Shown here: in pieces, positions 1-64,000 of the stretch
How positions within the stretch are numbered: position 1 is the first letter of the stretch
Layout: the number at the start of each line of letters is the position of its first letter
Origin: Clavelina lepadiformis
Lineage: Eukaryota; Chordata; Ascidiacea; Aplousobranchia; Clavelinidae
Direction of reading: 5' to 3'
DNA length: 64,000 bases
Assembly: GCF_947623445.1 (NCBI RefSeq)
Contig: NC_135241.1
Span: forward strand, 3,784,501-3,848,500
Made by a program: the position numbers and the translations under genes
Notes under the pieces: model-generated
Database searches by the model: none
What the model saw: only the letters and a program-made list of their open reading frames with translations
What the model was told of the DNA's origin: nothing

Positions 1-90
1 TTTCATGTTCATTATGGAAATTTACATTAAAAAACAAGGACTTGGACTTATTGAACACAAAATTGAAACTGATAAATAATTGTTGCACAG

Positions 91-2975
91 GTTTAGAAAC
101 ATTTTCACAGCTGTTATGGGAAACTGCTACTGGAGAGGTAAAGATTTTAAGTTTAAAATGAAACACAGATGCAACGGATTCTCGTAACATAGCTATAAAG
201 CTGTCAACCAATAATTTTTTTCCAGATGGTTGTAAACAAAACAACTATTATTGACCATCCTCGTTACACTTACAGAGGTATTTTACTTGACACTTCAAGG
301 CACTATCTTTCTCTCAATGTCATTTTAAAAAATTTGGTAAATACGAAAATTTCACACTTCAGTTCCGGTTAATTTAGATTTAATAACTTTCAGTACAGTG
401 TGTGGTTTCTGTAATGAATTGTTGGTATAATACCATTGTGTTTCACTGATAGGATGCAATGGCTTACAACAAGTTCAATGTATTTCATTGGCACATTGTG
501 GATCAGGAGTCATTCCCATATGTCAGCCAAGTTTATCCGGATCTAAGTAGGAAGGTACTGGTACTTTGAAACTTGGTCATGTTTTTGTTGATATGTTCCC
601 AAATATAATTGTGTTGCAGGGTTTCTGTGCTATATTTTTGGTAACCTTAAGTCATATGAAAAATAAAAGGTATACACACTATAACCCCAACTTAATCAAA
701 TCCTTTCTTTTTCACCATTGACAATAAGAACTAAGAAGTAAAAGTATGACCATGGTGCTAACCTTGTTGCGGTATAAAAAAATGTTAACACGCTAACAAA
801 CCAGCAAAAAACAGAATGAATGCGGTAAAGTCACAAGAGCTTAAAACATGCAAGGTGTTAACTAAACTGGTGCTATAACAATGGAAGCCTGGCGTTATCT
901 CCAAACCCAAGATAAGAACTACCAAAAATATAACTACATACTCCAGCAGCTATAGCTGGTCATGACCAAAACACTCTGCACTTAACAAACTATGAGTACT
1001 TACAGTTCTGATGTGTGGTATTTGTGTCATGAGTCGTAGTTTGAGAAATACTGCAACACTGTAATGAAATCCATACATAATTATACATTTTATTTTTGTA
1101 TTAGGGCGCTTATCAAGCAAATTATGTGTATACTCCTGATGATGTTGCTGCAGTGGTAGAGTATGCTCGTTTGAGGGGAATTCGAGTTGTTCCTGAGTTT
1201 GATACACCGGGTCATTCTCTGTCCTGGGGCCTGGGGCAGCCAGATCTCTTAACCCCATGCTATGCAAGTTGGTCAGGTTTTATATATGACCTATATCACA
1301 TTATCAATTATCATGGACTGTAACTGTATTTGTGTTTATTAAAACCTGAATTAATGATTGAATTCCTTCTAAGGGTCTGACATGTACACTACAGCAACAT
1401 TACTTATAATGACAGAATTGTATTTATCATCCATCTTTGTCTTTTCTAGCATAGCCACAAGACAGTAGATTAAAAACTGATATACAAGCTTTATACATAA
1501 CAAACGCATCAAATTATTGATGCTTATACTGTGTAGGTGGAAAGCCCAGTGGCACATTTGGACCAATAAATCCAATACTGAAAAGTACATATCGCTTTAT
1601 AAGGAACCTGTTTATAGAATTGAAAGAGGTGTTTCCTGATAGCTACATTCATCTTGGTGGAGATGAAGTCAGCTTTGATTGCTGGTCAGTGCGCTTCACT
1701 TCGATCAATATTAGTGATGATTGAGTTATCTATTTTGTAATTGAATACTTCATTGAATATTTTTAAGGTTGTTATGTTATGTCTGCAATCTTTATTCTTT
1801 ACACTTTAAACTAAAACGACAGGATGCTATAAAAATATGTCAAATAATGAAAAATGTTTCATAGGAAATCAAATCCAGATATCACAAATTACATGAAGCA
1901 GAAGAATATAACAGGCGATTATGCTAAACTGGAAGAAATTTACATACGGAAAATTTCCGAAATTTGTGAAGAGCTAGGTCTCAGCTATATTGTGTGGCAG
2001 GAAGTAGTGGACAATGGCGTGCAGGTGATAATGTTTAAAGAAAAACTTTAACTAATAACGACTTGTTGAAAGCAACCAAATAATACCTCTAGTTGCTTTC
2101 ATATTGCTGCTACATGTATTATATGCTCTTCTGTGTTGCAGGTAAAATGCGATGCAGTTGTAGAAGTGTGGAAAAGAAACAAGCCGCAAGTGGAGCTTGC
2201 TAAAGTGACAAAACTGGGTTATCATGTAATTATAACAGCACCATGGTACCTTAATAGAATCCAGTACAGAGAAGACTGGTATAATTTCTACCAATATGAA
2301 CCAACCAACTTCAATGGTATTTATATCGATAACGCATATGCAAACTGGTTACTATCGCTATTCAAGTTTAGAGGATTTTGTAAATTAAAACCTTTAATTG
2401 TTTCATTAAAGATGTGTTTTTTCTTGAAACTCAGGTACAAAAGAACAGAAGAATCTTCTAATAGGTGGAGAAGCTTGCATGTGGGGGGAATATGTGGACG
2501 GCACTAATATTATACCAAGATTATGGTGCGTTGGCAAAGCTTCATTTTGCGTGAAGTAATAGTTTCCAAATATGTTAATTATTAGTTTAAAACTATATAA
2601 CAGTACAAAGTATGTCATCAACCATTTAACTGTGCTTGGCTTCTGCAGGCCCAGAGCAAGTGCAGTTGCTGAAAGACTGTGGAGTGCCAAAGATGTCAAC
2701 AATGTCACTGAAGCAACACCCAGACTTCATCAACATCGTTGCCGTATGGTTCAGTAAGTAGTGATTGTTCGTTCTAGGGGCGGAACTGGTTTAGTGTCTC
2801 CTCTCTTGAGCCTTGATAATTAAATTTTTGATCAGTGTAACTTATTTTGAACGTTTACATTATACAATTTGAAAGATAATTTTGACAAAATAGATTCTCT
2901 TGATCACTTTTTAGGAGAGGTATAGCAGCTGAGCCTTTACATAAGGGTTATTGCATCCATGATTGGGGAATCTGA
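91..2975 (+). CDS. HEXA/HEXB: Beta-hexosaminidase (GH20), 3' part of gene, last ten exons
   Basis: Lysosomal glycosidase that removes terminal N-acetylhexosamine from glycolipids and glycans. Exons: 91-137, 226-336, 453-554, 1105-1276, 1537-1684, 1865-2024, 2142-2316, 2435-2525, 2649-2753, 2915-2975 (TGA). All junctions have GT/AG and join in one frame, giving about 390 C-terminal residues of an enzyme usually about 530 long; the signal peptide and N-domain lie before the window. Seen motifs: [33 protein letters not shown], the catalytic Asp-Glu pair in [32 protein letters not shown] and the terminal [13 protein letters not shown]. The order and spacing match vertebrate HEXA/HEXB throughout. 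I cannot say whether it is closer to the alpha or the beta subunit. No frame breaks seen. Confidence 0.97.
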
Positions 2976-4162
2976 GTAAGAAATAATTTAATATGTTCAA
3001 AAATATGTTTTTGCTTACAATATAGATTTGGTAGCAAAAAAATCGGTTTGTTACTGTGCGATATTCACATTTACAATTTATTTTTCACCAATGTGTCTTA
3101 GCATTTTTTATTCAATTGTACGTACATTTAACATTCATTTACATTTTTCAAATGCATTAGAAAAGCATTTTCTTGCCTTCATTGCAATTTCGCATATCGT
3201 ATTTTTGCTGCATATATTTGTCTTTTCACAACTCAATCATAATTTTATGTATAAAGTATGATAATGTATTTACTTAAGAATGCATTGCAGTTTATCTAAG
3301 TGCCGACATAATGCTCTTTTTAGCCCTTGTTCAACATGTATTATATCGTGGCACTTAATTGTAATTTGGAGTCTGAGATTGCTGCACATTTATGTTAATG
3401 TGAAGTGAATTTATATTATACTACTACTATGTGAAAAGCCTTGCAAAGTGTGAAGCCTTACCATGCATTTTCTATTTGTAAATATAACAATTGCAGTGCA
3501 ATAAAAATTTTGTCACACTCTGTGAAATACCTGTTTATACAAGGTGAAATATTTACACAAGTAAAGATCAGTACAATTTTTTATCTTTCATTCCCATTTA
3601 TGTTGAAAATAAAATGAAGGAAACATATCATATTTTGATGCACCAAAATCATAGATGACTCATAGATATTTTATATATATTTGATATACATAAGATATTT
3701 TATTTATATATATATTTTATAACATATCTTCATACAGTATATATAAGACATCTATCAGAAGTAAAATAGAAAAATAAGATGTCTATGAATTGTACAAAAC
3801 AACTTCTTTTTTCTCTTTCCCGACGGTAATTCCAGTAAACTTGTTCAATTTCTTGTATTGTTTTGCAGTAGAATAAGCAGAGGTTAAAAAGGTTAAAAAA
3901 CATACTGCAAATTAGCGTTGAAACAAAAGTATATGCTTTTGTTTTGGAGCAAAATATTGGAAGTTACGGTTCATACGTAGAACAAGTGCAAGAGCCAAAA
4001 CAGTCTTCAGCATTTTATTATGGTCAGACGGTTCGCCGTTTCGGTCGACTGCACTGGGGTTAGTGGATGTGTAGATATAGTAGCCTACTTGGTAGGTTAA
4101 CATCAGCATTCAGAATAAATTAGAGTACTTTGAGCATAGTTGAGTGTCGACTAGGTCTATAT
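2976..4162. other. 3'UTR and AT-rich intergenic stretch after the hexosaminidase
   Basis: No coding exon recognised. The likely hexosaminidase 3'UTR ends after an AATAAA at 3500-3505, 525 bases past the stop. Around 3660-3760 there is low-complexity TA-rich sequence (TATATAT runs). Confidence 0.6.
3500..3505 (+). other. Poly(A) signal of the hexosaminidase gene
   Basis: AATAAA hexamer, the first canonical one downstream of the TGA at 2973-2975. Position and strand fit; use is inferred. Confidence 0.5.
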
Positions 4163-4574
4163 CAGACGTGGGCAAACTGCGGCTCGCGAGCCGCATGCGG
4201 CTCTCCGGCATGTTTTTTGTGGCTCTTCTAGTCGAATCGTAAAATTCCAAAAAATGTAAAGGCTACCAAGAGTACCGTTTATGAAAGTTTCTGTGTAGTT
4301 TTTCTTTATTTAGGCCAGCATTTCGTTTATGACGTAACACTAGACATCGATTCCGACATTGTTTTCAGGTATAGATTCTATACTCTATGGCAAAGGTTGT
4401 CAAAATGCACCTCACCAACATGTTTTTATGGGTCTTTTAGTTAAAAAGTAATATCCCAAAATGACTACTAATAGTATAATAACCAAATTGACAATCATTA
4501 CTGATTTTGCGGCTCGCTGGTGTTTATATTTTTCCGCAAGTGACTCTTTCATTGAACAAATTTGCCCACCCCTG
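4163..4574 (+). mobile_element. Non-autonomous hAT transposon (MITE), 412 bp, with 8-bp target duplication
   Basis: It begins CAGACGTGGGCAAACTGCGG and ends TTTGCCCACCCCTG, imperfect terminal inverted repeats of the hAT CAGGGGTGGGCAAA type. It is flanked on both sides by a perfect 8-bp direct repeat GTCTATAT (4155-4162 and 4575-4582), the usual hAT target-site duplication. Subterminal GCGGCTCGCGAGCCGC and GCGGCTCGCTGG sequences are also typical. It has no transposase ORF. A shorter copy in opposite orientation lies at 38098-38327. Confidence 0.92.
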
Positions 4575-5264
4575 GTCTATATGAACCAAAACCTCGGACT
4601 AATAAAACGTTTTCTAGCTTAGTATACTGTCTTAACTGGCGCTTGTATTCGTTCTGTTCTGCGTATATGAGAACATTTTGCTTGAACCATAGTAGAAAGT
4701 GTGGCACACGCACGCATGAGCCACATCGACGTGCACGCCTATTTATAATGAACAAAGCTAGTTGCTTGACCACCATTTTAATAAATAAACAAAGAATTAT
4801 GGTTTCGCTGCTCGCCATCACACCAAAATTTATGTCTCTACTTAGTACCTTGAAATGATTTTTATAACAATTTCGACTGCATGTATTGTCATGTTTTTGA
4901 AAATATGGTATTGTTTATGTCCATTATTGCCCTATTCTGCGTACATGTAAGTTTGAAGTAATGTAGACAAGGGACTCGCCGTTTTTTAATAGGTGACTTA
5001 CAATGTGCCTAATTATAAAAAGAAAAGTGTGTAGTTTACAGATAATGATATTAGCAATCCAGTCTTACTTGTGAAAAGTGTTACAGAATCGAAAAGAGAA
5101 GTTGCTTACACCACAGGCATTTCAAATGGGCTCTTATGCTTTGTCAAGCAAAAGTTACTGCTTCAGAAACATTTACGTTTACAGAACATTTTAATTTTGT
5201 AGGTCTTAATTGTTCAAGTTTTTAATATATTCTGTAGTGATTTTGTTGTGTGTTCCTTGTCACC
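4575..5264. other. Intergenic and presumed 5' region of the BCL7 gene
   Basis: No gene seen. A pyrimidine-rich 3' splice-like site (TTCTGTAG) ends at 5237, leaving 27 bases before the BCL7 ATG. No TATA box recognised. Confidence 0.5.
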
Positions 5265-6418
5265 ATGTCTTCAAGTCGTTCATCGCGAGCAGAAACACGG
5301 AGTCGGGCAAAAGATGACATCAAACGTGCCATGACTGTGTTGGAAAAAGTGAGGAAGTGGTGAGGAATATAAGAAAGGAGTACAAGGAAATAATTTTCTT
5401 CCAGCATCTTTGTCACCAAAACTTAATTCTGTTATTTGTAGCACACAACTTGTTCTCAATAAAGGAACGATCAAATTAATGACTAAAATTTTTGGATAAA
5501 TGTGATTAAATGATGATTGTGATATTTTAATGATTAAAATATTTACATGAATTTGGCCCGTTCCATATTTTCCGTTAAGTTAGACCTTTTAACAAAAATA
5601 CTACCAGTATATGCTTCTTGCCAGATTACTGCTTATTTGTCTATGATTATTTTGGCATTTGACACTTAATAGGGAGAAGAGATGGGTATCTATAGCTGAT
5701 TCATCACTTCGCATTTACAAATGGGTTCCGAAATTAGACAATGGTACTAAAGACACCAAACCAAAACCAGAGACCCCAATGAGTGAGTCTACAAGTGCAA
5801 ATGGCACTGATGAAAATGGCACTCCAGTTTTTCCATCCAATGAGAACTCAAATGACCTCTCAAGTAAGATTAAACTATGTATATTGTTAGTAGAGATCAT
5901 AATGTGTGTAGCGGTAGACGTAATCACCTTTTGCAGTTCACGTCTAAGTTATTTTCCAGGTCAAACAAACACACCTACACCCTCATCTGTGCCCAGTCCA
6001 GTAGACCTTGATGAAAGCTCACGCGATTCTGTGTCAACGTGGCAGGATGAAAAGTCAAGAGATTCGTTATTTAATAATAACAGCAACAGTTCTGATGCAG
6101 CAAATGGTAACGCATTCAACTACATCACTGCATTTTCTGTAATTGATTAATATACGCAAGGATTTAATTGTAGTCTTTGTAGATAGTGTAACTAATATTA
6201 AAAAGCAACTTAGCAGTTTACTGTAAGACAGTAAGACGCCGTTACAATGCATGGTCAATCATATTTTAAAACAGGTGCAGTAGTGATGTTATTCAATGCT
6301 CTTATGAAGCAACGTTTCCTTTGTTTCAGGAAGAGAAATCATACAGAAACGCCCGTTAACCCCATCCTCAACACCTCCTGTTGACCAAGCTATCAAGCGA
6401 ATAAAAAATCAACCTTGA
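5265..6418 (+). CDS. BCL7: BCL7-family protein, SWI/SNF (BAF) complex subunit, complete
   Basis: Small nuclear subunit of the SWI/SNF (BAF) chromatin remodeller. Exons 5265-5359, 5673-5863, 5960-6106, 6330-6418 join through GT/AG sites into 173 residues (human BCL7A-C are about 200-217). The N-terminal BCL7 domain (residues about 1-52) is unmistakable: [20 protein letters not shown], then EKRWV and [10 protein letters not shown]. The rest is a Ser/Thr/Pro/Asn-rich, probably disordered tail with [10 protein letters not shown] and a C-terminal [19 protein letters not shown]. The start is chosen by CACCATG and by the family N-terminus. The first intron splits the conserved Trp codon of RKW. It appears to be a single-copy invertebrate BCL7, so no A/B/C letter is given. 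Confidence 0.95.
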
Positions 6419-6645
6419 AGTGATGAAGTGTTATTATTTTTTCTCATTGTTTGCACTTTTTCCCGAGATAGGGCGTCAGTTTTATTTACCTACTAGTAAC
6501 GTACGGTTGCCCAGATTTGTCTGCATCACTGATCTAGTTATATGCGCAACTGTTAGTGTATGTCACTGCTGTTGTTTATCGAGCTGCATTAAGGCTTTTT
6601 AGAAGCTTTCCTAACCTTTTTCCGCTATTGTTTTTTGAGCTAGGT

Positions 6646-6783
6646 AATAAATCGATTGTAGGAATGCCGTAAAATTTGTTCATGGTAATGTAACCAAAGT
6701 TTTAGACCTATTACCGTAATATCTTATTCCACGTTTATATGGTTATTTAATAGGCAAGTTTCTGTCGTATGTGAAGAAATAAA
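6646..6783 (+). other. Poly(A) signals of the BCL7 gene
   Basis: Two AATAAA hexamers at 6646-6651 and 6778-6783, 228 and 360 bases past the stop codon. Either or both could be used. Confidence 0.5.
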
Positions 6784-9124
6784 AAACATTTCGCGTTGTT
6801 GAGACCATGTGCTCATTTTTTTATGTTACGAGTGTGTGACAATAGTTTCGTCTTGCTTATGGTTAGTTTTTGTAAACACTCAGACGTTTTCTTTTTGCCT
6901 ATTATGGCGGCTATGAAGGATATTGTAAGCTTATAATATATTACTGATTGATTAATTATAATAGACATTTCTCTATATACTTTTTCAACAAAATTCGCGT
7001 AACCAAAAAAAATAATTTTGTTTGAAGTTAATTTTGTTCACTTTGTATTATTCAAAAAGATAAGTAATGCGGCCGAACCCACAAAAATGTTAAAATTCCA
7101 AGAGCGAACATCAACATTAATTTATTCATTTTACAAAAAACTCAGCAAATGGAAACTCTGCTGTGTTTTAATGCCGCAGAGATCGCGCTTGTAAATTTTA
7201 AAGGTAAAAAAGCTTTTTATTGTATTTATGACAACAACTGATGCAGATTGTCATCCCGTATTTTTTGAAATCAAACATATTTGTAGTGCGTTTTTTTCCT
7301 AGTAAGTGATACTGTATACAACAATATACAATCACAGTACACCTGAAGAAGCAAGCTTATGCGTGCGAAAGCTCGTGTCGAGAAATATAAAGTTAACCTT
7401 AAGAGTGCCTAACTATATCCTGTTTCTGGTATGCAACAAGCAAACATAAAAATCCTTTCAGAAGACGAAGCTATATTGATGCTGATGATTTTGACCGAAG
7501 CTTTTTTCTGGTCCCACTCAATTGTTTCTTAGAGGTAAAATGACTGAAGCAAACTATTCTGGCGGATTTAACATCAAAATATCTTTCACACCAAGCTAAA
7601 TCTGTTGCTATCCAAAAGCAAGCAAATCATGAAAAAATATTAATATGAAAATACGTTACAAATTAATTATCTTCTGTACATAATCCCTGTTTTCTGCAAA
7701 GGCAGATTTATTTTTGCTTTTGTTAATTTTTACCAGGGATAAAATAATCAGAAACAAACACCATTATGGCGTAAAATTTCGCTCGATGTTTACTGCGTTG
7801 CCTCCTTCTAATCTAAATAGATGAAAACATGCATGAAAAGGCTTCGGTAGAATCAGTCATACAAGCGACGTTATCAAGCTAATGACCAACTATAAAGAAC
7901 ATTAAACCATTCATTGTTGGAATGGGTTCGACTCATTGCCAGCTTGATTCAAAACTGTCATACTTCATATTTTATTTTTGTGGCATTTGGTTTATGTCGC
8001 GGAGATATTATTTCATCACCCTAATGGTTTGCCTTTTAACTTTTTTCCGTAATTAAGAAGCAATAACGAAAAACAAACGAAATGATTCTTACAGAATTTG
8101 GAACAATTGAAGTGTAATTTTATAACAACTGCAAGCACAAAAATGTCTGTTTATTTATTGAATTTCGCCAGCACATAAGAAAATTGGGTTTTATGCAATG
8201 TTCACAAACAAGCTGGAAATTGTATTCAATGCAGTGCAACGTGAAGCCGTAAGAACGTATATAGGGCACCTATAACTACTAATTATAAATCTGGTCCAAA
8301 GATCATTTCAGTAGCTTGTACCAAAAATAGGCTAATGTTTAGTCATTAAAACCCAAAGAGCAAGACATATGGGAAATATAGAAAATAAATGAATTACGAC
8401 TACACTACATATCCTTATGTTTTATCATCAATCAGATTGTAGTAAAAAAAAGGTCATTCCATAAATATTTGTAAACGAAATAGGCATCGTTGGGCTTGCC
8501 TTCAAGGAATTTTATTTGCAGCCTCGACATTAGAAATGATTTATTGTACCGTCCTAAAACACCAAGAATGGTTCATTTTCATGCTCGTTGACATCTTAAG
8601 ATGTCTTGTGAATAACGCGTCCGATACTACACAAACAAGACTCTGGTCATATGCTGTATTTCACCTACAGCGCCCTGCACGATATGTTGCCATTTGTCAC
8701 GACAACGTAAACAGCAAATTATTTACAGCCACCTTGCGGTCTACGATTTGAAATAATTTTATTTAAAGCATAAAAAAGAGAAGACCACACAGACAATGAA
8801 ACAGTCAGGAATACTTAAAAAGAATTGAAACAGTTATTTAAATAGTTTAAATTTGATTTAAATAGTTATTCAAAAAAAAACTAAAAGCACCTACCAGGCT
8901 ACAACTCGAAGATATTTGTTTATCAGCATTCAACCATATGTTGTTGATAAACGAACAGGCAATTAAAGTCTCCTTCAAAAAACTGACATTTATTGATCGC
9001 CCTTTATATTAGCCTAATCTGTGACAACACAATTATACGGACCCTTATACATTAATACCATTTTTGACCAACAAGCGGAAATCCTGAGGGACTTCAAAAT
9101 ACAAAAAACTGTTCCCTTCAGCAG
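6784..9124. other. Intergenic region between BCL7 and galanin-like gene A
   Basis: AT-rich sequence with no supported gene. At about 7341-7385 there is a CTGAAGA...GCGAAAGC segment like the degenerate ends of some dispersed repeats; no boundaries could be set. Short open frames here (for example 8536-8751) look like chance. Confidence 0.5.
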
Positions 9125-9133
9125 TATATATAA
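9125..9133 (+). promoter_or_regulatory. TATA box, probable promoter of galanin-like gene A
   Basis: TATATATAA about 100 bases upstream of a good splice donor (AAAA|GTAAGT at 9235) that could end a non-coding first exon. It is 308 bases upstream of the start codon at 9441. The assignment is inferred from spacing and strand. Confidence 0.45.
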
Positions 9134-9154
9134 CGGTCGATTTGTAGCTCGTAT

Positions 9155-9234
9155 ACCTGTGCCACAACGGGACGGACGGAAAGTTGTCAGATCTCCGATT
9201 GAAACGACGAAGTTTGGTTGCAATATTATCAAAA
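9155..9234 (+). other. Possible non-coding first exon (5'UTR) of galanin-like gene A
   Basis: The left end is set only by about 25-30 bases of spacing from the TATA box. The right end is a consensus donor GTAAGT at 9235. A matching acceptor (ATATTTGCAG) ends at 9425, 15 bases before the ATG. Vertebrate GAL also has a non-coding first exon. The alternative is that the 9425 acceptor receives a trans-spliced leader. Confidence 0.4.
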
Positions 9235-9440
9235 GTAAGTAAACGACAAGCTAGTTCTTATCAATACAAACAGTTCTCTTGCGAATGATCATTGAATAAT
9301 TAGGCTGCTTTGGCTGGTTGGATTCAAAGCGATTTTTTTCATAAGTCTGCTGTTTTTAATAATGCTTTATTAAAGTTATTGAATAACTTGTAAGTATGTT
9401 TTATCATCAGTAAATATATTTGCAGGCAAGTCTCGGGAAG

Positions 9441-12400
9441 ATGGCAAACTTGTTCGGATATCTTTTACTTGTGATCTTCTGCGCAATAATAGCGTCATCA
9501 AATGGGGTGAGACGATCTTAGATTTTTAACTCTATTGTGTCCATTTATTTCAAATGTATCCTACGATATCAACCTAAAGTATTTTCTTGACCTGAAGTTA
9601 GTATTTTATTATTAGGTTTTATTGAAAGAGCTTTATTTTAAGATTTAAATTCAAACTTGTGTGCGATTAGTAAAGGATAAGCAAATTAGTAACCACCTTA
9701 TGCTTTCTATTCTATCGTTTTAGTGTTTGAGTAGATTTGAGAACGTCAACCAGTGCACAAAACTTATAAACGTATGAGTTTAAAACTGGTAATTAATCAA
9801 AGCAACTCATATCACTGCTTTACAATAAATGGCCACATGTTTGGTCAATTTTGAATTGGCAGAGTTAAGAGTTGTTAATGTTTCATGACGTTGTGTATAG
9901 TTAACCCAGGAGATCAACAAGAGAAATTCAAGATTAAACAAAAGATTGAAGCTTTTGTATCTGCTCGCAGTAAGGGCCGAGCTACATGCTTTGGAAAATT
10001 CTGACTCCTTCACACAATCGCTTTTGAACTTCGTAAGAGCTCGTTTGCATGCTACCGTTGTAGCTTCAAACATAAAAGCAAACCGGTGTCAAGCTAGTTA
10101 TCGGTTTCCTGCTTATTCACTTATTGAAGAAGTAAACTTGGTTGCTGCTACATAATCTTTTTGTTTTATTAAGTTATTAGTTCGAAGCTTTACATTCGAA
10201 AAAGAAGTTCGTTCATATTCATGCTACTTATAGTTACTTATTTGAAAAAGAAGTTATTTACCTACAATACATAGGTAATTGAATAAGTAACCAGGGTACC
10301 GGTAACTAGCTTTACATTGGTAAAAGACAAGGCTGGAATTGGGCACCGCTTGGCAAGGGTAAAAAATATACAGTTCGCATGCTTCTAATAATTGTAAAAC
10401 ACTCACTGCTTTACGAATAACACCATGTAACAAAAATTTAGTTGTGACGATTTTTTAATATTTTCTGAAACATATTACTGAGTAAAACATATTTCTGGCA
10501 ATTTTTTGTCTCAAATGTTGTATAAAAATGTTATTTTAAGCTTTTTAAACTTTCAGTACCCTGTTTTTTCTAACTCTGATTGTAAATTCGTTATAACATT
10601 GGTGCAGTGTGACGTCACAATGGCCCAACATTTTAACTTCATAATTGTAGCCTATATCGTAACAATGATCATTCTTGGCATAGTCTCAGTGAGCCAGTAT
10701 ACCAAGGTTGCAACATTGACTATTTTATTGTTACTGGTATCTTATCAGGTTAATTACAGGTAGCGTGATTCTTGATAAATTGAGGGATGTCATCATCACG
10801 TAAATGTAAGCTGTCTGCTGATAGTTTTTGCTATGTCTGTGGTCTATACATTAGTTTAAAGCAAGTGAAATACAGAATAAAGGTAGAAGCAAAATTTTCT
10901 AACGCTTATGAACTTTATTTTGGCATGAAAATTGGTGACCAAGATAAACACTGGGCACCTCGTGTGATCTGCGGAACATGCCGATCAAATTTGAATGGCT
11001 TGCTTAGAGGAGACCGGCATTCGATGCCATTTGCTATTCCGAGAATCTGGAGAGAACCCCAAAATCATACAGATGACTGCTATTTCTGTATGGTTGACAT
11101 TTCAAGGTTTAGAAGAACTAAAAACCGACGTGACATTGTATATCCTTCTATACCGTCTTCTATTGCACCTGTTTCGCATAGCAGTGAGTTGCCACTGCCC
11201 AAACCACCGAGCAAAAAAGCTCCAGAAGATTTAGCAGGGTCTGAAGATATTGAAAAAGACTCCGATGATGAATTCAACATATCTCATACAGACTTGATTT
11301 CAGAACCACACTTCCCAAGCCAACAAGAATTAAATGATTTAGTTAGAGACATGGGGCTCACTAAGTCAAATGCCGAACTTCTGATTTCAAGGTTGAAACA
11401 ATGGGACTTATTAGATTTGTCATGTCGATGTTCTTTGTCGAGAAAAAGGCATGAAAGATTTTCAAGGTATTTTTCTGTGGCAGACTCTCTTTGCTTCTGT
11501 AGTAATGTTGATAACCTTTTTGAAGAAATAAGAATAGCTCGATCATGACCCAAAGGAGTGGCGCCTATTTATAGACAGTTCTTCCCAAAGTTTGAAATGT
11601 GTCCTCCTTAACAATGGAAACCAGTATCCATCTATACCCGTTGACCATTCTGTCCAAATGAGAGAAGATTACAAAAATGTAAAGTTTCTTCTTGAAAGTA
11701 TTAACCATGCTAGATACAACTCTGTGGAGGTTCGACTTATGCTCCAGTGTAAAGAACTTGAAAATAAAATGACTACGAGAGAAGCAGAAGCATGGAATGC
11801 ATTTCGAGAAGTAGTTAATTTTTTTCTCGGTAGTAAACGAAGCGATGACTATAAAGTTTTGGTGAACAATCTGATGAAGGAATACGAAAAATTGGGATGT
11901 CTTATGTCCTTGAAAATGCATTACCTGCACTCTCACCTTGATTTTTTTAGTCCAAATATGGGTGATGTAAGCGAAGAACATGGTGAAAGGTTTCACCAGG
12001 ACATTTCTGATATGGAAAGAAGATACCAAGGATCTTGTTCCACTTCATTTATTTCTACAATGACAGTGGTGTTCTGATATGGTTAAATGCCAAGTACAGT
12101 ACAAATTATTGCAAAAGAAATGTATGTATTTTTCAGCATTCTTTCCAAGTCTTTAAAGCTCAAAAGTACTCTAAGCAATTGCACAATTCATCTGTTCATT
12201 ATAATCAGTAAAGCAACCCAAATCCGCATTACGTTTCAAGACATATAAAAGCATATAAATAAATATAACAATAAGTTATTGCTTGTAGTCTTAAATTAAG
12301 GCTATAAGGTTTCATAGCTTACATAATTTTTGTCTTTTCTACAAGTCAGTTCAAATGAGTCAAACCATAGACATAGAGCCTACAACGAGAGAAAATAACG

Positions 12401-13200
12401 TGCAAACATGGAAAAGCTACAGCAATGAATGTAATGCTTCGCTGCTTTTCAGGAGGATCAGTTTAAAGCTAGAAAGCTACCTGGAGGAAAAGGTTGGACT
12501 CTGAACAGCGCTGCGTACAATGGTGGCAAGGGTATTCAAATTAAACTTTGAATTGAGTTTCCAATTTACAGTAACTTAAGCTTTTCCTAATCGAAATTTT
12601 GATACAAAATATCCTGTAACCTACATAACACGTCACTCAATATTTCATTTTCAGTCGTAAAATCAAACTTAGGTTTAAATATTTGCTGCAATTTTTAGAA
12701 GCAATACGGCACCTGTATGGCAAAAGAAGTGATCATGAATTGGGTAAGTTTTGCAAACAAAAAAAAATTAAATATGTTTGGCTGTGACCAAGGGTTAATT
12801 CCTTTTAGGTGACTTCGACATTGCTCCGGCCGCAGAAGACGCAAAAAGAACTCAGTTTATTCAAGATTTTCTTCAATTTTTGAAGTTGCAAGGTAAAAAT
12901 AAAAGATAGATACTCAAAACGGCTTAATCAAAAATTTCGTAACACTTGCTTTAATCTAGGGGATTTATCTTGCTTGCTTGCCATAAATCTTTCAAAGGGT
13001 TATTATATAATCAATGGATGGTTTTCCTTAAAATGCAGACACTGCTGTACACAACACAGTTAATATATAACAATGTTTATATTTTAAGTACAAACATATT
13101 TAAAACAGGATATTTTTGCTTATTAGAAAGCGGAATATTCGACCAAAAAATGCTGCGCTACATACTGTCACTCTCGAATGACCAAATCACTCAACCATGA
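9441..13200 (+). CDS. Galanin-like neuropeptide precursor A
   Basis: Secreted neuropeptide precursor of 115 residues. Exons 9441-9506, 12453-12531, 12699-12743, 12809-12892, 13127-13200; phases 0,1,1,1. Residues 1-22 (MANLFGYLLLVIFCAIIASS...) are a signal peptide. Exon 2 has an Arg-Lys site followed by LPGGK and the galanin core GWTLNSAAYNGGK. Exon 3 adds EAIRHLY followed by Gly-Lys-Arg, an amidation and cleavage site. Exons 4-5 encode FIQDFLQFLKLQESGIFDQK, matching the vertebrate GMAP block (IIEFLSFLHLKEAGALDR in human, from memory). The intron after core residue 13 matches the vertebrate galanin gene. Ligand for galanin-type GPCRs is the family role; function here is inferred. Intron 1 (2.9 kb) contains a dead transposon gene. 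A possible ATTAAA poly(A) signal lies at 13380-13385. Confidence 0.9.
10787..12077 (+). mobile_element. Decayed transposon-type gene in intron 1 of galanin-like gene A
   Basis: Two open segments, 10787-11548 and about 11544-12077, lie in different frames and together read as one protein. The first carries a Cys-rich N-terminus (FCYVCG, VICGTCRSNLNGLL, MPFAIPRIWREP, DDCYFCMVDI) and FPSQQELNDLVRDMGLTKSN. The second continues DPKEWRLFIDSSSQSLKCVL and ends VSEEHGERFHQDISDMERRY. I recall near-identical motif strings in a large uncharacterised transposon-like family annotated in Hydra and arthropods; I do not know its standard name. Compared with those, the central part after the HSVQM motif is missing (roughly 100 or more residues), and the junction needs a frameshift. 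No terminal repeats were found. It is an inactive copy, not an exon of the host gene. Confidence 0.75.
12477..12718 (+). other. Predicted mature amidated peptide of galanin-like gene A (spans intron 2)
   Basis: The coding part is 12477-12531 plus 12699-12718. It is bounded by Arg-Lys upstream and Gly-Lys-Arg (12719-12727) downstream, giving a 25-residue peptide that begins LPGGK, contains GWTLNSAAYNGGK and ends EAIRHLY-amide. Processing is predicted from the dibasic sites only. Core residue 8 is Ala where vertebrate galanin has Gly. Confidence 0.75.
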
Positions 13201-14653
13201 AGGATTCTTCTGGTGACGCAATGAAATTGATGAAGACTTTATTGTGTTTAAATGTATTTGTGTAATTTCAAAGTTACAATGTAGGTGTCAAAATACATTC
13301 TTGTAAAAACGTTTGTACACAGAGTTTTTGTGCAAAGAAAAATCTTGTGCTGTATATCAACGACTTGATTAATTCCGTCATTAAATTAAATCAGAAAGCA
13401 AAAATAAGTCAAGTGTGTTTGGTGTCACTCGAAAAATATGTTTTTGCTTTCGTTTGACTACCATAGTATTGGAGTTTACTTTGCATCGCACTCTCAATAG
13501 AAATCACATATCGCAAATATTCAAGTTTTATTCAGAAACAAATATTTCTGGCCAAGAATGACGTTTCTTGACGTAATTTTTCACTCAATCACTCAATCTG
13601 GAAAAGTGTTTTTTCAATAACTATATCAAAATATAATGCACGTGGCCTTTGCACGCAACTCGAGCAAGCCTAACGCAGATAAGCTTTGCCTTATCAATAT
13701 ACAGCACGTCAGCAAATTATTTCCAGACGAGAAAAACAAAGCAAAGATAAATATTTCCACGCAGTGACAGCTTGTCGTTATCGACGCACAGTATTTGCTT
13801 TCACGCTTATCACACCTACCAGTACAGTTTTCAATACCGCCGACAAGGCTTTGTTTACAGAATGAACTGATTTCACAAAATTGCTTCAGTGATGCACATG
13901 CATTGCAAATAAAACGTCGACTGTTACATATGGCTTGCCTGACCTTACGTCTTATTGGAATTTGTAAGAACAAATACTCCGGATTGTGTTCTGTCCTGCT
14001 ATTGCGTAACCGGTTTTATAAATGTGACCTGATTTTGACCTGCAGTTTTGTTTATGTTTGGTCTTTGACGCATAAAATGTACATTTAAAAAATTATTGTT
14101 AAAGGTTGCAAATCAAAATGCAAAATCACCGAATAATTAAGGCAGACATTATAGTACTTGCTATAGCACCGACCGCAAGGTAAATTTAGGTATGTTTGAA
14201 ATTTTCAAGGCACTATAGCAGCACCTAACGAATGTTTCAAATGTCAGTTAGTTTATAGATCAACTGCATGGAGTTGTAGCCTAGCTTACTAATTTGTAAA
14301 ATAATTGTGCTCGCATGGTGGCATAGCCTACACCTTGTAGTGTCAGTTTTAGCAAAGCATGAAACTCTTATATCCGAATTTGTATGGTTAAATCTTATAA
14401 CTGTAGTAAACCCAGGTTGCGATTTCCGACAGGTTGTATAATGAACAGGGTTATACAACCACCAGAACAACAAATTAGCAAGTAGGATATTTCTGGAAAT
14501 TTGATTTGCGTTTGACGTAATCTTAGTACTATCAAACCAAAAAGGATGATAACGTTGGAAAGATAATCTATTTTATCGATCTTTTCATGCGAGTTGTCCT
14601 GGAAGTGTAACAATAAACGACAAAAACAAAGAAGGCAATGTGGAAAAGACCTT
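13201..14653. other. 3'UTR of gene A and spacer between the two galanin-like genes
   Basis: No coding exon recognised. An open frame on the minus strand at 13626-13973 has no recognisable domain, signal peptide or family motif and is taken as chance. Confidence 0.5.
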
Positions 14654-14661
14654 TATAAAAA
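14654..14661 (+). promoter_or_regulatory. Possible TATA box of galanin-like gene B
   Basis: TATAAAAA, 248 bases upstream of the ATG at 14902. A pyrimidine-rich acceptor (TTCTTATTCTCAG) ends at 14844, so the 5'UTR may be spliced. Inferred from position only. Confidence 0.3.
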
Positions 14662-14901
14662 TAGGAAAAGAATTTGATGCAACCAAACCAAGGTATTGGC
14701 CATTGCGTCAGTAGAATGAAAATTAGATGCACAATCAATGCTGAAAGCGTTACGTGTTGTCGTGAAAATGTGGCGATGGAGATCGACGGTTTAAAAATGG
14801 TTTTATAGATTATGAAACTATTTAAGCAACTTTCTTATTCTCAGGTAACAGAAAGACTATAACTTTCTTAAGAAATTATCAATCCATCAAGAGTATTTGA
14901 A

Positions 14902-16099
14902 ATGGCAAGCCTCAACGTACGTTTTTCCACCTTAGCCGGATGCTTGCTAATAGCATCTTTAATATGCTCACAGGAAACAGAGGTAATAGAAACACATGTT
15001 ATTTATATAAAAATAAATAATATCGTAAAAAATTGTACAGTTAATTTTTGTGTGAAATATATTTCGACTTTAAGATTTTTACATAGTTTTTCTTTTCTGT
15101 GTTTCGAACAGGCAGTCGGTATTGTACCTCGAAAGAGCCACAGGCCATCTGGGTGGACTCTAAACAGCATAGGGTATAATGGTGGTCTTGGTAAGATAAT
15201 CACATGTGCACAAAAAAGTTTAATTTTCCGAAATCAAAGCAGATACCCTGATAAGGGGGTTAGACAACTTAACGCAACTTTAGCAAAACGATAATATCAG
15301 ACACCGCTATGGTTGCCATTTCATAAGCGACAATGTAATCATACAATTACTTGACTTACCAATATAAGTAATATGCTGAGAAATAAAAAATATAAACATT
15401 TTTGAAAACTGAAATTTGCATTTTTTAGGGGCACTTCGAAAATTGTTCGGAAAAAGGGACGGTACGAGCGTTGGTGAGAATTAAAATGAAGATTAAACAT
15501 TTTAACTAATTCTTTGAGTGAAATGCAAACCTTTGTATACGCAATACCTTGTAACTACAGACAATATGAAATAGACTATATGGCAATGTTGGTGCTTCTA
15601 CTACTATCTTTGAAGAACATTTTATATTCCCTTAGATACCGAAGAAGATGAGTTAGTATCTGATGTCAACATAAATGAAGGCGCCATGAATGAGTTGGTT
15701 CATGACTTTGTTGAATTTTTGAAACTGAAAGGTGAGATTATTCCAAAACTTTTAAATGTTTCCGGAGAAAAAAGTAATACAGTGGTCTACGAAACGATAA
15801 GGTTTATGTAGGGCACTTGCATCTATGCAATGATGTATTATAAAAACAGATGTTCTAGCACGGTACTTCATATTTGTGTAACTGTAAAAGAACCTGTGTA
15901 AAAGATATGGGTCAGCAATGCATTGTTCGAGTGGTCTACTTACAAAATTATTTATTGCTGATATTGAATCAAAACAAATGTTAGCTGTAATTCGGGTTTT
16001 ATTTCAGCCAGTGGACGTCTTGGGCCCGAGGTATTGAGATGCATACTAGTCAACATGCAAGAGCAGGGCGAAGAAGAGCCTGAAACTGTTGCTGAGTGA
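14902..16099 (+). CDS. GALP-like: Galanin-like neuropeptide precursor B
   Basis: Secreted neuropeptide precursor of 130 residues. Exons 14902-14982, 15112-15190, 15429-15473, 15636-15731, 16008-16099; phases 0,1,1,1, the same as gene A, with exons 2 and 3 of identical length (79 and 45 nt). Signal peptide within MASLNVRFSTLAGCLLIASL. Arg-Lys in exon 2 is followed by SHRPS and the core GWTLNSIGYNGGL. Exon 3 continues GALRKLF then Gly-Lys-Arg. The C-terminus has LVHDFVEFLKLKASGRLGPE, equivalent to vertebrate GMAP. The peptide closely resembles the Ciona galanin-like peptide I remember, which makes B the more conserved of the pair. It lies 1.7 kb downstream of gene A on the same strand. It might instead be called galanin; vertebrate GAL and GALP are paralogues, so neither name is strictly right. 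Confidence 0.93.
15136..15448 (+). other. Predicted mature amidated peptide of galanin-like gene B (spans intron 2)
   Basis: The coding part is 15136-15190 plus 15429-15448. It lies between Arg-Lys and Gly-Lys-Arg (15449-15457) and gives 25 residues: SHRPS, then GWTLNSIGYNGGL, then GALRKLF-amide. There is an internal Arg-Lys in ALRKLF that might also be cleaved. Confidence 0.8.
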
Positions 16100-16194
16100 T
16101 GGCTTGCATTTGGTTGATTTACGCGCCGAAACTATTTAAAAATGTTTAATTTTGTTTTGTGATATTGGAAAAGTTCTACGAAATCTATGATCTT

Positions 16195-16200
16195 AATAAA
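16195..16200 (+). other. Poly(A) signal of galanin-like gene B
   Basis: AATAAA 96 bases after the stop codon at 16097-16099, on the same strand and at a typical distance. Confidence 0.65.
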
Positions 16201-19181
16201 GTGCTTAGACACAAACGCTTTTATCTCTTGAAAGTTTTGCTGTGTTTGGAAATCTCAACCTTTACTTATTCTCCGCAACCGTGCTGGCCCACGAACGAAT
16301 ATGTCTCATTATTGGTAGGCAATAGCGGAAACAGTAGTTTAATAATTTCGTTTATTGTATGGCGGCGCTTTCGATGACATTTTCCACATCATAATAGGAG
16401 AAAGTTTTAATTGGTCAATATTTTCTTTCCCGAGTCACGTAGAGACACGTTCGCTAGGAACGTGGAATTGCAATTCAAATGTGAAATGACGAAATCAAGC
16501 TTCTAGCCGTTTCAAGAAAGCCAATAACATTTTAGTTCGGCTTAACCAACTGACCGAACAGGTCAATTCTTAAGCAGCGGAAGAATGACGAAAGCGGAGA
16601 TTCCACGGAGACACGGTAAAAGATTTTGAACTCAGGCAAACAATATAAGGGTTTTTTAAGTTAAGATAGTTTGGGAAGAGGCTGTTCGATAAAAGATTAC
16701 CATAGAATGCTTATTCTGACGCAGTTTAGTATTTATATCTCATTTAGCTTGATAGGCAACATAACTCCGGTCAAAACATTGTCAGAGCGCGCACTCAATT
16801 TTATAAAAACAAGCTCATCTATTGGCAGATTATACTGTAGCGTAGAATTATGGATCACACGAAACTACAGCATAGATCAGAATCAACTATCCGTAGCTTG
16901 CGTGGACCAAGAGAGACAATTTACCGCGTTGATTTCACGTTCTGTGCTGTTTATAATAATTGTTGTCTTAATAATAACTGTTGCGTAGGAGATGTGAGAG
17001 CGTTCAAAAGACGCGACTGAGAGTTTTAAAAATCAAGCTAATTATGATACATTCGGCCAAATGTGATCGCTCAGCTGCCATGTACGTCACAAAACAGTTC
17101 ATTTGCGTTCAAAGCTTGTGACGAGACGACAAGCATCATTGTAACGGGACATACGAGGACACATAAATCTGTGGCACCTATGATGGGATTAAGACGAACC
17201 AAAATCGTAACACAAATTACCGAACGTGTTGATCATTGAACTTGATAAACTTTTCTCTATCGCAAGCCGCATCGAAAAGTAAACTGAACACAATGGCCTC
17301 GCATTCCGCAGATTTGCGATCTTTGGCATAGATGATTCGATATTGACTTTCGCTTTTTCGCTGCGATTTCTAACAGATGAGGTCAGAGCTAAATAAGTTT
17401 AGAAATTTTTGAATATTGTGCGCCGGTTATTCTTGATGTGTTCGTTACAGCATCACTAAAATGTAACAACGAGTTTTAAAAGATCTATCACGTGACGCTT
17501 CAATAAGACAGACAATTCGCTTTAGACGAAAATGATTCATCAGCGGGAAAACTATAGGCCGAGTGGAGACGCGTAAACATGAAATTGTCAAGCAAATTGG
17601 AGGCATTCAGTTACAGTAAATCTGTTTTTTGCTGCAGTGATTCATGTGATTGTTGAGAAACGCTTGTTCCATGGACCAGGTTACAAGTACAGCAGGTAAT
17701 GCAAGTACCTGTTTGAATGGAAAAAAACTTTTTGCATGAATAATTGCGGCATTGGGACGACAAGAAACCAAACAAAAGATCATCAAAATCACCTAAAACA
17801 CTGATGGCGGTTGTCGTGACAGAGGTTAGAAGTTACCGCAAAACAATGGCGTATGACATAATTGTCTAACTATCGTGCTCTCGGGCAGGGCTTCTCAAAA
17901 TGTTCGGTCACGACCCCGTTTTGGGTGGTGGAACAGATTCAGTTTTTATAAATTGAATTGTTTTTTGTTAATTTTGTATTCGCTTCACTGTTTCCATTGC
18001 GCGGTTCTTTTATTACTGATTTTGCCATAGACAAAAATACCACTTGAGCTTCGTTAACCTGTAGGCTACCAAGCAAGGGATCGCTTAGAAATTTCTTTTC
18101 TAAAATGGGGTCGCAGAACTAAAATGTTTTAGAAGCCCTGCTCTAGTGAGCGACGAAGCAAAAAGATGTGTCAAAGAACAAAACCGGAAAAACCTTTAAA
18201 ATTATCAATTTTATTGTTTGTTTTTAAATAGACTGGGAGCGTTTTCAGGGAATAATGTTGCTATTTTGATTCAGTTTTGACTTTCTAAAATAAAAGAACT
18301 AGCAGTAAAGTTCTCGAGAATGTTTGTATAAGCGGTATTGATGATGATATTTGCACACCGAAATACTTCTTTCACAATAGTTCTACACACACTCTCTGCA
18401 TTGTGCGTATTGTATTCTTAAACTACCAGCAAACTTCGCTTAAGCTAATATTATCGAACTCCAAAATCTGAACTACGGTATCTTAAAATTTTGAGACCTG
18501 AAAAGTGCACAGTATGTATGCAGGCGATGTACACCGTGGATAAAGCATCAAATTATTTCCTTCCCTATCTTCTTGATGATGGTCAACAAGTCCACGTTTT
18601 CATAAATTTGTAATTTCTTTTTAACCAGATTGAAATGCAGCTTTGAGCAGCCTAAAGATACAAAATTTTCGAAACCACAAAGCGCAAACGTTATTGACCT
18701 AAACCTAGTCGTAGTAACCGCCGAGTGACAGATTTCGTAAAAAGGCGAACTCTGAGAGAACTTGCCTGCCAGTGAAAGAAAGGGCTCGGTGTTATCATCA
18801 TATGCGTTCGGGTCGCAGTCAGTCCCTGACAGGCGTAAGCGGAGCATGGAGCACTTAGTTAACATAACGTAGCCATTACGACGTTTGTGGTAAGTGTAGG
18901 ACTTTAGGCAATAAATACAAACCAAAACATTGTTACCAGTTATCTGATACTTTTCAAAACGTATGGACATATATGCAAGGTTCAGACTATGACTATGTCA
19001 AACTATGGGAATACATCTGTTGGCTTTTGCTACGCTTAAATATTTGTATTTTGATTTTTTTAGTTGCGATAGCGCGGCAGAAAAGCAAATATTATTTTTT
19101 GTATAGCGAGGCGCATAGGTTGGCATACCCGTTAATTTAACACTGACTGAATTAAGGCAGAAGGCTTTATATATTTTCAAC
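16201..19181. other. Intergenic region between galanin-like gene B and the EMI/collagen gene
   Basis: No supported gene apart from the MITE at 17886-18140. An open frame of 140 codons at 18548-18970 on the minus strand shows no family motif. The TATA-like TTTATATATTTT at 19166-19177 ends only 4 bases before the ATG of the next gene, too close to be its TATA box. Confidence 0.5.
17886..18140. mobile_element. Short hAT-type MITE, 255 bp
   Basis: Terminal inverted repeats CAGGGCTTCTCAAAATGTT and AAAATGTTTTAGAAGCCCTG. The flanking octamers are CTCTCGGG (17878-17885) and CTCTAGTG (18141-18148), a decayed 8-bp target duplication with 6 of 8 matching. There is no ORF, and it is a different family from the 4163 element. 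Confidence 0.75.
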
Positions 19182-22100
19182 ATGTCGCTGTGGCTTATTC
19201 AAAAACGCTGGATAATTTTATTCGTCTTGCTTCATGTTGCATGCCTACAGAATGGACTTGCAAGACGCAGCCGATTACGGTCAAGAAGAAACAATGGGTA
19301 AGTTATATTCGACAAGATATTTATTAATCTTGTTTAATTTTTCTTAAATTGAACGGGGCAATTCATTTTACAGCATTCTAAACTAGTATCGAATTGCAGT
19401 ATACATGATGCGTTTCACAGTCCGAATTAACAGCATCGATTTGACGCTTGGGCGTTAAGTTAGGGCTTAGATTTCAAGTTATCCGTTTACAAGGTATTGG
19501 CGTTCTCATGAAACAAGTTCAGCTGAGGCAATATAGTTAATTGCAGATATCACGTTCTCTACGTACCACCTGCGTAATGAAGCGTAGGAAAACATGATTG
19601 AAGCGGTCAGACCGTTGAACAAACTTATTGCTTTTGCCTAAAAATTTTGGGAATAAATTTTGCTCCGCTGTGTTTTGCAAAATACTTGTTTAATTTCCAA
19701 TCTAAGTCACTGCTTGTCCGATACTAAACGGGTTTATTTCCCTGGAGTAATAACACTTTTAAATTTTGCGATATAATTGCACAAATTTTCAGAAAACAGA
19801 GATTGTCTGTCAACCCCAAGGTTCTAGGTAACCGTAACTTTGTATTTCTTTGAGACGTGTTTGAGCAAATTATCCAAGTATGAACACTGCGGTCAACGAG
19901 TTGGCAACGCAATATTACGCGCGCTTTTATATGACACACTCTTTCACATCAATGTGTTATGATAAATTCCTAAGCCCACGGTTTGAAATCTTTCCACGAG
20001 TGATAAATTTCAGCATAAATTACGATTTAACTTGTAAAATTTTAAGTTGTAAACTTTGGTAGCTCTCGGAAAACGAGATTCTTTACGATGAAGTTACTTG
20101 TCGTCAGCATGCCATACCAGTGGTCAAACTACACAGAAAAGTTTTGTTATCAGCGCTGCCACTTACTTAATAACTGACGTCTTTTGAAATACGGAATGAT
20201 TGGCAAACGCACTCTTGTTGCATAAGTAGCCAACTAATTGGGACCACGTAAAGGTTTCCCGACAACAACAAGCTTACCCGTTTTATCGCCAAATCAACGT
20301 TCGAAAATGTTTGCATGTAACACACCAACCTACTGAGAATGTAACGAGTCGTGCAAACAAAAGAACGATCTTTTGCCTGCAAGAACTAGTTTAACAACTC
20401 TATGTTGAGTTCTATAAAATAAAAAATTGTGCCAGCAGAATACGAAAACTTTAATGTCGTTAAAACAGCCATAGAAAACATAAAGTTCAGAAATCTTTCA
20501 ACATTTGATAATTTCACGCTACTCGACGTCTGTCAAAATACTTCAACACAGAAGAGTTTGCGGCTATTTACGACTTTCAGATCACAATTGGCTTATCGTT
20601 CGGAAGTCGTTGTTTTGAAAGTAAACTTTGGTAACCTGCAAATTTTGTAGGCCAAGGACGCAATCGCAGGTCTACTATTTCCACCGCTGTTACTTATGAG
20701 CGAGTGTTGCGGACATAGCCTATCTATAGCACAGCATGATTTTAAGTGTTTGTTATCGCAGTAAATTGGAACTACGGGGTAGTATGACCATCCCGTATAA
20801 TGCAAACAAGCGTTCATAGACACCTTACTTCAAAGTCGCCGACCGCAGGGTACAAACGCTTTTACAAATTGATGTTGATCTTGTAGAAAGGTGTCCTGGT
20901 TTCCGCCCGCTGTTATTTCTCTTCAAACCAGATCTGACTCATGTTTGAAAATGTTCTCAAGTTTGCAATATTGGCCTCACCTCGAGTGCTCTAAGTTGCG
21001 AAACAAAACATGACGAGAGCCACTCAGAGTCGCCTGCTTCTGGGGGTCCTAATTCCCTTGAAACGAGTATTTCGACATCGTTGAAATTTGCGGAATTGCA
21101 ATTCAAGAGGAGAAATAAGACAAAAAGATTCCGTTATCAGCCATCAAAACATTTTGCCAGGAAGTGACAAAGCGTAATAGCGTTCCTTTTATTCCGTGAA
21201 ACCCTTCCACACTTTGCACGCGCTTTGTGTTGTAAGCCTAAACCGTTTGTGACAGTTGCAGGTGTGCTTCAATGCCTACTTGTTACTAAGTAAATGTTTT
21301 CCCACACACACGGCCAAATTATACGTGCTGGTGTCAAACCAAAGGCATTGGCATTTCGTCGTGCAAAAATGTTACGTAAAAGCCAACCATTAATGCTGCA
21401 ACAATTTCATACCCACCGCAAAATGTATTATGGTATAAATCCCTGACCAAATTACACCTTGCCCGCTTTTAAAGCACTCTAGAAACGCCGCTTGCACGAT
21501 GTCACAATTGAGTTTGACGAGAAACACACAGCGGAGGTTCAGCTACGAGTTTATTTCATATTCAAACGTTTAATCGAAATCTCCATTTCATGGAAACTGA
21601 AGCGAAAAGTGACGCGCAAAGAGCGAACGCAATTACAATGAAATATGAACAATCGTGCTGTGTATGCCGGGATAGGCTGCTGCTTGTACTACTTGACAGT
21701 GAATGGTGTATATCGTGTTGACTCTTTCAACTCAATAATCATGAATAACATCATCACGAATGACGTCAACACGACGAAGATCTGCTTTAGCATTCGTTAT
21801 CCGTTTCACTAGTTGTACCAAAAGAATTCACGACCACTTTAGCTGTTGCCATCGGCGGGTTTACGAGTGCAAGTAACATGAGAATAGTAGGGCTTGGCTG
21901 ACATCGGTACATCGAAACACAACAGTTTAACGAATATTCTTCGACGGTTAACAAGCCAGGTGGATCATGATGTTTATGACTTGGATTAACAAGTGTTATG
22001 GTATATCTGCCGCATCACCAAAAAATTAGGTTCAAATTTGTGTACATGACTACACAGAGCACTCGACGCTTGCATGACTGAAGCCAAACAATTCTTCGGA

Positions 22101-25100
22101 AATCGTTGGCGTTAGAGAAGTTCGATGACTCTTGACCTTGACTCTAGAGTACGAAACGTACCTTTCAAAGCTAGATTGCTTGTGCACGGAAATCCCAATT
22201 ATATGCTCTGATGTGGTCTCTACACGCTTTTCGATCGCGTCTGGGACGCTGTGAAGGACCCCGACACACAGCTGGGTCTTGTAATCCCCGCAAACCGGGC
22301 GACAACCGACCGACGATTTGCGGCTTCCAACAAGCAATTTATCCAAAATCGATTTCCTATATATGAAGGGTAATGTAACAATGGCTACCATGGTTCGCGG
22401 AAGGATTAAATACTTCCTCTACGCACCAAAGAACCACAAACCGACCGATTATTATTTGACGTGCCAAGGGGCTGAGACGGCTCACACTCGCTCACCCGCT
22501 GAAGTACACTTCTAAGCTGGCAACAATCGCACTTTTTGGACGTTTTTAACCAAGATGGGAATCACCAAACTGAAACCCGATGCACGTTTATTTCTTTTGA
22601 GATCGACGAGTAACGGAACCAGTATATTGTAATTAATGTTGTAATATCCGTGTATGTATAAATTTTGATTGTTTTTGCAGGAATGAAAGTTTACCGTATT
22701 TTTTCGTGTTAACTAGCATCTATACTAGACTAGCGCCAACCCATGTACATGCTGCTCGCTCATGGTGCAATAGTAGCTAAATGCTAGTGTGTGTCATGCG
22801 CCCTGGTGTTGCTGTTTGCAAGAGGTTTTTCGTTCATGCTTGCACTGACAACCTGATTTTTTATCGCAGATACCGTTCATACGGAACATATTCTACTAGT
22901 CGCTATAGACCTTATAGGCAGTCTTATCCAACTTATTCTCACACTAGAGTAAGGTACGAGCCATTTGACAAAAAAGCATGGCTTTAACATTGGACGCAAA
23001 ACCTAACATATCCATTATATTAATAATTTCTAACCAGGCATGCATTCACTTTTCGCCTATTACTTTTTTATATTTTTGTTTCTTTGGTTTTCGTCTTTTT
23101 TGTGCATGTGACTGGCAAATTTCACTGCTTGTTATGCTGCACAATCCTAAATGCACGTGCATGCAATTCCCGATTGTTTTTGTTGTCAAATTACTTTACC
23201 TGGAAAAAATTAATTTGAAGCATTTGAAGATGTTTTAATGAACAAAAACCTGTTTTTACTGTTAGTGTTGGAAATATATTGAATTTTAACTTGTGTGTTA
23301 TTGCGACCAAATTTTGAAGTAATTCTATAGACAATTAGGATTAAAATTTATTTTTGTGTATAAATCAACTCTTGAAATGTTTTCATGAGTGATTTTGAGG
23401 CAGCTGTTTAAACACCTTCCGTTATTTTCTTATCACTTTTCACTTCAAATTATGAAGTTTGTTTGAAATGAAGCTTTAATGGAAAATTTATCTCAAATTT
23501 TTCACGCTTCCGTGTTAAACGCAAACATCAAACAATAGTAATACAGTAAGTAACGGATAGTGAAAAAGCGCTTAATTTAAAACAAAATTCCCCGCAAAGC
23601 AATTTCTAATGACGTGTCAAATATTCAGGTCAACACACGACCAAGGTTCAATTTCGTTACCGGGAGGTACTGAGAAACGCACGGTGTACACTGGAAGATA
23701 TTGCGCCTACCCTACGACTAAAATGGTACCACAACGGGTGAAAAATGGCACACAGACTTACTTAAAACAAGTAATCAGTCAGTGTTCCTGGTCGTCTCTC
23801 TACTGCAATCCCCAAGTCAGGTTTGTACCTGAGCGGTTTGGGTAATATGTCGAAACATTTCAAAACACATTCTGATTTCAGACACACAATCCGATTTTTT
23901 GATTTTATCATTGTTTTCTTTGAATCCATTATGTAGCTACGTGGTAGCATCGAGAACAACGTACAAAATTCGTATGCGAGCTTACACACGTGAAGAATGG
24001 AGATGTTGCCCCGGATTTTCGGGTCCGAAATGCGAAGAAAGTAAGTTCTAAAACCTTAAAAATTGCAGTCCGATTGACATTAAACGTACCGCCTTAAGTA
24101 CGTATTAGTTTTACATTTGTACCTTAACAAAAACTGTGTGGCTGCAGCACCATATCAATGCCGATATGTGTTTTTGTATTCTATACCTTGCTTGTACCTC
24201 GGTGTTGACCGGATGTTTTGTTACAACAATTTCTACAAATTGTCAAGCTGTAATTTTATTGTTATCTCGAATTAAGCTCGGTTAATTGTAGCTTGTTAGC
24301 GTTAATTCAACTGGAGAGGAAACCATTACGAGTTGTGGCCGTGAGTCCATTCAGGATATCCACTTCATCTTGATACAAACTCGCTGTAGGTTTTTGTGAT
24401 AATTGCTGGGTTTCGACGCCGTCGAGATGTCCGACGTTTCCGAACCCGACAACCCTTTCAAGGAAAAGCAACTTACTACGTCTGTTGTGGTGGTTTTAGG
24501 GTTAGGCTATTTATATGATTCACTCCTGTGTATAGTTGAACGAATTTTAGAAACAACTTCTCTTTGTCGACGCTTCCTTGGGCCCGAAAGAGTTTAGAAA
24601 AAACGTGATATGACGTTTCAATGGCATGATCTTTCAAATTTGGATGAAATATCGTTTGCGTTTCGATTGTTATCGTTCATTGAAGGACCTAGATCTTTTT
24701 ACAAATCCGACACCCTCGCAAAACGACTTTCTATTACGACTACGTTAAGTGCCGTTAGTTCATGTTGCATTGCACGTCATGGGAGTATATAACAGTAGCG
24801 TCGTGAGTAAAAAAGAATTTCCGAGAATCTACAGTCAAACAAAACACTTTATAAAAAGCGGTTAAATTGACGCTTTGCTCTGATTGGTACGTAGCTGGCG
24901 TAGCTGAAGTATCAAAGTTGTTTTGCTTTTGTTGGCCCTAAAGTAGGTGGAATTAATAGATTTCGGGTACCACTTCGCATAAGGCCGGTGTTTCAAATCG
25001 TTGTGAAGATGTAACTTAAACATCTTAAACGTAACGTTATATTGCAGAAATTAATTTCCCACTTCGTACAGCCGGGGACACCTGCTTGGCTTTTAGATAT

Positions 25101-28100
25101 CAGCAGGCAAGCACAGTTTGTATAAAGTGGCAGATATCGTGCACAATACTACACCTTTATATAACTTGTCGTGCAAAGTAATACCAATGTACACCTGCTG
25201 GCCGTCTTGATTGTTTTCAGCCGGCGCACACGCTTGGACGCTGTCGGCGCGATGAGGTAACGTTGTGGTCATATGTCATCGTGGCATCCTCCAAAGACAT
25301 TCTATACGTCAAATGTCGCCGATGTTGAAGTGGCGCCGATTTTACGGCCACGTCGGACGTCGTTTGTGTTGCCTATTTGTTACCATATTTACCCAAGTTT
25401 GACGGACCGATTAAAAAATCGCGTTATCTGTAAATAAGTCCGCGTTTAAGTGTTTCTTCTGTAAGCTATAGTCGGATGTCTCCTTTGTCTGGTTACTATG
25501 TCGGAAGTTTAGACAATGGGCCGTCACAGGTCGCCCGTATTTTCTTTGTGGCGTTCTCCTATTTCTAATTTTATTTTCTTGTAACTGAGCGAAAAACTCT
25601 ACTAACCCTAGGCCTTGGCGCCCAACTAGTTATCTTATAAAGCACACAGCTTCGCAAGCGTGTACTTTATTGCAAGTAACACGAGTCCAAATCGCTGACT
25701 TTCGTTTGTAACTTGACGTTATTTCGGTCACGATCTAACCTGACTCGTTTTTATTTTTACAGCCTGTTTTAACTGCACGTCGGTGGCCGAGTTACGAGAA
25801 CAAGTGGAAGAATTATCACGCCAGGTAAATAATGCCTCGTCCGTTTATTGGACTAACCGATATCCATCTCATGCTTAAGTAAAAGGTCGCGGTACTTTGA
25901 ACACTTTTCGTGTATTGTTGCAAATTTAACATATTCATGTGACGATTTCAACTGAAATTTCCACTCAACTTTGGCGTCCATGATCTGGAACTTTAAGATG
26001 CCAGAATCGACGCTTAAAACAGCGTCAAAGCCTTATACCGTTTGCAGGGTTAAATTTGCAGCATTTGAACAAATCAAATTAGGGCCCTAGCGATGGATTT
26101 TATTACAAATCCCAATAATCCCCCGTCGGAAGCATGCTCGCAATACAGGGAAAATGGAAATCAAACTCATTTTGTTCTTTATTCTTTTATAAGTGAGCAA
26201 ACCAAGACATGCCGTGTGACTTTATTGACAATATTGCACATATCATATACGTTATTTTAAATTTACCAAATACATATAATAACCATACCCCAAGCGTGTA
26301 ATGCGCCAAAACTTGTTTGATGTATTTATAAGGCTCCCAGAAGTGATTGGCAGCGGCATTTAAGCCGATTACATTTAACCGCTTTTGATGAAACATAACA
26401 AGCCATTTATACAGTTGTTAGAGCGTGTAGCGCCTCACCACAAGAGAGTCTTTAGCGAAACGACATAAGTAGATCGTTTACTTTGACGGTATTAATACAG
26501 CTGCCCGGGGTGTAGATGCTCACCGTCCACAAATGTCTACAGGTTTATCTTCGTTTGAGTAATTTATTGCGAATCAAAGAAAGAATGCGGCCTTTTGTTG
26601 AATTCGACTAACGTGTGGTCATTAAAGGGCCATAAAATGATTGTTAAAGCTTGTATGTTTGTGTATGCGCTCTTTAGAATTTCGTTACGTTAACAACAAG
26701 CTTAATTCCAGTTTTATTCCAGATTTGCTGAGTAGATGATTATTCGTTTCTATCCGGATTCGGTTTTATTATATTCGGTTATAATAACGTTCATTTATTT
26801 ACAACTTCTGCCGTAAATAGCAGACCTTTATATTTTATAATGCAGATGAACTTTGCCGGAGAGAACGGAAACACCGATGCAAGCGTTATCATAAACGGTC
26901 AGCAAGGTGTCCGGGGACCACCTGGTCCACCCGGTTCTATGGGTTTGCGTGGCCAACGAGGACCTAACGGTGTCAAAGGAACCAAAGGCGAGCAAGGTAC
27001 CATGGGTTTAAGAGGATTCCCAGGTGTTGCAGGACCACCTGGGATCAATGGTACAAACGGAAAGGACGGCAGGCCGGGTCCGATAGGTCCTGTGGGTCCA
27101 GTTGGTGCAAAGGGAGAAAGAGGGCTGCCAGGTACATGTAAGCTCTGCTATGGGCTATTACCGTTTACAATTCAATAATCTGTTAAGATATGAGTCACCC
27201 ACAAAGCTAATTTCCTAACCCAAGTCTTTACCTATTAGGTTTACAAGGAGGTCGCGGCATTAAAGGAGAGGTTGGTTTACCAGGATTAGCAGGCGCAAGA
27301 GGTATGCTTTAGCCACACCCATTCATGTTAGTTAACTCTGCGATGTGCTGGTTATCAGACAGATGCCGTCATTTGTTTTGTCGGTAAATCTCCGGAAATC
27401 TTGTTTGATCTGGCCTTACCATGTCTAAATGCGTATAATGCAACTTTTATTTGATTATAAACAAAGAGAGTAAATGCGCTTTCGGTTGTGTCGCCGTTGT
27501 CGCCGCCACACTGATGTCTCGTAACGCCGTAATCGTATATCAATGCTTAACTGATACAAGCTTATGAACGGTGCATTTGCGCAATCTTCCAAAATAAAAG
27601 ACGTCAGACATTACTGTAATTTACACTGGTACACCGTGCGTTACCCCTTTGCACGCCTAACCCGTTCTTGATTGTCAAGGTCAAATTGGCCCGCGCGGAC
27701 CGACCGGAGAAAATGGTCAGCGAGGCGCTAAAGGAGAGACAGGTCTCCAAGGAGCTCCCGGACCACAAGGAATTGCAGGAATAGGAGGGGCGACCGGGCC
27801 ACCTGGTCTGCCTGGTGTCTGTGGATGCCAAATAGGTGGGCAGTCGACCCAAGCGCCAGGCCCTATCAACGGAGGTATGTAAACAACTTTCCCAGAGATA
27901 ATTAACTTGTCATTTGGAAATAAGTTCTGTCAAAGTCCAGGCGACAGCGATCTCTGCGACAGAATTCGTGAACAGGCCACAATCCGTGTGCTATGCATGG
28001 AATCTGAGAGCAGTTTAAACTGATGTTTTGCGAAATGTTTTTGCTTATACAGAATATGCAGTCCACCTACAAGTTGGTCGTACAAATAGAACTTGTTTTA

Positions 28101-31100
28101 ACGTTATTACTTATTACTGCACTGCATGTTTACATATATTTTGTACGTTAATTCTGGGAAATAACTCGCAAATCGCGCAGCGTTAAATGAAGAAAGAATT
28201 CAAAATGCAAAGATTTTTTCCAACAGCTTCTATATGTTTTTGCATGCAGGGTCGAATTAATGGTTTGATTTACAGCACGATACGCTCACGAAATTTTTCA
28301 TCACCGCCAGTTATTCACGTACTGCTCTGCTGTCAGTGTCGAAGCAAAATAATCTCAGCAAACTTAGAACTTTAATTAATAGCCGAGCTATCAGTGCTGG
28401 ACTGTTGTGCTTGAAATTTTGGTTCCGTAAGCGCACGAAGATTGCGTTGCTGGATGTCTAGATTAAGCACGTTTCCCGTCACTCTTAATTTAATTTTGAA
28501 ACCGGCGGTATCTTTTTAAGCTACGACATCGCTTTGAAACCTTATCATGGTCTCGGCAGGACACATTGGGCGTTTACCCTGGCTTACGTCATGTGTTGAT
28601 CAGGACATGATAATAGCGCGGTCGCCAGTCGTATTTGAAATGCAGTAGGCCTTTACAATGACTATGACCTTTTGCAATCAATTACTACCCGTTGCTTATG
28701 CTCTTACGGCCTATATACTTTTAAAGAAAGCCTTAACTATTTCAAAAAGTTTACCGACACATAGTGCTTTGCCAAATGAAATTATGTAGCTTTGAAATAC
28801 AAACTCTGGTAAAAGTGTTTAAAGTTGGAAAATGATTTCAGGAAAGTTATGTGTTGAGCAATCAGTGCTTTTGTCATGTGCACACTTTGTTTAAATTGGT
28901 TAAGTTTATATGGTCCTTTGTTTCAATGGCAATCACACAATAGGGCTTCAACCTGAGAACCTGGCTGCAGGCGATCATCCTATCTACCCCGGGCCGGCAA
29001 CCGTCGATTTTTGCGCCAGCAAGCTTTGGAAGAAACTGGTGACCGAGTTAAGCTGTGACTTTGATCAAGAGAACAAGTTGTCGCTTCCTGGCCGGCGCCT
29101 TCGTAAGCGCAGTGGCCGTCCACTTGATGGGAATAACGGGACCAGGCGAAAGGGTGGGACAATGTGCTTGTTCGACACATCGAGTCACCCTGCAAGCGTT
29201 GGAGAATGGAGAGTGGAAAGTGGACTCGGTGTTTCTAAAAGCAAATTCAGAACGTTTAGTCGCGAGTCAACGGTCGATGATGAAGATTACGCGATACTTC
29301 CTTCATTTGATATTCCTCAGTATGATCTACCTCTTTTTTTGACGATTGATTACTCCTTAACGACAAACCATTACCTTATATATCACGCACCTACCTCGAG
29401 GACTAAAGGCAAAGCGGTTGCCAGAGCTTTCAGTCCCTTCTTCACTAACACACTGCAGGGAATTTGTATGACTTTTCGTTACCTCATACGCGGCCGGCGC
29501 CTGGCGAACTCTGGCCTGCTGGTCTATCTGTTGCCTTGCAATTCCCCGTATCGGATACCCATCCTTGATCTAACGTCGCTACCAGACAACCAAACTGGCT
29601 TCTGGCAGCAGGGCACGGTGCCACTGCCCGATTACACTCGGCCCTACCAAGTGATTTTCGAAGCCAGGCCTGGAAGAGGCAATTTAGAAATCATAGCAAT
29701 TGACGACGTGATATTTTCGTCGTGTGGTGAGTGACCAGTACCTGGTGCGGTGTTGTTTGACAGTGCTAGGTCACAAGTTGAGCTCCTTTATGCACTCGGC
29801 GATGGCTTTCGATTTTCGCGAAAATTTTAATCAGTCAAACTAAAAAGAGCTTAAAGACTGTAAGAAAAACCCATATTTTTCACACACGGGTGAGAATGTT
29901 TATCGATGACTTTACACAGCAGAGAAAGATGAAGATGTCGCCATTCCGCCATGCGTTGAATTGGCTCAGCCAAGCTGCTTAAAACTACAATAACATGTTA
30001 GTCAAAGTTCAAAGCACGTGCTAACTACAGCTAAAACGCTTTTATTTGGTCACAGTCTTGCAGCCGACCAAGAGCTCAACTTGTTAGATGCAATCGCAGT
30101 AGCGGTGTTGATTTTCAAAATAAAATTAACTCGGAATCGCTTTGACCTTTTCATGTAATTCTAACCTCACTAGCCGCTTTTCTAATTTTAACCTTGCAAG
30201 GTATTAGTGGGGTGTGAGCACCGGTTGCAAATTGTAGCGGAATGCTCTCACATGATCAGCTTTTGCATTTGTGCGAGTGTTAATTGCCTGCTTGTGGAAA
30301 TGTAGAGTTTGAATCACGCACTTGGAACCCCACGACACAAGCTATCCTAATTGCGTACGAATGTAGCTTTTTTGCTGTTTGTACATTTCACCAATCTTTG
30401 TAAGCTCTGTTTGATTTTTGTAACTTAACTGCGTCATCCTCTCGAAATAGTGCAGATATCGTTTGCTCTTAAAATCCGTTTTACCATCGTTTAGCTGAAT
30501 TAGTTGTTTCGTAAGCCGATTCAATTTTACCGTTATTTATGGGTTCTTTTTAGGCGACTCACTTCGTTAATTCATGATTAAACGTTAATTACGATTACAT
30601 TATGCTGCGCAACGTCAAGTCTTTGGCTTTGGCAAGCTCGTGCAAACCTTATTTTCATCATCAACACAAATACATTTCCTCAGAAAATTGGCAACTGCAA
30701 AATTAATACAGTCTTGCAGCATTCCGAAGCTGCAAAAATGTTTCTACCAATTGTCGAACGGAAGTTAAATTCCGGATGCATTTAATGATAATTATGGCAG
30801 CAAGGCACAATACCCTATAAAAAAATTCTGTTGCGCAAGCAGGTTTTCACCTGTTTTGAAATGTCTCTCAGGGACAATATATAGCCTTTGCGTGTTGGAG
30901 TAATTGTTGGAAGAGTTTTTCAATGAACCCGCTATAGGTTGTACGTTGGCCAATTGGATTGCAATGCAAAGCGTAAGCTTATGAAGATAAATATAAGCTT
31001 GTTTTGAATTTTAGCTACAGCTCAATAATTTGACAATTTTTACGCCACACAAATTAACAAACATAGACAAATAATTAGCATGGGACTGCATGGTGTTTCT

Positions 31101-34100
31101 GCATAGCGTTGCACTTGTGTAGTTTGGTCATATTCAATCAATCTTCATGACTTTTGTAGCAATTCCTCATGTATCATTATCACGACATCATTAGTTGCAA
31201 ACGAAATTATAACGTCATCTGTTTACAATGCTCTTATCACCAAGTAGCAGGTTATAAAGCGATAGATTGTTGTAGAACTGTTTCGTAGAGGCATGTCGCT
31301 TTCAAAGGGCGGTGAAGGGAATTTTAATGCTAATATCTTTTCCAGGCTCCAACACTTGTCTTCACGATGGCGTCACTTACAAAAACGGCGACCTTTGGAA
31401 AATTGACGACTGCAAGGAGTGCATGTGTGTGGATGGGGTTGTGGAATGTTTTCCGATAAAATGCGCCTCAGAAAACACTTGTCGGTACACTTACAAACCG
31501 TTCGGATATTGCTGTAGCGTGTGTTGCCCTAATCAAGAGTACACAGAGAGCAGTAAGTTAACCTTTTTAAAATGCTTGCATTCGATTGTTTACGTGCCTG
31601 ATCGAAACTTCGACGTTTCTGCAATAACACTGCATACCCGTAGTATTACAGTCCCTTTAAAATGAGCTAAATTTGTGTCCGCGTATCAAGCAGACAGTGG
31701 TAGCGGGTACGATGGGTCTGAAGAGACTATCGGCGGAGAGAAATCGAACACCAATTACACTTACATCCCCTCTTATCCCGATGATTATGACGAGTACGAA
31801 GAGGAAGAATATCCTGAGACGAAGCACGGTTTTGATCCCCTTGGCTGCCCCATAGCAGCGCTGGCCGGCCCAAGCGTTAGAGCATCATCAAGTATGGTTT
31901 TAAGCTTTAACGTAGGGGAGCTTTTCATCGTTATGAGCGACTTGAATTCGTTATCACGAAAAAGTGTCGAGCGAGACTAAAATACAAAACGCGACATTAT
32001 CTAATCACAGAGAGGGAACAGTGTACAAATTGCTTCTACTACTGAACCGAAACATCGAGACTTGCCCCTATGATTCCCACGCAGTTTAAATGTGATATGA
32101 GGTTGATAGCCCAGGAAAGCAATTGAGGGTTTAAAATAACCCGCATTCGGGCGAACGAGCTAATGACGCAAATTGCTCCAAACAACGAACACGTCGCAAC
32201 CTTAAAGTGTGCAAAGTACATGCCGGGTAGAAAAAAGATAGTATCGCCATTTCCACATGGACCTTCACAATGTGTACAATTCTAAGTACATTTTTACACC
32301 TTTCAAAATTGACGATATCGTTGAGCTTAACGATTTGTTAATGACGTAACTTCGTCAAGGAGCATTTCTATTTTATTTGTGCTAAAACTGAGCTGTTTAC
32401 GCGGTTATTTAACGCTGTGACATAGTCCGTCCGACATATTGATCTTAGTCATTGACCTCAGGAAACAAGGTGAAATGACACATTGTACATGAATTTTGTT
32501 CGCCATAAGACAAGCTACACCAGAAACAGCATTACACACAGAGCTGCCTATCACAAGCAAATATTACGTTAACTGAGTCATGAAAAAGCGCCACTATGCT
32601 ATCGATATTTCGGAGCGGCCGGCAAAACCGGCCAACTTCATGTAGCTCGAAGCCGGAAAGATTTGGTAGACAAAACAGACAATCTTATTTACATCACAAA
32701 CACTGCGGCAGTACTCGTGGCGCGGTTTCACTCGCACATCTAAGTGATCTAATGCTGGAAGAAATTTGTCAAACTTAAAAAATGAGCCAAGTTTGTAGTG
32801 AAAGCAACCCTTTTCGTGACGAATCACTTATAATGTGACAAATCCGTGTCGTTTTGTCAAGTATCGGTTGCAGGCGGAGAAAAAAAAATTCATGACTAAC
32901 TCCGTCGGTTTTGTTTGGTCAAAACGCAATGTGAATGCATAACATACAAACGGGAAACTTTAAGTTATGTTTAAGTGCGTTTAATGCTTGAGAAATGGAT
33001 GGCTTCACTTATAGGTTAGTTGAGTGAATGTTCAACATAAATATCTGAATGGTTAACTAACGGCCAAGTTAACTTGCAGATGAGGATGCGGTGTGCACCC
33101 TTCGTAGAGATCCCGGCCCTTGCAGGGGAAGATTTACCAAGTATTACTTTGACAACGACACGAAAACCTGCAAGACTTTCACTTATAGTGGATGTGAGGG
33201 AAATTCAAACAACTTTGACTCCGAAGAAAAATGTCTGCGCATGTGCCTGCGATCGTCAGAAACTTCCCGGGATGCACTGGTGCATGAGAATCCACCTCCA
33301 TCGAATGACGTTGCCCCGCAGAATCCAAGTATGCCAGTCGTGTGATGGTAAAAGTGGGGCTCAGAAATATTCGCTTCCAGTTAACATACACACAGTAAAA
33401 GAGTGCACACAATTTTCAACAAATTTTTTACGTTTTTATTGTTTGATCATAATCGCAGGTGATGACGTAAGACCGATTCGTGCAGCGCGTTGCAACCAGC
33501 CAAAAGAAGTAGGCGAGTGTAAGGCAATAATGCCACGATTCTACTATGACCAAAGAGAAGGCAGATGCAAATTATTCACGTACGGTGGATGCAACGGCAA
33601 CGATAACCGCTTCCTAACACCGTGGGCTTGTCTCGATTATTGCGGGGGCGGGAACCCGGTATACGCGGAGGAACCCGAACTACCACCCGCCCCTATCCTT
33701 GTACAAGACCAAGTGGTTGAACGTACGTGTGGAGTGAATCTGTCGTAGTAAAGTATTAAATTTTTCGGCAAGCCCGTCTCCATTCGCGCAGTATACAAAC
33801 AAGATAATATTTTAACTTGTTTACTTACAGGTGTCAAGCCGGCGAAGTGTTTTCTGCCTAAAGTCACCGGTAAATGTCGGGCTTCTTTTGTAATGTTTTA
33901 TTACAACCCCACAACCGATAAGTGTCAGCTCTTCGTTTACGGAGGCTGCGGTGGCAACGAAAATAAGTTCGAGATTCCAGAAGACTGCCAGAACGAATGC
34001 GGAGGAGAAATCAGCAGAGAGGTTGAAAGAGAAGATCTCACAGTCGAAACCAGGAGTAATAAACCAATTTCTTACGGAAGAAACGGAGGAACTCAAGAGC

Positions 34101-36298
34101 GGGGTGTGCTTCCGACGTCCCAATATGTCCTTATGCTGGTATCGCGGCAATTCAAACCCGACAGTCTTAAGAATTAGAATTAGGACTTAAACTGTCGGGT
34201 TTGAATTGTCGCGTACCCCTTGTGCTTATTTATACATATGACCTCTTGACCAACTCCTTGATACAAGCTCTTCTTTGCTGTTTGTGATAAATATGAATTT
34301 TATTCACGAAGATCCTTGTAATAGTTGAAGGCAATTTTTGTTCTGCAGAAGCAAGGAACCCTGAATGCCAGTTTGCACTGGACGCTGGACCTTGCAGAGG
34401 TCGATTATATCGTTACTACTTCGATAAAAAGTCGAGTAAATGTTCCGTGTTTCTCTATGGAGGATGCAGAGGGAATGCAAATAACTTTGAGAGCGCCGAG
34501 GAGTGCAATAACACCTGTGGAGGAGACGGATTCAATTTTACTATTACGTTACAAAGCGATCTTGAAGGTATAAGGACCGAAACATGTTCCCATATAAAGG
34601 TAGCCATAATGTATAGGTTCCGATTGTCAATAGTACAAGACGTGTTTTCGCTACAGAAGAGCGAAATAGGTCCCCGGATAGCGAAGTAATTCAGGGAGCA
34701 AGAGGTCCTCCAGGACCACCAGGACAACAAGGTCCGCCTGGAGTTGGAGAACAGGTACTTGATCTCTTTGATTTATTTCTACATAGTTATGAAGATGTGT
34801 CGTCCACGCTAATTGCAAGCATGCATGATACTTTAAACCTTTTCACTTTATCATTTTTTTGTTTTGTTTTGTCAGGGTCCACCGGGATCACCTGGACCTG
34901 TGGTACGTCATTTCATCATCATGTCATGTTGATTATTAATTTGGTTCGCTGGCTTCGTACTTCTTTCCTGCATACTTTCATTATGTTCATTGTTCATGCT
35001 TTAGTTGTTACAGTTAATAGTAACTTTTATAATGCATTTATATACTGTATGTTGTGGTTTTAATTTCGGTTTTCTTTTTAGGGTCCACCTGGATCTTCCA
35101 AACTATCGGTGAGTAGTCACGTGATTTAACCACTCGGGTTTTTAAATCTATTGTTTTTGCCGGCTCATTTTCACAGATCTATATTAAAATTCCAGCACTA
35201 TATATGCTCAAAAAAAAGGCATAAAATACATTGTTTTTAGAAAAAATTCAAAAAACTTGAAAAAGAAGTCAATGGCTATTTCAGAAGAATACATTTAATC
35301 CTGATAGATTTTCGAAAACGCTTAAGTTTCGTAGAATTAGATCGAACTAGCGATAAGAACAACGACTTCAGTCAGTCACAAAACAAGACATCACAGTCTG
35401 GTAATCACCAAACGTCCAAAAACGCACCACGAATCCAAATTTGCAACACCTTAGCTTTATTTCTAAGTGCTGTACGTTTTGCATGTTTATTGGCATGTTT
35501 TCACTCGAATGCAGGCTGAAGAACGTGACGAGTTCTTGTCTTTGAAGAGCACGATAGAAAGCATGCGACAACGCCTACGTTACCTTGAAACGCATTTCCT
35601 TACAAGTCAACTACCCGAAGGTACACGTATATGATGCATGTGTTATGCCACAGGCAAATACGAACTTAGGCACCGGTAACCAAAAGATTTCTGGATAACA
35701 ATGCTTGAGATGACGCCAGTTCAAGGCAGCATTTGGCGGCTGTTCCAAAAGTAGGGACAAAAGTGCACAGTTCTAGCATTTAACAAGCTAGTAACGCAGC
35801 TTTGGCATAACCAAGCTATACAGCGAGTATATTTACTTGCCAAAGCACGTGCCGATCGTAGTGGTATGGCACATTTTGTTCAATTGAAAAATGGTAGAAC
35901 AACCGCTGATTCGTAGCTTATTGAACAGGTGACAAGACAGCCAAACAAGTCCCGGACGTAGTTGCACCAAGAGGCAATTCCGTAAACAAGAACTCAAAGT
36001 TTAGTGAGGTAGTAAGGGTAAGTAGTAGCTACGGCATACCGATTCATAAAAATTGCTTAATACAACATTATGTTCCCACACCCCACCTGTAGTCCGTAAT
36101 AAACAGTGTGATTAAGGAAAGCCACAGGAGAAAAGTATTTCTATGTTATTTTAGTTTTCTGAGGAGTTTTTTGCCATTTTCCAGGCCGCTCCATCGGGAA
36201 GAGGGGACAGTGCAGGTTTACTCGGCCAGTCGCAACCAGATGCAGATGAACCTTATTATTATTACGTGGCGGAAGAGACATCACAAGACACCCCGTAA
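19182..36298 (+). CDS. EMI-collagen-MAM-VWC-Kunitz(4)-collagen extracellular matrix protein
   Basis: Predicted secreted matrix protein of about 1252 residues. Exons: 19182-19297, 22870-22953, 23629-23820, 23937-24040, 25763-25824, 26846-27131, 27239-27301, 27680-27874, 28944-29726 (start uncertain; 28971 also fits), 31346-31552, 31691-31891, 33080-33328, 33459-33722, 33831-34103, 34349-34567, 34657-34754, 34876-34902, 35082-35108, 35515-35620, 35929-36017, 36185-36298. Domains: signal peptide 1-27; basic and Arg/Tyr-rich segment to 67; EMI 90-163; collagen about 201-350; MAM 403-628; VWC 633-690; Kunitz 770-820, 859-909, 942-992, 1033-1083; collagen about 1113-1146; heptad-like segment 1151-1180; Tyr-rich tail. 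EMI plus two collagen segments is the plan of EMID1/COL26A1; the MAM, VWC and Kunitz block between them is not. The frame is open through all junctions, which argues for one gene, but transcript evidence would settle this. Confidence 0.86.
19298..22869 (+). other. Intron 1 of the EMI/collagen gene
   Basis: A 3.6-kb intron. No exon, repeat boundary or RNA gene recognised. Open frames at 22050-22391 (minus) and 20429-20650 (plus) show no domain and are treated as chance. Confidence 0.5.
23629..24040 (+). other. EMI domain module (exons 3-4)
   Basis: Encodes the Cys-rich EMI fold: GRYCAYP, then QCSWSSLYC, then [19 protein letters not shown] and the end SGPKCEE. WRCCPGFxGxxCEE is the signature of EMILIN, multimerin and EMID proteins, where the domain supports multimerisation. 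Exon 5 (25763-25824) follows with a Cys pair and a short Glu-rich helix. Confidence 0.93.
26846..27874 (+). other. First collagen triple-helix segment (exons 6-8)
   Basis: Gly-X-Y repeats from [18 protein letters not shown] to [11 protein letters not shown] in three exons with phase-1 boundaries. It includes GAKGERG and GIKGEVG stretches with Lys in the Y position that could be hydroxylated. It ends in a Cys-Gly-Cys that could cross-link chains. Confidence 0.95.
28944..29726 (+). other. MAM domain module (exon 9)
   Basis: A single large exon. After a linker of about 35 residues come [15 protein letters not shown] and GEWRVESG, then [20 protein letters not shown] and a final [20 protein letters not shown] followed by DVIFSSC. 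Cys and aromatic positions fit MAM domains of meprins, receptor PTPs and MAMDC proteins, which mediate adhesion. The 5' splice acceptor is not certain because the polypyrimidine tract is weak at both candidates (28943 and 28970). Confidence 0.88.
31346..31552 (+). other. VWC domain module (exon 10)
   Basis: One phase 1-1 exon encoding a chordin-type Cys-rich repeat: [28 protein letters not shown], then GYCCSVCCP. The CxxCxC and CCxxC motifs are those of von Willebrand factor C domains, known in several collagens and in BMP-binding proteins. Confidence 0.92.
31691..31891 (+). other. Acidic Tyr-rich linker (exon 11)
   Basis: Encodes a Gly/Ser segment followed by [19 protein letters not shown]. 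Tyrosines next to acidic residues are typical tyrosine-sulfation sites. The 5' acceptor is a CAAGCAG tandem, so the exon may start at 31691 or 31694 (one residue difference). Confidence 0.8.
33080..34567 (+). other. Four tandem Kunitz (BPTI-type) domains (exons 12-15)
   Basis: Each domain sits in its own phase 1-1 exon with all six cysteines: 33080-33328, 33459-33722, 33831-34103, 34349-34567. The residues after the second Cys (inhibitor P1 site) are Arg (GPCRGRF), Lys (GECKAIM), Arg (GKCRASF) and Arg (GPCRGRL), and each has the FxYxGCxGNxNxF motif. All four look competent for trypsin-like serine proteases by family rules. Exon 12 needs the donor at 33329; reading past it meets a TGA. Confidence 0.94.
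34137..34217. repeat. Near-perfect intronic foldback (hairpin) in intron 14
   Basis: The left arm at 34143-34165 (CGCGGCAATTCAAACCCGAC...) pairs with the right arm at 34191-34213 with one G-T wobble in 23 positions. After a single bulged C the stem continues five more pairs (TTAAG), leaving a loop of about 14 bases. Partial pairing extends outward to GGTA/TACC. It is about 75-80 nt in all, the size of a pre-miRNA, on either strand. It could also be a tiny foldback element. Confidence 0.8.
34657..35108 (+). other. Second collagen segment (exons 16-18), with two 27-nt mini-exons
   Basis: [20 protein letters not shown] is followed by GPPGSPGPV and GPPGSSKLS, the last two each in a 27-nt exon at 34876-34902 and 35082-35108. 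It is a short triple helix of about ten Gly-X-Y triplets, then an [20 protein letters not shown] helix in exon 19 that may form a coiled coil. Confidence 0.88.
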
Positions 36299-36962
36299 AG
36301 CGACAAGAGCACCTTAAATACATTGAAGATAGCACTGTGCCGCAGAGAGCACACAACCATGCCGTAGGTATGGGATATCACAGCGAACAATATGAACAAC
36401 CGTACGACACACAGTATTCATTTCACTTATTTCTCTAGGAGTGTAACTTTTATTGATTTAAACTAGTGTTTAAGTATTTCATTGTGTTGACCGTTATATG
36501 TGATATAAGAGAGGAAAGGCACCGAAAAGGATGCCTCACTTTACACCTATTTTGTCGATAAAATACTTCCCACATTTTGCAACTTTTCTAAATGCTGAAG
36601 CTTGCCGTAACATGGCGGGAACACCTTTTTAAATTAAGAGTCACTTGCTTTGTATCTTACCCATATCGCACTGCAGAAAGCAATTCTTTGAACTCGCTTT
36701 GTTCTTTTTGCAATTTGTTTTTTTCATGTTTTTAACCGGCTTTTTGGCTATTCAGCATATGTGATTCTTTACATAAGTTCGCTTCAATTTTTCCAATGAA
36801 CCCCTGCATGCTTTAATTGTGCACATGAAAAGTTAATGTAAAGGTTGACCAATTGTGATAAATATCTCTCAGTTTCATTTCTCATCGGTTTTTAAAATCT
36901 ATATTCTGTCGAAAAATATTCCGATAATATGGTTTTTATTTTTAATTCCACGGCACAGATCG

Positions 36963-36968
36963 AATAAA
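36963..36968 (+). other. Poly(A) signal candidate of the EMI/collagen gene
   Basis: AATAAA 665 bases past the stop codon at 36296-36298; the first canonical hexamer noticed on this strand. Confidence 0.4.
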
Positions 36969-38097
36969 TGAAATGAATTCATTAACAGATTAAATCATTC
37001 AATTACGTACTTTCCACAATTTTTTCACTGCTTTTGATTGTGACATTTTCAAGAGGCGCAATGCCATTTATTTTGTGCCATTTTATGCCGAAAACTGTTG
37101 TTCAGAGAGAACTAGATTGCTAATTTGAACCGCAGCCTCTGACGTCGGTGGGTATAGCGCTAACACTCCAGCAACTTGGTGAGAAAGTTGGCTTCGAAAG
37201 CAGGGACTGAGTTATTCCCTTTTTAGCAGGTTAGGGAAAGGTCAACTACTGTAATTTGTGGGAATTAATTTTCTGCATACGCAAGCCCACCGCACTATGG
37301 GAGACAGGACGGAAACCACTTCCTCGCATAGATCTTTATTGTGTTAACGCCGCATTGTCAGGCTTTTCTTTTCGGTAGCCGAGTTCAAACGCAAAAATAA
37401 ATCTTTCAGTGACATTGCTGGAGCTTTTTACCTCGAGAAGATAAGGCTAAAATATTGATAAGAATGTAGAACCAGTGCAGGGAACACGCTCCAGCGTTTG
37501 CTGTTTATTAAACGTCAGTTACATGATTGGTGAAAATGTCGCCGACTTTAGCAAGATTTTCATTGATAAGATTTTTTTGGAAAATCTTGCCACCCTGGGG
37601 TCAGTAAAAACCACAAAGATTACCATCCCAATACCATTGGATGCAGACAATCAAATATTTTTAAATGGCTATGTGCGGCCCACTAGCGGCTGGACAGAAT
37701 ATTTAGATGAACCTTAACTAGTTGAACTGGCCCCCAGGTTACAAGTTGTAGCACGTGATTGACCGTAAGTTTTCGGCAAAGTACGCCGTTTAAAAGGACT
37801 AATACTTATTATGAATATTCATTTTCAGTAAAATGGATGTAAGTTTAGCCAACTCATTGTTTGTGTTCAATATAAATCTAGAATTGTAAGCAGAAAATCG
37901 AATAGGCATTTAATTTCATGTAGAATAGGCGAACAGTGCTAGTCGATAGTAATTGTGATAATAAAGGGATATTATAATATACAAATCGATTAGAATATAG
38001 AATTCTTATTTTCAGACGTCTGCTTTACGAAACAGGACGTCAATGATAGATAACATTACATACCGATAACTTCCTGTTTTCCGTTTAAAGCCTAGAC

Positions 38098-38327
38098 CAG
38101 AGCTGGGCAAACCTGTCCAATAAAAAAGAGTGACTTACGGAAAACTACAAACACCAGCGGGCCGCAAAATCAGTAGTGTTGGTCAATTTGGTTATTGTAT
38201 ATATAAATATAATTAATAATATATATATATATAACTTATATATAATTAGTATTCAATTTGGGATGGTACTATTCAGCTAGAAGAGTCACAGAAAACATGT
38301 CGGCGAGCCGCAGTTTGCCCACTTTTG
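38098..38327 (-). mobile_element. Second copy of the 4163-type hAT MITE, 230 bp, reversed
   Basis: It starts CAGAGCTGGGCAAACCTGTC and ends GCAGTTTGCCCACTTTTG. Read on the minus strand it matches the 4163-4574 element over both ends, including GAGTGACTTACGG, ACACCAGCGGGCCGC and GGCGAGCCGCAGTTTGCCC. The flanking octamers GCCTAGAC and GCTTAGAT are a decayed target duplication (6 of 8). The middle is replaced by a TA-rich tract (38198-38245), which explains the shorter length. Confidence 0.88.
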
Positions 38328-39249
38328 GCTTAGATTAAAAGATAGATTAGGCAAGAGGGGAAGCATGTCGAATCACATCATTGCCTTTTGTGTTAAAAGT
38401 ATTAAATTTTGGGCGAAATAAATTAAATTAAGCCGAACAAAAATTAATCGACTATATCATGTAATAAAAATCCTGCCAAGAAAAAAGAAGCAGGTCAATT
38501 CTGCAGGGTATTGCGCTAACCTTTCATGAAACTTAAACTTACAATTTGATTGCAAACCAAATTCTCTGTCTTGTGCAACCCCGAGGTTGGTTGGTAGGTT
38601 GATCAACCATGACACAAGTTGTAGATTGTGCGATGCCAAGAACACAATTGTAGCCTGCGGCAATTTATAAGCTTGAAGTAGCAGACCGACATCAGCCAGC
38701 AAAATGTGAGCTTATACTTTTTTCAAAACCAAGGCTTAACACGACAGAGACCAAGACAAAACAGTCGGTATTACAGACCTGATGAAAACATTCGCTTAAC
38801 CTTATTTCTTGCAACCTCGCCTGTAAAATATAAACTTAGAGTAAAGCGTGAAGGTTACGAATACTTGATTTTGCTTTCCAAGCAGGCATTGGTTACAGTC
38901 TATAAGTTTTGTTTTGTTTATATTAAGGTATAATGGAATATAGGTTTGCTTTGCACGAAACCGTCATTTATTCAAAAGCATTATTTTTAAAAGAGATTTT
39001 TTAACGTTGTTTCGTAACAAAGAGACAGAGATTTGAAAGGAAATTGAAACCAATACGTAGCAGACAGCTAGTTAAATTTACCTCAGTTGACAAATGAAAA
39101 CTGCCTGATATAATTTCTCGTTAGCATTGAGATTTGTTTTGATCGGTAGCAACCACATTTCGGTGCCTAAGTAACGTTCCGACGACTCAAAGATAACATA
39201 AAACGATATCGCATGTTTGTATGAGTCATTACATTAAACGTTGTTAGTT

Positions 39250-41227
39250 ATGGATGATTTTGAGACGATACGCGAAGTTCTTCGAAAAACCTACAACATT
39301 CTGGATGCCCGAGTAACAAAACTGAATGGTTACCTTGACAAAAACTTTTGGGTAAAAGATGACAAAACCTCAAAGCAATACATTCTAAGAATTATCTGTC
39401 AAAAGCGATTCACAAAAATCAGTTAAGTATTTTGTACACAACGCTTAATTCAGACTCACAGAACTGTTGTTATCATTATTATTTACTAATAGGCCTACTT
39501 GTATTAAACGAAACGAATTTAACCATAAATGACAATGAATGGCTGTGATTTAAAATATTATACTTATAATAGCTATCTTATTTTTTTAACAGATTTTAAA
39601 AAGCAACAAAGTATGTGAAAGGCTAATTTAAATTAATCGGTATAACTTCATCTACATTTCAGCAAAAAGAATGGACGCGTTGATAAACCATTTGCATTCT
39701 CATGGCTTTAAGGTTCCTACTCTATTAAGGACAAATGAAGGTCGTGCTAGAATCACCGAAAAGTTTGGTAAGATTTTGATTCTGAGCAAAGCATAGACAT
39801 GCAAAACCTTAAGCATACTAGTTCTGTTTTGTTCTGTTACTGCATTGGAACTACATATACATAAATAACAACTAGTTATAAACGATAAAATCGGCCAGAT
39901 CAATCACTTTAAAGCGATATAGCTGTGGTATATATCTGAATTTTGTTTAATGATGTTCTAGCAAATAACTCTGAAGGATTCGTGGAAAGACAAATTCAAG
40001 TATCTGACTTCATATCTGGTCGATCAGTTTTCGAAAGTGACTTAAATCCAAGCGATTTGGTGGAAATTGCTAATGATGTTGGAATGTTAGGAGGACTTGT
40101 CAACAAATGCATTTCGGTGAGTGGACTTCTTTTCTTTGTAACTGACAACTTGCTAGTCTTACATACGTCGCATCTAAAACACTTGATGTCGACTGTTGCA
40201 ATTGACAACCTAAGGAAGATACGGTAGGGGAATACCCGGAGAGGGAAATGCAATTAATTGGGAATTTTCCCGCCTTTCTTACCATGGCGTCATGGTTGGA
40301 TGCCTTTTGACGTTGCAGTATATTTATGACGAAAACTAATGTAGTAGGAGAGAGCATGTTACATTTCATACGAATGTTTTTTCTTTTTTATTTTCAGGAA
40401 AAGTTTTCAATTAATTCTTTGATAGAAAACACCGACGACGAAGACAGCAAGTTTATTTGGTTCACAGAAAACTTTTACGATATGAAAATCTATTTGCCAC
40501 TAGTGAGGGACGCTCAACTACAGAAAATCATTTCCCAATTTTTTGAGCTTTTCAAAACCAAGGTGCCATCGCAACTTAAACATCTGAGATATGGTAAGAA
40601 AATATTTGTTTTAATCCTTTTAGAGATGCGCGAAAACAGTAATTATATTAATACAATGGTAACACTGGAGGCTTAAATCATTGGCTTACTGAGGTCACCA
40701 TACCACTTCCGAATACTCTGTCTGTCGGTAATTAAAATGCTTGAAATTTTACAGGTTTGGTACACGGCGACTTTAGCGACATGAACATCATATTAACCGA
40801 TGAAAGCTCAGATGAAGAAACTCGACTGAGAAGCAGCGTTAAGGACAAGTACGGTATCATCGACTTCGAACATTGCCATCACTCACCTGTTGTTTTCGAT
40901 CTCACAGTGTGCATGGCTTATATGATGACCAAGGCCGCATCTGCCAATGCAGATCCGATGTTAGTCGGGGGAAATGTGCTTGATGGATTTCGACAAAATT
41001 TCCCCCTCAACAAAGCGGAAAAGGACATTTTGTTCTGCGGGGTTATGGCACGCTTAGTGTCGTCGTTTCTCATGTCACTGCATTCGTTAGAGTTGCAGCC
41101 AGAAAATAAAGGTTACGTGACTGGTCAGTCGTCGCAGTGTCCTCAGCTGATTCGAATGTTATGGATGAGAGGCGAACATCCAGTCACGAATAGTTGGTTA
41201 CCCGGTGACAACCCTCATATGACGTGA
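39250..41227 (+). CDS. HYKK: Hydroxylysine kinase (APH family), complete
   Basis: Cytosolic kinase that phosphorylates 5-hydroxy-L-lysine, using GTP in the characterised human enzyme, on the route that disposes of hydroxylysine from collagen. Exons 39250-39421, 39663-39767, 39962-40116, 40398-40593, 40755-41227; 366 residues (human HYKK 373). The phosphotransferase loop is HGDFSDMN (His213, Gly214, Asp215, Asn220) and the metal-binding Asp is in GIIDFEHC (Asp246), where human has LDFGDM. The end (GGNVLDGF, LQPENKGYV) also matches. The N-terminal KLNGYLDKNFWV fits the nucleotide-loop region of the human protein. The start is the first ATG of exon 1, just 2 bases after a CGTTGTTAG acceptor-like site. 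APHD1 is a synonym. Confidence 0.94.
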
Positions 41228-41806
41228 CAGTACGATATAAGTCTAACGTGAAACCTTTGCATAATTAATTAATAGTTTATATATAAAATAACAGCGATGG
41301 TCGTGTGCGCCAGCATTGAATACTAAATCTCACGTTTCCAAAACATGGCATATTAACCAGTTGCTTACACTCACTCTGCCTTTCTTGTGCTTTCTTCTAG
41401 TAGCAGGAAATGCTGTTTAATTGAAATTGTAAATAACTAACAAAAGACTGACACAATTTTAATCGATTCTTGCAGGTTTATAAATTATGATTAGCGGTTA
41501 GCTTTCTACGCTTACTCCAGGTAAGTTTTATTACTTAAAACGATTCGAACACTTACAACATTGCAAAATACCCCTCTTTCGAACTGTATGTATTTTGTTA
41601 TGTCTTATATACTTAAAGCGCGAAGTGAAGAAATCAAGTATTTATAAACCAAACTTCTATCATCAAACTAACGATATAAAAAATTGTTTTTTGTGTCTTT
41701 GAAGCTGTTAGCAAGCATTATTACTCCAATATACAATGTTTACATTTAAATGACACTTTTTTATCGTGGTGTCACAACTCACAACTCGCAATCACCAATG
41801 TAAAAT

Positions 41807-41812
41807 AATAAA
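41807..41812 (+). other. Poly(A) signal candidate downstream of HYKK
   Basis: AATAAA 580 bases after the HYKK stop. It is the first canonical hexamer noticed and lies about 100 bases before the minisatellite. Confidence 0.35.
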
Positions 41813-41915
41813 CATGCGTTAGTGCTAAGCACGCCATATAATTACATCAACGAAATGTGGTGTGAGCTTAGGAGGCGCTCTACGATTGCAGTTGTCTTGC
41901 GAAAGATACTTCTGT

Positions 41916-42140
41916 TTGCCGATCGTTACATCATTCAGTACAGTGACGTCAGATACTTCTACTTGCCAATCGTTACATCATTCAGTACAGTGACGTCAGA
42001 TACTCCTGTTTGCCAATCTTTACTTCATTCAGTACAGTGACGTCAGATACTCCTGTTTGCCAATCTTTACATCATTCAGTACAGTGACGTCAGATACTCC
42101 TGTTTGCCAATCGTTACATCATTCAGTACAGTGTCATCAG
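41916..42140. repeat. Minisatellite, 47-bp unit, 4.7 copies, each full unit with a CRE palindrome
   Basis: Units start at 41916, 41963, 42010, 42057 and 42104 (partial). The unit begins TTGCCAATCGTTACATCATT and contains CAGTACAGTGACGTCAGATA. The perfect 8-bp palindrome TGACGTCA falls at 41944, 41991, 42038 and 42085 and is degraded to TGTCATCA in the last copy. Units differ by only 1-3 bases, so the array is young or homogenised. No spacers, so it is not a CRISPR array. Confidence 0.95.
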
Positions 42141-45111
42141 TGAGGTAAAAGAGAATACTACTACAGTAGCTCATGGCCGACGTCAGACGACATAGCCAAG
42201 CCCAAGCTCGTTAAAGTGAAAGGCAAGTCCAAAACAAATGGTATTAAATCAAAAAATAGTTGTTAGTAAATAAGTAAATATACTGGAGAAAGGGTTTTTA
42301 ATAATATGTAGCGGTTAAGCAGTTATTGCCAAACAGACATCGCAAATTTGGTCGCTTTTATTACAAAGACTAGGGTGATTATGACATCACAAGTTAAAAA
42401 CGACATGCTTGATGATTGAGGATTGAATTGGTTATGGTAGTAGCGGTAGGCTAGCAAACGCTATGTCCCATGATTGGGACATAGCCTCCCTATAACAGAC
42501 TCAATTTTTTGGGGACCATAAGTGTTTCTAGGTCTTTTTGTTCATTGCTTTTTTCCTTTGCGACTCCTCATCAGCTATATTATATTGCTGTAATAACAAC
42601 CGCATAAGATGTTATGACACGAAAGCTTCAGACAGCATTGTTATAAAACAGTGACCAGCAAAGTTAAGAACATAATTGGCTGATAGTGAAACACTACAGA
42701 TGGCTTATCGTTCTGGTCATCAAGCATCGAGAGAAAGATTCTAAAGAGTCTACTTCCTACAATGCAAATTGAGCATTACGGTTGCCGATACGGAGTTATT
42801 CACTGTCTCATCGAGTTGTAAAAGCAAAATAAGGTTATCTCCATTGTCCAAGCTTCGTTTAAACTTTAAGTTTTGACGAGATTTTTTTGTCAAAATATAA
42901 GTGGTCAAGAAAGCATTGAAGCTTCGTTGATGTCACTAATCGTGTTGTAACCTACTATTGAAGGTGGAAGACACTGTTTTCAATGTCTTCCAAGTTGTGT
43001 CATTATAATTATATTTCTGATTTTTACCGCGCTATTACATAACGTCATACGTGTAGTAAGTTTAATCACAGTTCACGGTATAATTACAGATTTACCGAAG
43101 TATAGTTGATTGACAATCAGTTCCGTAAACATACCTTCTGCCTTGCACTTTTGAACTTGTTGCATTTTGATAACCTCATACTTGTCATCCTATTTTGTAA
43201 ACATTTCAATTACATGACATTATGGCCTCGCCGAATTCGAAATGACTCCTGTGTGATTGACAACTTATTAGTAAACATGCTTATCTGCACGATTGACCTC
43301 GTATTAACAGCAGTGTTAAGATAAAAATAGACAATGTTGATGGACATATTGTTTCCTTTATCAAAAACTTCTAACTGAATTTATCACCTGACCTGTAATA
43401 CGTCACGTTTAAAAAGTCCAAATCATTTCCTGTATTGAAAAACGCATTGCTCTTCAAGTTGAATTTCTGTTTCTTTATTATCTCTTTCAGGGTATAAATG
43501 TATCGTTGTTTGCTATTTATTTGGGCGATTAAGTATTAGTATTAGAGAAAATTGATGTTGTTTGTCTAACATTAGTTCTTCAGTGTTCAGCTTATAGAGT
43601 TTAACGTTCAATGAATGATAAAAATCGGTTGTAATAATTCTGTAAATAATTATTAAATCAAAATGAAAAGTAGACTGATGCGCCTTGATTGTTAATTAAT
43701 TCTTAAAATTCTTTTATATAATAATAATATTGTTGTAAATTTTGATTGTTTGTTTGAAGTAATAATGAAGAATATTAAAATCAATATTAACCAGATTCTC
43801 AGTGTTTAAAATTATATAAACTATTCAACTGAAGTTTAGGAATTTCTAGACAGAATTCGCAACCTTCTAATCGTTCATAAGAGTCAGATAGCATTATATT
43901 AATTTCAATAATTTGGTAGTTACTGTCAACAATAAACAACAAAAACAAAACAAATAAGTAACCGCCAAAGGTATTTTCTAAATATTTTTGGGACAAATCT
44001 ATTTCAGCAGTTTGGTGTCAAAATGCCGTTCAGAAAAATCTCAAAATCATAGAATATTTTCAGAGAGTTTGTCAATTACAATCCTGAATAGTATAATTTT
44101 ATTAACGAAATGGCCCCCGCCAATGCTGGGCCCCAAGGCGCTCTACCATATAAATCCGGCGCTGGATACCGAGTACGGACAAATCACCGAACTACGTTTT
44201 TCAAACAGCACCAGTACCGTTACCGACAGTACTTTTAAAGTATCGACTGCCCACCTCTGCTGACAACAACTCTTTCATTTAAGGCCAACTTGTTTTGGGA
44301 CTTACCCGTCACTTTAAGCTCACATGTTTGACTTGTTTGTGTGGCCCGCATTTTAATCGAAATGTTCAATGCGACCCTAAGTTGGCTACTGTTTGAGTTC
44401 GATGATTTGACAATTTTCTTTCGAAGTACTCCGTTTGAAGTCGCTAGTCAGTCAGTTCTGAACTTTCAACCACTTTCAAAACTAAGCTTCCATCACTTCC
44501 AATCCTGCGGTACCGTTGCTGCTTTTCACATAGTTTGTAGACCGTGAGGTTAGCCGCAACAACGCGGAATCAGACACAAGCTAGTGACAAAAAAGCGTAT
44601 ATACAGAGCCGGAGGGTATAGTTCTAAAATCAGGATATAGTTTGTTTGTCATGAAAAAATGCGATTTACTTGGAAATGGAATGTCAGCGCCTGGGGTGGA
44701 ACACAACGATTGACCACTAATGTCTGTTTTTCCATACACAGCCTACGTGATATGTTATTATACTGTAGTTATACGTGATTTTTGCTTAATATCATGGTAT
44801 CACGAATTTGAAATTGCGCTCAAACTACATAAATGTCAACCCGGAGAAATTCTTCACATGAGCTCACCATCACGTAGGTCGTATACAATGACATGAAGCA
44901 AACTTTATAAATGACTGTTTATAAAGACAGAAACTTGCCAGACTGGTGGAAAGGTGAAGCCAAAGCGTTAAAAAAATTGACTCGTGGACTGATGTTTGGA
45001 TGAATGGATTTGTTTTGCAAACAATGCCAATTCATCCAAATATTTTTGTTTACATTTTTGTCGTCTTGTTTACCGACTTACGACCTAGGGCATATAACCA
45101 CACACAACGGT
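42141..45111. other. Intergenic region between the minisatellite and the globin promoter
   Basis: No supported gene. It contains a perfect 11-bp inverted repeat with a 4-base loop at 42460-42485 (GCTATGTCCCA / TGGGACATAGC) and a possible transposon end at about 44110-44259. The rest is AT-rich with only short chance frames. Confidence 0.5.
44110..44259. mobile_element. Possible hAT-like transposon fragment
   Basis: The block ends ATCGACTGCCCACCTCTG. Reversed, this reads CAGAGGTGGGCAGTCGAT, a hAT-style terminus, and it is preceded by GTACCGTTACCGACAGTACT, a sequence type common in such ends. The other terminus and a target duplication were not found, and the left boundary is arbitrary. Confidence 0.35.
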
Positions 45112-45119
45112 TATATAAG
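45112..45119 (+). promoter_or_regulatory. TATA box, probable globin promoter
   Basis: TATATAAG, 373 bases before the globin ATG. A pyrimidine-rich acceptor (TTGCATATTTCAG) ends at 45425, 66 bases before the ATG, so a short 5'UTR intron is likely. The alternative is leader trans-splicing at that acceptor. Confidence 0.45.
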
Positions 45120-45491
45120 CAGCATCAAGTTACTGCAATTTACTGAAAAGGATTTAGATTGAGTTTTACTGCATGTTATATCTTTAGATGACAGAGTTTA
45201 TTTGGAATAGAATTTTGCCAAGCGGGTTTCCAGAACCCTCGCCGTGAGGAAGCTGCTACAGTGACACAGTAATAACAATTGATTTTATGACAGTTCACAT
45301 AACTGTTATGTAAGGTCAAAGAAGTCATAAAACTGTATTAATATGTCGCTTTTTCGTAACAAAAAGCGAGCGACAAATCTTTGTGCAATAATCTAGCAGC
45401 AATATATATTTTTTGCATATTTCAGGATTGCGGCAAGGCTGTATATTACATTACAAATTTGAATAAATTTTTATTTCGAAGAAACAAAAGA

Positions 45492-48400
45492 ATGACTCTC
45501 ACAAATGAACAACTACAACTCGTGGGAGACTCTTGGAAAGAGTTGAAACCTGTGGGCATGAAAGAGTTTGGCTTGCTCATCTATCACGGGTAAGTGAGCA
45601 AATAAACCTTGGACTTTCAAATATGATAAATTTATTTGGTTTCAGTTGATAATGAAGAGCTTTGGGTAATGAAGTGATAATATTTTGAATAATTTTTGCC
45701 GGACGCCATGTAAATTTATATTATGCTGTATTTCTTCGGATGTAAGTCGGCGGCTGTATTTATTTTTCTTCTCGACTATGCGCGGCTACAAATCGAATGC
45801 GGTTTATAAACACGCGGGTGGTTCATGTCAAATTTACCGTTTATAACAACACAGCTCAGACCAATTAAAATCATTGAAAATTTCTGCAAACGTATTATTT
45901 TAGTATATTTTACCCATACTTTGTGCTACCAACTAACTCCAGCACGTCCCAGCAAAACAATACGTGGCAAAGTTTTGCTAAAATGCCATTTTGCTAATAC
46001 CCTATATCTTTCATGATAATTAATTACTGCTGCGGTTTATATTCAAGAGCGCCTTATCTTTATTTTTCTCCTCGTCTTCGTACGGTTTGTAATCGAAGGC
46101 GGCTTATATTCGAGAAAATACGGTAGGTAAAGTGTGCATCAGAGGAATGTATTTCTTGAGGATCTTAGACCTCATATTTATAGTAACCTGTAAGTTAATA
46201 GCATCTTGTGAAACTGACGTTTCATCGGTTCGCTGTTGTCTTAATATATGTTGTGTTTTTCTTTCAGTTTGGTATTTCACTTATCACTTTGCAATCTATG
46301 TCTCCGGCATTTAGTCTTATCGTTGCAACATTCCGGTTTTATCATCACGTCAAGGCGTGTTTGGCAGCTTAATTATGACCATGAAACACACGTTCCAATT
46401 CTCTTCTGTGCAGTTGATACAATTATTGCCTCCGTGATTTCTACCTTGCGAGAAGTTCCTTTCTGCACTTTGCCCATATAGGCTACACCATACGAGGTTT
46501 TCGGTTGGTTAAGCGATTCCGTTAGAGTATTTAAGTAGCCTTGCTTTATACGTTTTACTTTGTTAGTCTGAATCGCTTAAACCATTGCTCAGTAGTTCAC
46601 GGGCCGTTTGTGATGTTACTTTGGCGCTGTCCGTTATTTATTTCATATTTTCTTTTAATTGTGCGTCATGAGCTTGAGGTTAGACTGATTAAAGAACTGA
46701 TTTGTAGCGTTCTTTAATCAAGTCTCGACGAATGACGAAGGTTGCGCGTTCTTCCCGGTTAGCACGAGCGTATACAGTTATCAAGCGCAACTTATATTAT
46801 TGTGTTCTATTACTGCTACTCGATCATACCTGCAACAACTATATGCAGAGCCATATAAGGTGGAACGAATGCGACGCATGCCACGAACGACACAAGTGAT
46901 TATCAAACAGCATGAAAGAAAACGTTAAGGTGATATCTCCAAGTGATCACTTCAAAGTCACCGCATGATATCGCGGTGGCCGCCACAGGTCAAGGAACTG
47001 GTTTTTAACACGGCAAATTGGTGATCCCTTCAGCATAATTACAGGCATAAAGTTATCTTTGGATATTTCGATTACGGCCCCTCGTTTATTTGTTTTCATA
47101 TGGGCGATGACGCCTTGGCAATCTACGATTTTTATTCCGCAAATATGAAAGTCAACGACGGGGTAAGAAGTACTTGTTCCGCTCTTAGATGATCGATAAG
47201 CACTTCTGGTGCTTAACTGCATAGTGTTGAAAGACGTACATCTTTATTTTACACTCAAATGAAGCCGCTAACACATTTCGCTTAAACAGTGCTGGCAGAT
47301 ACCAACTGTTCGATGGTATGCAACTGCCGCACAAAGGCGGTTGACAAGCTGTGTGCGAACTGTAACAACTGGTTAACTTAACCCAAAAACGAAGAAAAGC
47401 ATAATCATATGGTCGTCGTCGTGTCATCCAGGTGTTACATGACCACCCAGTTTAGATGTCCGGGCTTGAGACAAGCAGTCACTGGGTCTTGCTGTCATCT
47501 GAAGCTTTCGTGCCTTGTATTCCGTGAGGAGCACGACGGTAGATAGAACAAATAAAACGGTTATTTTCTCCACCCCGCCACACTCATAAGCCGCAGAGTT
47601 TTCCACTGTTCGTTTGTATCGAGCTCAACACCGGTTCGCAGGTGATCCTGGGCAGCGAAAATCCGGTGGGGTGGGCGTTGGCGTCGATGAGGAAGTTGCG
47701 AAGCCTGGAAGTACTTTCTGGCCAGTCTGGATTCCATTTGTGGTCTGCCTACCGAGCCGCAATGACGCCTGAATTTTCAACCTGCTCCAGTAGTTGCATT
47801 GCGAAATATACGACACATATATGCGGTTTATCATCACACACGGTCTATAAATTTCTGCGTCAACAGTCAAGCCCCTGATCAGCATCGCCCCAATCTCTGA
47901 GATAGGAGCAATGAAAGAGATGCTGCGACAACATCGAAGAGATCATGTCCCTCTTGAAGTAAAGAATGGATGGGTGAACTAAGAGACGATGTGACGTGCG
48001 TTTTACAATGTCCCTATGTCCGCGTAGACTTGATTTATCTGCTTGTAGAATGCGTGTGGCAATTTACTGTACACATCATATTCAATGTTAATCTACAGAA
48101 ATGACGCATGCGCACACTGCTAACCACCTCTTTGCGTGTAAACGCAAACTTTCATCATCGCAGTCATTGAAATTTGAATGCATCCTCCGATTAACGATCA
48201 GCGCCTACGTGACCGCAAGAAGTGCATTGAGTTATTGAAGGTGTCGTTAGTTTATGACCTTGGCTATATATAACCTGGCTGTAAGCCAGAAAATGAGCAC
48301 GAAAACTTGTTTCCTTCCATTTGCCGTATAATAAGCTCAAGTTGAAAGCTCCAATTTCTGATATTATGCCCAAGTGTCAATGGCAGCTACGTTTAGTGGA

Positions 48401-49653
48401 TTTCCGGTTCATACACTTGCTAAAAGCGAGTGACGATCATCTCCCGGAAATTATCATCACCGCGAACTGAGGCCGCTTACGAACGATATCAATATACTGG
48501 AGATGCAGAAGTACCTTGAGTTTGCAATGGAACGTTTTCATTGGCTTGCTGCTGCTGTTGTTGTTGTTGTTGTCGTCGTCGTTAGCCTGTTTCTGTTCAC
48601 TTTTGGTTTTCATGTTTTAACTTTGGTCATTTTGGGTATTTTTTGGCAATTTTGAGTCCTTACCAAATTTTTTTCCGTCTGCTGCTGTAATTGTTATCAC
48701 CTCCGTTTTCTGCCTCAAACGAATATTTTTCCGCGCATTAATTGCCTGACGTGTTTCGCCTTTTCAAAGGTTTTCGGCGTAAAGACGTTCTGTTTGATGA
48801 TCATGTAAGAACCTCTTTGTACGTTTTATTTTCTTAATATACGGATTGGCTGTTGTTTTATTCTATTATAGTATGTCCATGTTATGCTTGATATTTCTTT
48901 GTTTTGGCGCTGTTTCTTGCTACAAATAATATGCTTGGATTGACTTTCACGAATTGTTGTAACCGTGTTTTTAAAACCCGATTTTAAATATAACATTATC
49001 TCAAGAAACTTAAAAAGTTTACTAAATTGCTTTGCAGTTTGTTCAATGATGCTCCCCAAGTTCGGTATCTATTTCAACAGCTTAACGTCCCACAAGATGG
49101 TGAAATAACCGCGGAAGATTTGAGAAATAATCCTAAAATGATCGGACTTGCCATGAAGTATGTCGCTTTGGAGTCGGTCGTCATTTTACCAAGCTGACAT
49201 TTACTGTAATGAGAAAAATTATTTTTAGAACCGCTTCAAGTATTGCAAAGTTTGTTGAAAACGTTGAAGATGATGAAGAAGTGGAAAAAATGACAACGCA
49301 TTTGGGAAAATTCCACGCCAAAATAAATGTGAAGCCTGAACACTTTGAGGTATATGTTCATAGATCGAAAGATTTTCAAAGTAGAACTGAACAAAACCGG
49401 ACTGTCTCGTTTCAAATCGTTCTAATTTGAGTACTTCTTTTGGGGCGATTATTAAGTTATTGTGTTTAAAGCAATCTTACGCACATAATTAAGTCATTTC
49501 AATACTGTGCTTATTCACACGCAGCATTTGGCTCCGGTTCTTTTGAAAATCATTGGTAAACATTTCAATTTACCAGAAAATTCTCCAACTTTGCAAGCCT
49601 GGGCACAGGCCTATGGTATTCTTAAAGATGGAATTGTAAGTCACTATCCATAA
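45492..49653 (+). CDS. Globin, complete, with Leu at distal E7
   Basis: Heme protein of 155 residues. Exons 45492-45589, 49038-49157, 49229-49349, 49525-49653. Intron 1 (phase 2, after YH) is at B12.2 and intron 3 (phase 0, HFE|HLAP) is at G7.0, the two ancestral globin positions; an extra intron cuts the E helix. CD1 Phe45 (RYLFQQL) and proximal F8 His102 (LGKFHAKINVKPEHF) are present. Position E7 is Leu70 (NPKMIGLAMK), where vertebrate hemoglobin, myoglobin and neuroglobin have His; the 32-residue E7-F8 spacing equals neuroglobin. The H helix ends GILKDGIVSHYP with a stop in exon 4. No signal peptide: cytoplasmic. Subfamily is uncertain. An upstream in-frame ATG at 45381 is probably in the 5'UTR intron. 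Confidence 0.95.
45724..46126. mobile_element. Degenerate inverted-repeat element in globin intron 1
   Basis: The right end GGCGGCTTATATTCGAGAAA plus ATACGGTAG, reversed, reads CTACCGTATTTTCTCGAATA followed by TAAGCCGCC. The left end CTGTATTTCTTCGGATGTAA plus GTCGGCGGC is a mutated version of the same sequence. The inner parts repeat TTTATTTTTCTTCTCG / TTTATTTTTCTCCTCG. This fits an old MITE of about 400 bp. No clear target duplication. Confidence 0.6.
46127..49037 (+). other. Remainder of globin intron 1
   Basis: The intron (45590-49037) is 3.4 kb, far longer than the other two. Apart from the element above and a triplet tract at 48548-48583 (GCT, then GTT, then GTC units), nothing is recognised. 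Minus-strand frames at 46947-47222 and 47185-47427 carry no family motif. Confidence 0.5.
48548..48583. repeat. Triplet microsatellite
   Basis: About twelve triplets: GCTGCTGCT, then a run of GTT, then GTCGTCGTC. It lies within globin intron 1, so it is non-coding. Confidence 0.9.
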
Positions 49654-52600
49654 GTGTCGCTAGACGACGCAAAAGAGCACTTCAAAGTGAGGACCCAAAA
49701 AAAGAACCTTCTTTCAACTTACACAAAACGCATGCATGTCTCATCCACCCATATTTGAAGTGTAAGTTATTTTTTGTTAAGTACGCAAAACGCAAATTTG
49801 GAAAACTCAAGTTCTGTCCATTGTGGATTTTACAATTGTACGTACAAACGTGACATGAGTTTTATGCCTTATTATTGTACACAACAATTTACAACCAAAG
49901 AGGTTACCGAGGATGAATATAGAAAACACTGAAACCAATATTTTTCTACGGCGTTGCATAATTCCTTTTTATCTTGGCTTCTAATTCTTAAGCTATCCTA
50001 TAACCTATTCAGATTACAGACGAATCACAACATTTGTGTATATCAAGCGTAATTATACTTACAAATGTTTATACAAGTAGCAAATACGCAGTTTATTCGT
50101 AACGTTTTTGCAAAGTGACATGGCAAATGATGTTGTTTCCGAAGCCTTTCATTGGAAGTTATTTTGATTTTATTTAGCTCTTGAAACAATACAGTGTTTA
50201 TTAACTGCAGCTGTTACCGCACAATATATCTGTACTTATCAAGTATCCGCTGGTTGGTAGCAGAGATGTGCTTCTGAACTTAACTGATAGCTTGAAAAGA
50301 ATGTGCAGTATTCGATATTTTATAACAAAATTAAACCAAGTCCCTGTTTGATAAACTAAACAAAATGATAGTACTTGTTAACCGCTTAAATAATAATTAG
50401 CACGTTAAATTTCAAAGTTAGTAAATAGCTCACTGATAGACACCATGTGCTGAAGAACTGCCTACCAAAAACAGAGATAATAAAAAGCCAGCACTTTATA
50501 TGTTTCTATAAGTTTTTGCTGGACACAAAGCTATAAGTACAACTATTATTCAAAAAGGTTTTATTTTAAAACGTCGACTGTTAATATCTGACTATCTACA
50601 TACATTTACAGTAGAAAATACCCGGGTAATATGATACCTTCGACACCTGCTCTCGAATTGAATGGACTGCTTTTGTAACTCAAAACAAAAACTGGGGCTT
50701 CTTTCCCTTAATTGGACGCGTAAATGACAAAATCAATTAGAATAAATGACGGAATTGTAACAAAGCTTTAACATCAGGAACTACATTAACAATTAGTCAT
50801 TTATATATCGGGTATATATAACCTACAATAAAATATATGCGCCTTATTTGTATTCTTCGTTATAGGCTAATACTTAACACCATGAGATATCCAAAAATTA
50901 CAAATAAAAATGTTTCACGTTCGGAAATATAACTTGGATTACGTGAGTTTGAAACCGTTAAGTTTAAGAATATAAATGAAATTGTCCATGTTGTCTTAAA
51001 AACATTGTATAATGTGTTGAGAGGCAAACCGTATTATTTGAAGAAAAATCCTGTTGTTTTTCATTTAAACGTTAAATGTTCCAATCTGGCAAAAATTTAA
51101 ACGCTGCTATACGTTTGTTTTTGTCGTTTCGACATCGAGAACCAAACGACTTTTTCAGTTCAACAAACATCATACACTTTTCGATATTATCAAAGCCCAT
51201 AGTCAACTCAGCGTCATTGACAGCTGATACTGTGGGAAGCGGATTCCCAAAGGTAGAGGAAATTCTTTAAGAGTTTTTATACTTGTCCGCGCATCTTTGA
51301 ATGTGATTCAACAAAGTGGATCTTTTGTTGAAAGGTGTGAGATCGCATGTTCTTTGACACCTTACCGCGTGTGATAAAATAAGAACGAATAGGCTAAATT
51401 CATTGAGGGTAGCTTTGATCCCAGTATATGTATCAGTTCGATTTGAAATTAGACGCAACAAAATAGCTTTCGCATAACTCGTGGGAAAACAAGTCCGCTG
51501 CACATTTAAAGAAACTTGTAACCAACGCGTCAACTTTTGTGAAATAATCGACAAAACAACAAATGATCCAAACATCATTCTTTAAGTGAAGAAATTCGGT
51601 CACGTGATTGCGTATGATACCATGATATATGATTCATACCAGTACAAAGCTAAAAAGTGATTTGGGGAAAATCTGCTTGTCTTTCGGAAAGAGGTATTTT
51701 TAAAGAAAGAATTGGCCACAAGATGCCAGTGTTTTGCTGAATTCCACTAAAAACCAGCCAATCGTGTTGACAACGCTATAGAGTATAGAACTATTTTGCA
51801 TCGGTAAATATACCAGATGTAACGGTAAAAAATATAGGCAAAATGTTCTTGTACGTTATTGTTAAACCCTAAAACCTCCAACCAAAGTTTTTAACGAAGC
51901 ACAAAGCAGATAAATATCGACAAAATAGGCCAAAAAACTCAAAAACGGAGGAAAGTCATTCATCAGGTTTATGGGTTGTGTAGGTTCATTTTTTATCAAA
52001 CGAGAAAGACGGTCAGACAACAAATTTCTTCTTAAAAGGTAAGCCCAGACACCTGGCACACGATAGCCTGTCATTACCAGACGACCAACCTAACAATTCA
52101 TCTTTTCACGTCAAATAACCAACTGAGTTACATTACGACATATTATTCACATTATGTTCGTTGTTATAAATAGATTGAGTAATTTTACACCTGGTTATTC
52201 CGTAACTTTTAGGTGTTCCTCATCGTAATAAGACCTTCCGGCCCAAACAAAATTACAGGGAGTACTGGCTTTGGAAAAACAGTTACAAAGCTGTAGATAC
52301 AAGAACTAATAAAAAATGACACCTATTTATTACAACTAATTGAAGTCCAATTGAATATTGATCGGTTTATGGTCGTGAAAACTAATCTAGCCAACTGGCC
52401 AACTCAACAACCGATACAATTTTTTTGAGGTACAAGAAGTATTCAGTGGAGCACAATAGCAACTGTGCTTTCGGTTTAAATTGAAACTTTAATCAAATCG
52501 CGGCTCGAACATTCGTCCACTTCAATAGGCGAGCAAGAAACTTACGCCCGTGTTAGGTAAATATTTTACCACACCTCGGCTGAAAACAACCACCAACGCA

Positions 52601-55600
52601 AAGCTGAAATAATATTTACGTTTCACGATGCTCACGCAAGAAAAACAAAAGGGTTAAAGAGCATTGGGTCCTCGGCCAGGTGCATTGAGGCCAAGTAGTA
52701 CGTTTAAAAGGATTTGCAAGGATTATCAACCGATCGATAAATATTAATAACATATAGTTTACGCTTTTTATTGTTGTTTAGGTTTTCTGTAAAAACAAAG
52801 CGTCTCCGCGTGGGTCCAGATATACTTCCTTTCTTTGACCTATATTGTAATTTTTCAAGAAAGTACAACAATGAACAATCTGTTTAGTTATTGTGAAAGG
52901 GGAAGGTAGGAAGAATAACAAACTTCGCCCTTTTAATAATCCAACTCGATGAAAGTAGGGGTTACAGGTTGTGTTGGGGCTGAAAAAACTGTTGTCATTC
53001 AAGTCCAACTCAGCATTCAATTACCTGAAATCCGCACTGAAAGACAGGTGGATGGGTGAGCGTTACAATAGGAGCAAAATATCTTATAGATGCTGAATAA
53101 ATATTATTACGCATTATGTCTTTCACCGCATTCTCATATGTGAATATAAGGCAAAAGCGTAAACATGACTTATAACCAGAGTAGTTTGCTTTGCATTCGC
53201 TTTTCCGCCCAGGTGGTTCGCCACGAAAGTTATTTTACACAATCTGTCAAGATGCTTGGTTGGTACTGCGCGATATGAAATTACTTGGTTGGAATCGTGT
53301 GATTTGATGACGACTGAAAAATTGCCAAGTTGCCGGTTTCAAAAAGGGTTGATCAAAACTTGCAAACCTCCGTGACGACACCTGATAGGTGGTCTGACGA
53401 CCTCAGAACTGATAATTAATAGTTTGCTTGTCGTTTGAGTTGAACGCGTTATTGCTACGGTACACCTGTTTACTTATGCCACTGTTCTGTCACGGTGCCA
53501 TATGTTATGAATTGAAACGATTTTTTCCGCGGCGTATCGACTCAAAGCAAGTTCATTAAACTTTGCAATCTGCTGCGTACGGGTGGTCCTTCCCGGAGCC
53601 AATGCCACTGGTTTAATGAACGTTTCAAACCGACCAGGAGTAAGAATGCGTTGAATGTTTTCGTTATCAAATAACAGACGCAACCAGGGTAAACACTGCA
53701 CAGGTGTGAAGGTGCGGAGCGAATTTATCACGTTGAGTGGATTTATTCAATTGATAACCAAACATAAACTATTACAATGTTGAGTTGCTGCGTGAATCAC
53801 AACTTCAACAGATCACTAAACCTTGTCATCTCTTAACCGATTCTGCATGCATTAGTCATGGTTACCGTTGCAATAGGATTAAAGTGACGTAACTCTTTCT
53901 TAATGGACGGGCTCAAAAGGTGATTTTTAGAAAACGTAACTATAACCAAATCAGCTGCTGCGTGAAGTTTATATAACTAATCCCCAACAAGGGAATGCGA
54001 CGGCCACCGGGAGTAAATAACGATACCCAATCTCCATGTGCTTCTGTGGTATCGATTTAAAACGATCAAGCAAAATTTGTGCGAGAAAATCGCTGATCTT
54101 TGAACTCTTAAAACTCGAGCAGAGCGATCCACGTAATGTCAATGCAGCAGCCGTAGTCCCGGGTTATAATATGACTATATTTTAGGGACGTGCCGCGAGG
54201 AAGATTATTCGGGTTCGCACGAACCGAATATCATGAAGGTCGACACGAACGAATCCCGAATCTATTCGTATTAGAACCAAACAATAAAATTTCCTCCAAA
54301 AATTGTCAAGTCTTGCTTCTAAAATGACGTCATCGATAAACAAATCGCTTTCTTTTGAAAAATAGTTGAAAAATAAAAAATGTTTAAAAAACGATCGAAA
54401 AAGCAAAATCTTTAGGAAAACGACCTTCATTGTAAGTACTGCCGACTCTAGTTTAGCATTGTCGGGAAACTAGATCATCATTTTTTTACGAAAGTCAGTA
54501 AATTTATAAGTAATGTTGTGTTCGGGTTCGCCATTGTTGGTATTCGTGTTCGCCCGAATCTTCCATAAAGGCGATATTCGGCGAATCCATTCGGGTTTGG
54601 GTTCGTATCGGCCCATCCCTACTATATATGATGTTTTGCCCATGTTCTTGTTCCAGTCATGAAGACATTAAACGAAGGTAAGAGTGTTGATGGGTCTCGT
54701 CGCAAGCACTTTCCATTATCAGAGGGATGTCACCAATTAAAATCGCTTTGTCATGCACAGGCGATAACGATTGGCAAGATTCAATGGTTGTAACAATGCC
54801 CTTTATGTCAAAATATTTTAAGATAGCCCTTAATGCATTGCTTGCGGCCTTGACAAGTACAGCTCAACGTAATGATATATTATCCTTGTGGTTTTCCACT
54901 AAATCACTTCATAGTTCCCAGCTACATACTTGCAGGCGCGTCCGTTCATAGTAATACTTAAGGTAATTCAATACGAGAGATATATGAAACCTGAAAAGCT
55001 GTGTACTTGGAAAGCGCATCTGTAGATGCAGCTTGAGAGCCAGTCGGTCTCAGGCGGGCGGAAAACGCAATGCGTTAAGAAACGTAAACAGACAATTGTC
55101 ATTGTACGCGCTGCAACAAAAAAGCGCAAAAACCAACCGTTGTTGGATTAATTTATCATTGTCAATGAACAAACACTCAATGCTTTTCAAAAACTAGGAT
55201 AGATTGAGACCAGGCTGGGCAGTGGTTGACTTGTGCCCGTGCTTTTCGTTCTTCCCATCATGAAATGGTTACAAAGTTGCACTTGAAAGCTTTAAAGTCA
55301 ACAAAGGAACCGTATCTGTTTCACTGTTTTATTCGAAGAGCTTAAATTTTTCTCACGAATCTTTTCCCACGTAATTGAGATCAGTTCAAGGGTAAAAGAC
55401 TTAATTCGAACCAGTTTGGGGCACTCGACACAAAAGAGTATTTAGCTGCAGTAACCTCCAAAACGAAAGCGAGATTAAGGTCAAAAGTGCATTCGACCAA
55501 GGGCGTATCTTGTGGTGGGTAAAATCGACGAAACGGGCCCTTCAAACGGCGTTCGTGGCGTTTTCAAAGATCCCCAAGCGTGAACACCGTTACTCAATAC

Positions 55601-57847
55601 TTCCCGGCATGCAGCACTTTGTTGCTTTCACACAGCAGCTCTCTAGAAACCAATTAGATTACAATAGGAGTGATTTGACCCGAACTACGCAAGCACCTGT
55701 TGTACCAAGCGTCATTATCCCACATGTACAGTGTTGTGCCATTTCAAGGGTAAGTCTACTTGGGTCAATGATCCAACAGATAATGCGACTATGCTCACTA
55801 ACTAGGGAAATTCCCGGTAAGGTGAAAATACCCCGTTTTTGATTGCGGCATGCTGGACAGAGTTTTAGAACACAGGAACGACGTAGGAAACTTCTGCAGA
55901 TTGTTTGCCAATCTATAACGTGCTGCTGTGCTAGCCCAAGTGCGTTGGAATTAGTTTATTTTACAGTATAACCCCGCTTTAAATATCAAAAATTAGGACA
56001 ATGCATGATTTGTACGATCATATACTCATAAACTTTGGATCTATTTTGTATCAAACTGCTGATATTAATGTCATAAGCATCTTTCTGTAGACAGCATAGT
56101 TGCACAAATTGGATCTAAGCACGCACCGTGTTATCGTAAAGTGAGCGTTGCTCATCAAGATAAGAGATAAAAATGAACGTGCGACGTGTTCCAACAGCAG
56201 CTGGTTGAACACACCGCACGTGAAGTGACATCGTTTTCGGAACGAGAAGCATTCATCATAAGCAGTCATTCATCAAACATGCATTATTGAACAGCAAATG
56301 CGTTCCTGATGAAAGTTCTGTTGGAAACAAAATATTCAAATGAGTTTAAATTTTACTAATGCAGTGGAAGACATAATGCGTAATTATATTTATTCAGCAT
56401 CTATAAGATATTTTTCTCCTATCGTTACTATTATCAGTAAAGTAATTTTTACGTTAAGTATCGTAGATGTGTTTGAAAGTTGGTTCGTTTTGGGAAGGCA
56501 AACGTTCGTTTATTTTGTTACCAAAGTGATTTTAAGTGATTTTCAACGTCTTGTTTAAGAAGTAATATAATGGTTTCCCTTCTTATAGATTCATAAAAAA
56601 TTGTCCGACACCAACGTATCACGAACGAGACCAAAGTCAAATAGCTGGTGGCATAGGGAAAGCGGAACCTGCTGTCTCATCTTTATTAATCATTACTCAA
56701 ATAAAGGTTTAAACCCTACTCCAAACAAATATCAACAAAATAGGATTAACTATATGTAACGATTACGTTGTGAAATGTTATTTCTGTCTTTTCCTATCAC
56801 TTTTACGGGCCATAAAGTTTCAAACATCCAATGTAATTTTAGCTTTAGCGGATGGAAGTTTTACGAGGGTAATATACACGCGAAATAAGCGTCTGCCTGA
56901 CAACCGATAAAAACGTGAAAAAGCAATGAAACTTTGGGTTGGTTTCTCCTGAACTGTTATAAAAAATTTATTTTTAAAGCCAGTGAAATGTAGCTTAATT
57001 TACGCGAGAACATATTGCATTTCTTCGAACGATTCAAACGCACATTTATCAAACTGCAGGTTCGGTTGTCAAGATAAATTAAAAATTAATGACAGGCGAT
57101 AATGCAATGTGTCAACGTAAACAGAGAAAGAGTCGCAATTAATAGGAAAAGACCCACGTTCGAGCATCGACTGAAGACAATTACATAAGTAAGTGTAGTA
57201 TAGTTTTGGTGATTTGGTAAGTAAATGACATGGGTTCATATTCATCGCACTCGTATTTGGAAGTAAACAAAAATTTAAACAGTAAAATTACTTAAAAATT
57301 TAACAACTTGTAAGGTTACTTCTCGTTCCTGTTGTGGAGGAAAACTGATTATAATAATGAAAATGGAAGCTTTTATTATACAATTTTATATGAAAGTATA
57401 AACGCCAAGTGTCAGTGAACATTTCGGTTTAATAACTTTGATAAGTCTCTTATAGATGAGTCCAAATTTAGTTCAAAATTAATGCAAAATTCTAATATTT
57501 AATCTAATATTAATCTAATTTAATATTTAACGCAAATCGAAAAACTTACAAAGACGTGTTTTAAGTCAAGAAAATTATATAATTGAGAAAGTTTGGTCAG
57601 CATTGAGGACAAACCGAGAATAGCTTTAACATAACTTGTTATGTTCGTAAGTTTTCTGGCTGACAAACCAGTACGTTGTCAATCTATCATCGCAAATAAT
57701 CAACGAGCGTCAAACGGGCAAGGTAATTGCTATGTACATCATAGATCCCATCGCGTGCACCATTTAGGGAAACCGTCCATGGTTTGTCAATCGCAAGTTG
57801 GCATCCGAAATTCCATGATATAACAGCGCACGGCGAGCGGCTCTTAC
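49654..57847. other. Gene-poor region after the globin
   Basis: About 8 kb of AT-rich DNA in which I find no gene. Open frames such as 51267-51578 (minus), 53474-53731 (minus) and 55510-55842 (plus) have no recognisable domain, splice partners or coding signature. The only structured item is the MITE at 54183-54621. Confidence 0.5.
54183..54621. mobile_element. hAT-type MITE, 439 bp, with 8-bp target duplication
   Basis: It starts TAGGGACGTGCCG and ends CGTATCGGCCCATCCCTA, that is TAGGGATGGGCCGATACG when reversed. The interior is packed with TTCGGGTTCG and CGAATC segments in both orientations. The flanks CTATATTT (54175-54182) and CTATATAT (54622-54629) match in 7 of 8 positions. No transposase. 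Confidence 0.85.
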
Positions 57848-57974
57848 ATGAGAACCGGCCTCGGAACGCGCGTCATTCAGCACATCTTTGCAGACGGACG
57901 TGATGACGTCGAAGATAAACAAAATGATCAAGCCGAAACCCCCCACAAGGATATAGATGGTGATAAACACTTTA
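57848..57974 (-). CDS. Possible single exon encoding a transmembrane helix (unplaced gene)
   Basis: On the minus strand an acceptor-like CCCCTGCTTAG is followed by 42 codons, KVFITIYILVGGFGLIILFI then FDVITSVCKDVLNDARSEAGSH, and then a GTAAGA donor. The hydrophobic run is a convincing membrane helix. IxIYILVGGFGLI recalls the second helix of TMEM272-like four-helix proteins (IPIYLIVxGxFGLL, from memory). I could not find neighbouring exons on either side, so it may be an isolated exon, a relic or chance. Confidence 0.3.
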
Positions 57975-60900
57975 CTAAGCAGGGGTCAGCTTTCATTTCG
58001 AGAAACATTTCAACGATACAAACTTCACCAAATCAGGATAATTTTTATAAGATTACAAGGATTACAAGGACCGATAAAACTCCATGCAAGCAATTTGCCG
58101 GTTGAAGACGAGAAACAACAACACAGGAACTTATTCGTTTCGGAACAAGTTTGAAGATAGGAGATAACGGCAAAAACAGGAAGATACGAGATATACGGAG
58201 GTCATCGTCGACACTTGTCCTACGACCTACATAGTATCGAAGATGTGGCTGGCTTCGGTCTATTGTTTCACCGTCCAGTAAGGCTTAGTGTCCAGTAAAT
58301 CGGTCATCTGTGGTGTAGACGTCCACTAAAAGTTTCAGCTTAGCGCTCGGCGCAGCATTTGTTTAGCAAGCAGACTTTGCGTTGGGGCCGGAAGCGCCAG
58401 AGTGTCGTGTGTCGAGCTTGAAAAGCTTGCTTTTAAGTCGTTTGTGCTGCGGCAAAGCAGAGATAATGGTGTCGGCAAATATTGACGCGTTCCTCATGCT
58501 GATATTTTAATGCGTTTATCTCTCATCCGCCCTTGTTATTTTCCACATTAGAAGCATCATTGACATTAACCCAGCTTATCAAGAACAAACTGAATACATG
58601 CGACTGTAGGACCCCAAGCGTGTTTGCTTATTTGCTCACAACTAGAAGGTACATCCTTTTAATTCAATAACGCCACAGAAAAATGGCGTATTGCAAAACA
58701 ACCAAAGTTAGCCTTTTGAATAACATGATACATCGCACAGAGCATGGCAAACTATGTAGCTTGCTTTGCGTAAGAAGAGGTTATTATCACCCTTCTTTCT
58801 TGGCTTTCTACTGAGCGCTGCAACAGCAACCTTCAATTTTACTGGAACGAAATCTCTGTAAGAACGATTACGGCTGTCTATAAAGCGCTTGTTTATTGGA
58901 CGAAGAATCTGTAACCACACTTCATACTCGTGCTAAAAATGAACCAAAGAAACGAATCATCTATTACCTTGAAATTTGACTTACACACCACTGACATGTT
59001 GACGTCTTGTTGTGTTAACAGTTGTAACCATATGGAAGTTATGCTCTGCCTGTGTAGGAGTGTTGTAAATATGTACGTTTCATGGGACATACAACACCAA
59101 AATTCTTGTATCTGCGTAACGATGTACACTGCCGCGCGGTTGGTCATATATAAATGACACCTTTTGAAGTAAACATTATGCGTTATTCACAAAGTAATAT
59201 GTTAATGGAAAGATACGAGAAATATGGTAACAAATATCGCATGTTTAAAGAAAAAACTAATATCTCTTAACATACGTGCTTTGATATGCGGGGCACGAGC
59301 ATTCTATGGAAAGATTAGAAATAGTATTTGAGCGTTCTAAAGTCGTCTGTATTTCTATAACTTACTCGATAACGAGACTATGGCATTAAACTTGACGTGA
59401 AAACCCGTGGTGAATTGGCGGAATTGAGAGGTGCGAAATCTGGCCTTTCGGCCTGCTTAAAAGAGCCCTTGAAAGGCAAAAGATATTTTTTTGAGTGAAG
59501 ACTGAAGTGCTTCGTTTCGGTTCTTGACTCTACATCTGTTGTGTGGTGAGACGAATTTCCCACGATCCGTCTTGCTTCCGGATAGATTTTTTAAATTCTC
59601 AGTTTTTAAAGTTAACCCGCAACGCTGGGTTTTGGAAATAAGCGCTTTAAGACTGAATTGCAGGTTTCACGTCGACGTTCAGGTTATTTAGCGTGGATGA
59701 ATCGTTTTGGTTACAGTGCTGTGGGACAAAACTTAATGTCGAAAAATGAGCGATGATAATTTGAGGATGTTTTTCTGCTTTTCACAGCGTGTATTTGTTC
59801 TTTGTAGTTGTCTTGTAAATGGCAGGAACTAAGTAAAAGAATCAGCTTGAAATGGAAATAAGCGATGTGAGAAAAGCAAGCGTCAAAAGACTTATACAGG
59901 TTGATGCATATACAAGACTGTAAACGATATCACGCATTTTGTTTGTGTTCGTTCAGCGAAACGGCCTTTTGCCCTACACAATATACGGTTTCAACGCTTT
60001 GATTTGAAATCGCGCGTTGACATGACGTAAAGTTTCTTGTTGTAGAAAAAACGGTGTTTACACCTCGACCGCTGCACAACTTCTTCGAAAACACGCAAAT
60101 AAAGTGTGGGACCATTGAATGCGACCAGTAAACTTAATGTCACAATCAACGTAATAAACGACTGTATTAGGTGTCAGGTAGACTGCTCCGCAGATGGTTG
60201 AGTATTTTCAGAAGTGGAAAATACAAACTAACGAAACAGAGGATAAAACATTCGAAGATGTCATTATATCCCTGGTTATTTGATGACATGATTCAGCTAA
60301 GGAAACATACGCAGCAGGACAGCAATTTTAAGGGTAAAGTTCCGCATAAAACGTACATTAGTCATCCGTGAGCACAGCAGGAATTCAATCACGTCACAGC
60401 GAATTGACAAAAGGTGCCTCTCTACAACTTATTTTGTTCAGCACTTGAAACGAGCATAAAATTTAAGCCAAAGTTACTTTATTAAGTTCACAACAAGAGC
60501 CCATTCGTCATTTCATCTTGTTATGTATCATGTAGACAAGTATCCGTCACCAGAAAGCTACTATCAGTTCTAAAAAATAAAACCAGTAAACTTAGGGCCG
60601 AGATTCACTTGACCATAAACAACTTAATTGTGGTATTTCGTATTTATTATACGAATAGCGTGCTTCCAAGTATTACTCAAAAGATATTGGCCCGCTTTAT
60701 CCAATCTATACTACAATTCTACGTGAATTAAAGATTCGGAAATATTTCACGACGTCTTTATACTAGACAAGGATTACTTTTTGCTGTAAATTGTGCTTGT
60801 ACCGACTTAACAAAACGTATTGAAATGTTAAATAACAACCAATGAGGCCTCAGAAATACTCTGTTGAAGCAAAATAAAACTAAGTTTAACTTCATGACAT

Positions 60901-63900
60901 ATTGTGTCTTCTGCGTAGCACAAAGGTCAACCGCTGTGATCTCTTCAAGTTAATGGGAATGAAACCGAACATTTGTCAACAACCAGACGTGTTTTTGATC
61001 GATCAAAGGAAAATCATAATATGTCAAGGAACTTTTCTACTGCTGTCATAGATAGAAGTTATTGCGCTCCAGTTGGATGGCGATCTACAATTGCGTATGC
61101 TTTTATTTTCACAACGGGCGGTGTTAACATCCTCTGCCGATTTCTAATGTGGCGGGAGCATCTCACTTTGTTCTGCCACATCAATGGAACCCTGGAAAAT
61201 TTATTGGATTCGGTTTTAGGCTTGTTGGTGCCAAGACAATATGAAAGGACAGGTTTTCTGAGTAGAAACTTTCTTTGCGAGAAAAATCCAATCTCTACAT
61301 TTGAACTGACAAGCGTTTTTTCGCAAAAACACGGTTTCCATGTGCTTAGTAAATTTGTTCCTCCGAACCCGGAACCAACGTGATTTTCCAGGGTCGCAAG
61401 CGTATTAGGGAACGTGCTGTGCATTGCTAACCCTGTTAAACCTGATTCACACGTTTTACAAAAGATAATAATCGGCCATCTGGCTTTAAGATGATCCAAA
61501 ATTGCAAGACGAGGTAACACATTTTTTCCGGATACACACTATACTGCTAAAGATGTTATTGGTAGCAGAGTGGAGACTCATTCGTTCGATCAATCATACG
61601 AGAATCGCACGTCCCCTGCTGGTAGCCAGTTCCTTGTGTCTTTTGCTGATCAGACAAAAGCCTTTTAAGCTTATAGCGTGGCTGATAAATAAATGTCCCG
61701 CTGTCCTTATTTCACGCTTGCCCCAAACTAAAGCTTTAAAACGACGTCAAATGTTTCAAATCATCTCTTTCTTAAATTTGTTGTCAGACGTTGACGTACT
61801 TAAAGAAGTTCGCCGGGTGAGGTACCATGTGGAAGCCAGTTTGCAATGATGTGACGCCTATAGACAAAAAGTACACGTAAGAAGTGGGCTGTGTTATACC
61901 AGAAGTTTCCGCGTTATATTTATTTGTGAAGTGTTAGTGAAAAAATTTCATTGAATTATGACCTGATTGTGAAAATCGTTTCCTTTCATTACGAATTTGT
62001 CGAAAGGAAAACACGGTTGGAAGCGAGAGTCTTGCATGCTATCACAGTCTTGGATTAAGATGTTAACGTTAAGGGCTTTCACTTCGGTTTATCTTCTTCT
62101 ACAAATCGTTCAAACGCAATTTTGTGCTTAATGATGATCCATTTGGATAATTTTTTCAGGATTAGGGCTTTCAAGATTTATTGGCAACATTTGTGAAGCT
62201 GATTTCAAGTGACGTCAACGACGTGGTGGCGCCACTTTCTTGCAAGGAGTATATGAGGTAGCTACTATATGGACACTTAATTAACGCTAGAGCCATAATA
62301 GATGTTGGGAATAAGTAATACGTCAAGTGTGATGTCATAAGCATTACGACGTTTGCGTTTTCCCGTATAGCGAAGTCATTTTGCGGAAGGTGTTACAATG
62401 GCAACATCATCAATAATTTATTTCCACTTCCCATGGAGGATGTACAAATAAACGAGAAATAAAGAATAGCTGTGTGATCGCTGGAATTTAAGATTTAATG
62501 GAAAATTACGACAGAAGCCCAATGACCGCTAACTGCTCTATAAAAAGCGCATACTCCTTAGTCTGGGTATTCGATTATCACGAATAACGACCTCAATTTC
62601 TTTGGTGCGATTGATGCGTTGAGCAGTGGGCGAAGAAGGATCTTTTTTAACACCGCGGATGCCTTATGCTCGTTCATAGGTTTTAACCCTTGTGAGGAAA
62701 GTTTGGTAGATTTAGAAGTTAGTATTTAATTAACAGCGCACAGACAAAGTAATAGTGGAAAACGACACTTAAACGACTTTGAATAACAGATTTTTCGAAA
62801 GGTTTTTACGTTTTACAGGCAAAGCTATAAAAAAGTTTGCATAAGGGGAGTGTGGAAATAGATTCGTATAGAGAACATACCGAAGACCGCGCTTTTAAAT
62901 GACGAAAGCAATTTTTATAAAGAAAGTCAGACGAGTGAAACCCATCAATACATTCGGACACTTTGACAAAAATCGTAAACAATTGTTTGCAGAGCGGAAC
63001 ATTTGAATAAAACTTTTGGTCAGCACTTTTAATGTAATAAGTTATAGCGTTGGGCAGGATTTCTTTTTTGCAAGATCGTTTTTGCAGTTCTCACAGCTGA
63101 GGAATTTAGAATGCAGGTGGCGTGGGTGGTTTCATTCCACTGAAAACAATAACACTTAAACAGAGTATAATAACAACCCTTTGGGTTTTCTCGTAGAAAT
63201 TTTCCCTTGCAACCCTATCTTGAAATGGCACTCCGCCAAACCCAATCGACAAGCGATCAGTATTGAGCGGGAAATAGTTGCTTTGAAATAACGATACAAA
63301 CTAGTCAAAGAAACAAAGTCAACAAGTCACTGATCATGCGCAAGTGTCGGAGTGAAACATTGAAAGGCAGCAGCTGAGAGAATGAGAAGGTTAACATATG
63401 TGCAGACCAAAACCTTGTGCAGAAAACAAAACTATGTTGGCTGCTGTATTTCGTACATTGCATTCTTACGAAGAGACGAGGACCCCTGACTATTCCATTT
63501 AAACAGAAATTCCATTGAAAAAGGAATCACGCGATTTCCAAATCTGACCGCTCAGGTGTCACAATCGAGGTTTTGATTAAGTGTGCGCTATTGAAACTTC
63601 AAATTATTTACGAGAGGGTCGTGACCCCGTGACGTCAACCCAAACAGGTGCTAAAGGCGCATTGTTGTGGGTATGGGATCGGTTGTACGCGGCGTTATAC
63701 AAACTCTGTCGAAACCGCACGCTGAAATATTTCTCGGACTTGCTGCAAACGGGCTTTTAACCCGCCCCAGCCTAATGTGTATTGCGTATCGAGCCAATGC
63801 TGGTTTATCGAGCTGTTCTGGTTGTCATTCTCTTTCACACCCAAGTGTTGTACATTGGCAATCAATATAACACGGCTGTGCCGTAGCAAAAGCTACGCGG

Positions 63901-64000
63901 TGACAATTAGATGATACTGACAGGTTGTAAAAAGGCGTACTTTGGTTAAAGGTGAGGCAAAAGAAATGAGCGAAAGATGTCTTGCATTTCGTAGTTGTTG
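57975..64000. other. Gene-poor right end of the window
   Basis: No gene, RNA or repeat with clear boundaries. The one compositional oddity is overlapping long open frames on both strands at 60973-61520. The region may contain promoters or distal exons of genes beyond the window, which cannot be judged here. Confidence 0.45.
60973..61520. other. Overlapping long open frames on both strands, unrecognised
   Basis: The plus strand is open at 60973-61383 (136 codons) and the minus strand at 61059-61520 (153 codons), unusually long for AT-rich intergenic DNA. Neither translation shows a domain, signal peptide or splice pattern I know. It could be a fragment of a mobile element or chance. No function is proposed. 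Confidence 0.25.

What the first reader, a model, noticed from the sequence alone, without database searches (positions are those of the whole stretch)
9441..16099. Tandem pair of galanin-like neuropeptide genes
Two complete precursors lie head-to-tail 1.7 kb apart with the same five coding exons, the same phases and identical lengths for exons 2 and 3 (79 and 45 nt). Each encodes a 25-residue peptide with a GWTLNS core between Arg-Lys and Gly-Lys-Arg. As far as I recall, a single galanin-like peptide is known from Ciona, so a tandem duplication in a tunicate is probably undescribed.
Basis: partly seen in the sequence, partly recalled or inferred. Interest (0 to 1): 0.85.

Follow-up and report, generated by a model that had tools for sequence, protein, structure and literature searches.

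The report
Tandem galanin-like neuropeptide genes in tunicate
A sea-squirt genome carries two neighbouring, diverged genes that each look able to make a galanin-like brain peptide, a kind of peptide already known from the sea squirt Ciona; this is a sound new example of a known neuropeptide family rather than a new kind of system.

Summary
At 9441-13200 and 14902-16099 lie two complete five-coding-exon precursor models in the same orientation, 1.7 kb apart, with intron phases 0,1,1,1 in both and exons 2 and 3 of 79 and 45 nt in both. Each encodes a signal-peptide-like start, a 25-residue GWTLNS peptide between RK and GKR, and a C-terminus resembling vertebrate galanin message-associated peptide (GMAP). 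The precursors are 39% identical; introns and upstream DNA are alike only as shuffles. So this is an old tandem duplication, not two haplotypes. No third gene was seen, but a diverged one could have been missed. Copy 2 matches the Ciona galanin-like peptide at 18 of 20 core residues, copy 1 at 12 of 20. The genome also holds one clear galanin-receptor-type gene. Six contig lengths fit the published Clavelina lepadiformis assembly (an inference). Expression, processing, amidation and activity are untested, and whether other tunicates share the duplication could not be tested. Galanin-like peptide in a tunicate is known; I found no description of a tandem pair in the open-licence papers searched. 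New member of a known kind; moderate interest.

The parts
9125..9133 (+). TATA-like sequence upstream of copy 1, followed by a candidate non-coding first exon ending at 9234 (GTAAGT donor at 9235) and an acceptor before 9426
   Evidence: read by eye in the sequence; not tested by RNA
9441..9506 (+). copy 1 coding exon 1: start codon and signal-peptide-like stretch (MANLFGYLLLVIFCAIIASSNG)
   Evidence: 12-residue mean hydropathy up to 3.1; no signal-peptide program available
10784..12074 (+). remnant of a high-copy repeat inside intron 1 of copy 1 (frames 10784-11545 and 11538-12074), somewhat under half of the 2946-nt intron; not part of the gene
   Evidence: the second frame has 151 matches in the own genome with only 150 of 1563 candidates scored; nearest other copy 97% identical
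12453..12531 (+). copy 1 coding exon 2 (79 nt): RK cleavage site and GWTLNSAAYNGGK
12699..12743 (+). copy 1 coding exon 3 (45 nt): rest of the peptide and GKR
12809..12892 (+). copy 1 coding exon 4: GMAP-like domain, first part
   Evidence: Pfam GMAP on the joined protein 17.6 bits, E=0.0042, below its cutoff of 25; shuffle test
13127..13200 (+). copy 1 coding exon 5: GMAP-like domain, end, and stop
14654..14660 (+). TATA-like sequence upstream of copy 2; an acceptor-like site before 14845 suggests a 5'UTR exon or a spliced-leader site
   Evidence: read by eye in the sequence; not tested by RNA
14902..14982 (+). copy 2 coding exon 1: start codon and signal-peptide-like stretch (MASLNVRFSTLAGCLLIASLICSQETE)
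   Evidence: hydropathy up to 2.63
15112..15190 (+). copy 2 coding exon 2 (79 nt): RK cleavage site and GWTLNSIGYNGGL
15429..15473 (+). copy 2 coding exon 3 (45 nt): GALRKLF and GKR
15636..15731 (+). copy 2 coding exon 4: GMAP-like domain, first part
   Evidence: 75% over 48 nt with copy 1 exon 4 and its donor. No Pfam GMAP match for copy 2
16008..16099 (+). copy 2 coding exon 5: GMAP-like domain, end, and stop; AATAAA/ATTAAA-type signal at 16195

Best explanation
The locus holds two separate, intact galanin-family precursor genes that arose by an old tandem duplication in the tunicate line. Each makes a secreted pre-pro-peptide. Prohormone convertases are expected to cut after Arg-Lys and after Gly-Lys-Arg; carboxypeptidase and the amidating enzyme would then leave a 25-residue peptide amidated at Phe (copy 2) or Tyr (copy 1). 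These would act on the one clear galanin-receptor-type GPCR encoded elsewhere in the genome. Copy 2 is the conserved one, nearly the Ciona galanin-like peptide. Copy 1 has diverged in the peptide but keeps the reading frame, the cleavage sites and the GMAP-like domain. Shown from sequence: open gene models, cleavage motifs, homology, duplication, receptor gene. Inferred: expression, processing, amidation, receptor activation, function.
For: Same five coding exons, phases and two exon lengths; both open from ATG to stop with GT-AG introns. Precursor similarity 0 of 2000 shuffles, C-terminal halves 0 of 5000. Ciona GALP core identity 18 of 20 (copy 2) and 12 of 20 (copy 1). Human GAL: first exon 5'UTR only (PMC9367524); signal in exon 2, galanin in exons 3-4, GMAP in exons 4-6 (figure legend of PMC12811797), the same layout as here if the candidate 5'UTR exon is real. 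In the 23-residue peptide core, codon positions 1, 2 and 3 are identical in 18, 18 and 10 cases and 7 of 15 conserved-residue codons are identical, as expected of old copies held by selection on the protein. A receptor model on C4 (from 6527264) returns galanin receptor 1 (7.1e-62) and 2 (1.8e-50) ahead of kappa opioid (5.9e-36) and kisspeptin receptors (5.9e-35). Ciona GALP raises calcium through its receptor in HEK cells (PMC11345136 passages).
Against: No transcript evidence was available. The Pfam matches (Galanin 14.4 and 11.5 bits, cutoff 20.5; GMAP 17.6 bits for copy 1, cutoff 25; none for copy 2) are all below curated cutoffs. A genome search with Pfam GMAP found nothing, not even these exons, and its controls did not ring either, so it says nothing. 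PDB searches with the peptides gave galanin at E=0.6 (copy 1) and the galanin chimera transportan at 0.72 (copy 2), with unrelated proteins ranked higher. GWTLNS is no commoner in the genome than its reversed controls. Genome searches with each precursor did not find the other copy, so the two are near the limit of detection. The donor of copy 1 exon 2 (GTATTC) is weak. The Ciona peptide ends in LFE with no amide stated in the passage, so amidation may not be ancestral. No comparison with other tunicate genomes was possible.
Confidence: 0.85

Rival explanations
1. Only copy 2 is a working gene; copy 1 is an intact but silent or decaying duplicate, disturbed by a repeat in its first intron.
For: Peptide of copy 1 is the more diverged (12 of 20 against Ciona); intron 1 is 2946 nt and holds a repeat whose nearest relative is 97% identical; weak exon-2 donor.
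Against: Copy 1 keeps the frame, a hydrophobic N-terminus, RK and GKR sites, usable splice sites and the better GMAP match although its introns have diverged beyond recognition.
Confidence: 0.1
2. One complex locus: since all intron phases agree, the two sets of peptide exons could be used as alternatives behind one promoter, giving two peptides from one transcription unit.
For: Phases 0,1,1,1 in both copies make cross-splicing in frame.
Against: Each copy has its own start codon, hydrophobic start, stop, TATA-like element (by eye) and downstream polyadenylation-type signal.
Confidence: 0.05
3. The two copies are haplotypes of one gene wrongly laid end to end in the assembly.
For: Nine haplotypic duplications were removed in curating the assembly that fits this genome (PMC10884593), so others could remain.
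Against: 39% amino-acid identity; introns and upstream DNA alike only as shuffles; different intron lengths and no N in the window.
Confidence: 0.01
4. The peptides belong to the spexin or kisspeptin branch rather than galanin.
For: The three families are held to share an ancestor, and the human spexin gene also has six exons (PMC6593056 passages).
Against: GWTLNS is the galanin start while spexin is NWTPQAMLYLKGAQ; a GMAP-like C-terminus; the receptor model is closest to galanin receptors 1 and 2, ahead of the kisspeptin receptor.
Confidence: 0.03

Closest known systems
Ciona galanin-like peptide (Ci-GALP, PFRGQGGWTLNSVGYNAGLGALRKLFE)
   Same: N-extended GWTLNS core; copy 2 identical at 18 of 20 core residues, copy 1 at 12
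   Different: One peptide appears in the passages I read on Ciona; here are two genes. Both copies here end in GKR, predicting an amide, where the Ciona peptide is written with a final Glu. The N-terminal extensions differ.
Vertebrate galanin precursor (GAL)
   Same: GWTLNS, Tyr 9 and Gly 12, a GMAP-like C-terminus, signal exon / two peptide exons / GMAP exons
   Different: 9 of the first 13 residues match and little after that. Five residues precede GWTLNS in both copies. Pfam scores are below the curated cutoffs.
Vertebrate GALP
   Same: six exons and a GWTLNS-type peptide (the N-terminal extension of GALP is recalled)
   Different: GALP is 60 residues; human GAL and GALP lie on chromosomes 11 and 19, so the tunicate pair is a separate, local duplication.

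Membership tests
galanin-type neuropeptide precursor | GWTLNS at the start of the galanin core, with Tyr 9 and Gly 12 | tested here: met
galanin-type neuropeptide precursor | Pfam Galanin model above curated cutoff | tested here: not met
   14.4 and 11.5 bits against 20.5; only profile positions 1-12 and 1-9 of 29 matched, as the second half of the peptide differs. I keep the wider name galanin-like for this reason
galanin-type neuropeptide precursor | GMAP domain after the peptide | tested here: inconclusive
   copy 1 17.6 bits, E=0.0042, cutoff 25; copy 2 no match. Against a recalled human precursor: 0 of 5000 and 3 of 5000 shuffles. Genome search with the model: nothing, controls silent too
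galanin-type neuropeptide precursor | signal peptide and basic cleavage sites around the peptide | tested here: met
   RK and GKR in both; hydrophobic N-termini; no signal-peptide program was available
galanin-type neuropeptide precursor | GAL exon plan | tested here: met
   coding exons match the human plan as given in a figure legend ([quoted passage not shown] The non-coding first exon and the human intron phases were not tested
galanin-type neuropeptide precursor | activation of a galanin-type receptor | not testable with these tools
   a receptor-type gene exists in the genome
spexin | NWTPQAMLYLKGAQ-type mature peptide | tested here: not met
   peptides read GWTLNS...

The most novel reading that the evidence does not exclude
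The tunicate line made its own galanin/GALP-like ligand pair by tandem duplication: copy 2 gives an N-extended, GALP-like peptide, while in copy 1 the Lys just before GWTLNS (R-K-L-P-G-G-K-G-W, with a basic residue at P6, a rule for monobasic sites that I recall) is cut and frees a short peptide starting at Gly 1 like true galanin. The two would then be separately regulated, or differently active, ligands of one ancestral receptor.
Probability: 0.12. Interest if true: 0.65.

Novelty: new member of a known kind. Interest (0 to 1): 0.42.

Why it matters
[quoted passage not shown] A GMAP-like domain and a GAL-like exon plan in a tunicate suggest that the whole precursor layout, not only the GWTLNS motif, predates vertebrates. 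Two ligand genes with one clear receptor gene in a compact genome give a simple natural system for asking how duplicated neuropeptides divide their work.

Tried and rejected
Haplotype artefact: rejected. A third gene: precursor searches at E up to 10 found only the exons of the copy searched with, plus one match at E=6.5 on C9; but neither search found the other copy, so a third gene as diverged as these would have been missed. Patterns for every coding of GWTLNS gave one further place, C6:7413849; its frame has stop codons just upstream and reads GWTLNSGKRLPLYM, with no galanin-like continuation, and I take it for chance. A search with Pfam GMAP was uninformative. Gene-order evidence for orthology with vertebrate GAL: the upstream neighbours are beta-hexosaminidase-like (Pfam gave nothing for that frame) and BCL7-like; I recall no link of these to GAL. 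PDB searches with the peptides were uninformative; the top matches of the copy 1 peptide were designed ankyrin-type repeat proteins (E down to 1.4e-05, no single stretch passing). The best single match of human galanin receptor 1, a gene with one long open frame at C6:18.61 Mb, was set aside as the receptor because its own best matches are somatostatin receptors. The next relative of the receptor model, at C3:7.94 Mb, was judged from its letters to be another rhodopsin-type receptor and not searched further. Age of the duplication relative to the Ciona split: not resolvable, as no Ciona precursor or other tunicate genome could be reached.
Full report
What is there. Copy 1 runs from 9441 to 13200 and copy 2 from 14902 to 16099, both on the + strand, about 1.7 kb apart. 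Coding exons are 66/79/45/84/74 nt and 81/79/45/96/92 nt, intron phases 0,1,1,1 in both. Other splice choices also stay open; I chose those that make the copies agree. The proteins are 115 and 130 residues. Each has a hydrophobic N-terminus, an Arg-Lys site, a 25-residue peptide with GWTLNS, a Gly-Lys-Arg site, and a further 57 or 67 residues.

Is it chance? The motif alone would be. Three patterns that together cover every coding of GWTLNS give 0, 2 and 1 matches in 209 Mb, against 1, 3 and 0 for the patterns read backwards. Two of the three matches are the copies; the third, on C6, has no galanin-like context. What goes beyond chance is the rest: the two precursors score above all of 2000 shuffles and their C-terminal halves, without the motif, above all of 5000, in two gene models of matching phases. 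Protein searches of the whole genome with each precursor found the exons of that copy and, for copy 1, one chance-level match at E=6.5. Neither found the other copy, so these searches cannot exclude a third gene as diverged as the two.

Duplicates, not haplotypes. Identity is 39%. At the DNA level the longest direct repeat of the region is 48 nt across exon 4 of both copies, 75% identical. The four intron pairs score within the range of shuffles (25, 27, 132 and 170 of 200 shuffles reach the observed score), as do 400 bp upstream (61 of 200). The window has no N. Over the 23-residue peptide core, codon positions 1, 2 and 3 are identical in 18, 18 and 10 cases; over a 33-residue GMAP-like block in 17, 25 and 15. 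This fits an old duplication with selection on the protein, although two sequences allow no formal test.

Which family. Pfam finds Galanin in both (14.4 and 11.5 bits) and GMAP in copy 1 only (17.6 bits, E=0.0042), all below the curated cutoffs. The shared block reads FLQFLKLQESG / FVEFLKLKASG here and FLSFLHLKEAG in the recalled human sequence. A genome search with Pfam GMAP found nothing, these exons included, and its controls were silent, so it tells nothing. For human GAL, PMC9367524 (passages) gives six exons, the first 5'UTR only, and a TATA box; [quoted passage not shown] The legend's plan is the plan here, if the candidate non-coding exon upstream of copy 1 is real; I read it by eye (donor GTAAGT at 9235, acceptor before 9426, TATA-like sequence at 9125). 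Tunicates also use spliced-leader trans-splicing (recalled), so the acceptor before each start codon may serve that instead.

Relation to Ciona. PMC11345136 (passages) gives the Ciona peptide as PFRGQGGWTLNSVGYNAGLGALRKLFE and reports that it raises calcium through its receptor in HEK cells. Over the 20-residue core, copy 2 matches it at 18, copy 1 at 12, and the two copies match each other at 13. PMC12441681 (passages) places the peptide in the dorso-caudal Ciona brain; PMC7002689 (passages) mentions its expression in the alimentary system and its receptor in heart; PMC8149874 (passage) says its receptor has been identified. The lamprey galanin paper used the Ciona precursor as root of its galanin tree (PMC6753867, section 12 read).

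Receptor. A multi-exon gene on C4 from 6527264 holds the segments of highest identity (43% and 49%), although intronless-looking genes on C6 have better single E-values. A joined model of four exons retrieves galanin receptor 1 at 7.1e-62 and 2 at 1.8e-50; kappa opioid receptor follows at 5.9e-36 and the kisspeptin receptor at 5.9e-35. A genome search with this model (22 matches at E up to 1e-6) finds, after its own four places, the next at 1.6e-16. So two ligand genes face one clear galanin-type receptor gene; more distant receptors are not excluded.

Species. Six contig lengths seen (C1 28,783,666; C2 26,529,800; C4 25,070,715; C5 24,617,235; C6 20,771,506; C9 15,725,681) fit the published Clavelina lepadiformis chromosomes of 28.79, 26.54, 25.07, 24.62, 20.77 and 15.73 Mb (PMC10884593, passages). 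Four of six agree to rounding; C1 and C2 are about 0.01 Mb short. C3, C7 and C8 were not looked at. The totals differ (209.06 Mb in 95 contigs against 210.1 Mb in 102 scaffolds). The name is therefore an inference, but a strong one.

How it most likely works. Two secreted precursors, cut at RK and GKR and amidated, give two galanin-like peptides for a galanin-type receptor. Gene models, cleavage motifs, homology and the receptor gene are shown from sequence. Expression, processing, amidation and signalling are inferred. Copy 2 is likely the carrier of the ancestral role and copy 1 the diverged partner.

Is it new? Of ten literature searches, seven bear on galanin in tunicates (the last from 2015 on). 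No held paper contains both 'galanin' and 'Clavelina'. Of the papers listed I opened 13, by passages or one section, and no passage describes two galanin genes in a tunicate; the others I saw only as listings. PMC4489612, PMC5818035 and PMC7909313 (passages) had nothing on tunicate galanin genes. The library holds only open-licence papers. The 2011 Ciona peptidomics paper I saw only as a cited reference; the 2019 Ciona receptor paper and a 2013 bilaterian neuropeptide paper are not held. So 'undescribed' is probable, not shown. I file it as a new member of a known kind.

Changes after checking. Searches were added: they complete the motif count, add one chance match on C6, and add one uninformative family search. 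The limit of the precursor searches is now stated.

Noticed in passing
10784-12074: A repeat remnant sits in intron 1 of copy 1; one frame of it has 151 matches in this genome with only 150 of 1563 candidates scored, one of them 97% identical, so this insertion looks recent.
   Followed up: partly
L036:1264-5489 (G000:C4:6526001-6532500): A galanin-receptor-type GPCR gene modelled with four coding exons; the DRY motif at the end of TM3 reads DRI across an intron.
   Followed up: yes
L016, L017, L023-L026 (G000:C6:18.58-18.62 Mb): A cluster of GPCR genes with single long open frames; the one tested (L016) is closest to somatostatin receptors.
   Followed up: partly
L047:1501-1517 (G000:C6:7413849-7413865): A third place in the genome that codes GWTLNS, with stop codons just upstream and no galanin-like continuation; taken for chance.
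   Followed up: partly
2070-2504: Fragment of a beta-hexosaminidase-like gene (a 59-residue part matches PDB 5bro at 1.8e-14; no Pfam match for the frame).
   Followed up: partly
5647-6147: BCL7-like N-terminal segment (Pfam BCL_N, 5.4e-08).
   Followed up: no
26732-35060: Frames with collagen, MAM, VWC and Kunitz domains in a row on the + strand, possibly one large extracellular-matrix gene (further Kunitz-like and collagen-like frames read by eye).
   Followed up: no
40745-41224 and 49137-49427: An APH-type kinase fragment (2.5e-06; no PDB match at E up to 0.1) and a weak globin-like frame (0.00032, just under the curated cutoff).
   Followed up: no
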